A stretch of 64,000 nucleotides of DNA from Ectocarpus siliculosus (Eukaryota > Sar > Phaeophyceae > Ectocarpales > Ectocarpaceae). Both the position numbers and the translations under genes were made by a program. Below, one piece after another: positions 1 to 64,000 of the stretch. Every line of letters begins with the position of its first letter. Position 1 is the first letter of the stretch. Below the pieces are notes generated by a model. The model was not told where the DNA came from, did no database searches, and was given only the letters and a program-made list of their open reading frames with translations. The stretch covers positions 361,940-425,939 of the forward strand of contig FN649744.1 in NCBI GenBank assembly GCA_000310025.1, read 5' to 3'.

Positions 1-1349
1 CAATGCTCGGCCGCCGTCCCGAGGGTTGAGCAGCCTCCTCCTCCTCGGTGGTCCCGATCTCCTTGATGATCTTCTTCGCCTTGAGGGTTTGGGTGACGGA
101 CTCCTTCCAGAGCCTCCTGGCGCAGTAGGAGTGGAGCGGGGGGTCCCAGTCCTTGATCACGAGGTCACCCTCGGAGATGAGCCCCGTGCAGCCGGTCTGA
201 AGGTCGTCCGCGATGTTGTTCTCGTCGGCGCGAACGCACGATTTCTGGGCGAGTGCACGTGGAGAACAAAAGGCGACGGCGCAACGTCGTGGGCATCTGC
301 GTAGAAGTATGCACGTGTAGTTATGATTAACGACAAAGATGAATCGCCACACACACAATGGAAGATAATATATATGAAGTGCAACTCACGCCGATGTGCT
401 TCTTGGTTGCCGGAGTTGCGTTCTTGAGAAGCTGCCGTCAGACGTCTTTGCCAAGACGCAGTGGATTTCGACGGCGTGGACGTTGGCGTAATCTGCACGG
501 AAACGTAAAAAGAAATTACAGAGGAGATGGCATAAACGATAGGTGTCGCACAAAAACGTATATTTCAGAGTATGCGTCATTGATATATACATGACTGAGT
601 GGTATTTATTATTTATGGGTTATGTGCACGTGCAGGATGAAAAAAACACACACAACACTCGTATACGTATGGGATCACACGTGGAGGAGGAAAAGTAGAT
701 TCAACACTGGGTAAAAGCATCACGGAAAAAAAAACTTTGTGGACGTTTAGATGCAGGCGTTATGTGAGCTCATATGTATAACAGGTAAATATCTCAGACA
801 TGTATAATCTAGATACGGGCTCCGAGATGTCGAAGATCGTGAGCACAGAATTTTATTTATTACTGGACCGTCGAAAAAAAATGGGATATCTAATGATGAC
901 ACATACAGCAGTGTGGTTCACCGATAAGAAATGGTACAATCGCACAGATGAGTGTATGCGGAGTGCTCTATTCTTAGCAACTCACCTTCGTAGTCGCCGG
1001 TTTTACTGCCCGTCTTCGAGCCGATGGAGGGAGATCCTCCGACGTCCCTCAGGCACAGAGAGCACTTTTTCGGGTGCTTAGTGCTTTCCCTCAAAAGAGA
1101 AAGCGTGACGCTGCACGTCGTGTCGTCTCCGTGAACGTTCTTGTCACAGACCACGAAGAAGCCTCCGTCCTTCTTCGGCACGATCTTAAGACGGCCGTCC
1201 GGGCAGCCGTCGAAACCAACACACGGCCAGGAAGGGTTGCCGGGCTCCGAGGATCCGGACTTTTTCTTTGCTGCTGATGCGGCAGTGGCGGCTGCCGCTT
1301 CTGTCTCGATCTTTCTTTTGAGTGGAGAAAGTGTTTTCAGAAGATCCAT
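1..1349 (-). CDS. Cysteine-rich zinc-binding-like protein, 5' part (3' end beyond window)
   Basis: Three minus-strand exons join in frame: 1349-986, 492-390 and 296-1, with GT-AG introns (GTGAGT donors, CAG acceptors) of phase 1 and phase 2. The chosen start (ATG at 1349) is followed by a basic stretch (PLKRK, then AAKKK), a possible nuclear signal. The frame is open further upstream, so an earlier start is possible. Exon 1 holds PCVGFDGC, then GGFFVVC and later a C-X2-C pair. This pattern recalls the C4 zinc finger at the end of type IA topoisomerases. Exon 3 has another cysteine cluster ending in LHSYCARRLWK, whose H-X2-C weakly recalls PARP-type fingers. The last residues in the window are acidic (TTEEEE). 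I do not recognise the whole protein. The coding character of the joined exons is good; the function is unknown. Confidence 0.6.
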
Positions 1350-3190
1350 TGACGGCCGTGCTCTCAGGAGTTGGTGTCGAGGATGTCGGAGGAGATAGGA
1401 GTGTGACGGGAAGGGCACGAGTGGCAGCGCGCTACAGAAAGATCCTGTCTGTCCTAAATCTGTATCTCGCCGCATTGCGTGACGGAGAAAGAATAAAGAA
1501 GTTTATGCACAAATGAAGATGTATGTACACAGGAAGCACAGCAGTTAGCCAGTGAAGGAAGGACTTACTTGTGCTGAGTGACACGCGCACGAACGTTCGT
1601 GTTGAACACGCCTGCACTCTATGCCCGTGCGCACCATGTACCGCAACAACATGTCATTTTGAAAAAAAGCGTTCTGCTGCTGCTGGAAGACTCCACCCGA
1701 CCGAAGGGACGAAGGGACCCTGCGTGATTGATGGAGTTGACGGCCATGCACGCTGGAACGCAGTCAGAAAAGAACAGGCTTCGTGATTGATTGGTGGACG
1801 GAGTGGAGCCGCGCTCACACCCGCCGCGTCGGACTCGTAAGAGAGCGCCGGCACGCTGCGGCTCGCCCTCGCGCCCTCCTCTCAGCGCGCGGAAAAACCC
1901 CGCGCTGCGCAGCGGCAGCGGGCTGTCGAAAAATCCGGAAGAAATGTGCCCCGTGGGGCTCTAAGGCGCCGAAAAAGTGCTCTAGACGCACGAGAGAGCA
2001 GCATTCAAATCACTTGGATTTAGAGTTCGGGTCTACGAAGACTCAACTTCGTTAATTTTTCTTACTTCTACTTACATGTGCACACGCGCTCATCATGATT
2101 TTCCATCGGAACATATCATATTTCTTGGACACAATTTACTCTCTTGCTCGGTCGTTCCGGCTCAAACCAGGTAGCGACACATCCCACTACGCCAAACCCG
2201 TTAGTCTGGAACCTTTCGGACGACTCACCTGCCCGCGGTATGTGTAGTTGGTTGTACCGCTGCCAGCTGCCTCGCCTCGCGCCCACTCGAGCGGAATGTT
2301 CATAGGGAGGGGGCACACAGACTGGACATTTGTTTAAAGTTCAATCCCTATTGCAGCACCCGCGTACCCCCTCCAGAGAGTCCGTGCCCGTGACTGAACC
2401 ACAGAAGAAGCAAGAACACCGACCGACCGACCACCTCTGTCTGGGCGTGGCGTGACTGAAAGACTGCGTGCCATCAGCATCACGCCAGGATCGACCTCCA
2501 CCAATCACTCTCGGCTTGGCAGAGCTGTTGCAGCAGAGCCCTCTCACCCACGAGGGAAACTCGCAACGGAGCGTGCGGCTTTCGGATCGATCCACCTGCT
2601 GCTGCATCTAGGCCGTCGGCCATTTATTTGTCCTTCGCTGGCTCTCTCTCGGGCAGAAAAAATCGGTGAGTGAAAAATTTCCGTGTGATTCTTCAAGCAG
2701 CCGGGGCCAGCCGACCCGCCTGCCTGGATCGCGGCGGCGCTCGGACGGTGGCCCCGCCTCAATCCCACCGGCTTTTGGCCCTCGCCCCTGTCCTCCTCCC
2801 ACGGGGTACACCCCTCTCTCTCGCTTGGTAGGGCGTGCGCGCACAGACCTACACCATCCAACGGCAAAACCTGCGCGCGGGCAATTAGTTTCGGGCGGTG
2901 CATCTGGGCCTCCTCGAGGGACATCGCGCGCTTGCGGCCGCGCCAGGGCCGACATCATCGCGCGCGTGGCATCTCCCGGGCACTTTCCTAGTCGCGAAGG
3001 TCTGCTGGAAAGTTGTCGCCCGGTTGATGCCCGTTTGCTCGAGGCGTTGCCCGCCTGCTGCCTTGCTGTGCCGTGTGCTCCTCGTCGCCCGTGTTGGTTG
3101 GTTGCGGCTTAAACCTAAAGGCGGAGTGTTCTTCGTAAAGAATCAGCGTCGAGAGTCGAGAACTAAGAGACCCACAAGAAAAAAAGGAAG
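1350..3190. other. Spacer without a supported gene
   Basis: Presumed upstream region of the minus-strand gene ending at 1349. The part from about 2450 to 3110 is GC-rich and open in several frames on both strands (for example 2666-3112 plus and 2608-2958 minus). None of these shows a recognisable motif or a consistent exon structure, so I see no supported gene here. Confidence 0.4.
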
Positions 3191-3224
3191 AGCATGTTTG
3201 TGTGTGTTTTTGTTATTAGCATCG

Positions 3225-3236
3225 ACCGCGCTAGCG

Positions 3237-3272
<36 letters not shown>

Positions 3273-3281
3273 TGCTGACAG
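3225..3281. repeat. (GT)n microsatellite
   Basis: Two long GT runs broken by a single TTT. A shorter GT-rich stretch lies just upstream, from about 3195. Confidence 0.9.
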
Positions 3282-3749
3282 GATGGGTGGCTAGTGCTGC
3301 AAGTTTGCCTACCTTGGAACCCCATAGCCATCCACTTCCAAACCGGTCGGTTGGGGTATCCTGCGAAAGAAAACCTGCTGTACATACCCTTGCCGCAACG
3401 ACGGCGGCAGCTGCTGTTGTGGTCATATCGTAACAGCAGTCAAATATCCTCAACATGTTTGGAACGCGGCGCATCTTCGCGACTGGGTCGTCTGCTGTTT
3501 TGTCGATTCCTGCTTGAGAAAGAGACGGGAAATTGATTTGAATTAACCCCCGAGGCGATGCCGCCATATGTTGCACCGACAAGAACATCACCCAGCGTAA
3601 TCGCAGCACCAACACTATCGACTGCTGTGTTAAGAGAGAACCGACCGACCGCACGGTATCAAATTTTGTTCGCTGGACACGTTTTGCGGCCCAACAACAT
3701 GGGTGCACTCGCGTTCTGGTCCCTCTTTGCATGTGTCGGAGGCAGAGAG

Positions 3750-3770
3750 AGAGAGGGGGGGGGGGGGGGA
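3750..3770. repeat. Poly-G tract after GA repeat
   Basis: A short AG-rich run passes into about 16 consecutive G. Similar G or C homopolymers occur near 13738, 19061, 23289 and 30594, so they are a recurring feature of this genome segment. Confidence 0.8.
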
Positions 3771-5037
3771 CCATGGCGATTGACGCGCACGATCCGGGCC
3801 GATGTATTGGTACTTCTAGCTTTTTACGTGGTATCTTGTTGCGGACGGGCTCAGCAGTGATCGCTGCCCTCGTTTAGACATCGTCTAGGGCATGGTGGCC
3901 GCCCACAACTGCATCATAAGAAGGTCAACAAGGTCAACGATCAATCTCGTAGCCAAGCCAATGAAAGATTTCGCTTGACTCGAAAAAATCAAGCGGCGAA
4001 AAGCGGTGGCTCTACGAGAGCAGGCAAGTAGTGAGTACCAAGCGTGGCCTAGCAGGAAGAGGCAACAACGGACAAAGTCATGGCACACACGCACACACCA
4101 TATGCTCGTAGGGCAAGGACGGATCAAGGTCATAAGTAGGTTTTACTCGCTCGATCAATGGCGTTACCAGCATTTTTCGGCTCTCTGTCGCATAGATAAA
4201 ATTATATCCTGGTCTCCAAGGTCATCGATGCGCCTATATAGAACACAAGTAGCCGTTGGTTCGGTCACCCGTTGTCACGAGAAAATTCAAATATACATAT
4301 ATACATACATACACACACATATCACAGAATAGTCTACACGTACATAGTCCCCAACGACCGTTCGACACTCTTTCCAAGACAATTGGTTTGGCATCCCCAG
4401 ACTCTTCTGCGCATTTGCAGTTTGTAAGTGGATGATGAACGCCGCGGGGTCAAATCAGGAAGGATGCAACTGATCATGGCGGCCAGGTGCCCAGGCTTCC
4501 GGTACACGGGCTCACCGAACCCGATAGATCAACTACTTGTCGTCTAGTGCTGCTGTGGGCAGCCCCCCTGGTGGTTATTGCAATGCGAATCTTTTTGACG
4601 AGTCGCCGTATTTGATAGCGAGAGAGATACTACGGCTGTAGCGTTTAGGCACGGAATGTAAGTACATAGTATACAACCATGCTCTCGTGGGGATTAGAAG
4701 GGAGGAGAGCTGCCGGAAATCGCGACAGGCTCTTCTATCATTCATCACGAAAGTGTTTCGTGTGCAGATGAAGCCGAGTAGTTGTTTCACGTGTCCAGGC
4801 GGGGGGTGATGCGGTACATGGTACAACGTTCGGGGAGAGAATCCGTTGCGCTTTTATTTTATTTTATTTTCTGGGACCCGTTCCGTGAACTTTTCCGTGA
4901 AGAAAAATGCTGGCTTCGTCCCTCATGCGCATGTTCAACTCTGGTACCTTGGCAGCATCCCCATGGTAGACATGGATGTTGGACGCTCGCGCGCAGGCGT
5001 GCGGTCAATGTTGCGTTAGGGGCCCCGAGGCATACTA

Positions 5038-5676
5038 GAGGCAAGTAGATACCACGACAGTGAGGCAAGTAGATACCACGACAGTGAGGCAAGTAGATGT
5101 CACGACAGTGAGGCAAGTAGATGTATCACGACAGTGAGACAAGTAGATATAACGACAGTGAGGCAAGTAGATACCACGACAGTGAGGCAAGTAGATGTCA
5201 CGACAGTGAGGCAAGTAGATGTCACGACAGTGAGGCAAGTAGATGTATCACGACAGTGAGACAAGTAGATATAACGACAGTGAGGCAAGTAGATACCACG
5301 ACAGTGAGGCAAGTAGATGTCACGACAGTGAGGCAAGTAGATGTCACGACAGTGAGGCAAGTAGATGTATCACGACAGTGAGACAAGTAGATATAACGAC
5401 AGTGAGGCAAGTAGATACCACGACAGTGAGGCAAGTAGATGTCACGACAGTGAGGCAAGTAGATGTCACGACAGTGAGGCAAGTAGATGTATCACGACAG
5501 TGAGACAAGTAGATATAACGACAGTGAGGCAAGTAGATACCACGACAGTGAGGCAAGTAGATGTCACGACAGTGAGGCAAGTAGATGTATCACGACAGTG
5601 AGACAAGTAGATATAACGACAGTGAGGCAAGTAGATACCACGACAGTGAGGCAAGTACATATCACGACAGTGAGGC
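5038..5676. repeat. Nested (higher-order) minisatellite, 24-26 bp subunits in 122 bp blocks
   Basis: The basic subunit is about 24 bp: GAGGCAAGTAGAT, a short variable part, then CACGACAGT. Four variants differ after AGTAGAT: ACC, GTC, GTATC (26 bp) and a GAGACAAG form with ATAA. They recur in fixed order, giving a 122 bp block that repeats almost perfectly from about 5100 to 5590. The last full block lacks one GTC subunit (98 bp). Edge units diverge (AGTACATAT near 5655). All open frames here are products of the repeat on both strands, so I do not call genes. Confidence 0.95.
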
Positions 5677-6814
5677 GGGAGCCGTAAAAAGCCGAAATCA
5701 AACCACTCGACTAGACTAGACAGCGCTGATTGCTGTACATTTAGTTGTGGTGAAAGCTGGGGTTCTTCCAAGGGCTTAAGTAAACAGCCCGATATAGTAG
5801 AGGCTACTGCTGATATACATGTAGTGGAGCTGCCGATATAGTGGCATAAAAATCTCTTGTCACACTCCCAATGTTTGTTGTGGCGTTTTGCCACTTAAGA
5901 GGACGGGGCTCAATACAGTAGGGGGGCTGATATCAAAGGCCGCATAGTGCGACGAGACTAGACCGGCCTTACATAGCATCGGCCCTGTATTGGACCGGTA
6001 CAATACCGGTATTATTGAAGATTTTCTTGTAGGCCATACGAAGCGCCAAACAAAGTGTGCTGTACGTAAGTTTGACTCGGTGCTATGCGATCACGTTCAT
6101 TTCATGCCGAACATCCAACCTTTTTTCGTCTCTCAGGTATATGGTATAATACATGTCCAACCGGTAAGAAAATGTAACTCCGGCAGAACACATGAGTACT
6201 ATTTTGTATTGAAGAATAGAGAACAGACATCAGGCAGATCCCCACGTTTCGCAGAAAAATAGACGAAGACAAGCCCGTGCGCATTTACGTAGCCTAAGAG
6301 CCGAACACCTGACGTACATCATACTGTAGGGCGAACAGGTCAAGCGCGAAACGCATTCAACGGCTCAAGCCCGCACGCGCGCGTTCGTACCTCCGCCCAA
6401 CAACACGCCCCCACTCGAAAACGGGTAGGCAAACGACCATCAAGTTGTCGTACACCCCTTGCTTGTTGTTTTGCAACCCCAAAGTAACAAGCGACCAGCA
6501 CACAGACAGCAGCACCATGCCTTCATGCCTGCCACGCTTCCGACAAACGACTCAAACGGCACAATGACATGTAACGGCACGGACGTCTAATCCTGACAAA
6601 CCCTCGTTGGGAAAGACCAGACCACCACCACCACCGACACAGCAAACGCCACCGTGGCTCCTCCCATGAGCTCGTCACATCTTTGGAAATCCCTCAAGTC
6701 CGCCTGTCGCGTGGGATGTACGGCATGCGCTGCAATCATCGCCATCTTAGCCCTCTGCAGAAAGATAGCGGCCTCAGCATTGCCGCTGTCGAAATCAGCG
6801 TCACTTCTACGGAG

Positions 6815-6935
6815 ACCGGCCTTATTGGGGGCAGGCGGGGGGGCATAACCGGCCTTGTATAGGGGGTGCCTGATATACTGCCGCCCTTCGCCACCGGCCT
6901 TATGTCGGGCAGGCGCCTTATATGGGGCCCCCTAC
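6815..6935. repeat. Degenerate ACCGGCCTTAT-type repeat cluster
   Basis: The motif ACCGGCCTTnT recurs three times (near 6816, 6848 and 6893), separated by G-rich tracts. A related copy sits near 5963 with GGCCCTGTATTGGACCGG next to it. The words resemble the ends of the MITE at 57260-57387 (GGCCCTAAATA ... CCGGT), so this may be decayed material of that family. Evidence is by eye only. Confidence 0.3.
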
Positions 6936-7454
6936 TAAAGTGGTATTTTGGGGATCTCACACCCCCAACCGTGGCAATTCGAAACTCGAAGCCCCACCCC
7001 TCCTGCGCACTGCACACCAACACACACCACAACCAATAGTCTAAAATGGGATTTTAGTTGTGGCGGCGACAATGAGGGGTGGTCGTGTGTGGAAGGTACA
7101 TCTTCTAGTGTCGAAGAAGGAAAGGGAATATAAAACCAGGATGGAACCGATGATGGAGAGAGAGAGCTTTGAGCCAGAAGACTTGCCACAAAGCCAACGC
7201 CGCAGGACTAGAGAGGAGTGGCAAGAAAAAAAAGTGGTCATATTGGCGAAAGTTGTGGTGAATGTATGGAGAAATATGACAGCACTCCGAAACGAACACG
7301 TGTGTGTGTGTGGAAAGTAGCAGCCTTGGTAAACACTTCCAGTTTTCCTCTGCTGCTGTGGTACCGTTTCTGTCTTTAATCCGGAGGGTAACGTAGCCTC
7401 CCCAATGACGCCCCCTCACAAGAAGGGTCCCAGATCATGCCCTTGAGAACCATA

Positions 7455-7525
7455 TATGTTTTCAACCGCACAGAGACTTACGTCTTTTCATTGGTACGCC
7501 GGTTAGGTCGGTGCTATTAATTCAA
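7455..7525. repeat. Dispersed repeat fragment shared with 26598-26665
   Basis: The segment TTTCAACCGCACAGAGACTT with the following ACGTCTTTTCAT and a CCGGT stretch closely matches positions 26602-26660. The match covers about 60-70 bp in direct orientation with scattered differences. It is probably a fragment of a transposable element; no coding part is seen. Confidence 0.55.
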
Positions 7526-7529
7526 CCAG

Positions 7530-9259
7530 ACACACAGAAGTATGGGCGCCACACGTATCACGCCAGCAACTGTGTGTGAACCCCTCTAGGCGCGAAGCAT
7601 TGTGGTGACGGCGGTTGGGGTTGATGCTCCCTGTGGGGGGGTGTTCGACATTTACTGCTTGGTTACTCCACTTGATTTCTCGCGTACTACGATGTTGTTA
7701 ACGATTTTCTTAGTGTTTGTTGTGTTGAATCGCTGTGTTGAACCCATCCTACTTGCCGGAGCTTGCGTGACTTTACTGCCGTGTGCGTACTTGTTCTCAA
7801 GTTGTCTTTCAAAAATACATCGCTATCTAGCGCGTTGACGAGCAAATGTTATTTCTGACGTGCTGGCCCGAGACGAAGAGGCCTTGTCATGTGGATATCC
7901 AACAATCTGCTGTGTGTTTCGTTTTGAGATAAATGCTGAACCACAAAGAGTTAAGATAGGCTAGCAGTACAACGTATACAATGTGAGAAATCCGATGAAC
8001 AGCTGTCGGTATAGTGTGCATCTCAAAGCCTTTTCTCCTCGATAATGGCAAAACCTTTATTATTGGGGTGCCAATAGTGCCAAATGTAACTATGACAGGA
8101 TAGTGGTATCATACTGCCCTGAATGGTGGTCTGCCCACTCTTGTGTAGGGGGAAATAAACCGAGCTCGCAAAGGTGTCCAAGATTATTTGATTTTGAGTT
8201 TTTCGGAGCTATATCAATACAATATATCGATTTCTTCATTTACTGCCAATTTCTCAAGTGCTTTAATAGCGCCAACTGTAGTCTAGGTTTTTTTATTTCG
8301 GCTGCAATAAAATCTAGCTATGTCTTCATTCAGCCTTCGAACCCACGACCAACTTTTAGAGAAGGCGAAATCAAACCATTGCATAGTCAGCGAAGACTAT
8401 TCATGGCCTAATAGTATTGTTTCGGCTTTGTAGACGAGAGAGAGATCCAGACCGACCGATGCACAGAACCGGTGGGCGGCTCCGTTGAAGAGAACAAGCG
8501 CCGGCAAGCAAGGAGTGCGGATGACCGAACCACTGCTGTTGTTTCACTATCCTCCCGCAAAATATTGAGGTACATCGAATCAGTCTAACCAATGCCAATC
8601 GATCATGCGTGGTTGATTGGTGGATTTCGGATGGTCAGTGAACGATGCCGTTTCCAGCCGTACCGGAGGGTGCCTCGAGGTTATTTTCGAGATTTTCGAG
8701 AATGAGGATGAAAATGAGGGGCTTTCCCTAGAGTGAACTCATGTTGTGTTGTGCTGTGCCCTACTGGGCGGTACTGTCTTTGCATGTTCCAGCTGCATGT
8801 CTTGCGCCACGTGTGTAGGTCCTGCGTGTTAAACTCCGGTGTCTGTCGGTCCTTCCTGCATCGCCCATGGCGCGGAGCGTGGCAGGGGCCAAGGCATCTA
8901 GATGGTTTTCGATGCTTCGAACGAGCCAACGTGTCCTTTTCCCTTCCCTTGCTGCGCATCAACGCAGCGCCAGAGCTACATACCACGCGCCTTCACACAT
9001 CAATCTTAAACTCAACCTCTCTGCCCCCCTCGCTCCTACACCTCCGTCCATCCCCCAGCTGACAGGAGCGATCAAGAAACCGACGCCATTTCATCCCCAT
9101 CCTGGCGCAAACCTGGCACCCTCACCATTCGTCTGCGCCCCCCCCCGTATTTTCGGAGGCTGTCTCGGACGACAGCACCACTACCAGCATCGCCCTCGCT
9201 ACAGAAATACTCGACCGTCACTCCGACGGGCGGGGGTGGGTGAGGGGGGGGACTAGACG
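7530..9259. other. Spacer upstream of the EsV-1-7 gene
   Basis: No gene is supported. A few open frames of about 80-130 codons (7602-7838, 8103-8411, 8867-9256) have no recognisable domain. The stretch from about 8900 to 9259 is probably the 5' leader and promoter of the gene starting at 9260. Confidence 0.35.
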
Positions 9260-12200
9260 ATGGTGAAGTCGTCGGGGGGGCGGTGGAAGGGGAGTGGGTC
9301 GGGGTCGGCACCCTCCTCTCCCACGCGGCGGCTGAAGAAGGGGGGCAAGAGGGGCAGGCGTCTTTGCCACATGGAGGGGTGCACGCTGTGCCCGTCTTTC
9401 GGGTTCGAGGGAGACGTGGCAGTGTCGTGCTCGCACCACAAGGAAGACGGTGCGTTCTTTTGTTCTTGTCTTCCTTTCTTCCTTTCTTCTTTTGTTCTTT
9501 GTTCTTTTCTACTTTTGTCATTTTCTACTTATGTTCCTTTCTTCCTTTCTTCTTTTCTTCTTCTCTTCTACAATTGGAAATGGTTTCGTTCATCCGTTCG
9601 TCCCACAAGAAGAAGTGGTTCGTTCGTTCGTCCATTTGCGTCATAGTCTAATTTATTCCGGGCGAGGTGCTCTCTCTCTTTGTGTCTCGGTAAGGCGTTA
9701 TTGATGAGGGGGTAAGGTGGCGGACATGCTGGGGGGGAGGCTAAACTCTTGCCTGCTGCCTGCAAGCGACTCCGTTCTACCCCTGTGACTCATCTATGAC
9801 TCATGTAAATCACTCATGTACAACTCCGACTAACAGCGTCACTCTGCTGTCTTGCCTCCTCGCGTCTTGCCGTTGCGGCTCTCTCTCGCGGCGATCATCA
9901 CGATCATCACAGGTATGCGCAACCTGACGGCGCGTCGCTGCCAGCACGACGGCTGCTTCACGGTGGCCAACTTTGGCTTCCCGGGTGACAAGCCTGGATA
10001 CTGCGCGGCCCACAGCACAGAAGGTACGCGTATACGTACGTCCTGGTGTAGTCAATGGTGCCGTTTCGTTTGCCGCGCGCGACACGTTTTCCTGACGAGA
10101 TCTGGACGCTCGCACGACAAGCTACACTTGATGTAAATTCCGTGGCGACGCATGTTGTTGCCACTGCAACCCCAGCCCCATATCGCCTGACTTCCCTTCC
10201 ATTCACAGTAAACAGTCAGTGAGAATGTTGTCGTGGGTGCCGATACGTTTCTGAAGCCGCATGCCGCTCTCCGCCGCTGTTTTGCTTTGCGTGTGCAGGC
10301 ATGGTGAATCGCAACAAACCGCGGGGATCCGAGGGTATGCTATCCGGCATGACCGTCTCGCGAAGCTCTCGCCGCGCTACCAAGGCCAGCATCGCCATCG
10401 CCTCTTCCAACGCCGCGGGAGGTTCTCAATCCGCCGCAGCAGCCGAAACAGCGAAGGCGGCCGCTGCCGCTGCCGCTGCTACTGACGGCAGCGGTGGCCT
10501 GGCGAGGAATCAAGCCTCCTCGGGCGGTAAAGACCTTCTCATGCGGACGGCGATGTCGGGAGACGTTGGGCTGGGCCGCCACGGGGCTTTCGGCAACGGT
10601 GCAAAGACTCACGCTGCCGTTGCACCCGCGGTAGCGAGCCGGGCGCGTGCCAGCGGCACGCGCCGGAGGGGAAGCTACAGGGACAGCACCACTTCGGACG
10701 GCGACGAGAAAGCCGAGCTCGGCAGGTCCTTTTTCGGCGGCGGTAATCACAGCAACGCCACCGGGGGGGGCAATTCAAAGAGCGCCGAGGCCCAAGCGCA
10801 GGAAGCGGCGGCGGCGTCTGTGCCCCCTCCCCCGGTAGCGTTCATCGCTCGGGGAGACGGCGTCGAGGCCGCCAACGCCCCGTCAGATGCTGCGAGGGCG
10901 GGCGGTGGCGGCGGCGGCGGCGGCGGGCGGCCGCGGGGTGCTAGCAGGGGGCTCGGGTCCGCGACCATAACCGCCGGCGTTTTGCAGCATCAGGAGGCGT
11001 TTATGCCCGTCTCTCGTGGCGGAGGCATGCTGCCCGTCGTGGAGACAGCCGCCGCCGCCGGCGGGGGCGGCGGCAGGGTGGCGGTAGATATCAGCTTTCG
11101 CGGGGATACCCGGATGGACGGGTCTTTCCTGATGGACGGCGGGTCCTTCGGGGAGACGAGCGGTGGGGCGGGGGGCGCGAGCTTGGGGGCGGGCGTGGAC
11201 ACCGGGCGGGCGGAGCTGCGCAGCATCCTGCTGGGGGACGCAGGGGACACGCCTGAAGTGCGGGATAGCGTAGCGGACGGAGGCTTAAGCTTCGCAGTTC
11301 CAAGCAGCAGCGCCAGGGTCGCTAAACCAGCACCCGGCGTTCAGGCCGTTCATGAGGCCTTGCGGCCGGCTGGAGGGCTAGGGTTTGGCCGTGATTCTGC
11401 GGCGTCGAGGGGCGGGGAGCATGCGGGTGCCAGATCCTCCTTCGAGAGCGGCGGCTCCCTCGCGAGCGGGGGTGGGACGGCGCCGGCGCCGGCGCCCGCG
11501 GCGGGAGTGTTCGTTGACTTCGGGCTCGACCACCTGCCGGAGCTGAGCAGCAACGACTTCGCCGGCCTTGGCGGCGTGGAGACCGGCGTCTGCGCCAACT
11601 ACCTTCCCAGAGTGACGTTACAGCACCACCGGTACCACCAGCAGCGCACCGCTAGCCGCGGGCCGTACGACCTCGCGGGGGCGGCGGTGGCGGCCGGGGT
11701 CTTCTCGAGCTGTGAAGGCGTTCGTCTCGGGAGCGACTCGTCGGCGTCGGCAGCAGCGGCGGTGCTGGCGGCGTCCAGCGTTGTGAGCGACGACGTACCT
11801 TCCGAAGCTTTCTCCTCCTCCGACGCTTCCTCGGTGTCGTTCGCGACGGGACCCCCTCGTGCTGCCGCCGCTGCCGCTGAAGCCCGCCCGCTGCCGTCGA
11901 ACGGCGGCGACGCCCTAATGGCGACGGCGGCGGCGACCAGGATGATGATGGCGGGCGAGGAGGCGTGGTGGGAGGTCCTAGAGGGGGAGGAGTTCGTGGC
12001 CATGCCGGAGCCCACCTGGGGGGGGGCAGGAGGCTTGGACACGCAGAGCATGATGGAGGAGCCGTTTCGGACCAACCCCCGCGGATGCGGATGGAGGAGC
12101 GACGGCGGCGGCCGCGGGGGCGTCGAAACCAACAGAGGCATGGCCGAGAGTGGTCGTGGTCCCCACGGAGACGGCGGCAGAACGGTCGCGTCCCACGCCG

Positions 12201-13337
12201 CGACAGCTAGGTCGTTGTCGCTCGATTCTTCCTCCATCACAGCGGCGACGGCGGCGGCAGGGCTCGGTGGAGTCGTGGTCATGCCGGGCGACGAGGGTTT
12301 TTCAGGAGACATGAGCGGTAGAGACAGCTGTGGCCGTAACGGAGGCGTCCATGGTATCAGCGGCGGCGGCGGCAGTGGGGGTCGGCTTTGTCCCTCCTCC
12401 AAGAAGTTTGCTGGGTCGGTGGAAGGTGAGCTTTGTCCCCGCTATTAATAGTGCGGCATGCTGAATAACAGCGCTGAAAGGAGATTTGGTAGGGAGGGTT
12501 GGCTTGGTGGCGTCCCGCTGTGAAGCACCGTGTTGTGCTTTGGACAGATACCCTAAATAGAAGTTCTCGGTTGTGCTCTCTCTCTCTCTCTCTGCTGGGT
12601 AGCGCTGGTGGTTGGTGGGGCAAAAGTAGAGACGTTGATGACTGCTTGTGCTCTTTGTGTGGAGGAGTCAAGCTTGGTGTGTTTGGCCTTGAAGGTGATG
12701 CCTTCGTGGCGAGGTCAAGGAAGCAGTGGCATCGCTGTTAATAGTGCGACCTAGTGTAGCAACCTGACCAGAGCCCCCTGCGTAGGGAATTTTTTCAAGC
12801 CACCTTTCGTCCGTGCCTTTTGTGGCACCGGGGGTCCATCACTTGAGCGGAAAATCACCATCTCGTTGACATTGACCCCCGCCGCCGCACCCTCTCCCCC
12901 ATCCCGTCGCGCCAGACGCACGTGTGGCGTTCTCGACCTCTCCGTCCATGCCCGGTGCTCCCCCCGCCGCCTCTCGCGCGATGAGGCCGTCGTCCCGCGA
13001 GCTCGGATCAGCGTCAACAACGTCGACGTCACCCTCCGGTAGCGTTTTCTCGCCCGCGGCTTCCTCCTCGCCGAACGGCGTCTACCCTATCGGCTTCGGC
13101 CTGGCCGTGCACAGCCAGGACCCGCTTCCTCACGGCGGCGCCGGTCTACGCTCTGCCGGGCAGGGGTCTGCTCATGAAAACGGCGGTTTGAGCAAGGCGT
13201 GGGTGCCCGGAGACATGTGGGCCACGACGGCGACGGCGACGACAAGCGGGGACGCGATGAGCCCTTCCAAGTGCCTGTCGCTCAGTCCCGCCAAGGCAGT
13301 GACGGCCATGGCCGCTAGCCCCTCCTCGTCCTCGTGA
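9260..13337 (+). CDS. EsV-1-7 domain protein with long disordered C-terminal region
   Basis: Four exons join in frame: 9260-9449, 9913-10023, 10299-12425 and 12916-13337, giving 949 aa. All three introns are GT-AG and phase 1. Exon 1 encodes a basic patch (RRLKKGGKRGRR) and one EsV-1-7 motif (C36, C41, C57, H60). Exon 2 encodes a second (C73, C78, C94, H97). Both follow C-X4-C-X15-C-X2-H with a shared central F-G-F. The remaining 850 residues are Gly/Ala/Ser-rich and probably disordered, with an acidic, tryptophan-containing patch (EEAWWEVLEGEEF). In Ectocarpus, EsV-1-7 proteins include IMMEDIATE UPRIGHT (IMM), which controls early sporophyte development. The domain is named after a gene of the virus EsV-1, but this is an intron-bearing host gene. 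The molecular role of the domain is not established; a regulatory nuclear role is inference. ATG 9260 was chosen because an in-frame stop lies just upstream. Confidence 0.85.
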
Positions 13338-13649
13338 GTAACCCACCGTAGCCGCGTTTCTTGCAACCTCTTGCTTGGTTGGAGGGAGGCGTGTACGTAC
13401 AGCTGGCTGCCTAGACTGAGGAGTCATGAGGGCCCGATTGCTCCAAGACCAAGAGACTGTTGAGAGCCGAACGATGCGTTAGTGTGTTAACCCAGCTGCG
13501 CTTTCTAAACGGGCCGTGTTGATTGAATTTACTTGTTGGTGGTCTGATTGGAGAGAGACACAACTACCCACTATCAAAAGCCGGGTGGTGACCTTTTCAC
13601 CCAACGCAGCAGCAGCACGTAGCCACTTAGCCCCCCGCCACCACTTGGT

Positions 13650-13806
13650 GGGCTGTACCCCCTTTCAACCTCATCCCGCAAGCCTGCTTCGCGTAGTCAC
13701 TGGTCTAACGGGGAAGGCATGCAAAGCATAAGAGTACCCCCCCCCCCCCCCCCTCCGTGTTTCCGCTTCGCTGGCTGTATCCCCTTTCAACCTCATCCCG
13801 CAGGCC
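13650..13806. repeat. Short direct duplication, about 36 bp copies 121 bp apart
   Basis: The word CCCCTTTCAACCTCATCCCG, with matching flanks GGCTGTA and GCCTGCT, occurs at about 13650-13685 and again at 13771-13806 with two or three differences. A poly-C tract (about 13738-13752) lies between the copies. Confidence 0.7.
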
Positions 13807-15788
13807 TGCTCTGTCCATGCTCGCCCAGTCAACGCCCCCGTGGGGTACGGGCCCGCTGTGCTCCCCTCAGCAGACACGGGCAGCGAGCAGGGCCTAGCCT
13901 AGCCAGGCTAGCACGGAAGGGCCTGAACGGTACCGGTGGCGGAGGGAGGGAGGGAGGTACATGGCCGGGGACACACAGACATCAGGTTTCCAGCCGCTGG
14001 TGTTCACCATGCCGGCCGTTCACGGCCTCGCAGGTTTGCACACGATGGGTGGCGTTCGCAGACCGAGGTGTAACGGGGTCTGGTACCCTTTTTTTTTTCG
14101 CCTGTTTTCTTTAACCTTTTCTTGGTGATTGTCTGTCCCCATCGATCTTCGCGTTTCTGCGCTAGAGTTAGGTTCGGCATCAAGCTCGGCATCAACCGGG
14201 CCAAAGCGATGCTACTTACACGAGTGGTAAATCCTAGAGTTGCGGTGATGTTCCCGGGGCTTGTGAGCTGCGGTGGCACCAGCAGCCCGTGTCCCAAGGC
14301 GGGAGGCAGTCGGGCGGTGCTATGTATGGGTGTGTGGGTGTACGTGTGTTTGGAAGGGGGTTGATTCACTTGCGTCAGTTCAACGAGTGTGCGTGCTTGC
14401 AGTGCGGCGAGGTCCCGAGTGCAGGGTGTGGTCCGCGAACGCCTCTCGAGTAATAATGGTACGGCGCGTTGTCGTCGCGGGTGTTGCTGCTCCAGTTGCT
14501 GCGGCGGCAGCAGAGTACGCGTTGGTATTAGAAAAAGCCCCATGCGGGGCGTAAGCCGTAAGATGGTTCCTTGTCTGTGTGTTCGATCCAATCGTGTTGA
14601 AGTAAAGGCCCACGTCCTTGGCCTGTCTTCTTTCTTTCTTTGTGTTGGAGTCTGGGTGTGGTGGATGTTGTCCCTTGGAAGATAGTATGGGGCGGGTTGC
14701 CTCTCGCTGCTCCTTTTCTCGCCCCCGGGGTCTGTGCTGTGCCGTGCGGCACCATCATTGCTGCACACGAAAATTTATTGATTGATGATGTTGTCCCTTG
14801 TTCTGTATGGTGATCTGTGGCTTGTTTCGACCCTTCGCTTGGAGTTATCATACGTGAGATTACCACACCATACCATACCACGACATGGGACTACAGTTGG
14901 TTCTATAGGACCCATTCTAACGATAGGTGTAGTCGTCGCCAGAAAATCGCGTAGCGTCCGGTGAACGTTGAGTCAGTCTCTCGCGATGCCGCACCAAGTG
15001 GTTGGATGGGGGTTGGCCGCTACTGCTGTAGCGTGCATGTTTTTTCCCTCAGATTTTCATGATGAAAGGAGCGCCGGAAAGAGCGCCCTAGCGACGGTTT
15101 TTAAGCGTGACGCACGTACGCACGTTATGCAGCCAAGTACAGTATTTTATGGTAGCTGATCCGAGCTACCTTTTTTCTTTTCTTCCATTTATCAATAACG
15201 CAATAGGCTCGCTCACCCCTTGTTATCCTTGAGTGTTCCTACGTGCCTCATGGAAGGCGCAGTGACTTTCTTTGTAGGTTCTCCTCGAGCGAGCAACGCG
15301 CTTGGCAAGAAGACAGGCTGGTGGTGCTTGACTTGTCCATCGGACTACTGCTGTGTGTGTGAGGCACGTAAAAGTAATGAGCGTGTTGTTGGTGGGGTCT
15401 TTCTCATTTTCCGTCTCTTGTGTCCGCCCATCCAGTTGGAATGGGCCGTCGAAAAATTGATTGATTGTCCAGCGGTGGAGGTGCTTTTCGTCATCCATGC
15501 CACCTATCCTTTCCTGTCCTATCGTATCCTATCGTATCCTATCCACAAAAGAGATGTTCTCTCTCTTGGCTGCATGGATCTGGATTATCCACTTGTGGTG
15601 TGGGTTAAGTTGTTGTGCTATCTTTATATATTGTCGTTGTTTTGACTGTGTCGTCCATTGCCTGCGCGCATGCACCTTTACTATTACGTGCGTGGTGCTG
15701 TTTTTTTTTTTTTACTCGTGGTGGGGTGATTGATTCATGGTTCATTGTTTACACTCAAGCTTGTTGGGTGGGTGGGTCGGGGTGCCTT

Positions 15789-15838
15789 ATTTCTTTCTTT
15801 CTTTCTTTCTTTCTTTCTTTATTTCTTTCTTTCTTTCC
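15789..15838. repeat. (TTTC)n microsatellite
   Basis: About twelve tetranucleotide units with one interruption (TTTA). A nearby imperfect TATCCTATCG repeat lies at about 15506-15542. Confidence 0.9.
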
Positions 15839-17485
15839 GTGGGAGGGAGTGATTGCTGGGATCTTTTTCGGCGACAGGGTGAAGTATGTCGTCAGCCCTT
15901 ATATATATTTTGAGACGGATGGGCGACAGCGAGCAAGCTCTGAAGGAGGAATGAAAACAGGAAGGTATTGTATTGTCTACATGTCTACATACCTGTGTAC
16001 CACTTCTGTTTTATGCCCGAACGGGTTCGAGGGGGGTGCAAGACCTCCGAAAATGGGTGGTGGTGGTGGTGGAGTTTTTGCAAACGAACGGAGAGATGAG
16101 CGCCGGTCTTTTCTCTCCGAAAAGCATCCCCACCTCTCCCACGCAAGGTGGAGTGTTTTGTTTTAGTTCTTGTTCCCTTTCTTTTCTTGGCGACGCCGCC
16201 CCACGGACCGTGTCAAAGCTTGAGAGCCGTGGTAGCGTGTAGAGAGTTAATATGGCCACATACATACGTGAGCCTGTGGTAGTGTTAGTACAAGTAGCTA
16301 AAAAGTAACGTGCTAATCCGTAGTGAGGGGCTCGCCGGGGGCACCGCGCAGTGGGTAGGTATCATCTCTCCCGCGAGAGAGAGCAAAACGGTAGCATCCC
16401 AGAAGAGCGCGGACATGACTATTCTGCTGCGGAGCTCGTGATGATACGGAGCGGAGCAGCGAAAGGCTGGGTGCACTTGGAGAGGAGGGTGGAGTGCCTC
16501 TCAAGGGATTTTATTTGGCGTGGAAACGTCGAAAATAGTAGTGCGGGGTCGGTTGCCTGTGGTGATGGTGGTGATGGTGGTGGCGGTGGTTTTGGTGGTG
16601 GCATGCCCTTGAACGATTACAATACAGGGTTTTGAGTAGGGAGGTTTCTTGCGCTGCGGCGGCGGGCGAACTCACTCCCACTCCCTCTTTTTTTTCTTGC
16701 GAATTTGTTTACGTCCCTTGAAACATCATGTAGGCATTCGCGACATGTAAAAAAAAAATGGTACTGTATGGTACACATAATTCCACGGTAGACCGCACGG
16801 CATACCGCATCGGCACGCATCTTTTGGATGGATATTGGGGGTTGGTTGCGATGATACACACAAAGCGAAGAAGGCAGGCTGCCTCGCCGGAGTCGAAGCT
16901 GGCTAGGGTAATGCTGATGGGTGGTGGTAGGATAATGGGTGATGGGCGATGGGCAGTATGGCGGCACACTCACCCCGTTGTGATGGTTGCAGTTGCATAT
17001 GGGGAGGCGGGTTGGACGGAGGGGTCGATGGGCGTGCAGGCGCCTGGGACAGGGACAGCAGTCGGGCATTTTTTTTTTTCTTTATTGTCACGTGTCTTTG
17101 TTTGGTTGAGCCCTGGGCTGGCTACATATATTGTGCGATGCATGATCCGAGTGTGGGATTGATTCCTTTGCCTTTGATGATGACTAGGGCAGGCGGGGTG
17201 ATTCCCATAGTAGGGTAAGACGGGGTATTTAATGTGAAGAACAGCAGAATCGCGACAAGACTGACAGTAGACTATCAAATCAAAACAACAACAGCAAGGA
17301 TTGTTGTGTCTGTCTGTCGGGTTGCAGTATTCGGAGAAAGGATCATGTCAATCCATCCAACAACACACATAGTCTACGTCGTGATTTCGAGCACGAATGT
17401 TTGGTTGCCACCAGTTGCACCAGAACACACAAAACGGACAGTTGAAGGCGCTGGGCGGAGGTCGGTGGTTTTTGGTGTGAAGATA

Positions 17486-17570
17486 ACAACACAACAACCA
17501 CACCATCATCAACTACAACTACAACTACAACTACAACAACAACAACGACAACAACAACGACAACGATAAC
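17486..17570. repeat. (CAA)n / (CAACTA)n microsatellite
   Basis: An array of ACAACA, CAACTA and CAACGA units passing into one another. Confidence 0.85.
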
Positions 17571-19290
17571 ACCCGCAAGAGGGACGGGGGGGGGTCACCG
17601 CAAACACGCCTCGGTCCTTCTTGCATGTCATCGGAACCACCTATCCATCCATATACATACAACATGATATCTTGTATCTTTTATCTTTTGCGACCGAACG
17701 AGGTTGGTGGCGGAGGCGAGGCCCGGCGTGATTGCCGGCTGGCAAGACTTGTCATCGGCCTTGCAAGTGCTTGTCTTGCTTGTTGCCTACTTCGAAACTA
17801 CAGGAGGATGGGTACGAGAGAGAGGACACCGCCACCGAAGAGAAGGGTGATGTCGATTGACCTACAGTACAGTAGTAGTATAGTCTCGATTCCACGACAG
17901 TAACGCGACAAAGCTTGCCTCGACCTAGAGGGCGAATCCGCCAAGATATTCTTGTCAACTTTTTGTGTTTGAGGCGGTGTCGTTATCATGATGCGGCATG
18001 GTGCGGGACACGACAACGGTGTTGTTTTGTTGTCCTGGACAACGATAAGCAAGGAGGGCAGATACGGCGAGGTCGATCGCACACACACCCGATCGATGTA
18101 GAGAGCACGGACGAGATAAAGATAAGATTAAGGTTCGCATACATACACACATTCACAATCCCTGCCTGCATGGCAAGAGTTGTCCTTCTAGCATGCAAAC
18201 TTGCGATACTTGTTGGTTGGATGTGGAATAGACTAGTCTGTCTCCAGTAGTACCTCTATCGTCGCCGGGTCTACTGTCCAGCAGAATACTGTTGTACGGT
18301 TTTCTCCCTTTTTTTCTCGTTTTTCGCTCTCTTCTCGTGAAGACCTCGAGGTTGACGCCACGACCTGCCGCCTACTCGAAGCCAGTCTGACTTGTCGCTT
18401 CTTTTCGTGCGATACCAAGGCTCGAGTCTACCCATCATGATGAGGCACGCGCAATACGTGTTGCCACAGGCGACAAGAACAGACTAGCGTCCACCCGGTT
18501 CCATGTGAACATGTCCGTGCCCCGTCACGGTGCGATTGCAGCCAGAGTCTTCGGAGACAACATTGGACATGTAGGTTTCATCAGTTTGGTGTTCAGCACC
18601 TCTTCGATATGCCATAAAACGTTCGCAAAGCACGCGTGAATCCTCTATTATTTTTCCTTCTTCGCTTCGCTTTTTCGAAGCGGTAGTTTTAGAGAACTTC
18701 CGGGTTGGGCTGTCGATGAGCCCTCCAGATTTTCTCTCGTTTTCCCTCATCACACTTCGTACCAACAAGTCTGCCGAGGGAGGATGGTGAGGAGGCCGTA
18801 GGGTACGTTGGCTAAGTCGAGTCGTCTTTGCAATCCCGCATCATATTTTCTTTCTCCCTTCCCCCCCTTCCCCCTGGTTCGCAACATCCGCTTTGCCGCG
18901 GCAAACTGCAACCTACCAGCAACCTGCCAGGCACCTGCGTGCAGATAAATTAGTTGTGTGTTTTGGGCATCCTCTGTACCAGTACAGATAAACATACGTC
19001 GTGCTACACTCACACTCCTCCGAAATGATCCTCAAAACATAAACGCCGGAGACCCCTGTCGTCCCCCCCCCCCCCCCCGCCCTCGCCGCCTGTCGAACGT
19101 CTTCCCACCCCGTAGTCGATATTATAAACCCTAAGATTCCCCGGGGGCTACGTTACTGCCTTCAGCAATCCCCCTCATGTTTGCACTGCGATTTTCTTCT
19201 CTATTGGAGGGGGGGAAGCAAGCCCGGGGTTTCCGTCTGAAACGGGCGTGCCGACGCACCACGCACTGGACTGTGACACACCTGTTTCGG

Positions 19291-19390
19291 NNNNNNNNNN
19301 NNNNNNNNNNNNNNNNNNNNNNNNNNNNNNNNNNNNNNNNNNNNNNNNNNNNNNNNNNNNNNNNNNNNNNNNNNNNNNNNNNNNNNNNNN
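19291..19390. other. Assembly gap (100 N)
   Basis: Exactly 100 N, a conventional placeholder of unknown true size. The same ~35 bp sequence (CGCACCAC..ACTG..CTGTGACACACCT.GTTTCGG) lies on both sides (about 19255-19290 and 19395-19433), so the gap probably covers a tandem repeat. Confidence 0.95.
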
Positions 19391-19771
19391 CGATCGCACC
19401 ACAGCACTAGGACTGTGACACACCTAGTTTCGGCAAGCCGCACGTCACGCAAAATGCTAACATAAAAATGCCCGTACGTGGCATGTCAACCCATCTGTCC
19501 TCATGGCCTGTGTCTAGACAACGTACTAACCTCAGGTGCGGGTAGCTTTTCTCGTCGCACTGGACGAAGCCGAAACCCCTTTAACAGTTCAGCCCGGGAA
19601 ACACCCACATCATAGAAACACGGCCGAGCAAAGTTGGGGAGGATGGGTCTCATTGGCAGCCTGTCATGATGTACCGTACCGCGCGCCACCCGTCTGTGAT
19701 GCCTCCAAACCAACATTTCGCAGATGCCTCCCCCTCGCTCCCCGCCTTTGTCCAAGGATACCGTGTCTGTA

Positions 19772-21052
19772 TCAGTCAGATGTCCACCAGTCATGCGTGC
19801 TGTGTAGCCACGCCGACAAGTCTTCGTGAGCGGCCCCCCCGTCGCTGCTGCTGCTCTTGTCGTCGTCGCCAGCGTCTACCGCATCCGCCACCGCCGCCAC
19901 CTCTACCCCGCCGGTGTTGCCGTCAGAAGATGCAGCAGAGGCACGGACAGCCGCGTCAAATCCTGGCGCTTCTTTCCCGCCACCCTGCTGCATCAACCTG
20001 GCGAGAGTGGAAGAGGTACGGGGAAGGCCCAGCGGTGAAGGAGAAACCACGCCGAGGTCTCTCGTTGTTCTCTCCACGCCGCAGGTGGCTGCCCTCTTCT
20101 GGCCAGCAGCGGTTGTGGCAGCGCTGGTGACGTTGACGGTAGCGTGCCCGACACGGACGCGCCTCAGCCGTCGCGTAAACGGGGCTGCTGCTGATGACGA
20201 TGATACTGTGTCCATGCCAGCCAACGTTCCTTCGGCTGGTAGCACTGAAGGTGTTCGGGCGGTCCTAGGGGACAAGAAAAATAGTTTTTGAAAGCAGTAC
20301 TGTAACGAGTTGTTGTGTTCCTCTTTGCACAGACATGTGTCTCTACGAAATAGCGCCTAAATTTTCACACGCAGAAACACACAGGTTTCAGGAATCCTTT
20401 GCTTTGTAAAAGGGGGCCCACAGACATAGACGCCGGCGGCCTCTCTACCTCGCAAGCAATACGGGCACGGAAAACAGCGGAAAGAACCATACATGTACAG
20501 ATTGCTTGCTGCCGCAACGATTACAGTACATAATTTATTATAGACCTCTCTCACCGGGAAAACGATGCCCCCGCCGAGATGGAGCCGCTCCTGCGCTTTC
20601 TCGACCGTAAATGCTCGACGCCTCCCATGCCAGCACCAGGCGGCACCCCGCGAGACCTCGTAGTTCTAACGTGTCCGGTGCAAGCGCCCACGCCAGCCCT
20701 CACAACGCCGCCGTCCGGGTTTCCCATGACGAGAGCTGACACCGGACACAGCGTCTGAGAAGAGCCGTCCGTCTGACTGCCGAAGCTATCTCGCCGCCAT
20801 GTGCACCCATGCGGCGTCCTTGGTGCGTCAGCCTGATTCCAACCGCCACTGCTGCTGCCACTAGCGGCAGCAGCAGCATCGGGGGAAGCGACCCCTAGAC
20901 TGCTAACCCCGTCGGCCAAGGAATCCATGTGGCCAGCACTGAGGACTCGCTGGACCCTCAGCCTGTGGTGCCTGGGCTTCTTCGCGCTGCGCCCCGTCTC
21001 GTGACTGTCGCTGCCGAATCGCCCTTGCACGTACCCCCGCTGCTCTTGTTCT

Positions 21053-21084
<32 letters not shown>

Positions 21085-22203
21085 ATGCTGATGCCGGTAG
21101 TTCGTGGCAGCGGTGCCCCCGGACGCCCATTGTACCTGCTGTGAAACCATCACCTCTTCTTGTCGCGTTGGGTCCATCGCCACGTCTCCGCCCCAAGAGC
21201 TTGATCGTGTGTTGCCGTCCGCGGGCCTACATCCCCTCCGCGTTCTCTCGCCCGCGGCGGGCAGCGGCGAATGTTCCATGCCCGTTCTCCCGGCAGCCTC
21301 AGCGAATGTCCTCGACGTCCGTGGTCTTGCGTCAAGCGAAGGTTGTGGCGTTCTTGCAGTCTGCCGCGTCGCACCGGCGACGGCGAACTGTTCGAGTCCG
21401 GGCAGGCACCGGCGTCGAGACGAACCTGAAGGGGTTTTCGTCCAATCCATGCGCTTCTCTCCCCCTTCATATCTCCTCCCGCCGATGATGCTGCTCTGCC
21501 CGGCTTCGGGTCGGAAGCGCTTGACGCCAACACTGCTGTCGTCGGAGTTTCGGTCGGCTGGACCTTCCCAGAGCTCATCGTGTGGAAGCAGCATCGTCGT
21601 ACCTGTTGTGCCTCCGTTGACACCACCGTGGCTATTACCGTCACCGGCGGCGGCCGGCTCGGGCGGAAACACGACCGCGGTCGCACCGTACTCTGCCCCT
21701 CCTGCGAGTGGTTCCCAAGCGAAACGGACCCAGTTGTTTGCCGGCATGCTGTCGCCGACAAACCGCGACCCGGGTGGGGTGTGGAAGCCGTCCTGTCCCG
21801 CCCAAGCAGCAGCAGCGGCAGGAGTGGCAGCACCGCGTGCCGCCGGCATACCTGTAGCAGCAGGCCAGCTGGTACCAAATATATGTCCGTGACGATGCTC
21901 CTCGTTGACCTGCCGTGTCCCTCTCGCTCGTGATGTCGACGGCCGTGGAGCTAGCTCGTTGGCCGCGAAAGCCGAGGCATTGCCGTATGGACCGGGCAAC
22001 AAGTGTACCGCGTTCACCCCTCTGGTCGAGCGGCGCTGCTGTGGGCACGGCTGCCTCCCTCCTTCAGCAGAGAGCTCTTCTGCTACTGTTGTGGCGTGGT
22101 CGAAGACAGCCTCGGGAGAGGATGGTGCGTCGGTGCTGGTGGTGTTGTTCATGAAGCCGATTGACATCCTGATCTCCGTGCGAGAGGGCAAACGCTCCGC
22201 CAT
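19772..22203 (-). CDS. Gln/Ala/Ser-rich protein of unknown function
   Basis: Two minus-strand exons, 22203-20555 and 20264-19772, join through a GT-AG intron (donor CCCG then GTGAGA, acceptor CCCCTAG, phase 2) to give 713 aa. Without splicing the first frame would stop at 20551, two bases past the donor. The sequence is low in complexity: Pro/Gly/Ala-rich N-terminus, a HQH + poly-Gln run from a CTG/CAG tract (about 21053-21090), and basic clusters (KKPRHHRLRVQR, RKRR) that could be nuclear signals. It ends in a Trp-containing tail (WLHSTHDWWTSD). No known domain is recognised. It is divergently placed from the STN1-like gene, 434 bp away. The reading frame and splice are convincing; a nuclear role is inference. 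Confidence 0.65.
21053..21090. repeat. CTG/CAG tract encoding poly-Gln
   Basis: A run of CTG triplets on the plus strand (CAG on the coding minus strand) within exon 1 of the Gln-rich gene. It encodes about ten glutamines next to a His/Gln stretch and is likely length-variable. Confidence 0.85.
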
Positions 22204-22637
22204 TCTTCCGCGAAAGGGCGATCTGTCTGATGTCGCCGGTCGTCACCAGGCGATGGGATAACTGCTGTTGTCTCTACATCACCTACAAGGTCCGAGGCTT
22301 GGAAGCTGCTGCTGCCACTGACATGGCGGTGTGGCGCATTTGCTCACGAGGAACGTCCCGGTGGTAAGCACCTTTTCCACCGAATAGCTTCTGTGCACAT
22401 GATGACCCCTCATCTCGAAATGAAACGGCTCATGATGTATACATGTATGTGTATCATGATCCGGCGCGCAGGGGGGGGTCAGAGAAAGGGACTGAACCCG
22501 TCAAAGAGAGGGGGGGTACCAAAAGAATTGGCGGAGCCTCTCGGCTTGGCACTTGTGATCTCCTCTGTGATCTGGTAGTCTACGCAGCTGCTTGCTGCTG
22601 TGCAGTGCACATCCCACCCAGCCAGACGCAAAGGATC
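22204..22637. promoter_or_regulatory. Putative shared divergent promoter region
   Basis: The 434 bp between the start codons of the minus-strand Gln-rich gene (22203) and the plus-strand STN1-like gene (22638). It must hold both 5' leaders and both promoters unless upstream non-coding exons exist. I see no clear TATA box or other named element. The call rests only on the head-to-head layout. Confidence 0.4.
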
Positions 22638-25600
22638 ATGGAGGTGCGATGGAGACTGTTCGCTCGAGACGTGCTCTCCCTACTCCCCGACGACTCAGGC
22701 GAGTTTCGTTTCGGCAGACCACTTCGGCCCGTTCGAGGCTTGAGACTGCTCGGCATCGTCGTGCACAGAGCGAGAGCAGATAGTAGTCGGCTGCGATCTG
22801 CGGGCAGCGGCAGCTCGGGAGGGAAGAAGCGGGCGAGAGGGGGAAGTGGTTATGGCGGTGGTGGTGAACGTGCCAGCGACGACAGTGCAATGGATGGGGA
22901 GTTCGGCCTGCTAGGAATTGGTAAGTGGGGTTGAATATTCAGCCAGTCTATGTACATCTTGCCACGGGTGCATACAGCGGTAATTGAGTTACCGCGAGGG
23001 ACGCCTTGAGTCTTTCGTTCACCGACGCGAATCACGGCAGCTCTGCTGCTGTACGCCGTATCGCACCCATCACTGGTGGTATCTGCGAACGTCAGAGCAC
23101 ACACATGTTGCATCTTCAGTAAACGAGGATGTCACTTATCTCAAAACATCCCAGGAATTGAAATTTGAAATTTGACATGTTTTCGTCGGACCATCTGGTG
23201 CCGGCACTGCATTTGGCTCTCTCTTGGCTGGCTCTCTCATGGACATGGGCTGGGGACTCTTGTATGTACCTAGAAACGTGCTGCTGAATACCCCCCCCCC
23301 CCCCCCCCGTAGGGTGGATTTGTCGAAATGCCCCAAGCTCTCAAAATCTCCAGCACGGTTGGATACTGCGTTGGAAGCATAAACGCGTCGTGCAGATTCT
23401 ACCACACGAAAAAATCGTGCTCTGAGGCCATTTCTTGCGGTTGTCTTTTTTTATGATCTTTTTCTTTTTTCCTTCTCAAAAAAAGACAACTGGCCGCAGA
23501 AGGTCTTCTTACAATGTCTTTTTTCCTCAAAAAAAGATCGCCAGAAAAAGACAACCCGTTTTGGACAGCCCATCCTGTCTTTTTTTGGGGCAGTTTTGGA
23601 CAAGTGGAGGCTGTCCAAAACTGTTGTCTTTTTTTGGTCACAACCACATCACTCGTACCTAGAAACTTGAATCTCTCGACGGCCCACCGCAAACTCTAAC
23701 GGTGGTCACACGAGTTGTGTCATGTTGCTGGCTGGTACAGAGTCGGTGGCACCGGCGGTAGCCAATGTTTTTTCAGTGGGCTGGACCAAGTGGACAACCC
23801 GATGTGTGCGGCAAACAAGAGGCAAACAAACCGAGAGAGCCTGGACGCAGCAGCGGTGGGTCATTTTTCGTGTACGGTCAACCTTGCGAACCCAACTTTT
23901 GGGCGTCCTATAGCCTCCTGGTCTGTATCAATCATCACACAAAACGAACCATACGCACAGCTCGTGGCGCATGCCTTTATCATCGCTGTTGCTTGAGTGG
24001 GTGGCGAGGGAGTACTGGCAAACCAAAGTTGCGACACGGGCAAAAGAGCGAAAAAAGTTGCTTGAAGATGCGGCGGATCATTTTTCCCGCTTGTCCACCA
24101 CTCTCGCGCTCACAATTTCTGAACGTCCTATAGCCTCCTGGTCTGTGTCAGCCACCACACAAGACGGACCATACACACAGCTCGTGGCGCATACCTTTGT
24201 CATCGCTGTTGCTAGAGTGGGTGGCGAGGGAGTACCGGTAAACCAAAGTTTTGACAGGGGCACAAGAGCAAAAAAAATGGTTGCTGGCGCGGTGGGCATT
24301 TTTTCAGCGTGCTGTCGACTCTCGGCACCTCCATTCCCGTGCCTCCTATCGCCCTGTGGTCTCTGTCAGCCGCCACCCAAGACGGACCATACACATAGCT
24401 CGCGAGGGATAGCTTTACAGTAGGCGCTGCTTCACTCTGTGAGGAGATATCACCGAAAAACCATTTCGGTGGGAAGGTGCATGTATGTGTGACAGCAGCT
24501 GCTGCAGAGTCTGTTTTTTTTTTGGTCGGTGAAAAAGGATCGACCAACACCGTAAGAAGGGGGTCATCGTTTTTGTAGATCCCTTTCTGGGTTGTCCGAA
24601 AGGGGGGAAAAAAGATCTGCGAAAAAAGAACCGCAAGAAATGGCCTGAGGCCACTTGTTAAGCTGTCCTTTTTTGGGCTGTCCCTTTTCTCAAAAAGGGA
24701 CGAACCAAAAAAGAATCTAGCAAAAAGATGACCCACTTGTTACGGTGCTGGTCGATCCTTTTTGCTCATCCGCCAAAAAAATGACCCTGCAACAACAAGT
24801 GCAACGGCCGTTCGTCACACAATGAGTACCTTGGCACCGAGTTGGTTTTTCGGTGATATCTCCGCACAGAGCGAAGCATCAGCAACTGTAAAGCTATCCC
24901 CCGCGAGCTGGGTGCTTGGTCCGCCTTGTGTGGCGGCTGATCGAGACCACAGGGCAGTGGGAGGCACGGCAACTGAGGTGGCGAGAGTCAACAGCACCTT
25001 GAAAAACCCCACCGCGCCAACAACCAGCTTTGTTTGCTCTTTTTTGCCCATGCCGCAACTTTGGTTCATGGATGCTCCCTCGCCACACACTGAAACAACA
25101 GCGATGACAAAGGTATCCGCCACGAGCTATGTGTATGGTCCGTCTTGTGTGGTGGTTGATACAGACCAGAAGGCTGACGGGCGATCAGAGGTTGTGAGCC
25201 CGAGAGTGGTGGACAAGCGGGAAAAATGACCCGCCGCGTCTCCAAGCATATTTTTGTTCTTTTTCCCCGTGTTGCAACTTTGGTTCATCGATGCTCCCTC
25301 GTCACACACCGAAGCAACAGCGATGACAAAGGTATCCGCCATGAGCTGTGCGTCTGATTCGTCTTGTGTGGTGATTGATACAGACCAGGACGCTATAGGT
25401 CGCCCAGAAGTTGGGTTCGCAAAAGTTGACTGTGCACCAAAAAGACCCACCGCTGCTGCGTCCAGGCTCTTTCGGCTCGTTTGCCGCTTGTTTGCCGCAC
25501 ACATCGGGTTGTCCACCTGGTCAGCCGAATGACAACATTACGTCTATCGCCGAGGCTACTGACTCCGTACCACTCACATGACACGACTCGTGCGAATACC

Positions 25601-28600
25601 GTTAGAGTTTGCGGGGATCATCCGTCGAGATATTCAAGTTTGTGGGCAAGTGTCATGTGTTGTGACAGAAAAAGGACAACAAAAAAGGACCGTCCCATCC
25701 TGTCACAAAGTTGCCCAAAAAGGGACAGGATGGGGCGATCTTTTTTCGCTGTCCCTTTTCGGGAGGTTCAAAAATGCAAAAAAAGACCACGTAGCAAGTG
25801 GTTCTTGGTCAGTTGTCCCTTTTTTAGACAAGGGACAGCCCAAAAAAGGACAGCTTAACAAGTGGCCTGAGATGAGAGTTGACAACACTCTCCTTTGCCG
25901 TTCCTGCGGAGGGAGGCATCGGACACACAAATCGACCCTTGCTTTGTATGTACAGAGATTCGTACCCGAACGATACCTGAGAATCAATGGATTATTCTCG
26001 CCCTTGCCTTCGCTTCCCTCAGCGGTAGTACTGTAGCTTCTCTAAGCGGTACTAGGGCTACCGCGTTCGCGGCTTATCGAGGTAACTACATATTTTGTAT
26101 ACTCCATAGGTGGCACAAGATGTCACACCCCCTGGAGTGATTTTCAGAGCTTGATTTATCCGCGGCAGAAATGTGGCGGCGGTGAAAATGGCGGCATTAG
26201 AACCGGCTCGTCGAGAGCTTCCGAGAACGTATCGTTTGATTAATATGTTCTCTTCGTCGTGAAGTAATCGAGCTTTGGAATTGTTCCAGGAGGTGTGATA
26301 TCTTCTGTCACGTACGGTCGTTTGTGTTCCGAGCGCAGCGCAACCGTGTAACATCTCAAAGCTGCGTAGGACTGGGCGGTGCCCGTCCAGGCGTTACATT
26401 TACCTTTGCGCTGTCCACTGCGCGTCGTGTTGCTGCTGACAGATGACGGCACTGGCGTCGTGGAAGTACGATTGCCACTTCGGCTCTGGGATTCGGTCGC
26501 TCTTTGGGAACAGGTAAAACGTACCGTAATGAAAGTACAATAGAAATCCTGTGACACCCCGGCTGGTGCATCCGCACGCCCATGCACCTAGGAGTTTCTG
26601 CTTTCAACCGTACGGAGACTGACGTCTTTTCATGGGTCAGCCGGTCAGCGCGGTCGACGCTTATTATGAAACCACCCGGAAAGGAGTATTGTTCTTGTAT
26701 TGTTCTTGTAATTGTTCTTGTATTGTACTAGTATTGTACTTGTATTGTATTTTAGCCTCATGTAGAGAGGCGATGGATAGACAAAGACACACGGATACAC
26801 ACAACGGGTAGTACCGCCAGCACACGCACAGTTCAACCATTGTGCAGACGCATAGCCCGAAACGGCCGGTAGGAGATTATTGTGAGATCTCGAGGGCGCC
26901 CTTGCTTGTTCCCGAGACGCTTCTCTCGCTCCTCTCCTCGCCCCTCCTTCGGGGGGAGGGAGGAGGGGGGCACCCCAGGAGCCCTCTGCCTGCACAACGT
27001 AGTTACACCCGACCTCGCCGCCATCGTGGTGTCCCGCTCCCCCTCCTTCTCTTTCCCTCTTGCTGTTGGTGGTTTGCGGTTTCCGAACAGCTAGACGTCG
27101 TGGGTACCCCAGAGAGGCTCCAGGGGTCGTTATCGTTATCGTTAGCGTTAGCCTCCAAGACATCGAAGACACTGGACGTCACTGGCATCAGGGCCGACGG
27201 CTGCCACGTCGAGGCAGACCCGAACGTGGCTTGCCTCAGGGCCCTGGAGTGCATCGATCGGTGAGACCCGTGCACTGCTGTTTACACGCGGCGCCTCTGT
27301 GTAGGTGTATAGCTGGCACGAATTCCGCAAGACGGACTCCTGCGGAGTTGATTTTTTTTCGGGATGAATAATAAAAAAACGCGGAAACTCTGTTCCTTAC
27401 CTTGAAGCGTGGGGAAGAAGCGGCACTGGATAGAGATGAGAGTGTTATCAATGTGAAGACCACCACAATGACGACAACGATGACAACAGTATAGAATAAC
27501 AACAGATGTCAAGTGCCAATAACCACAAAAATAATAGGACAGATCATGAGCTAGCTCATGGCCCCCCAAACAGCAGCCCCAACCAAACGTGCGTAGCTCA
27601 CTAGCTGGTACATCTAGCTAACTAGGGGGGCTGCCCTCGGGACGGCCGGGATCGAACTTTATGCGACTGATCTATCCTGGGCGTGAAAATTTCGTACGTT
27701 TGCATCTACTCTTACACCTTGTCTGTCTTGGTCACGTCTCTTTCAGTCATGTGGCGAGGCTTACATACGTCTGGCAAGCCCTCTTGCCTACTCAAGAAAC
27801 TCTACTCGAGTTGTAAGGCTTGCATATGGCAAGCCCAATTTGCTTGCTTCGGGCATGCTCGAGGAGGTCCATATGTACGTCTTCTTTTTCTTGGATGTAT
27901 GCATGTGTGGGACGTGTCTGCCCCATTTGTCCCCAAGAAGCGGTGTCACCCCCACGATCGTTCTCACTTACGTCTTTCATCAACATACGGGGGACACTTC
28001 TCCACCCCACGCCTTCCAGGCGCTCGTTAATGTGCAGCATACCTGTACCACTTCTGAATGTTGGTCTTTCTCCAACTTCTGTTGGTCGGTCTCACTCCAA
28101 CTGCTGTCTTGATGCTACTGCGACTCCCGTTACGAAACCCCTAAATCTATTTATTTAGTGATAAGCGAGGCGTTTTCGGCTCTTCTCTCCTTCTGCATCA
28201 TACATACGAACACCGTTTGCTTCGAAAATGTCGTGTGTCGAACCTTGAGAATAGCATGTCGAATTCGGAGCAGCGGCAGTGACACTTGGAACCCCCTTGC
28301 TGTGCCTGCCATGACCATCCCCCCTCCCCCCCCCCCGTCCCACTATGCTGTATCTGCTGCTGCACCTGAACTGTGCAGCTACAAGTGTTGCTACTTTTCA
28401 CGATCCTGGTCCCCTTCGGGAATTCCCTTGCCCCCCCTGCTGCCCGATCCCCACGCGGGCGATCAGCCTACTGGGAACGCTAGCAGACAAGGCGTTGGTG
28501 CAGGCGTGGGGAAGGAGGATGCCGGGGATTGTGGTGGTGGTCATGGCCAGAGCAAGGAGAGTGGAGAGGTCGAGAGCGGCTCTACTCTTGAAGGTGATTG

Positions 28601-28811
28601 GCTTGCTCATGATGGCAACAATGACGGTTTCACGAAGGATGGTCTCAAGACCTCTGGTCTGGGTGCCGACGTTAACCGTTACCATGTGGAGTTTGTTTTT
28701 GTTTGGTACACGGCACACGGTACGGTATCACCGGTGTCGCGCACGGTACCAGTCGGCAGTAGTTCAGGCTTGACGACTAGACTATCGAGCGACCGTACAA
28801 TGTATAGTTAG
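22638..28811 (+). CDS. STN1: STN1-like CST complex subunit (telomere-capping OB-fold protein)
   Basis: Four plus-strand exons join in frame: 22638-22920, 26443-26513, 27091-27260 and 28379-28811 (phases 1, 0, 2), about 318 aa. Residues 1-46 (WRLFARDVL, FRFGRPLRPVR, LLGIVV) match the start of the STN1 OB fold. Exon 2 supplies the hallmark DDGTGVVEV (residues 95-103), its first Asp codon being created across the splice. Exon 3 ends with EADPNVACLRALECID, matching the conserved DPN-x-E-x-L-x-W-L-E helix region after the fold. STN1 binds TEN1 and CTC1 and helps cap telomeres and restart replication. Residues 47-88 are a Gly/Ser/Lys-rich insert between the first strands of the fold, which is unusual. 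Intron 1 (3.5 kb) contains three transposon copies. The last exon is the least certain: its Gly-rich C-terminus lacks a recognisable winged helix. Confidence 0.75.
23426..24645. mobile_element. Harbinger-like non-autonomous DNA transposon, copy A
   Basis: A 1220 bp element with terminal inverted repeats beginning GGCCATTTCTTGCGGTT, perfect for 17 bp and then imperfect for some 40 bp. It is flanked on both sides by TGA, read as a 3 bp target duplication (23423-23425 and 24646-24648). GGCC ends and a 3 bp TNA duplication suggest the PIF/Harbinger superfamily. The interior holds three tandem copies of a ~217 bp unit (near 23908, 24124 and 24341). It lies in intron 1 of the STN1-like gene. No transposase domain is visible, so it is probably mobilised in trans. 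Confidence 0.8.
24649..25867. mobile_element. Harbinger-like non-autonomous DNA transposon, copy B (inverted to A)
   Basis: A 1219 bp element directly abutting copy A and sharing its TGA. The ends are GGCCACTTGTTAAGCTGTCC inverted at the right end, identical for about 38 bp. TGA follows at 25868-25870. The interior is a diverged reverse-orientation copy of A's interior, again with three ~217 bp repeats (near 24919, 25137 and 25356). The repeats are open over long stretches and encode related peptides around GPSCVV.DTDQ, but I cannot say whether they are translated. Its terminal repeats differ from those of copy A beyond the first bases. Confidence 0.8.
26113..26309. mobile_element. MITE family 1, copy a
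   Basis: About 197 bp with inverted ends: GCACAAGATGTCACACCCCC on the left and the inverse of ACAGAAGATATCACACCTCC on the right. The inverted similarity continues through GAGCTTGA / CGAGCTTTGG. Related copies lie at 43618-43830 and, in part, 42135-42260. It sits in intron 1 of the STN1-like gene. It is non-coding; the superfamily is not clear. Confidence 0.75.
26598..26665. repeat. Dispersed repeat fragment shared with 7455-7525
   Basis: Direct-orientation match to the segment near 7460 (TTTCAACCG.AC.GAGACT.ACGTCTTTTCAT). It lies in intron 2 of the STN1-like gene. Confidence 0.5.
26688..26755. repeat. Imperfect GTATTGTTCTT tandem repeat
   Basis: About six units of roughly 11 bp (GTATTGTTCTT, passing into GTATTGTACTA) in intron 2 of the STN1-like gene. 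Confidence 0.8.
27600..27690 (-). repeat. Possible tRNA-derived SINE fragment (B-box)
   Basis: On the minus strand, AGTTCGATCCCGGCC matches the RNA polymerase III B-box (GGTTCGANTCC type). It is followed by CCGAGGGCAGCC and a C-rich tail. The rest does not fold into a proper tRNA: no acceptor stem and no clear A-box. Weak call, in intron 3 of the STN1-like gene. Confidence 0.25.
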
Positions 28812-31800
28812 TAGGTGTGTGCATCGACCGTGCTCACGGGGTGACCAATGAGAAGAGAATATTTGTGCGTTAGTCTGATCGTGATGGCGGGATGATAAAC
28901 GCGAACATATGGTGATTGTGCGTGTGTATGCATCACCGACCTCGGCCTAGCCTAGTAGATACTGCGGCCGGTTCCTTGCCGGCATCGCGGTGTGTCGTAT
29001 TGTAATCTAGATGCCGTGTGTTGTCAACAAAGTATTTTGGAGTGGAGAGACTCTGATACTATGTACTCGAGTGAGGAGTAGTCTATTTCTGCTTGCGGCG
29101 CTTAGGAGAGACCGGACTGCGGAAGTAGTCCGATGATAGCGCCAAGGTCATCACGGAGACAGAAATGATTCACGAACCAATGGCAACAATGACGTGGACA
29201 GCGGCAAAACCTGTGAACTAGGACGCTGTCTCCACAGCTCATAAATGTCGTCGTTGTCGTCGCTGTCGGTTTGCTACAGCACTAGTACCGTCTCCGTCAC
29301 GACCTTGGCACTAGTATGGGACGATTCCCGCCATCCCATAGGAAGGCCACTAGACTACACTAGTCTCGTCACTCTCGGAAACAAACGTCGCAGACAGATG
29401 AACACACCATCGTAAAAGTACAACTATTGAAATCTGAAAGCAGAACTGCGGAAGCAGAACTGCGGAAGCAGACTGCCCAATTCCTGTTTCGTGAAGAACG
29501 GAACTGGCTCACTAATTCCATGCGGATCCCTCCCCCCCCCCTCGCGCATGTCACGACACACGACACACGGCACACGGCACACACACACGGCACAACAAAG
29601 CACGGTTGTCGGGTCTGATTGGGAGCATGGGTGGCGCGACAGGGGCACAGCTCGCTGCGGAACTAGGGCTACCGCAGGGGCACGCCGGAGTGGAATCTGC
29701 CCTAGCTCAGGCGAGTTGGGTGGCGTCTCATTTGCTCGCCTCATCTTTATTTTTTTCATCGCTGTAGTCAACGCTTACAGCATTTGTTGCTGCATACCGC
29801 CCGCAGACCATTGTCATCTCTAACGTGTGCACGACACAAGAAGATCCCAGCAGTTGGGGTGTTTGTTTTCCGAGTGTGACCGTTGGCGTCACCCTAAAAC
29901 GATGGTGCCTAGGAGTATTATGGTGGGTACGCGAATGGTGTTGATTCGCGAGACGTGGGTCGTGTATGTAGCCAAACTAGACATTGTCTCGCTGTCAGTA
30001 GAATTAAGATTCGTTGGCGTCCCCTGCTCGTCCATCAAATGTTATGTCCATCGAAAGCTCTCGTGGATGTTCAGACACTTCGGCCAGATCCCTTCCAGCC
30101 GTCAGCCGCATGTGCGTCATCAATGCACGATCCGTGAATCAAGTGTCTGTAGCTCTGTTTTCCTCTCTTATCCATCGAAACGCCTGTGGTCTATCCTCTC
30201 ACCGAGCAGGCAACGCCTTCACTTGATCAAAACAATGTGTATGTGTATGGGTATACATATGCATATGTATTAATAGCACGTGCTGAAAAGGGAGCTGGAT
30301 GGTCGATGTGACTTCCAGGGAGCAGGCACGGCCGTCGAACAACAGTAACACCTCGTCCCATCCATCCCATCCCGGTTGGTTCCCTGCTTGTTCCCGCGTC
30401 CGGGGTCCCTTCCACGGGTTTCTTCCGTGTCGACAGATGCAACTGCAAGGCGCCATCTACCTAGCGGGGGATTGCTACATGCCCCTTTAGACCTACCAAG
30501 ACAGATGGATGGTTTGGGCAGACAGACAGCAAAGAGAGATGAGAGGTGGACCTTGCTTTCTGGGGGTTGGGGATCAAGAGAGAGAGAGAGAAGGGGGGGG
30601 GGGGGGAGGGGGGGAGACAGAGAGAAACGCCGACATGGTGGGATGGTTTGCGCAGACAAACAGCAAAGAGAGATGAGAGGTGGACCTTGCGTTCTCGGGG
30701 TTGGGGGGAGAGAGTGAGAGAGAGAGAAACGGCGACCTAGTGGTCGAAACAGTCTCTGTGTTTGTAGGGGCCAGTGGAGAGCAAAACAACACCTGTTGTT
30801 TCCCCTGTTGGCCAAGAATGAGTGTCGTACCAAGTGAAGCACTGACTATTTTTGGTTTGCCGCGTGTTCTTGGATACTACAGCAGCTCGGTCGTAATATT
30901 GTGGGGCGTTGTAGCACGTCACTCCTCGGGGCGTAGCGTGACGTGCCGGCCATGATCGACGGGCTTACGCCATCGTACCTCGGCCGGCTGAACCGTAGCA
31001 GCAGCAGTAATAGCGGCACCCTCAAGAAGCAGATCGATCTCGAGTTTGGAAGGTTCCATCCGAAAGGAGCTGCACCCATTCACCCACCCATCTGCTTGGT
31101 GCATGTGGGTGTTGGCATGCATTTAACTGTAGGATTCCCTTGATGAGACAGAGCCTCGGAGTGGTGGGCGACAATACCGCATTCCCCTCCAGAATACAAT
31201 ACGTTGGCGTTTTAGACTTCAGAGTGTCCGCTGTACCCTTTTCTGCTCAGTGGAGGGTAGTGCATGGCGTTCACGAGCTCTCCAGTGCAAAGATGGTATT
31301 GGGGTTGGCCGATGGTCTCGTGAAGGGTTGCTTTGGACGCATGCTCGCATTTCTCAGGGCGGCTGTTGTTGGACCACCGAGTACCGCATACTAGGGCTGA
31401 CGCTTCTGTCGTTCAAACGCCGACAAGGAGGCCATCCAGCGAGGCAAGCTGACTCCTATAACTGTGGTATAGATTAGTAAAACCCTTAATCCTTACATCC
31501 CGGCACGCTGCATCCCCCGTCATCGAATGCTGCTGCAACGGGTGACGTGGCGTGCTCTCCAACACACTAACACACTGTGCGTACGGTCTTTTGCACAACA
31601 AGATGCCCGTACCTCGACATTTGAGCGCTTGAAAACACAGCAGGTAGACGTATTCTTTCGCACTTTCTTTCAGCGGGTGGGTGTGACGTTCAGGTCAGGG
31701 GAGGACGGGGGTTGCCCCCGTCCACAGGCACAGTACTGAAGTTTCAAACACAGAAGACACACACACCGGCGTACGCCGCGAGCCCTGTGGCAGTGCGAAA

Positions 31801-32874
31801 CTGCGCAAAACAGCGGTTGGTGCCCTGTGCGGACGTTTATCCACAAGGCAACGGGATCGATCGGTGGTATTTATTGTAGGCGCGAAACCAAGCGGCCGCA
31901 CAGAACACACATGGATCATTGTCCATTTCGCACCACGGGCACTCCTCGCCATCCTCACGCTGATATCGTCTTGCCGGCTCTCCGTTTTTGCGGAGGAACA
32001 AAAGAAACTACGGTAAATATTGTCCTCTCATATCGTGTCATAACCCCATCCCCACGCTGCTCCATCGAGAAGAAAAGCTAACGTGTACCCACTCAAATTG
32101 CAGTCTACTGGCCTGGGCTCGGGCTGACATTCTCATTCGGGGGTTAGGATTTGCAGTACAGCAGCAGTATCGTCATACTCCGTCGGCATGACGCTATGTA
32201 GCCAATCTATTCTTGGCGGGTACAGCAGTACCGTCCGTTCAAATCCCATACAACAGTGTTGAGTGCTGCACTCGACCCTTGCTACTGGTAGGTCCGACAG
32301 TTCATCTCCGGGTTCTCAGAGTCTCCAGCCTGAATCGCTTTTCAACGAACGTTCTCAGCGTGTGAGACGGCGATACATACGTCGATAGGTACCGTTTCTA
32401 GGCGCTCGTCGTCGCTGGCTGAGTTTGATTGTTGGCTTCTCAAGCCTTCGTTCAAGATCCCGTCCTGTTTGTTTTCTGTCTTGAGAGGAAATGCCGTTCA
32501 GTCGCGCCATGTCGATCGACCAAATGGACCGTCGTCACCCTTCGCTAATCGTAACACCCACCATGGCGAACTTCGACACCACCATGGAATACAAACAATC
32601 GAACCGTTTTTACCCCTTCCCCCCCGTGCATGACACGTAAGCTGATCGTAAAGGATGCGTGCTGAAAACAACAGTATCGCAACCAAACAAGAAATCAAAA
32701 CTCCCAAGCCCCCTTGCCTGCTTCTCTCCGAACCCGACCGCCTGTTCAACACACGCCACAGACATAGATAGATGCCACACCACCGCACGTACCCAACAAC
32801 GAACGACGTGCAGCAGCGGGAGCAACACCCGGGGCCCTTCTAGGTACACTACATACCCCTGCTGGCATGAATTC
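28812..32874. other. Gene-poor spacer between STN1-like gene and PRP38 3' end
   Basis: Convergent spacer holding the 3' regions of both neighbours. No supported gene. An open stretch at 30943-31143 (MPAMIDGLTPSYLGRLNR..) reads protein-like, with a KKQIDLEFGRFHPKG segment, but has no identifiable splice partners or family. The frame at 29827-30273 is probably chance. Confidence 0.4.
30508..30706. repeat. Tandem duplication, ~65 bp copies 134 bp apart, with GA/poly-G spacer
   Basis: The segment starting GATGGTTTG.GCAGACA and running to GGGGTTGGGG occurs at about 30508-30572 and 30642-30706 with few differences. Each copy is followed by AG-rich sequence; the first by a long poly-G run. Confidence 0.8.
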
Positions 32875-33630
32875 CTACTTTAGAGGCTTGAGCCCCAGCT
32901 TAGCCCTCTCATCGTTCCAGAACTCGACCGACCCGGTGGACGCCTTCCCGCCTTTCCCTCCCCCGCCGCCGCCGCCCCCGCCGTCAGTCTTGGTCTGCTT
33001 GAAGAGCTTGCTCCCCTTGGGCTTCTTGGCCTTGGTCGCTGGCTTCTTCTCTTCTTCTTGTCCTTCTGTGTCTTTGGCCTGACCGCCGCCGGTGCGGGGG
33101 CTTCCCCGCCGAGGAGGCGTTGATGGAGAACGCGAGCGGCGGCGCTTGCGCGGGCTCCTGCTGTCCCTGTCCGCGGCGCGTCTGTCTCGGCCCCTGTAGT
33201 TGAGGACGAGCGATCGGGGCGTGGCACCAGCGCGAGAGACAGGGACGTCGGCGAGGACCAAGGTGAGGTGGGGGGTCGAGACAAGGCTAAGGCTGTGTCG
33301 GGTGTGTTCTCGTGTGCTTGCTCTGGCTCCCGTGGGATACGGCCGGTGTTACACAGCCACGACGGCGGGTGCTGCTCCGACGTACAGCAAGGACTCCAAT
33401 CGAAGAAAGCACTGGGGCACGCCATCGGCAGACCGGATACTTGATACTTCCCTTTCAAGGCTGCGACAGCCGTACCATGCGCGACCATGACCCTGCGTGG
33501 GGCGGTGACAGGGCACGACTACACCAACCCCAGCACAACATACACACGCCTACACGACGCAAGGCAACACGACTCCTCCAACAGCCCCCCTCCCTCCCTC
33601 CTAAGGTCACCTGCTTCGGCTCCTGCTTCG

Positions 33631-33663
<33 letters not shown>

Positions 33664-36600
33664 GCGGCGGCGTGTCGATCGCCCCGCATCCCGCCCCCCC
33701 CGCCTGGCACTGGCACCGCGGCTGCTGCTGGCGCTCCTGCTCCTGCTCCTCCGCCCACCGCGCTCCCTGCTGAAACTCCTGCGCCTCCCCCTATCCCGGC
33801 TTGAACTCCTGCTGCTGTGGCGCCCGCCGCCCCTCCGTCCACCTCCGCGGCCGCGGCTCCTGCTCCTGCTCCTGCTTCTCCCACGGCGTCCGGTGGGGGG
33901 GCGGCGGGTGCCGCGACCCGCACTCCGGCTCCTGCTTCGGCTCTTGCTGCGGGACCTGCCTCTGTCCCTCCAGCCCGACCTACGGTCATGGCGATCACGG
34001 TCGCGACTGTCGTCCCTCCCGCGCTCTCTGCGTCATGTTGGTGGTGTTGGTGGTAAACGAAAATGCCAAACAAGGGCGATTCGGATAGGGCGTCAGAGGA
34101 AGCTTAATAGGTTGCAACAGAGCAAGGCTACGCCAGAGGAAGGCTGCGGCCAACCCTGACGCTACATCGGTGACGCTATCGGTAATAAAGGGCACATTAA
34201 TCACGCCTTGAAGTTGTCGCATGGTACGTACGCGAGGAGATGGTAGTTGGACGTAGATTAGTGCGCTTCGCGCCAAAGCGACGGCGACGTCCAGAACCAC
34301 TGCTTGACCTTTCAGCTTCATCTACTTCCCCGGCCCCATCCCCCCGCAACACTTACCGGCTCCTGCTGCTGCGGCGGCGGCCCCTATCTCTGCTCTTGCT
34401 CCTGCTCCTGCTCTTGCTGCGGCTCCAGCTCCTCCCCCTCTTCCCCCTGCTGCGGCTTCGGTCGCGCCCCCCCCTCCCCCTGCTGGCGTTCCTCTCGTCC
34501 CTCTTGCTCCTGCCGCCTTTCCGCTTGCGGTCGTCGTCATCGTCGCTGGAGGCACCACCAGCAGAATCATCGCCTGAGTCATCACCCCCGCTGCTGCTGC
34601 TGTCGCCCTTCTTCTTGCCGCTTCCGTCTTCGGTCCTCCTGGCCGGGGCCTTCTTGCCCTTCTTGCCCTTCTTGCCGCCATCTTCGTCCCCCTGCCCGCC
34701 GCTGCCGCCCTTTCCTCCAGCCCCTTCATCCTTGTCCGCCTTGGAACCCTTCTTCCCACCGTTAGCTGCAGTGTCACCACCACCACCACCACCACCACCA
34801 CCACCACCACCGCCGCCGCGATCCCTGTCACGGTCCATCGGGAAAGATCGCTCCTTCGCGGCAAGCTCCCGTCCCCCACTCAAGCTACGGCTACGGCTAC
34901 GGCTATGGCTGCGCCCACGCCCACGCCCGCTGCTCCTGCTCCGACTCCTGCTCCTGCTCGCTCCGCGGCCAGTCCTGGTGGAGGCGTGCTTCTCTTTCCC
35001 CGCCCTTTCCGGAGGAATTTTCGTGGAACTTTCCGCGCCGCCGCCGGTCGAGACCTTGGTGGCCTTCGCCGTGCGGGAGCGGCCCTTGGACCCCATCCCA
35101 GCACGCTCATCGGCAACGTCCTGGATGAGCGACATGGCCAGGGCTTCTCGAGCCTCGATCTCGGCAGCGCTGACCGCGGTCGGAGGCTTGGGCTGGATTG
35201 GATTGGATCGGATTGGATGGACAAGAATTGTTGTGCGAGGAGAGGATGCGTGGGGGAAGGAAGCGATGCCGTGAGAGTGCGGACGACGGGCGGGAGGGGA
35301 AAGGCGGATAGAAACGGGAACTCCACCGTGTCTAATGTCGGACATGTGAGCCAAGACAAAAAAAAACGTAAAAACCTTGCGAAAGTTGCCACCGCTCAAC
35401 GATACCCAAGGAAATGATATAGCGATATAGCCCTCTCGACTCTGTCGCTATAGCAGAGGCAGTAATTATCTCCACAGCAGTACGAGGGGTCCAAAATAGT
35501 GCGGGCCCCCGATTTTGTGCGGTCAAAGTCTTGCCTGGCACTCGATTTGCCGAACACGTCGAAACCAGTGTAAAACACAGCAGTCCGCAATAGTTATGCA
35601 TGTATTGTGGAGCTTTGGTACGGAACCATACTACATCGGGACAATCACCACATGGCTTCACCTCTCTCTCCCTTTCTCATCTATCTCTCGTCTCCCGCAC
35701 GCCTCTTTCTACCTGTGTCTTCTGGCAACCTCCAGCTGCTGTCTCACATTCTTGCTGTACTTGTCGTCGTCCCCGTCTTCCTCGTCGTCGCTACCAGCAG
35801 ACGAACCACGCTTGCCCTTGCTCCTGCCGCTGTCCCTGCCGTCAGCCGACCAAGAAACCAAACAACAAAACGATTTCATTTCATCGCGACACCCCTTATC
35901 ACCCTTCTTGGGGGAATGCTCCTTCCTGCCTTTCATTTGTCCAAAACGAGCTGGAAGGTTGGCAAGACATCCTCGGGCGGTGCCAGCGATGCTTCCATCC
36001 CGCTTTGAGCGACCGCTAGTCTGACTCGTCGCACACGAACGCTATGACACGAAACACAGCAAAGGGCAGCCTTCTGACTCCAGCCAAACGGACACCGGGC
36101 GAAACTAAAACAGAAACTAAAACAGCAACAGCGGTGCTGTAGCGTGTGACGGGCCCCAACCACGAGGGCATCACGAAGGCAGCAAAAGGGCACACGAAAG
36201 CAGCAACAGGAAGAGAGCCAGCCGTGGATGCGCGAAAAGACCAAGAGGCCAAGAGAGCAATCAAGAGACACTGCTTGAGATGCTTGAGACTTGTGCTCCT
36301 CGTACCTCCCTCTCCCCCTGCTCCCGCTCCTGCTGCGGTCGCGGCCTCTGCCTCTACGGTCTTGGCGGTCGCGGTCACGGCCAACTCCTCTGCCCCTGTC
36401 CTTCCTGTCGTCGTCGTCTTCCGATTCTTCTGGCTCTCCGGCGCTAACCTCGCCCCCAGCCTGGACCGGAGAAAAACAACCAAAACAAAAATACGTGCAC
36501 AACGATTAGCACCGTAAGATTTTAGCACCAAAAAACATGCGCACGGGATGACACCGTAAGCTTGCAGCACGGACTGATACGGGTACTAACGAAACCGTAC

Positions 36601-39600
36601 ACGCAGGACAGCACGGAAAGCTTGCGGCGCGGAAAACGTGCACACGGGATTGCATTGTAAGCTTGCAGCACCAAAAACATGCACGGGGGAAAGCACCGTA
36701 AGCTTGCCGCACGGATTTCGGGGAACTACGGTAAGCTTCAAGCACGGACTCGTGGTACGATAATACCGCAATCTCGTACGCGGGATACCTTGCAGCAGCA
36801 ACGAAAGCGCTTAAGCTTGCTCCATGCACATGGGGATAATACCGAAACGTTGCAGCACGGAATCCGGAAATACCACAACCTTACTATTATACTCGATGCA
36901 ATCGGGGTACCAGTACATTACAGCGCCTTTAGAGCCATCGCAAAGGGGATGTCATCGTTTTTCAATCTGTTTCACTACTGTTGTCTTGCTCATTTCAATA
37001 TTAATATTACACTTCAATATATTATTGCCCTTGCTCCAGGCGCACGGTGTTGCATCGAGGAAAACGAAGTTAAAACAAGAGTCGGAGAGATGGCACCCCC
37101 GTGTTAGCGTTTTCTTAAGTCGTAGTTCTCCACAACTACTGTAGGAGGGTGCGAACACCAACCGATACCTTTCAGGAAAGCCCTCGACCAGGCGTTTTCC
37201 AAAAAATCCCCTTTCGGCAGTGATAAATATATATATATATATATATATTCCCTCCCATCATTGGACTCTGTCGTCTGCGCCTCTGGCCCCCACCCTCCAC
37301 TTCTACTATTATAGCTAGACGACCCAACCGGCGTCACATAGGAGGGGGGGGTTGGACCCCCTCCTGCGGCTCCTGCCTGAGATATTTTTATCGCGACAAG
37401 GGTCCAGCAATCCCTTCCCTCGCGACTTATTATGAAGTCGATCTAGTTTTCTAACAACGAGCTTTGCAGCCCGTCGCTTCCAACTTAGACCAGGATTTAT
37501 ATAGTGAGAAAAATAACTCCCTTTGCCGGGACTCGAACCCATATATACCCCCCTGGTTGTGGAGAAATACGCTACGGTACTATAATAATAAAAAAACGCT
37601 GACACGGGGGTGCTGTGCTATCTCTCCGACATTTCGGCACTATAGCTTGAACACCTCAACACATGCCATGCACTGCTATTGTGGCAATCCAGAGAGCGCC
37701 GAAGGCAGCAACAGTACCGAAAGTACACAGCAGTAGAAGATGTATAATACTCCCAAGTGTTCGTTGTCGTGCTTTTCTTGTCTTCACACATCGCAAACCA
37801 CTCCGGTCGCTACTCAGTGACTTTTGACTTTTGGCACCAGACCGCTCAACTGGCGAGAACGGCGAGGCGCTAAATTGTCTACGAAAAAACGAAAGAGCAG
37901 TGTTTGGCGTAGAAGGAAGGGCCTAACAGCGAATCAGGTAATAGATAGAGGGCTGGTACAAGACAATACTCTATTAATACCGGGTTTCTCTTAAAACCGT
38001 ACCATCAACTACTGGTATGTGCTTTTCTCACGGCCACGACAAGCCACTTTCTCTCTCTGAAGCAACACTTTTCTCTTGGGATACTGTAGTGCTCACATCC
38101 CAGTCCTCGTCCAGGACGCTAACCCTCGCCCCCTTGAGCAGCTTGGAGTCCTCCAGAGCCACTCTCTTCGGCAACCGGGGCAGGGCGATGCTGCAGCTGA
38201 TGTCCGAGTGCAACAGCTCTTCGATCTGCTGATCGATCGTGCGCAGCTCCCAGCCTGTTGTTTCATGCGGCAGTGACATCGGTCGGCATTTACAGCAGTG
38301 GCTTTGGTGCTAGAGAGCGAGCGAGCGACATGCAAGGCCAAGCACGGCAGCTACTACAAAATACAAGCGGTTCAGTCGGTCGTTTGATAAGCTCACACGT
38401 GGTGCCCTGCGCAGAAACAAGAACGCTCGGAGTATTCACAACCCCACCGTTCGTGGAAAGCACTTCGGCTAGCAGCACATCGCGACACTTCCATGGGCCA
38501 TCCATATGTCCATGGTATGCCATATGCTACATGTGACGAGGACGCACGTCGTGCGGGGACCCGGCGTCACCGAGAGAGAAAACGGAAAAATCCGCAGCTA
38601 ATACAACAGCGCCACTTTGGGCTAGCTAGGGGTTAGTTTGCGTTGGATAGCTGGCCATCCCACCATACGGTCGTCCATCCAATTAACGGTTGTCCATCCC
38701 ACCAAACGGGAGTCCATCCAATGAAACGGTCGCCCATCCCACCAAACGGCATTCCATCCAATCAAACGGTTGGTGAATAGTCCATCCCACCAAACGGCTG
38801 TGCATCCAATCAAACGGTTGGTAGTCCATCCCACCAAACGGCATTCCATCCAACTACAACGGTTGTACATCCCACCAAACGGCCGTCCATCCAATGAAAC
38901 GACGGCTGGCATATGTAGTCCACCTAGTGGCGACCCACAAATACCAATAAATTATCGTGGCCTTCCTGTAACGTTAAAATACCATGGTAATATTTCTTGA
39001 AGCATAGCATACCTTGTGTCAAGCGTAGTCGTATCTTCCTGTAGTCGTTGTAGAGAGGCTCTAGGTACTGATATATATCCGCCGGGGTGCCGACGAGTCG
39101 GAGATAGAACGCGCCCAGCACTCGAACATACCTTGCAGCACCACGGCACGCCAAGTGGCAGCAAGCAAGCAGCATTCAAGAACGAAAACACGGACTACGA
39201 GAGAGACGAAAGTATCACGTTCCCAGACAAGTGTTGACGGCTGACCATCGCAGTGAAAGTACTGCAGTATGTGAAAGCAATATTCGCGAACGAAAAGAGT
39301 ACGAAATAATACCTTCCAGACAGAAAACTCAAGACTGAACACAGCAGTGACAACAGTCGCACCATTCCGTACAGTACTCCCACAACGCTTCCCCCGTTGC
39401 GTTCGAAGATGAACTTGAACCAACCAATCCACCCATCAAACGGGTCATGGCAGCGCCGACTCCTCTTTGAATCTTTGAAATCGCTCGAGAGCAAGGACAG
39501 GACAATAGCCGGCGCAGACAGACCAGCCAACACCAACCACACTTCTCACGCTTCCTTCCTTGCATTGCGTGTTTGAGACAAAGGTAGATAGATATGCGAC

Positions 39601-41987
39601 GGGATAATAAGAATGAATTTACAAGGGCATTTTGATTTCGTTGTGGCCAGAAATAAATGGCAACGCCCATTCCTCTCATGCGCGGGTGTTTGTTAACAGC
39701 AACCAACAAGCTTACAGCAACTACTCCTGGCGGTAAACTTTTCTAACAACACAAGCAAAACCACAAAACCCCACTTTAGTTGCACATTTGTCCGAAACTT
39801 CACGCCGATCTCCGTAGACCCGAGCCGTCCTTTGAGACCTTTCAAGACCACCATCAACCACAAACATTCCGGTTTATCCACGTATGCGCGAACCCAATCA
39901 GTCGCCAGAATCTCCGGAAATCAGCGACTATTCAAAGATGTTCTCCCAAAGTCAGCGACCTTCNNNNNNNNNNNNNNNNNNNNNNNNNNNNNNNNNNNNN
40001 NNNNNNNNNNNNNNNNNNNNNNNNNNNNNNNNNNNNNNNNNNNNNNNNNNNNNNNNNNNNNNNGTCAGCGACCTTCTCCGAAACCCAATGACGATCTCCG
40101 AAAGTCAACGAACGGTGTTCTCGGAAAAGAAACTTCCTCGCGCGACACGAAGCTACGGTACTGCTCGCTGTACATCTCACTTGTAATCCTCGTTCTTTAT
40201 GAACTCGATGATGATCTCCTTCTCCGGCTGTATCTGCAGCATCTTGAGCACCAGGCAGAGGAACTTCGTGGGCTGCTGGTTCCCCCCGAAGGTCCCTCCC
40301 AGGTGTGTGAGCATCATGGCCTTGTCTACCAGCGTTTCCGCGGTAAGACCGAAGCAGTGCTCCTTCCAGTACCTTCGCCAACCCATCGATAGACAATATA
40401 TTTCCCAACATGAAATACGTACAGCAGCAGAGGTAGAGGTGACCACATAGAGGTTCAAACAACACAAGCGGGGAGAAATCACGGAGCAGCGCCAACGGAG
40501 ATGGTGTAGTGAAAGTTTTGGAGGTGCAAAGGTGACTGCGCCAGTGTTCTGTTTTCATGCCGCGATGTGAGGCCGTACTGCAGAGTGGTACTCTCTCTAA
40601 ACAGCTAAGTAGTGCCCGGTGGTCCATCACGACTTGTGAGGAAGTCCAAAGAACGGTTCGGAGAGTGGCGGAAACAGGAACGGCGAGAAAAAGGAGATGA
40701 GCACGAAACAGAAAACGCATGCTCTTACTGAAAATTCGGTGGCGGGAATGTTAACCTTCGATGTGGAAAATTACACGCAACGCTTGCGGGCTCCGTTGTG
40801 TCTCCTGTTGCAACATCATGAAAGCACGATTTGACCGCCATATCCAGTTGCCACCCCTTACCCGTTGTGCTATTAATAAGGCAAAGAAATGAATATCCGT
40901 GGTTGCAACGCTTGAAAAGGAGAGGAGGGTCCAACAAAGACAACGTCGACGACAAAACAAAGGGATCTTTTGTGGTGCTGCTGACATCACGACCCAAACC
41001 AAAACACAAAATGCGGCACGAACGAACAACCCACGACCCTTCGAGGCTGTTGCTTCGCTAGAACAGCATTGTAGCATTCCATCCCAGAGGAGGGGGAGAT
41101 TAAGGTTGACATATCCCACGCCGAAGTCTACTCTACAGCAGGAGTGGATTTAAAAACGTCCCATCCCTTCGCGCGGCTGCCCTTACAGGTTGTTGTAGAT
41201 CTTCTGCCTTGTGATCTTCTCGATCAAGTTCTGAGGGTTTGTGCCATGCACCGTGCGTGCCAGGGGATCTGACAACACGTAACACGAATGGATAGGATCA
41301 ACCATCGACGAGGAAGGACACGGGGGTAGACAGAGGCAGGTAGGGTCAGCAAGATTCACGAGGGAACGGGCATGAAAGGAAGCGCGGGATGCTGCGGTGC
41401 AACGAAACCAACACCCTGGTCAAGCAAGGGCGGGATAGTCGACGGCACAGCAGTGAACCAAACCTCGTCTTTTGGAAAGTGGCTGGGATATATACAGGTG
41501 CTTCCCAGGACAAGGGAAGGCGTGGGTTAGGTACTCCACGGCAGTTATACTGCTGCTGCATTTTGTGGCTGCTCGCGAAGCAGCCGTTCTGTAAGGAGGT
41601 TTGTGCGCCTTCCCCATGCCGCATTCACAAACTGCTGCCGCCTCCGCCGCCATCCAGCGCAGCCGCAGCCACTACGTGTGTGTTGTGTGTTGACACGTTG
41701 CTTTCCCCTGAAACTAGGAGAGGGGAGGATTTCCCTGACACCCGCGCCACACGGGCTCACACATCTAGTGTACACTTTGGATTGTAGAAGGCATCTTCGC
41801 TAGACGGAGAAAAAAGAACTCCTACAAGTAGTAAAGAGGAAGAGTCCCACAACTTACCGGGAGACAGACACAAGTTAAACAAAAGTATGGGCCTGTTGTG
41901 ATAGAAGGTTAAGGTTTGTTTGTCGCCAAGACACTGATTGGCATGTACGAAAAGAGGCACGACGCCCTTACCGGTAGCGTTCGCCAT
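32875..41987 (-). CDS. PRP38: Pre-mRNA-splicing factor PRP38 with RS domain and C-terminal HIND-like motif
   Basis: Ten minus-strand exons join in frame to 793 aa: 41987-41972, 41268-41187, 40372-40181, 39131-39013, 38254-38097, 36460-36306, 35835-35748, 35192-34357, 34027-33611 and 33193-32875. All introns are GT-AG. Residues 7-189 form the PRP38 domain: VHGTNPQNLIEKI, YWKEHCFGLTAE, LKMLQIQPEKEIIIEFIKNE, YQYLEPLYNDYRKIR, IEELLHSDISCSIALPRLPKR. PRP38 is part of the spliceosomal B complex and is needed for its activation. Then come an acidic segment, charged Lys/Asp and Gly runs, and long Arg/Ser dipeptides, longer than in human PRPF38A (about 312 aa). The last residues, SVEFWNDERAKLGLKPLK, resemble the Hub1-interaction element (HIND) reported in Snu66/SART1 and at the C-terminus of plant Prp38. 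The tiny 16-nt first exon (MANAT) rests on the family's usual MAN start. Confidence 0.92.
34782..34818. repeat. (CCA)n tract encoding poly-Gly in PRP38
   Basis: About twelve CAC/CCA triplets on the plus strand, read as glycine codons on the coding minus strand, in exon 8 of PRP38. Likely length-variable. Confidence 0.8.
36510..36850. repeat. Degenerate ~50 bp tandem repeat in PRP38 intron 5
   Basis: Diverged units share CCGTAAGCTTGCAGCACGGA with a following AACGTGCACACGGGAT-like part. The AAGCTTG core recurs about seven times from 36510 to 36825. Confidence 0.75.
37226..37249. repeat. (TA)n microsatellite
   Basis: About eleven uninterrupted AT units in PRP38 intron 5. Confidence 0.9.
37500..37590 (-). 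repeat. tRNA-like sequence (B-box GGGTTCGAGTCCCGG), probably SINE-derived
   Basis: The minus strand has GGGTTCGAGTCCCGG, an exact B-box, preceded by GTAGCGTATTTCTCCACAACC, which loosely resembles a tRNA 5' half. The 3' side (CAAAGGGA) has no pairing 5' acceptor strand, so this is not a functional tRNA gene as read. A tRNA-derived SINE or tRNA relic in PRP38 intron 5 is the likelier explanation. Confidence 0.35.
38648..38907. repeat. Minisatellite of alternating ~20 bp units in PRP38 intron 4
   Basis: Two subunits alternate: CCATCCCACCAAACGG and CCATCCAATCAAACGG, each with a short variable joint (TCGT, CATT, GTTGGTAGT). About six pairs in all. A two-level repeat like the one at 5038-5676 but less regular. 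Confidence 0.9.
39964..40063. other. Assembly gap (100 N) in PRP38 intron 3
   Basis: Exactly 100 N. GTCAGCGACCTTC ends the left flank and GTCAGCGACCTTCTCCG begins the right flank, with further TCCGAAA/ATCTCCG variants on both sides. The gap therefore falls in a tandem repeat and its true length is unknown. It does not interrupt an exon of the model. Confidence 0.95.
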
Positions 41988-42134
41988 GTTTGTTTCTCCT
42001 TGTTTTTCCTCTTTCTATTCCACAGCTGCGGCGCTGTCGTGTGCCCCCCAGATCTTGCACCTGAGTCGGGTGACCGATGGGGAAAAAGGGGGTAAACCGA
42101 GTGTTAGTAGAGCCATACGAGCGTGAATTCCCTC

Positions 42135-42260
42135 CTCTCATCGAGTGCTTTTCGAAAACGTGTCGTTTGTTTAATGCGTCTACAACCTCCTCGTCGCGGA
42201 GTACAGCTGTGTACCCATCCGTTGGAAATCGGTCCAGCAGGGGGTATGATATCTTACGTC
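42135..42260. mobile_element. MITE family 1, partial copy c
   Basis: Matches the right half of the copy at 26113-26309: ATCGAGTGCTTTTCGAAAACG, CGTTTGTTTAATG, then GGAAATCGGTCCAGCAGGGG and the terminal GTATGATATCTTACGTC. The left end is not recognisable. Confidence 0.55.
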
Positions 42261-43617
42261 ACCAACGGTGTTTTCACTCCCCCTTCGTTCGATGCGCCGT
42301 GCCTTGTCGCATCTCTTGTCGCTTGCACCGCTATACGATTCAAGCGTACATGCAAGCATGCCTGTCAGCGACCCTGTAAAGCTGTTTGCAAATGTTGCAA
42401 CTTTATTGCTCCTCTTGCTCTGTCTGCCTTGGCGGCGGCAGCTGTTGTGAGGGTGAGAATGGGTGCGGCGAGATGACCCAGCAGGACCGATCGAGATTTG
42501 GAGCGTGTTGTATCGTAAACAAACTTGTCGGTCACTGAGAGGATCTACGCTTACCAACGCTGGGATCTTGACGTGTCGATGACTACATTAGTTTTTGTGC
42601 GTGGTGTAGGCAGCCGTGCTTGCTATGTATGGCTTGCAACAGCAGTGGATCTGCTGTGCGTGAACGACTCTCCTGCTGGCACCGCTGCTTGCCCCCACCC
42701 CCACATACTGGGTACTGCTGTGGTGGATATACACAACGATAGTCGCTGCAACGCACTACAGCCACGTCAAGCAGTATGTAGTCAAGCATAGCTGGCCTAA
42801 GAAAGCTGGAGTCAAAGAGAGTGGTGTGCCAACATACATAGCACCAGGTGTATGGTACATACATCTCAGAGAGCTGAGCGGGAAGGTATGCATAGGTTGT
42901 CAAAACCAAGCAAAGGGCGGGATCAGCGCTTTGTTCACGATGCTGCAAAACAAGAGACCGTCGTTCAAAGACCCACACAATCAGCATTCACCTGGAGGTC
43001 CGGTTGGCTAGCTAACCCTGTTGAGCGTTGAAGCACTGCACTGGACAGCGGCAGGCGGCGGTGGGAGGCGGGATCAGACGAGCAGACGAGCAGACACGAG
43101 TGGCACCCCAGACAGGTTTTGATGGGTACCCCTTGTTTTCAGGGGCTCCATCACAGCGTCAACAGTCAAGCACATCCACAACAGCATCCCAGACCATGAT
43201 CCATCCATCACAGTCGATAACCAAGCTAGCAACAACCAGGCAGCAGCAGCGCCGACAGAGAGGGGAGACCGTGATATGTTGCAGAACGCACGGTATTCGG
43301 TCATGCGTCGGGGTGGTGCGTCCTTGAAGCCAAGGGCAAGGCCAAGGCAAAGGGCCGCAAGAACGACGGCAAGTCACCCAATCAATCTACGAAGCATAAG
43401 CAAGCTGCTGCATCTCTTGGGTCGTGTTTGATCGATGCACACTCTCCCAGTGTGCTGTAGAAACCGTACCTGCACACGATTATTCAGGACCAAAGTTTAT
43501 CTCTTGTGTGTTATCAATGGCACCATCCTGGTCTACCTTGTGAGTGAAACGTTCACTTCAGATGTGTTCGCGTTGCACATGATAATAATCCTGATATACA
43601 GTAGTCAACCGTAGAAT

Positions 43618-43830
43618 GCGTAAGATACCACACCCCCTGAACCGATTTTGAAAGCTCGATTACTCCACGATGAAGATGGTACCAAATCAAATGATACTTG
43701 TACATTATGGAAAAGCTCTCGCCGAGCCGATTCCATCGCCGCCATTTTCGGCACCGTCGCTACCATTGTTTTTCGCTGCAGAGTAGTCGAGCTTTGGAAT
43801 CAGCCCACAGGGATGTGTGGTATCTTGTGC
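43618..43830. mobile_element. MITE family 1, copy b
   Basis: About 213 bp. The left end GTAAGATACCACACCCCCTG is repeated inverted at the right end (TGTGTGGTATCTTGTGC). Sub-terminal AGCTCGATTAC / GTCGAGCTTTGG also match copy a. Confidence 0.75.
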
Positions 43831-44459
43831 AACCTGTGTAAATATTTTTCCAACAGAGGAGTTCCCGCCGTTGGAGATAGTTTCCAGACAGAAGGTAGAA
43901 GGTGCTCAAGTCTTGGCTGTGAAGGTTGAGTGATGCTTGCCGGAGACTGGATGCAAAAACATACTATGTTCTTGCAAGGGCCTTCAAGTGCTCCTCGTTA
44001 CTCTGCGTTGCTGGACCTAAGATGTTGCTATAATACATTGCTCTTCATGCTAACCCAGGTACCTCCCCCAAGCGTGCCTTCGCACATACACACCAATCGT
44101 CTTCTCTCTCACGGCCCTGATGTCATACCTACCTACAGTACCTGGTGGTTTGCTCTGGTTAGGCTGATCCATCCTATGCATATGTACTCGTAAAAGAAAC
44201 CATGATGCCCAGGTGACATATCGGTACACTGTGTAGAGCCGCTCCGCCGATTCCATGCGATACAACAAGGCCTTTAATTATCTGACCACGTGGCGAGAAC
44301 ATGTTTCGGAGAACAACGGTGGTCAAGCCTTCCCTGTACTGTGGTATTGATACGACCCCCCCCACCCCCCCGCTCGAAATACCCACCCATGGTTTATTGC
44401 AGACAGACCGAGGGCGTTCGCGTATTATTTCCTTCTCGACGTCCGAAACCGCCGCGAAC

Positions 44460-47400
44460 ATGAATAGCTCCGCCGGTGTTGGAGATCCCTCGCGGTGGCG
44501 TCGGGTACCGGCCCTCGCAGGCGTCTCCGTCGTAGCCACGGCCGGCGTTATCCTGGCGTGTCTCTCGGCGCCGACTATTAGTTCAAGACCGAGCGCTACC
44601 GTCATGGCTGCCGAGTCGGACATCTCAGGCGCTGCTTTGGGAGAGGAGGACAACGCCGCGCTGGTTGAGGCAGCCCACGAGCTCCGACGGAAGCTGGTTC
44701 CGCCGCACCAGAGCTTGTTCCGTGTGGTGTGCATCCTTGTCTACGAGGACTTCTCGGGCAGGCTGCATCGCATCACCGGCGAGTAGCTGTGCTGCTGCTG
44801 TATTGTGCCGCTGTAGAGTGCTGCTGTAGAGAGCTGTTGTGTAGTGAGTGTGCTGCTGTATTGTGCTGCTGCGTGCAATGAAAGAACGCGTGCTGCGGCG
44901 AGGCGCGGGTGTTCCGACGCACGCCATCAATGCGCGCTCTTGCTCGTGCTGTCTGTCTGTCTGTCTGTCTGTAGTGGTGCCCTCGACGATGTTTGGCACG
45001 ACCTCTGGTGTCATATGGCAAAATTCCATATAATTGTTGTGGATGCGGACTCCCTTTAGTGTGTGCCGCAGCGCCCTTTCGTGAAGCACGAAGCATGTTC
45101 TTGTTCGCTGTTCGCCCATACGGCCTATACCAAGGGGCGCTGTTACCGCACGAGACGTACGTGGTGTTTGTGCGACGGAGCGAAGTTTCGTAGCACCATC
45201 TGCTTTGGTGGCATTTGGCCGGCTTGCGACATCGAAGGCCCTGTTCGCGCGATAGTTTTTTCAGATAGACGCGCGCTAGCGTGCGAACTCGTCCGTCCCC
45301 CACCGGCAGGGCCAAGTTTCGTCCATGCCGACATTTCCACTTACCAGCCAGTCAGCCAGCCAGCCGCAACATCACCGTCAAAACACCGATGCATGGCACG
45401 GCCTACAGGAACGAACGCAGAGGCCAGTACCATCGGGAGTTCCATCTGCGCCGAGCGTGCGGCCATGTGCAAGCTTCGCGAGGAGAGCAACTGCAAACGC
45501 GTGACGAAGGTTGTCGTCGTTACGGACCACCAACACCCTTTGGCGCCCGGTACGTAGGTGGAGCGCTGCTGTGACTCCCCTCCCGTCCCATCCTTTGTCG
45601 TGTCCCGCGGCTAGCACTCATCTATCGGTGGGATGGGTCTTTCTTTTGCTTGAAGCAGGCAATCCTCTTCAAATCGCGGCCCTGCCGACACTTCATATCA
45701 CGTGTTGTACACACGGCGGTGGTCAGACTTTGGACAAAACAGCCTTTCGCAACTCACGTTTAGGTGTAAATAGTAGGCCGGCCGCTCGTTTCAAGTCGCG
45801 GCCCTAGGGTCGTTCAGGCGGCGCGATACACACAGCGGCGGTCTCCACGTGGGTTTGTGTTTTTTGTGTGTATGTGTCTGCCGAGATTCGAAGTTTTGCA
45901 TCAGTCTTACCGCCCGCATCGCTTCTTGTGGGCCACCAGGAAAACAATTTCTCAATGTTTGTGTGCCACGCTGACAAGAGAGAGAGAAATAAAATTTCTT
46001 GCGTTCCAACCCCTCGCACAGACACCCTCGAACGATTCCGTTTCGTTCTTTTCTGCGTGACGCAAGGCGTGTTGTGCAGGGAGTTCCTCTCTGCCCACCT
46101 CTGTCCGTCCACTCCGGTCATCATGTCCGGCTCCGGCGAAGCCATTGTCCCGGGCGGGCTGCTGTACGAGGAGCCAAACCTCAAGCCTTCGCCGGATTCG
46201 GCTAAGAATGGCGGGGGTGCTACCGGCTCAGGAGCGCTCGTTGCTGGGGAGGCGGCGGTAGATACCTGCGGCTGCGAGGCAGCACCACCAGCTGGCGACG
46301 GGAGACACGCAGGGGCAGCGACACCGGCTGCGGCAAGTCCTTCTCCTTCCTCTTCGTGCGATACACGCATCTTAGCGGCGAGTGCCGGGAAGGGCGAGGG
46401 AGAAGGGCGAGTCCAGTCAGGAGGAAACGAGGGAGCTGCGCCTGCGCCGGTGGATGTGTCCACCGTCGGACAACTGTACCCGTGGAAGAACATGTACGGG
46501 GTCACGGAGAGAGGAGAGCAGCTTAAGCTTGGCTTCCTGGCGCAGCAGGTGATGCCCGAACCGTTCCGACTGAAGTCGTGGGTTTCGAGTTTCGGTGGTG
46601 GCTTCACCTGCAAAGCGCGGAATAGGTACCCCGATGGTTCAGGGTTGCCACCTTTTGGTCTGGCGTCTTTGTCATTGCCTCTAGTACCTTCGGGCTTGCG
46701 TCTTTCTCAGGGCATCTGATTTCCAGGGAATGGCATACCATGGTAGGACGGCACCAAAGCAGCTTAATACTGCTGGGATGTGACCCTGGCACATCTTGGA
46801 GCTGCGGTAGAAAAAACGAAGGTAAGATAAATGTTATGGCAACGTTGTTCTTGTCTTGGGTCTTGTGTGCATGCTGGACCTTCGAAGACGTGTCACATGC
46901 TGTCTTGACCTTTTGTGTGTGTGTGACACGTGGACGTGCTTTCATCAGGTTTTGGGTCGCGTTCGACATCTCCTCCAGGCCCTGAACCCAACACAATCAC
47001 GCACGGTGGCGGTTTTTCGTCTTTGCTTGCTTTGTTAGGATCCGGCTGGTTGCAACTCTAGCTTATCGCTATCTCAATCTCTTTGCCCTGGTATTCACCG
47101 TACGGTTTTTGTGCGCGCCAATGCGGCGTATGTAAAACAGAAAGCGGAAGAGTTGTCGGATCCGAACCTGGCAGAGCGAGTAGGGCTAGAGAGCGGTGTC
47201 GTGGAAGCCTACGACGCCGCGTGGAGAGCAACTGCCGGAGACGACAAAGACGATATTCATCCCATAAGGTACAGTACCTCCGTAAATGAGTACGTCGCTG
47301 CCTTGCCGTGCGACGTTGTGTGTTGTGTTGTAACATGTTCGTGTTCCACTGCCGAGTTTTTTGTCGCATCATGCCTCTGTGACACATGTCGATTGAGTAT

Positions 47401-49313
47401 GCGGGAACAACCTCACGTTCACCGTCTCGTATGTACACGCGGAGGAATTGTTTTCATGCCCAAGAGAATAGCATTGCGCGACAGGAGAGATCCTTTTTGG
47501 GCGTCAATAGTTTCGTTGGCCCTCCCGTTAAGAACGCTCCGCTTAGAACCTAACTGGTTTCACCCGCGTCTACTCTTGCGTGTAGCGATCCAGTTCAACC
47601 ATGTCCACGGCTGAACAGCTTTTTAGCGAAGTATGTCAAGGGTTTCATCCCTCTAGTTCAACCATGCCCACGGCGGAACTGGTTTTTAGTGATCTGTGTC
47701 AAGGCTTTCATCCCTCTACATGTAGTTCAACCATGTCCACGGCTGAACAGCTTTTTGTGAACTGCGTCAAGGCTTTCATCCCTCTATCGTGTCCCGGCGC
47801 CTTCCCTCATATTGTAGGTACGCGGCGGTGGCCCTGTTCTCTGATGGGGAAGCTGAGATAACTCACCAGGTGGGTGTGTTCGATCGCTCTTGATCATCGC
47901 AAAAGCGTTGAAACTCTGTCGCAAGTGCCCCGCGTCCGGGGGCTGTATGTAGCGATGATAGTCCAGCATGCACTGCCGTTGCCGTCCTCGGTTCCTGTCT
48001 TTTACGTTCGAGTCACAGACGTGGTTGTAGGCAATGGCGTGTTCGTGAAAAAAGTTGATTGTACGTGCAGGAGAAATGAGGAGAGTCGTACGCAAGGTGG
48101 CAATCGCGCGGCATGGTTTCTGAGAGGTGTGCTTGTCAGCCGAGGCTTGAGAGTACGATACTGTAGTATCAGCGAAGCCGACTTCGTGCGCCCACTCACA
48201 ACGTTTGAGCGCTGGAAATGGTAGAGAGGAACTTCCTGCTGGTCTTCTTGGGTGAATCATGATTGGTCAATCACCTCTGCCTGGAGAGCGGCGTTATCCA
48301 CGTCCGCTACCGCATATGTCTCTTGCTTATGTGGCTGTCGTTTCTGCCCCCCCGTCCAGCCTTGGACTCACGAAATCACTTCTTGACGGCGGACCGTTTG
48401 TTTTTGCGAACGATCGCTTGTGTTCTCTTCGGCGTGCGATACTTGTACGTACATGTACGTGTTTTCCCTCTGCAGCTGAAGGCCTTCGAGTACGGCGCAT
48501 CTCTAGACCCGGTGACTCTTCTCGCTCCCGCGATGATGAGGCGTGCCAAGGATGGGATACGGTAAGTAACGTGTACCCAAGTGACTTTTTTCACGTCACG
48601 TAGTATCCACGCCATGGCGCCTTGTACGCTTGCTACGCGGGTACGGAGTTCATAGATTGCACAGCCCCATTCCGACAACAGCTGTTGGTTGATTGCGGCC
48701 GGCGCTGCTCAAGCAGCGATTGTGCGTTGCCTTGGATTTATCGCCGACGCAGGGCAGAGTCAAATCTCGTGATCGCGGGAAAGTGTACCGCCACCTCCTA
48801 TCCGATAGGAGTGGCGTGAGGGTTAGGGGCACCAGAAGCCTATGCGAGCCAGCACTTGTGCACTCTGCTACTTTACGCATGTTCTTTCTCGAACAATCCA
48901 GAGGCAAGGTCGATCGCACCATCGTCGGGCCAGGTCAACTGCCACCGTAACTATTAATATTTTTTCGCCCACCGCTCTCAGGACTTCTTGGGTGCTTTTG
49001 GTTGACCAATTCGGCAACTTGCATGCGCCATTCGCCCAAGCCCGGACGTTTCTTTCTGAGCATGGGTTCGGAGAGACGAAAGTCGCCATCCACGAGGCAG
49101 GCGGCGGCGTGGTTGTGATCAAGGCCAAAGGTAAGCGCCTCGCATGCCTTGGCCTTCGTATGCATACAGACACCTCTTGATAAGTTTGACGCGACAAGGA
49201 ACGAATTAAAGTGCTGGCAAACACTTGCAGTCGCCGGACTGCTGTTGTTGCTTTTCACTGCTGTGCGGCCGAAGCAAGTGCGTTTGCCAACCCGTATGTC
49301 ACAGAGGGATTAG
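44460..49313 (+). CDS. Two-domain cytidine-deaminase-like protein
   Basis: Eight plus-strand exons join in frame to 531 aa: 44460-44778, 45409-45549, 46067-46625, 47062-47268, 47818-47869, 48476-48561, 48982-49130 and 49231-49313. The frame is also open upstream, to an ATG at 44301. Residues 17-37 are hydrophobic (VPALAGVSVVATAGVILAC), a possible signal or anchor. The first deaminase domain has GTNAEAS and SICAERAA (zinc Cys120, catalytic Glu122), then APGVLCREFL, where the usual P-C-x-x-C has Gly for the first Cys. Only Cys157 remains. A ~70-residue low-complexity insert follows. The second domain (HPIRYAAVALFSDG, LKAFEYGASLDPVTLL, WVLLVDQFGNLHAPFAQAR) lacks C-A-E and should be catalytically dead, as in the C-terminal half of E. 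coli Cda. Family activity is hydrolytic deamination of cytidine to uridine; activity of this protein is uncertain. Intron 1 appears to be GC-AG. Confidence 0.82.
44949..44972. repeat. (TGTC)n microsatellite
   Basis: About six CTGT units in intron 1 of the deaminase gene. A CTGCTGTA-rich stretch lies just upstream (about 44787-44877). Confidence 0.9.
47592..47786. repeat. Three-copy ~64 bp tandem repeat in deaminase intron 4
   Basis: Three units each begin AGTTCAACCATG.CCACGGC and end TCAAGG.TTTCATCCCTCT, with about 85-90% identity by eye. The block lies just upstream of the intron's 3' splice site region. Confidence 0.9.
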
Positions 49314-52055
49314 TTGCACTTTTTTTCTGGCATTCCGCACGACGATCAATCGTGTTTCGAGACCGGAAAGTGTCTCCGGTTGCCCTCCTGATCAAACACC
49401 TCCCGCCCCCCCCTCCGCGAACGTTAATCCGAAACACTTGACCGCCTTTTTCTTCTTTCGCTCATCATACCGTGAAAGAGCTGGTACCAGGGGTGACGAC
49501 AGCGAGATGAGCTTTGGCGAAGAATTTACGTTTTGCTTCTTCTAGTACAATCTAGCGGCGTGACAACACGAAGACGTGTGGCACCGCGCCTTCCGGATCT
49601 GTCTGCTGTGTCAATGGCAAATGTGTGTGCGCGTGCGTGTGTTTGTCACTCCTCCAATCGTTCGAGGGAGGGAGGATCTTGCCCAGTGGTTACCTTCGTG
49701 TCAGATGAAGTTGTCTGGACACATACCATTTCTGTTCTCAACCGGGCGTTTAGTACCACCCAAGGCCGGAAACCTATCTTGGGCCAGGTAAAACCCGGCT
49801 GATTTTGAGTGGGGGAAAGCGTTCAGAGAAGGATCCATATTCGAAGGAACGCGAGAATGATCTACCTGCCTTGGTTCCCCAAGACAAGGTTCTCGATTTC
49901 GCGAGTTCAATGTGACCTTTGCCTTAAAGTTAAAACGATAATCAATCCAAAGAGAGGCGTTTTGGGGTGGAGGCCTCGCCATTCAGTGTGGGAAATGGTG
50001 ATGAGGACTCTGTACCATTATATAAATGACCTAATTTTACTGACGCCACTGCTGGTGCACCTGGACAATCAGACGCTACATTCGAGTAGGTAGGCCGTCT
50101 CGGCCGTTTCGATGCCAAGCTACGCTTCTGCCGTTGCTCTGTGGGCCTGTGCCGAAGCCCTCCCTAGCCTCCCCTACTACCACTCTTCCCCACTCGACCT
50201 CTTCTTGGTGGAACAATGCCGCCAACCGATCGTTGCCTGCCCCTTGTTCGGATCCCCGCGGTTGTCTACAGCAACGGCGGCAGCGGTACCGTAGACACTA
50301 TCGCCCCCCAATGAGGACATCGCGGGCATACGAATCATGACCAAGGAGAAATAGAGCTATCTATCGTTTCGCATGTCGGACGAAAGAGCGCAACGGACAC
50401 GGCGTGTGTTCAACGGGGAGAACCACAACAACACAATGAGTCGGCGCCAGCCGCGTTCCCCATTACTGGCATTCTTCTTACTGCTGCTGTTGTTTGTTGT
50501 CTTCAGAAAACAAGCGTGCTCGGCGCCATGTTTCCCCCAAGCTGGAGCTATTCCTGGACACAATCCCATCATGCTCCAGCAACTGGTATTATTATTGATT
50601 GAATCGTTGGCGAACTTTGTACATACATGTATAGAAGGGTCGGTACATGGTTGCTGCCTGCGATTGGTCGATTTTCTCGAGACGGTGTGTTGGTTCCAAG
50701 AACGCCAAGAAGCGCACTTTCGGTTACAATGGACATCTCCGACAGTATAGTACAACAAGGAGTCGATGGCTGGTCGATCCAACGGAAACAGAAGATCCTC
50801 AGAAGATCCACAGAAGGATCTTCCCAAAAGCCACGAGTCATCCATCTTCCTCACCCAAATGTTGTTGTGCTGGATCTTTTTAGCGGGAAACCTCATGCCT
50901 TCCCCATTCCTCCGGTTCTGCGCTTTATTTAGCTCCCTCACGTCCTTTCCCCGTATTTGCCACACAACACCACACCACATTATGTATGTAGACGAATCTC
51001 TCTTGCACTTGCTGGTACCTGTTAGGTCCAAGCTTGCAGCATCCAAGGATTGCAACGCATGTATGCATACAATAATGTGATTGTGTGTGTGCTGTGGACT
51101 GCCATTGCTGTCTGATCGTAGATGGATGAGGACAAGACCGAGCGTGATGACTGAATATGCCCGCAAGACCAGATGCATTTACACATACACATACATACAT
51201 CACAGCTCATAAAAGCACGTCTGCATCACAACTCCCAGCTCCCAGCCATGCGGTAGGGAGCGGATATGACACAGGGGCTACGTTGGATCCGCCCCCGGTT
51301 TCTACCGCCTCCAGAACCTGCTGGTACTCCATTTTTTTTTCTGCAGCTCTCCTTGAGGTCGCGCCCGAGAGTGATGATCAGCCGGCACAGGCACGACAGT
51401 GAGCAGGGATATGGGTGCGTGGCCATGGAGAAGACGATGAAGCATGCGAGCAATTCGGAGGAAGGTGGGAGAGTCGATGCAGGTGTGCGTGTGCTATTTG
51501 GAAATTTGAATTGCTTTACTGCGTCTGGAAGTTATGGGACTTGTGACGGGTGCCCTTTGTCTCCCTTTTCTCTACACACTGAAACGAACAAGTAGTTTTG
51601 CGACTGAACGAATGTTGAGATTCCTTGGAAGCATGTACCATGGTATTGTAGAAAAGACACCTTGGGATACACGTGCTGTGATGAGACCACGTTTGTTCAA
51701 ATTGTGCTATTTGGTTGCTCATCTGAGTTCGCAAGTTGAAGTATTTTCAACGCAAATGTCTCCTGTCTGATGGACCAAACACCAAGCGTACCCTCTTCTC
51801 CGTGACCATTCGCGCAATTAGCTGCTGGAACGGCCGTGTGGCAGCCGTTGGTTTTCCATAGGGTTTTGCCGTCTGCGGAGCCATTGATAGAAAAATCGAA
51901 AGTCGAAAAGTAGTAGAAATGCCTGGACGCCCGTTTGTGGGACACCCAACGCCAGAGACGGGTACATACGCATACAAGGGTACATGCCCATAGCAACAGG
52001 GGAACCCTGAACGTGTTCACCAAGGCTGCTTCCTTCCTTGAATTTTGGTTTCCAG
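49314..52055. other. Region between deaminase gene and membrane-protein exons
   Basis: It probably holds the deaminase 3' UTR and the 5' exons of the next gene, which I could not place. Around 50445-50503 a pyrimidine-rich run ends in GTCTTCAG, a good 3' splice site. A possible exon from 50504 ends near 50587 before GTATTA, but its frame is ambiguous. Other open frames (49809-50093, 51266-51595) have no recognised domain. Confidence 0.35.
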
Positions 52056-55000
52056 ATCCCAAACAGACAAACAAATCACTCCCCACGGACGCTGCTTGTG
52101 CCCTACAGGGCTGCATGCCTGCACCCTATTTTGACACCAACGGCCGGCGCTATAACGGGTGCAGGCGTCTCTGATCTACTGCTGTCACCGTTTCTTGGCA
52201 TCAACCCGTTACCGGTTTCTGCTCGTCTGGTGCACCATTCGAGCAAATTTTTTTGCCGACGGGCTTTCTTGCAGCATTCCATACGCCACCCCCGGTCAAC
52301 CATGGCTGGCAGAATTATACCGTCCACTCGGACCCACCAAGATCACTTTCTCTGTGGACCGCAACATCCCCCCGTCCGTAGGGCCAAGGATACGGTACCC
52401 AGCGACTCTAACTCTGCCCTGCAAGCACGTGCGCGTCGATGGATCTGGCGAAGCACGGCGGTTCCACGCTGGTGTCTACACGAGTGCCTTCTCTCAACAG
52501 TTCAATCCGTGAGACCCAAGCCTTCCGCGCGCCGCCCCTCGCCACCCCCCGTTACCGTCAGCGTCGGCAGACATCAGCGCGTTCGAGCTCCATCTGCAGC
52601 AGCTGTACCTCTACTACAAGGCGAGGCGAAGGCGAGGGCAGGGTGAGCCGTCATCTGTGTGACCACGTCCTTTGCCAGCTATGTACAGCAGTCAACCCCC
52701 CATGAGGAAGGAAGTTCAGCAGTATTTAGGAGCAACCATCTACTGGTGTATAATAGCCTGTACCGGTAGGACAAAGGTTGCCAGCAAGCCTCATCCCGAT
52801 TGCGTTATCTCAGAGGAGGGAGGAGTAGGAGGCACACGTCTGCGATCATTCGGTTGGACGGTGGGGCGAAAATAGATGTACAGCAGTACATCACCGCATT
52901 TTGCCGCTATTCTATGTTAAGGGGAAGTCGTGAGACGCTGGTGCCGTCGTTGTTGGTGTTACGACTCCGTCCCATGCAGGTGTGGATCTGTAGACCCTGA
53001 CAGCTTCGACGAAAACACGCGTGTTTCTGGCTGTACCGTACCGTGTCAATGCAGACACCGCCACGGTCCTACTGTACTGTAAAATTTAAGAGCGGGCGGC
53101 CCCCTGATAGTACACCAACCGTGGTGTTGGCAGACTGGGGCGATCGTTCGCGTTGCCGCTCGATAAGTTTTCTTTCCAGGAGCTACATGTACATGACGGA
53201 AAAAGCTCGCACAATGTGTGTATTTTTGACAAGACCCCAAGTTACGATTTACTAATGCATATGTTGGTCGTCGTTCTTCAAGTTACCGTTCGCTCGGTCC
53301 CACCTTGCTGACTGACCAAAATCTTCCCTCACCCCTGACGCTTGCACTCGCTTGTTGCACCGCCCCCTCTCCGAATATGTGCACACATAGCCGTGCTAGT
53401 TGTGTCTTCAGCCTGGGCCTGCTACAACGTTAGCGTCTGGGTCAGGGGCTGGATGGAATCGGTGAGATCTTGGCACGGCCAACACTTAACGCGAGTAGTG
53501 TGGTCCGGTACGACAACATACGGTTTTGGTGGTACTGAACCGATTGGCTCTACAATCACGATGTTGCTCGAAATTTGAAACGGCATTCTCAGAAAAGGAA
53601 GGGATTGTCAAGTGCTTCGGTAGCGATTCAGCGAAGGAGTGGTTTGACGCCAGTTTATAACTCCACTTCCCGCCCAATGGCGTATTTTCTGCTTCCAACG
53701 GTTACGTTTGTCTAAGGTGCATCTGTTTCGCCGAGAGAGTTGAGTGGAGAGATAAACCTCAAGCTGCTGTGAGTGTCTGATAGAAGTACGAAACACCGCT
53801 CTGTCTCTCTCTCTCGCTCCTGGGACAAGAAGTCACGAAGGGTGACGCGTAGTAGCTGACGCAGCGGGCGGGCATCTTCTCGAAAGAGTAACAAGTGCTA
53901 GACGTTCTTTCTCCCACCCCAGGAGGCCCCGTTGAGAGAGAGACACGCCGCCCGCCCCTGGAGAAGAAGTAGAAAGCGACACTCAGGGCGCGGTATCTAA
54001 TTCGGTTCCTTTCGTGTTCTTTTTCTGGCTGCCGCTTACGTGTTCTCCTTCCCCTGTGTTCGACCAGCCTGTATCTCTTGCTATCGGTGTTTTGGGTGGT
54101 CCATTTACAAGTGTTTTCTCGAAAGCAACGTACCGTATCTTACATTTCCCCGTTTACGTAGAAGCAAGCCACGGGGACCCGGGCTGAACGTTTTTCCCGA
54201 TCCGCCGCCCCCCCCCCGTACAGGGCGGTCACTCGTGGTTTCTGCTGGTGAACACCGTGGGCAGCGTCTTCCTAGTGAGTGCTTGCTTGAAGTCCACTTA
54301 TCGAGACAGCCAGCTCTACGTGCCGCACAGGTGAGCTGTTCTGCTCGTCCAGGAGCACGTCTGCTATTATGCCACCCGTTACAGCCGCCTTGCGTACAAG
54401 AGCATGCTTGATGAGTGCTGGTGCACACCGATTTACTCCGGGACCCGCGGGGACCTCGGGCGTGTTTTTGTGTAGTGTACGGAGAGGTAGTATTTTCCCG
54501 AATTCTGTGACTTCTTTGTTTAGCGTGACAGGGTTTCGGCCGGCTATGAAAGTGGAGAAATAATTCATGGTCCCGTTTCCGCTCTTCGCTATCGCAGATG
54601 TGTTGTTGCCTTCAGTCCCGGCACGTGTTTCGTCTTCGTCTTGATCCGATCTGTGCTGCTTTAAAATGTCGATGCTTTTGATTTGTTTCAAGTTTCGGAA
54701 CGCGTTCTGGTTGCGACAACCAGAGTGATTGCTGCATTTGCTACCAATATTGCTTTTCAGTTTCAGGCCCAAATCGACGAGGACATATTGATAAACGTGC
54801 TGCACATAGTTTCCCGGAGTCTGTTGTACGTGAGTTCCGCAAAGCGACAACGAAAACATGTTGTGCCCTCATGGCCACCTCCCACCCTTGCCTTGGTGAC
54901 GGAGACCTTAACCTCTGTCGGGAATTCGGGGCTTTGGTAGATAACGCAAGTTGTTCACGTGAATATGTGCAGGAGCCAGACATCGTTGCTTCCCCCCGTC

Positions 55001-55338
55001 AGGGTTCAACCGATCTAGTCATCACCGGGCGCCAAATGGTGGCATCATGGAACCGTTGCGGTTCCAAAAGGGCTCATCAGCTGCTAAATGCACAATTGTA
55101 ATCGTGTGGGGCTCCTCTCTTGACCCTGTTCCAACAACGCATTGTCGTCTGGTTGTCTGCGCCCAACAGGTACGAGGAGAGCTCGAACGGCATTCTAAGT
55201 TTGCTGGGGTTGTGCTTCGCCGGAGGAAAGGAGCGCTCGCTCCGAAGGCGGACCGTGCCTCCGCCAACCAAAGCGAGGGGTGGGGGCAGCGGGGACAACA
55301 ACCGGGATGATTCGGGCAGAGGGAGAAGAAATCGGTGA
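52056..55338 (+). CDS. Unrecognised protein with two membrane segments, 3' part
   Basis: Six exons join in frame: 52056-52158, 52275-52508, 52578-52642, 53391-53461, 54224-54330 and 55170-55338 (TGA). Phases match at all five joins and all introns are GT-AG, which is the main support. The order is: a lumenal-looking region (PAPYFDTNGRRYNG, PATPGQPW-like, ITFSVDRNIPPSVGPRIRYP, CKHVRVDG), a basic stretch (YYKARRRRGQ), hydrophobic segment 1 (AVLVVSSAWACYNVSVWV), segment 2 (WFLLVNTVGSVFLVSACL), then a basic Gly/Asp-rich cytosolic-looking tail ending RRNR. I do not recognise the family. The 5' exons are missing, so the N-terminus and any signal peptide are unknown. Intron 52509-52577 is only 69 bp and divisible by three; retaining it would introduce an in-frame TGA at 52510. 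Confidence 0.6.
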
Positions 55339-56246
55339 CAAGCGCGTGCGCTGCAGAGCTAGGCGTCCCCCCTCCTTTCCAAGCGCCTGGGCAGCGGCAT
55401 TCCTTCAACACAGCAGCCCGCCTTGCTTGTGCCTTGTGTTTGTGGGCTTGGGGTTGTTGTGTCGTTCTACGATCATGAGCGGTTCGCGGCTAGTGGCAGA
55501 GGGGGCTTCGCTGACACCCACGGAGAGCACGATGAGTTGGACGTTAGTTTGAAACAGCAGCGTCATAGTTCTCGGCGTGTTTGTGTGTGTGCTTTGCAAC
55601 ACGCACTCAGGCGGCAACATAATTCTGAAACTGCTGTGTTTTTTCTTTCTTGTTGGGGCTTAAATCACGGCCGGCGGTCATGGCGCCGTAGGTCGTTGAT
55701 TGCCGTGCGTGGTAGCTCTGTGCAGCGTTGCACACACCTTGGAGCTGGCTGGTAGTTTTAGTTTTGTTACCAGGATCGGTCCGTGCTGACCAGGACGTTG
55801 GCGTTGAATGCATTTGCGAAGAAGCATGCCTGTCTCAATATGTAAAGTGCCGTAATAGTGCGAGCCTTGGCTCACCCTCTAGACCGCGACGGGTCATAGC
55901 TCGATTGCTCCCCAAACACACAAAGTCAAACAGAGCTTTCCTAGCACGAATCGAGCGGTTTTCGTACCCTCTTGGTACTGCTGTAGTTGCAATCGGGGTT
56001 AAAAAGTCGATCTAGAGGTGTGTGATGACTTGGCAAGGTGGCTGCACTCTTCGATGATGTCGATGTTTGTACTCTGTCGATCAACCTTCTGCGACGACGT
56101 GAAGGGGGTTCGTCCAACACATTTAATTATTTGTCAAGCGCCACAGGACGGCGGAGGATAAATAAGCGCGGGGAGGGAGGGAGGAGGGGATATGGCATCA
56201 ACAAGGGCGGCGGCGGTCTACACACGAAAATCAGGTTCTACCAAGT

Positions 56247-56476
56247 ACAGAACGCGCCCGCACGCAAGAACCCAGGAGTTTAAGAAATTGAGCCGAAAAA
56301 ACAACTAAACAAAAATTAAGAACTTGAGTACCATGTGTGAGCTCGGTTTACTTTAGAACCCCTTACGCCAACTAAAAAAAACTTAAAGAGCGACCATCCG
56401 TAGGATGACCCTAGACCCTCGGAACTAAGAACTCCAGCCTTGGCCGAAACTATAATAGAGGCGGGCGCGTTCTGCA
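56247..56476. mobile_element. MITE family 2, copy 1
   Basis: About 230 bp with inverted ends ACAGAACGCGCCCGC (left) and the inverse of TGCAGAACGCGCCCGC (right). The interior (AAGAACTTGAGTACCATGTG, AGAACCCCTTACGCC, AGCCTTGGCCGAAACTATAA) matches the inverse of 61394-61640. Confidence 0.7.
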
Positions 56477-57259
56477 TGACACATACCGGTAGCGACCACC
56501 ACACAATTGGTTCTCTAGAAGTATTATGTACTTGTCGTAGAATATACTGGTATGTTCTTATCTTAGGCGTGTGTGTCCGGTGTGTCCGGTGTCCATGCTT
56601 CCGAAACCCATTGCGACAGTCAAGGAGAGCCACCGATGTATGTTCATATCGTTTAGGGGGACAATACTTCGCTGCGACTGGAGAAGATATGTCATGCAAG
56701 GATGCAACAACAGCAACGAGCACCAGGTGAGCAGTGTAAGTATTGGTAGTCTACAGCAGGTCACCTATCTATACGTTTGGTAAGCAAAACGACAACAAAC
56801 AAGTCCAGTCTATCTAGTCCTGTTTAGCCCGAACCTGTCAGGTACGGAATGCGTTTATGTGAATGCATGCAGCAACGCCCGTGTTTAGATTCCCTTTTGG
56901 TGCTCAGCAAGCTCGCACACTACAAAAAAAAATGTATTATAGTCTAAATCTTAATCTTTCTCTTTGAGCCTCAAACGGCCGAACCCTGCTCAGACGCATG
57001 ATGATCTATCTGTGGAGATAATATAGATACGGCGGTTCGACTTCGCGGTTGTCACGGAGTACAGAGCACTCCGGGGCCCGCGTGCGTGTCGTGTCGTCTA
57101 GATTACATACGTAGATATACAGATACCTCACGGTTGCGGATGGGATGGATTGTACATACATACGTACATCTGCCACGAGGTAGACACACTGCATACTACA
57201 CATGTGATACGAAAGATCCAAACTCTCAACAACATATACAATATATTGAGGCTGTGGAA

Positions 57260-57387
57260 GGCCCTAAATAACGCCGGTACGTGCCTGGCGCATCGTTCGG
57301 CGCTATTCCGAGGGACCGGCGGCAATGCACAGAATGAAGTGGTGGTTCGATCTGTGCCCAGCAATTTCACCGGCGCTATATAGGGCC
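57260..57387. mobile_element. Short MITE family 3, copy 1
   Basis: 128 bp with 19 bp inverted ends: GGCCCTAAATAACGCCGGT at the left, and ACCGGCGCTATATAGGGCC at the right, 17 of 19 matching when inverted. The right sub-terminal part (CTGTGCCCAGCAATTTCACC) is shared with 61891-61931. No clear target duplication. Confidence 0.65.
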
Positions 57388-59743
57388 ACCGGTGCTAATC
57401 CATTTGATGAGACCCCACCCACTGCCACCTGCCACTGCTGTTGTACCGACTCTCCTGCCTGTCTCCGTAGCTACCGAGAGGCGCGAGGCGGGGTAGAGAA
57501 CGGATTCCTGATGTCGTGCCCCCCCTCGGCAAAAAAAAAAAATGGAAAATGAACCCATTCATCATCCCAGCAGTGCAGCAGTCGATTGTCGATCGATTGG
57601 GTACACACACCTTGGACACGACGCCACGCATCGGATCCCGGCATCCGGAGGGTTTGTGGAGACACGCGAGCACAAGGGAGACAAGTCGCGCACGACGGTG
57701 TGGGGGGCTTTTTTGCGGCGCCAACGCGCTCAGGTAGGCCGGAGGGGGGGTTGGCGTGGTTAGTGTTCTGATCTTAGCGGCACGAGATTGTGTAATGCCG
57801 GATTATCATCAGACTGAACCAAACCAAGACAGCAGGCAGACGATGGCAAGCGTGTAGTATTGCCTTTAGCCCTTCCGACCGGGCAGGAAGCGCGCCGCGA
57901 GCTCGAGATCGGATCAGACGGATCTCGGAGGGAAAGAACGAGCTCTACTCCCGGCCCGTCCCCGAGAGGGTATTTGCCCCCCGGTGTTGCGTGTGGGTCA
58001 AAGGTCGCAGCAGCGGACATGAGCTTCGATCGAACGGTGCTATTGTTTCATTTTTCAAAAGCAGTTGTGGAGGAAGAAAAAGCTCTGTACATTGATTGTA
58101 CAGCCCCACAACTCTTCTATCTGGAATACACAACCCTTTCTTCCCTCCGAAGTAAAGCCTGTCCAGTGCCCAGACCGACCGCACATGATATTAGTTTGCC
58201 CCGTGTTCCCTGGTACACGGAAAGGGACGGGTGCAAACGCTCTCCCATGACTCTGCTGTCTGCTTGGCTGCCTCGACGTGACCGGAGTCAAAAAGCCAAA
58301 GCCACACACACACAATTGACGGAGTGACAAAAGAGTTGATTAATGCTACTTCCCCAACATGAAAAATTCCGCGTTTGTTGTTTTTTGGACGGATGTTTTT
58401 TTTTCGTCTCTTTGGTGACGAGTCATGATGCCCTCCCTCATGCGCTGCCTGCTGCGTGCTGTGTTCTCTGTATGATAGCCCTCGATCTTTGCGTATTCAG
58501 CCAACAGCAGCAGCTCTCGCAACGGCTCGTATGCTACTGCTCTTCTTACTTTGCACCACGTTTGGCCGGCATTGCACGGACCGACCGCATCGTTATTTCT
58601 TGCCGCTTTGTTGTTGCGCGCGGTATCAGCGTAGTTTTGCGCAGTATTTACCTGGTATTGTTTTGTAGGCAGAATAACGTGGTTCACTTTTCGGCCTTGT
58701 TTGTGTCCTGTTCTAACGTGTTCGCGACATACATAGCTGCGTCATCGAGGCCTCTTGGTTTGCCCAATCACCAATCACAGAGCCGGATGGCTGCGCGTGT
58801 GTGCGGATGCATCAACGTGCTCCTGACGGCGCACCTTCCCTCTCTCTCTATGTCCCCGCTGGCATCGATCACAAACCACCCTCCGCCATCTCACCTTTCT
58901 GCCTATTGTGCAGCGCTCTACAATACAAAGTACTGGTATGTCCTGTTGATTTGTAGGAGGGGGAGAACCGCGATTGATTAAAAAATACTGCAATAAACGT
59001 GCGTCCGTTTCTCTCCCGCTCCGCACAGCAGTAGCGCGGCAGGGTGCACATTTGTGGCGTGTAGTATGCACCTAGGTGGACTGAGTGCTGCTGTGACAAC
59101 GACGAGAAACACGGCAGAAAAAGTACCTGACACAGCGTACAGCAGGAAGCACTCAACTCGTGCTTAATGATTTCTCACAAGGTTGAAAAATCAACGTTCG
59201 GTCCAACCCTTGTCTCCAAAACCCAAGCATGGGTGTGACGCGAGCGAGCACCGTGTGCAGAGAGCTAGCTATGCATACAAAGAGAGGCAATATCGAACAT
59301 CGGGGTTTTGAGTGCATCCATCGGCATCCATCAGCATCCATCACCGGCACAATACTCAGATGTGGGAGCACAGCAACACCAGCATACAAACACCAGGCAG
59401 GCAACTCGGTTCAATTCGAGACATGAGCCAGCCAACAGCCAACAGCAGCATTAGTGCCGCTTCTCCCAAGTCCCTCTTTACACACATGTGCTGCTGACTG
59501 CTCTACCTCCTTTGTGCTCGCTCGTGTGCTGGTGCTCTACTGTACCTCATTTCGTCTCCGCAGGCGGAGAACCCAGCAATCTTGGTTGTGAAACGTACCA
59601 GTAAAACCCTCTCTACCAGTCAGTCAGTCCTGCCTTGCTGCTGCTGTATCGGGCGCGCAAGAGGGAGGGAGCGTCGGCTAAAGAGCGGACTAGACTAAAT
59701 AGTAGCGGGTGCGCCGCGGCGCTTCTTGTGCAGGATTGAAGGG

Positions 59744-62700
59744 ATGATGGAAGATCCCGGGGGTGCCATGCATGACAACAACGACAACGCCACTGGTGGG
59801 GGGGCGACGACAAAGTCGGTGAGTTATTTAGTTGGCCGGGGTGAAGAAATGGAAACCAAGACCGCCGCTGCGCCAGAGTTTGTATGAGCGTATGTTAGAA
59901 TGAGGTTTGGGTCATTTGATTTGATTTTTCCCGACGGGTGGGCTGGCGGTCAAAGTGGTGTGTTGAATGATGCGTTCATCGTCACGAAGGGAATGTACTC
60001 CGTGCTTGGCATACATATCGGCTGCTACTCAGTGTGTGATGGAGTACATACACTCTGGTGTGAAGACTCGTATTGTAAGTGTTGCGATATGTTGAGTACG
60101 AAGCGGTATGCATGTGTGAAACGGGATGCCTTAGGTCGACTCATGCATTTACATTCAAGTCTGACGAACTTCTGCTGCAGCATATACCGTTGGTGTTCTT
60201 GTGGAAGAGAAGGATTTGCTGACAAGTCGAAAAAAAGAAACTGAAAATCCATCTTCTCCGGATCGGCTCGGGTTGACGTTTGACCGCTGGCATGGTGGTG
60301 GGTAGGCTGAGCCTCACGTCACCGACCGTCAAATCAACCGTCCGCCGTTAGAGCGAATACTATTGCCTACCGCAGTAGTATACACTAGCTGGGGTTGTGT
60401 GCTGGTTCCCACAGGAAAAGGACAGGAGGTTCTGGGTTTGCCAGCAGCAGTAGCAGCAGCAGCAAGCACACAAAAAATACGAGAGTGCTGCTCCCGAAAT
60501 GTTTCGCTTCTTTCCACATGCATGTGCACCCATGTATGTACAAGAACGATTTGTTGTTTGGCATATGTTATTCTTGCACCGGGAGGAGGGCAGAGCGTGG
60601 TTCTCTTCAACCTTCAACCTTCAACCCTCGAAATCTTGTGTACTTCGGAAGCATTGTTTTTGTCATTGGCCCGGGCCGACCTCGGGGTGAGAATCTTATA
60701 TCTTTTTTAAGAAACCTTTCTTGTGATCGATCGTGTGTGCATATCATACATACAGAAGATGCATGTACATAGATTAACATGTAGATTTCTAATACTGCTG
60801 TAGGAGGAAGTTGCATGCTCTAACATCTCGTTTGCTGCTGGAGCAATCAGGAAGAAATCAACATAGAGTATACGTGAGGCATCACAACGAGTCGTCCGCC
60901 CCCTTGAGGCCTCCCTCTCTCATGAAAAAGAAAAATAGGCCTGGACCGAGCTGCGTTGTATGTAGATGATGCAGTAATTCTTCCAGGGATAAAGAGTAGC
61001 GCATGATAAGGAGGAACGGCAGCAGCCCCATTAAACTTGGAAGGAAGTAGTCTACAGTAGATGTGCACGCACTTCATCCCGAAACGATTCCCACGCTTGC
61101 ATGCTGTTCCCGTTTACGCTCGGGTTTTCATGATGGAGGGAGGGAGAGAGTTATTTTAGTTGATGATCGCATCCTCGACATCGTGCATCAGTGCCTAGGG
61201 TTAAGGACACTATCAAATACAAGTAAAAATGTGCATGCCCGCGTTGAAAAGGGCAGGCAGGCTTGCCGATACAGAGTCGTGGTCCCGGTTTGGCGGCCTA
61301 TACTTTTAGTGTCACAAAATGTTGTTAAAGTACCACTATTGAGGGCATCGCCGCTAAACTGGGTTGGCAGTTTTGTGGTACAAGTAGTACAGTACAGATG
61401 GCGCCCGTACTCAAGAACCTCTATTAATAGTTTCGGCCGAGGCTGGGGTTCTTACAGTACAGTACAAGTACAGTCAGCAGTAGCTCCTCTTGTGGGCTAC
61501 AAATGGCCGCTATTTAAATTGTGGTGTAAGGGGTTCTTAACAGGGCTCACAAATGGTGCTCAAGTTCGTATGCGTAGCTTCTGATTTATTCGAGTCTTAA
61601 TTTCCTAGCTGCGAAGTTCCTGAGTGCGGGGGCTATGTGTAGTGTGACTACCGAGGTGCAACCGTGCCACGAGATTGCGGAACCGCTACCTATTCAGGGC
61701 ATGCCGCTAAACAGAGAAGCAACCGCTAACACCGGGACTACGACTGTGTGAGCAGCACGGCGTATATGGTGGTTCCGGTTCAATGCCGGCACGGCACGGT
61801 ACGGTACGGTTGGTGCCAGCCCCTTGAACCGGTATTGTAACGGGCAACCGACATCATTCAGAGTATGGTATGAACCAGCTTGAATATTCCATCTGTGCCA
61901 GACGATTTCACCGGCACTATTTAGGGCAACCGGCATTATAGCGGGACCACTATAGTAATGAAGTACACTGCTGCTTGCCGTAGTAGTTCAGACACGGCCG
62001 GTTGGTAAAGATAGTTGCTGTTCTCTTTTTGCCATGTACCGAAGAAGTAGAAGACAAACGGATGAAGGGCAGAAAACAGGAGACATGTTGACGATATACT
62101 CTCAGGCGTGATGCCGCATTTGGATTAAGAAAATCCACCTAGTACATGTATCATCTACCCGCGGGAATAAGTCATTCGAAGGGGCCAACACGCGTTGCTC
62201 GCCCTGCTAGCATATGTATTGTTTTAGATTTATACTATGCCATCAATATCACTATATAGTAGTATCATTCACCCACCCCCACGCGTTTGCCTTCCTCACC
62301 CAGCTTGACCCAACCCTCCCCCTCCGGACACATGGTGGTATATATATCGGATCGGTCGCTGTACGGGGGACCTCCCTCCCCTATCGGCAGCCTGCCGCCG
62401 GAGGAGCAGCGCAACCTACCCTGCAGCAACAAGAGCAGCGGTTCGGCAAGCGCGGGTCCGGACAGGCGTTCGCCCTCGGGCTTTTCCAGATCCTCAAGAC
62501 GGAGGATCCGAAGGTCATCGGGTGGTCCGCGTCCGGAAAGGCGTTTCGCATCGGGGACTCGGAGAAGTTCTGCAAGGAGATCATGCCGAGGTTTTTCAAA
62601 CGTGAGAAAATAGGCGCTGTCTGTGTGTACTGTACCGCTGAACCAGCAAGACCAAAATATCGGGAGGGTATGCCTAGTAGACTATTCAAACCCGATCTTA

Positions 62701-64000
62701 AGCACTGGCCTGTCCGCATGTTCTCTACTGAACTTACCGCTGAACCGCAGAACCATTCCAACCAGAATATGAGGAGATTTCGGCTATTGTAGGCTTTTCA
62801 ACCCCGAGATCAGCGCTGTCTACATGTACTGTACCGCAAGCACATGAGAAATGCCTTGCCCCTCGGTGCGGCATTTGGTTGTCTTGGAGGGGATGAACCT
62901 CTTGGTTTCGGTTGATTGTCTAGACGTCATCTGTGTCCTGGCGTCTGTCTTGTGGTCTTGTGGTATGTCACTGCTACTGCTGAAGGAGGACAGAACGCTT
63001 ACAAGAACGATGCATACCATGCGTGCATTCCAGGGTGTTTTCTAGATGGGTTGTCCAGAGGATAGGTAGAAGTTTAGGTTTAGGTCTTGCGCGCGAGGAC
63101 AAGATGAGGGGTAGTCATGTTTGAGCCCAGCCCCGGAAGGGAGGGGTTCCGTATGGCACGACTGCAACAACGTAACGACTAAACTCCACCCTATCCCCTT
63201 CAACTGCTGTGGTTCTACATATGTGCAGTCTATCTCGAACGGTTAGTCTTTCTTTCAGTGACTGTATGTATTTTGTCTATACACAAAGCTTTAGATTAGA
63301 GAAGCCTTAGACCGGGGTACAGCAGTAGTCACTTCCGTTTCTCGACTCCGAGACCAAACGAGTCGCTCTCCCCGTATATCTGACATGCAACACACTACTG
63401 TACCGAACCTCCTTGCTGCCCGGCCGTGGTGCATCCATCGTCCTTGGTCGACTCGACTCGACCGATCGCCCTCTTGCAGAGAACAAGTACTCGAGCTTCC
63501 AACGGCAGCTGAACCTGTACGGGTTTCGTAAGCTGGTGAGGGGAAACGAGGCGGGAGGATACATGCACCCCCTTTTCGAGAGGGGCAAGCCGGAGCAGCT
63601 GAGCCAGGTCCGCAGAGGCTTCTTTCCAGAGGTGAGTTTCCACGAAGGGATGGTGGAATTAAGAAATGAAGGAAAAGCCGCTGAATAGCTGTGAGCGTGT
63701 GTCTTGTTATGTAGGTTGCGAAGGCGTGCACGGCTGAAGGTGAGGTGGCTTTGAGCGTCAAGACGTTTGTGTGTGTCTTGTTAGAGTGCGGAGGTGCCTC
63801 TATAGTAGGAGGCCTTTCCTCAGCTACGGAGAGACATAAGATTTGAGCCTCGCTCAATAAGACCATAGGTGTTTATTACGACAGCTGAAAGATAGGCAGC
63901 TTTGCATTGCAAGCCTGAAGACATGTGTGTTTGTGTAGTGTCTTGTTTGAGTGTGATGGCAAATATAAGCGAGGCAACTCTGTGCCTCAAGACTTCCGTG
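59744..64000 (+). CDS. HSF: Heat shock transcription factor, N-terminal part (3' end beyond window)
   Basis: Three exons join in frame: 59744-59818, 62391-62601 and 63480-63631, with introns of phase 0 and phase 1. A GTGAGT donor at 63632 shows that the gene continues past the window. Residues 1-49 are Gly/Asn/Gln-rich (DNNDNATGGG, TLQQQEQRFG). Residues ~50-140 form the winged-helix HSF DNA-binding domain: FALGLFQILK, VIGWSASGKAFRIGD, EIMPRFFKQNKYSSFQRQLN, LYGFRKL, HPLFERGK. The recognition helix (SSFQRQLNLYGF) is canonical except for Gln where many HSFs have Val. The intron in the middle of the domain falls between FFK and NKYSSF, a common HSF intron position. HSFs trimerise and activate chaperone genes from nGAAn heat shock elements. 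The trimerisation and activation regions lie outside this window. Confidence 0.92.
61394..61640. mobile_element. MITE family 2, copy 2 (inverted)
   Basis: About 247 bp in HSF intron 1. The left end ACAGATGGCGCCCGTACTCA pairs with the inverse of ACACATAGCCCCCGCACTCA at the right end. Read in reverse, the interior matches 56247-56476. Confidence 0.7.
61891..61931. mobile_element. MITE family 3 end fragment
   Basis: ATCTGTGCCAGACGATTTCA, then CCGGCACTATTTAGGGCAACC, matches the right end of 57260-57387. A complete left end is not found. It lies in HSF intron 1. Confidence 0.5.
62606..62840. repeat. Imperfect duplication in HSF intron 2
   Basis: GCGCTGTCTGTGTGTACTGT and ACCGC (about 62612-62640) recur as GCGCTGTCTACATGTACTGT and ACCGC (about 62812-62836). 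TATTCAAACCCGAT/TTTTCAACCCCGAG stretches precede or follow each. A diverged tandem duplication of about 190 bp. Confidence 0.45.

Follow-up and report, generated by a model that had tools for sequence, protein, structure and literature searches.

At positions 22638-27264, and perhaps as far as 28811, of the Ectocarpus siliculosus DNA analysed here (the window, a stretch of 64,000 nucleotides from contig FN649744.1) lies what may be a divergent gene for an STN1-type OB fold, which would be a second copy beside a canonical STN1 gene on C17. Judged from sequence comparison, this reading was given a probability of about 0.45. At best, the locus is a divergent STN1-like paralogue or remnant whose gene model is uncertain. 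Blocks similar to STN1 occur there in order on one strand, and STN1-, TEN1-, RPA2- and RMI2-like genes were found elsewhere in the genome. The features concerned are as follows.

22638..22920, plus strand: proposed exon 1; N-terminal helix RLFARDVLS and first strand PVRGLRLLGIVV, then Gly/Ser-rich; ends in phase 1
22776..22901, plus strand: Gly/Ser-rich stretch, codons 47-88; loop between the first and second strands
22921..26442, plus strand: proposed intron 1, GT-AG; contains a large inverted repeat
23569..25871, no strand: imperfect inverted repeat (foldback-like) with 10 inverted pairs, inside intron 1
26443..26513, plus strand: proposed exon 2; DDGTGVVEV, the end of the second strand and the third strand
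27091..27260, plus strand: proposed exon 3; possible fourth strand (EQ|LDVVG), (TCGTTA)4-coded stretch, fifth strand, ADPNVACLRALECIDR
27262..27264, plus strand: in-frame TGA directly 3' of exon 3; would give an OB-only protein of 175 aa
28379..28811, plus strand: proposed exon 4, doubtful; YKCCY, then a low-complexity tail
C17:4012532-4012334, 4011561-4011411, 4011199-4011085, minus strand: canonical STN1, three joined exons, 155 aa

Gene model and coding composition

When the four proposed exons were joined in frame, they encoded a protein of 318 aa in which GRPLRPVRGLRLLGIVV, DDGTGVVEV and ADPNVACLRALECI followed one another in that order, as a sequence-only reading of the window had described. 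All three introns are GT-AG, with donors GTAAGT, GTAAAA and GTGAGA and every acceptor ending in CAG. The exons, the motifs and the Gly/Ser-rich stretch of that reading are present, while its account of two of the joins was not confirmed. It had held that the first splice brings the key DD together. The genomic bases 26442-26447 read GATGAC without any splicing, the acceptor G of the first intron being the same base as the last one of exon 1, and the unspliced frame spells RVVLLLTDDGTGVVEV; the argument from DD for the putative join of exons 1 and 2 is thus wrong. The join of exons 3 and 4 was not borne out either, since exon 3 reads into the in-frame TGA at 27262-27264 and the acceptor at 28379 fits poorly. 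Its fit to the STN1 tail ranked 1 of 73 pyrimidine-backed [CT]AG sites, 2 of 164 [CT]AG sites and 4 of 328 AG sites, at a score of only 0.0. The 42-residue insert (residues 47-88) is indeed Gly/Ser-rich, but calling it basic was an overstatement, as a hand count gave 7 K/R vs 6 D/E.

Only exon 3 was coding-like in composition (+0.16 bits per codon, 98.9th percentile). Exons 1, 2 and 4 lack coding composition, with -0.15, -0.11 and -0.21 bits per codon, corresponding to the 70.5th, 74.7th and 61.3rd percentiles of 2486 ordinary open stretches, and no coding-like segment of at least 11 bits was found within exons 1 or 2. In contrast, the exons of the C17 STN1 gene have coding composition. An alternative coding model trained on long ORFs separated poorly and was left out of the evidence, as were motif patterns drawn up once the window had been inspected. 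Pfam searches with ten long ORFs of the window gave no match at E 0.01, nor did an Rfam search at the gathering threshold or a tRNA scan of the window give any.

The length of intron 1 is due in good part to the inverted repeat inside it. A 595-base part of this element (23884-24478) has 40 scored copies in the genome, itself included, with 86-100% identity, out of 266 candidates. This multi-copy repeat, the atypical composition, the (TCGTTA)4 repeat at 27127-27150 within exon 3, the Gly/Ser-rich stretch and the presence of a canonical STN1 elsewhere would all suit a decaying or dead STN1 paralogue that once functioned, is now drifting and has undergone repeat expansions in two loops. However, the proposed exons contain neither stop codons nor frameshifts and their splice sites are consensus GT-AG, and we regard a decaying or dead paralogue as rather unlikely.

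Conserved STN1 blocks

Blocks were built from human and C17 STN1 and compared with a null of about 498,000 positions; the blocks, their edges and their distances were chosen after the window had been inspected. Four blocks, the helix, P-I--V-V-G-V, DDGTG and DPN--LEC, were found in order on one strand over exons 1-3. In exon 1, the helix block A1 scored 18.5, a value reached by 4 of 498,550 null positions, and the first-strand block A2 scored 21.5 (3 of 498,250); the two weakened to 310 and 127 null positions, respectively, when C17 STN1 was the sole source. The spacing from A1 to A2 is the same as in human STN1 by hand count. Block B (DDGTG), with 9 columns within exon 2 alone, scored 29.0 and was reached by none of 498,700 null positions. 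Block C (DPN..LEC) scored 38.0, against a null maximum of 21.5 and with 0 of 497,050 null positions reaching it. Its first 15 columns, which lie in exon 3, were reached by 0 of 497,800 null positions with both sources, by 7 with human alone and by 2 with C17 alone. The fourth-strand block LWEQLDVVGTPERLQG (p 2.6e-4) and the fifth-strand block (p 2.6e-3) were weak. The number of such ordered sets expected by chance in 64 kb was estimated as ~4e-10, a figure that presumes independence and carries the post-hoc choice of blocks, edges and distances. Taken together, the conserved blocks exceed what chance would give in these comparisons.

Whole-protein and spliced-alignment tests

In hhalign, the window protein matched the human plus C17 STN1 profile with P 3.9e-5, and with P 1.5e-6 when the 42-residue stretch was removed; in each of two runs, 0 of 400 residue shuffles did as well. 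The corresponding values were P 0.14-0.17 for RMI2 and P 0.95 for RPA2. Smith-Waterman comparison with human and C17 STN1 gave 0/1000 and 0/1000 shuffles as good with the stretch omitted, and 32/1000 and 1/1000 with it kept. An approximate Arabidopsis STN1 query was written out after the window protein was known, so that its z of 15.9 may be biased and was left out; the same reservation applies to its spliced alignment.

The sequence-only reading had named a top STN1 hit in a profile search as support, and the window protein did not give one. It had no match to Pfam Stn1 (PF10451) even at E 10, whereas at a cut-off of 21.5 bits the C17 protein scored 25.1 and human STN1 32. The approximate Arabidopsis STN1 sequence scored only 12.3 bits, so this model can miss members. 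A search of the genome with Pfam Stn1 gave 0 matches, but it missed the C17 gene as well and is therefore uninformative. The window locus was absent among the matches listed when the genome was searched by tblastn with STN1 queries from human, Arabidopsis (approximate sequence) and C17. PDB searches with the window protein returned low-complexity or chance-like matches only (best E 0.033).

With none of the queries did the locus stand out clearly from random genomic DNA in spliced alignment. At the base setting it scored 34.0 with human STN1, rank 48 of 52 pieces and strands, and ranked 13 of 52 with the human plus C17 profile. With the C17 query it ranked 1 of 52 (59.0, the next 57.2); two other settings lowered it to third and fourth. 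When the C17 query was combined with costly introns, the best chain of the 10-kb piece with the locus reached hhalign P 4.4e-8, mostly via other exons, and ranked 2 of 54 behind C17 STN1 itself (next P 4.5e-4). Exon chains from other genomic pieces reached P values down to 2.9e-15 if freely picked and 2.3e-5 if picked sparingly. The 30-40 kb piece of the window, minus strand, repeatedly ranked high in the exon-chain search. Overall, similarity over the whole gene is not clearly beyond chance.

These results bear on the possibility that there is no gene at all, and that STN1-like pieces of non-coding and unrelated coding DNA were strung together by the choice of exons. Exons 1, 2 and 4 are composed like ordinary open stretches, the DD-by-splice argument fails, spliced alignment does not clearly separate the locus from the 51 other pieces and strands, and exon picking alone yields strong-looking profile scores. 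This explanation was at first favoured on the spliced alignments, exon chains and composition; it was lowered because of the block tests, in which four blocks stood in order on one strand and no more than 4 of the roughly 498,000 null positions equalled any one of them. The coding composition of exon 3 also speaks against it. We now consider it unlikely.

Canonical STN1 and related OB-fold genes

The C17 gene was located by a genome search with the approximate Arabidopsis STN1 and then confirmed by Pfam and PDB, its best five PDB matches being human STN1. One candidate TEN1 gene on C17, an RPA2-like candidate on C16 and an RMI2-like candidate on C43 were also found in the genome. RMI2 profile PF16100 had C43 as its sole match over the genome, below the cut-off at E 0.91, and none in the window protein. 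CTC1 profile PF15489 gave 0 matches, a result without weight because no control matched it either. Further matches at L004, L007 and L014 look like chance or Gly-rich sequence.

C17 STN1 and the window protein share, in the same order, a helix (LLIRDV in C17),.I..VEVSGVVV, DDGTG and DPN....LHWL.C. A phase-1 intron lies immediately upstream of DDGTG in the window gene and five codons upstream of it in C17 STN1. Unlike the window protein, that of C17 has a shorter first loop and a clear fourth strand, GELLVVQGKLKRYRG, in addition to its Pfam Stn1 match and coding composition. Human STN1 possesses C-terminal winged-helix domains as well. Its OB domain (PDB 4joi, 7u5c) resembles the window protein in having KLYIRDIL 25 residues upstream of PIKQVDVLGTVI, and DDSTGV. 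In human STN1 the disordered loop connects strand 3 to strand 4 (PMC8533325), whereas the insert of the window protein would lie between strands 1 and 2.

Since the C17 gene is clearer and searches of Pfam and PDB with the window protein gave nothing relevant, the latter is probably not the main STN1. That the alga uses the window gene as its working STN1, with the C17 gene secondary, would fit the block similarity. It is very improbable, as only the protein from C17 exceeds the Pfam Stn1 cut-off and has human STN1 as its top match, and the coding composition of its exons is mostly missing from those of the window.

Among the family labels compared, an STN1-type OB fold suits the window protein best by hhalign and blocks. 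The proposed STN1 identity is partly supported, though this is probably not the main gene. The label is made less firm by sister families. RMI2 (C43 candidate; human 3mxn) is likewise an OB fold with DD.TG, and an approximate plant RMI2 sequence, written out with the window protein already known, fitted DDGTGVVEV at 42.0, above the 29.0 of STN1, and gave a Smith-Waterman z of 4.0. When correctly registered, the RPA2 block for the first strand likewise fits that of the window protein (20.0, with 0 of 498,250 null positions reaching it). High scores on the C43 RMI2 candidate were also seen for STN1 blocks A1 and A2 and for B at 12 columns. In the cross-family hhalign background, C16 RPA2 vs STN1 gave P 2.5e-5 and C17 STN1 vs RMI2 P 3.9e-5; true members of sister families thus reach similar STN1 scores, which weakens the label. 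Because of the plant RMI2 and in-register RPA2 fits, the STN1-paralogue reading was lowered and that of another RPA2/STN1/RMI2-type OB subunit, such as an RMI2 or RPA2 relative, was raised; the idea of two STN1 proteins in the alga was lowered slightly as well. We still consider such a subunit quite improbable, as RPA2-like and RMI2-like genes are already present elsewhere and most blocks of these families did worse than those of STN1. The RMI2 blocks for the helix, the first strand and the DPN end were poorer (3151, 673 and 27 null positions). Among the RPA2 blocks, that for DDGTG (15 null positions) and that for the DPN end (84) did worse, and the helix too was closer to STN1 than to RPA2. 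RMI2 identity, suggested by DDGTGVVE and LEC-YK--Y, was set aside in view of the C43 gene and of three of four blocks favouring STN1, and RPA2 identity in view of the C16 candidate.

Implications for CST in the alga

STN1 proteins pair with TEN1 through a small OB barrel and a C-terminal helix. If the window locus is a divergent STN1-type gene, its OB barrel with the C-terminal helix (DPN..L..LEC) would by analogy pair with TEN1, and the two proteins might assemble on single-stranded DNA into an alternative module resembling CST or RPA. In such a barrel, the Gly/Ser-rich first loop and the stretch that the repeat encodes ahead of the fifth strand would sit at the surface as insertions, which the fold could tolerate. 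A doubtful extension is that the alga has two STN1s, one canonical and one strongly diverged and OB-only with a Gly/Ser-rich first loop, which would form two CST-like complexes sharing one TEN1. Were this true, one complex might, for example, serve chromosome ends and the other stage-specific replication or telomerase work.

In the literature collection searched, no paper contained both STN1 and Ectocarpus as whole words, and no study of brown-algal CST was among the matches listed. With clear STN1-like and TEN1-like genes in the genome, CST is open to study in this alga. Should the window gene prove to be expressed, it would represent a second STN1 and offer a chance to observe an alternative CST subunit.

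A canonical STN1 and related OB-fold genes in the Ectocarpus genome

The genome searched comprised 189.46 Mb in 492 contigs, with the window at C19:361940-425939. A search of it with Arabidopsis STN1 led to C17:4011100-4011192 on the minus strand (E 0.097), where the frame reads REVAITSASKPTDPNQEALHWLRCVELGKTVYRPPF; adjacent frames of this contig contribute SYVKLLIRDVHGLG..HGNKAIHRVEVSGVVVHVKPG and VKYILDDGTGLLPC..HELGELLVVQGKLKRYRG. The following genes were found outside the window:

C17:4012532-4011085, minus strand: canonical STN1, three exons, GT-AG joins, 155 aa
C17:4172285-4171530, minus strand: TEN1-like gene, two exons above the Ten1_2 cut-off
C16:4703021-4705799: RPA2-like gene, with matches to residues 130-180 (E 0.123) and 241-268 (E 8.3e-5) of human RPA2
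C43:82959-83096, minus strand: RMI2-like gene, PF16100 E 0.91 (under the cut-off) plus frames recognised by eye

The joined C17 protein passed Pfam Stn1 (E 1e-5, 25.1 bits, cut-off 21.5), and its top five PDB matches were all human STN1 (best E 2.8e-5). With human STN1 as query, a spliced aligner recovered the same three exons with identical internal splice boundaries. A donor site lies after the last exon, so that further exons may follow. The TEN1-like gene, with a likely first exon PGKIHLVREILRDGVTGSVRVLGR upstream, lies about 160 kb from STN1. The C16 gene has an IKLVGCIVEVD..EDTTG exon upstream of its matched stretches, and the C43 frames read VKLFVSQLN..EFTRVWVQ, GIVIEVNPAERSFIVDDNTG and GQHVLMVGAVEAP.

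Structure and surroundings of the proposed window gene

The four exons proposed at 22638-28811 (22638-22920, 26443-26513, 27091-27260 and 28379-28811) join in frame across GT-AG introns to encode 318 aa, and the STN1-type motifs named in the sequence-only reading are present in them. The product would be 175 aa if the TGA immediately 3' of exon 3 terminates translation. That reading also held that the first splice creates the DD pair; this argument fails, because GATGAC already stands at 26442-26447 in unspliced DNA. An open frame at 26370-26540 (RVVLLLTDDGTGVVEVRLPLRLW) crosses the proposed exon-2 acceptor, so exon 2 may start further upstream. Within exon 3, a (TCGTTA)4 hexanucleotide repeat (27127-27150) encodes SLSLSLAL in frame. 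Two features lie close by:

23569-25871: imperfect inverted repeat, foldback-like, inside intron 1
20554-22242, minus strand: 563-aa open frame with a polyglutamine run

Of 266 candidate genomic copies of a 595-base part of the repeat, 40 were scored, including the part itself, with identities of 86-100%. Such an intronic repeat would fit the finding, reported in a study of Ectocarpus transposons, that 34.1% of TE bases lie in introns (PMC12477816). The 563-aa frame lies some 400 bases before the proposed gene start, as if the two were arranged head to head, and had no Pfam match at E 0.01.

Conserved STN1 blocks

Human and C17 STN1 served to define four ungapped blocks, which were scored against a null of 25 pieces (250 kb, both strands). 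This null left out both the gene-bearing piece and the window's final 4 kb.

Scores of the window gene for STN1 blocks (both references), and null positions reaching the score of the gene
Block	Score	Both references	Human alone	C17 alone
Helix	18.5	4/498,550	1	310
First strand	21.5	3/498,250	0	127
DDGTG (9 columns, exon 2 alone)	29.0	0/498,700	1	0
DPN..LEC..CY	38.0 (null maximum 21.5)	0/497,050	0	0
Same, columns 1-15 (exon 3 only)	28.5	0/497,800	7	2

The chance expectation of the ordered set in 64 kb was 4e-10, a value that assumes independence and uses blocks and distances chosen knowing the window. The single-reference counts indicate that the fit of the two blocks in exon 1 depends largely on the human sequence. 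Conservation of the blocks in the correct order argues that the resemblance to STN1 is not due to chance. Blocks for the fourth and fifth strands fitted weakly (p 2.6e-4 and 2.6e-3), which would count against a complete STN1 match. That this gene is the STN1 of the alga, as first proposed, is highly improbable to us; the canonical gene lies on C17.

Membership of another OB family was weighed with RMI2 blocks (human, C43 and plant; DPN end from human and plant only) and RPA2 blocks (human and C16, in proper register). The RMI2 blocks gave 3151, 673, 0 and 27 null positions for helix, first strand, DDGTG and DPN end; the RPA2 first strand scored 20.0 with 0 null positions, and its DDGTG and DPN end gave 15 and 84. 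For DDGTGVVEV, plant RMI2 alone scored 42.0 versus 29.0 for STN1, and the C43 RMI2 candidate also scored well with three of the STN1 blocks: helix, first strand and DDGTG in its 12-column form. By these scores the first-strand and DDGTG blocks are common to the superfamily, so it is the helix and DPN-end blocks that carry the STN1 label. Assignment to another family appears quite improbable.

Whole-gene tests and coding composition

Searches of Pfam and PDB found no relevant match for the window protein. Since Pfam Stn1 also misses Arabidopsis STN1 (12.3 bits), the Pfam failure alone does not rule against membership. The locus was absent among the matches listed by tblastn of the genome with human, Arabidopsis and C17 STN1. 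In spliced alignment at the base setting, the 10-kb piece bearing the gene was compared with 51 pieces and strands: it scored 34.0 with human STN1 (rank 48/52), 31.0 with the human and C17 profile (13/52) and 59.0 with C17 STN1 (1/52, next 57.2), the last mostly via other exons. In two other settings its C17-query rank was 3 and 4. When introns were made costly and C17 STN1 served as query, the piece reached hhalign P 4.4e-8, second of 54 behind C17 STN1 itself (next 4.5e-4). Whole-gene aligners may fail here because the gene has diverged, carries a 42-residue insertion and has unclear fourth and fifth strands.

The protein joined in the sequence-only reading gave P 3.9e-5 against STN1. This value is no proof by itself, because chains optimised in other pieces (to 2.9e-15 with cheap introns, 2.3e-5 with costly introns) and sister-family comparisons (C17 STN1 against RMI2, 3.9e-5; C16 RPA2 against STN1, 2.5e-5) are similar or better. 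Its hhalign score was unmatched by residue shuffles (0/400, two runs). In the null test, STN1 chains on the minus strand of 30001-40000 scored high repeatedly (to P 2.9e-15, cheap introns), probably a composition effect. The absence of a gene would agree with spliced-alignment scores that do not clearly stand out from those of other pieces; given the ordered blocks, we regard it as rather unlikely.

A composition model was trained on the C17, C16 and C43 genes listed above (508 codons in all); it ranked the true frame first for 11 of 13 exons when these were left out of training. Exons 1 to 4 of the window gene scored -0.15, -0.11, +0.16 and -0.21 bits per codon, and the 13 training exons 0.03 to 0.58. 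A scan for segments of at least 11 bits in the gene's own frame within the proposed exons returned a single one, 27172-27258, in exon 3. This composition argues that the gene is either atypical or has lost strong coding constraint. A decayed copy would show such a loss; we hold decay to be unlikely. A divergent STN1-like paralogue is the reading we prefer, at a probability of roughly 0.45.

Comparison with known CST

In CST, the OB fold of STN1 binds TEN1 and aids the recruitment of DNA polymerase alpha. Among the papers searched, none contained both STN1 and Ectocarpus as whole words, and the titles and abstract openings of the matches listed included no study of brown-algal CST. In human STN1, contact with the polymerase is reported to require the disordered loop that joins strands 3 and 4 (PMC8533325), whereas the loop of the window protein lies in a different place, between strands 1 and 2. 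CST is described in a review as largely conserved in function and not necessarily in sequence (PMC9498494), so the divergence of this STN1-like paralogue, if it is one, would by itself be unsurprising.
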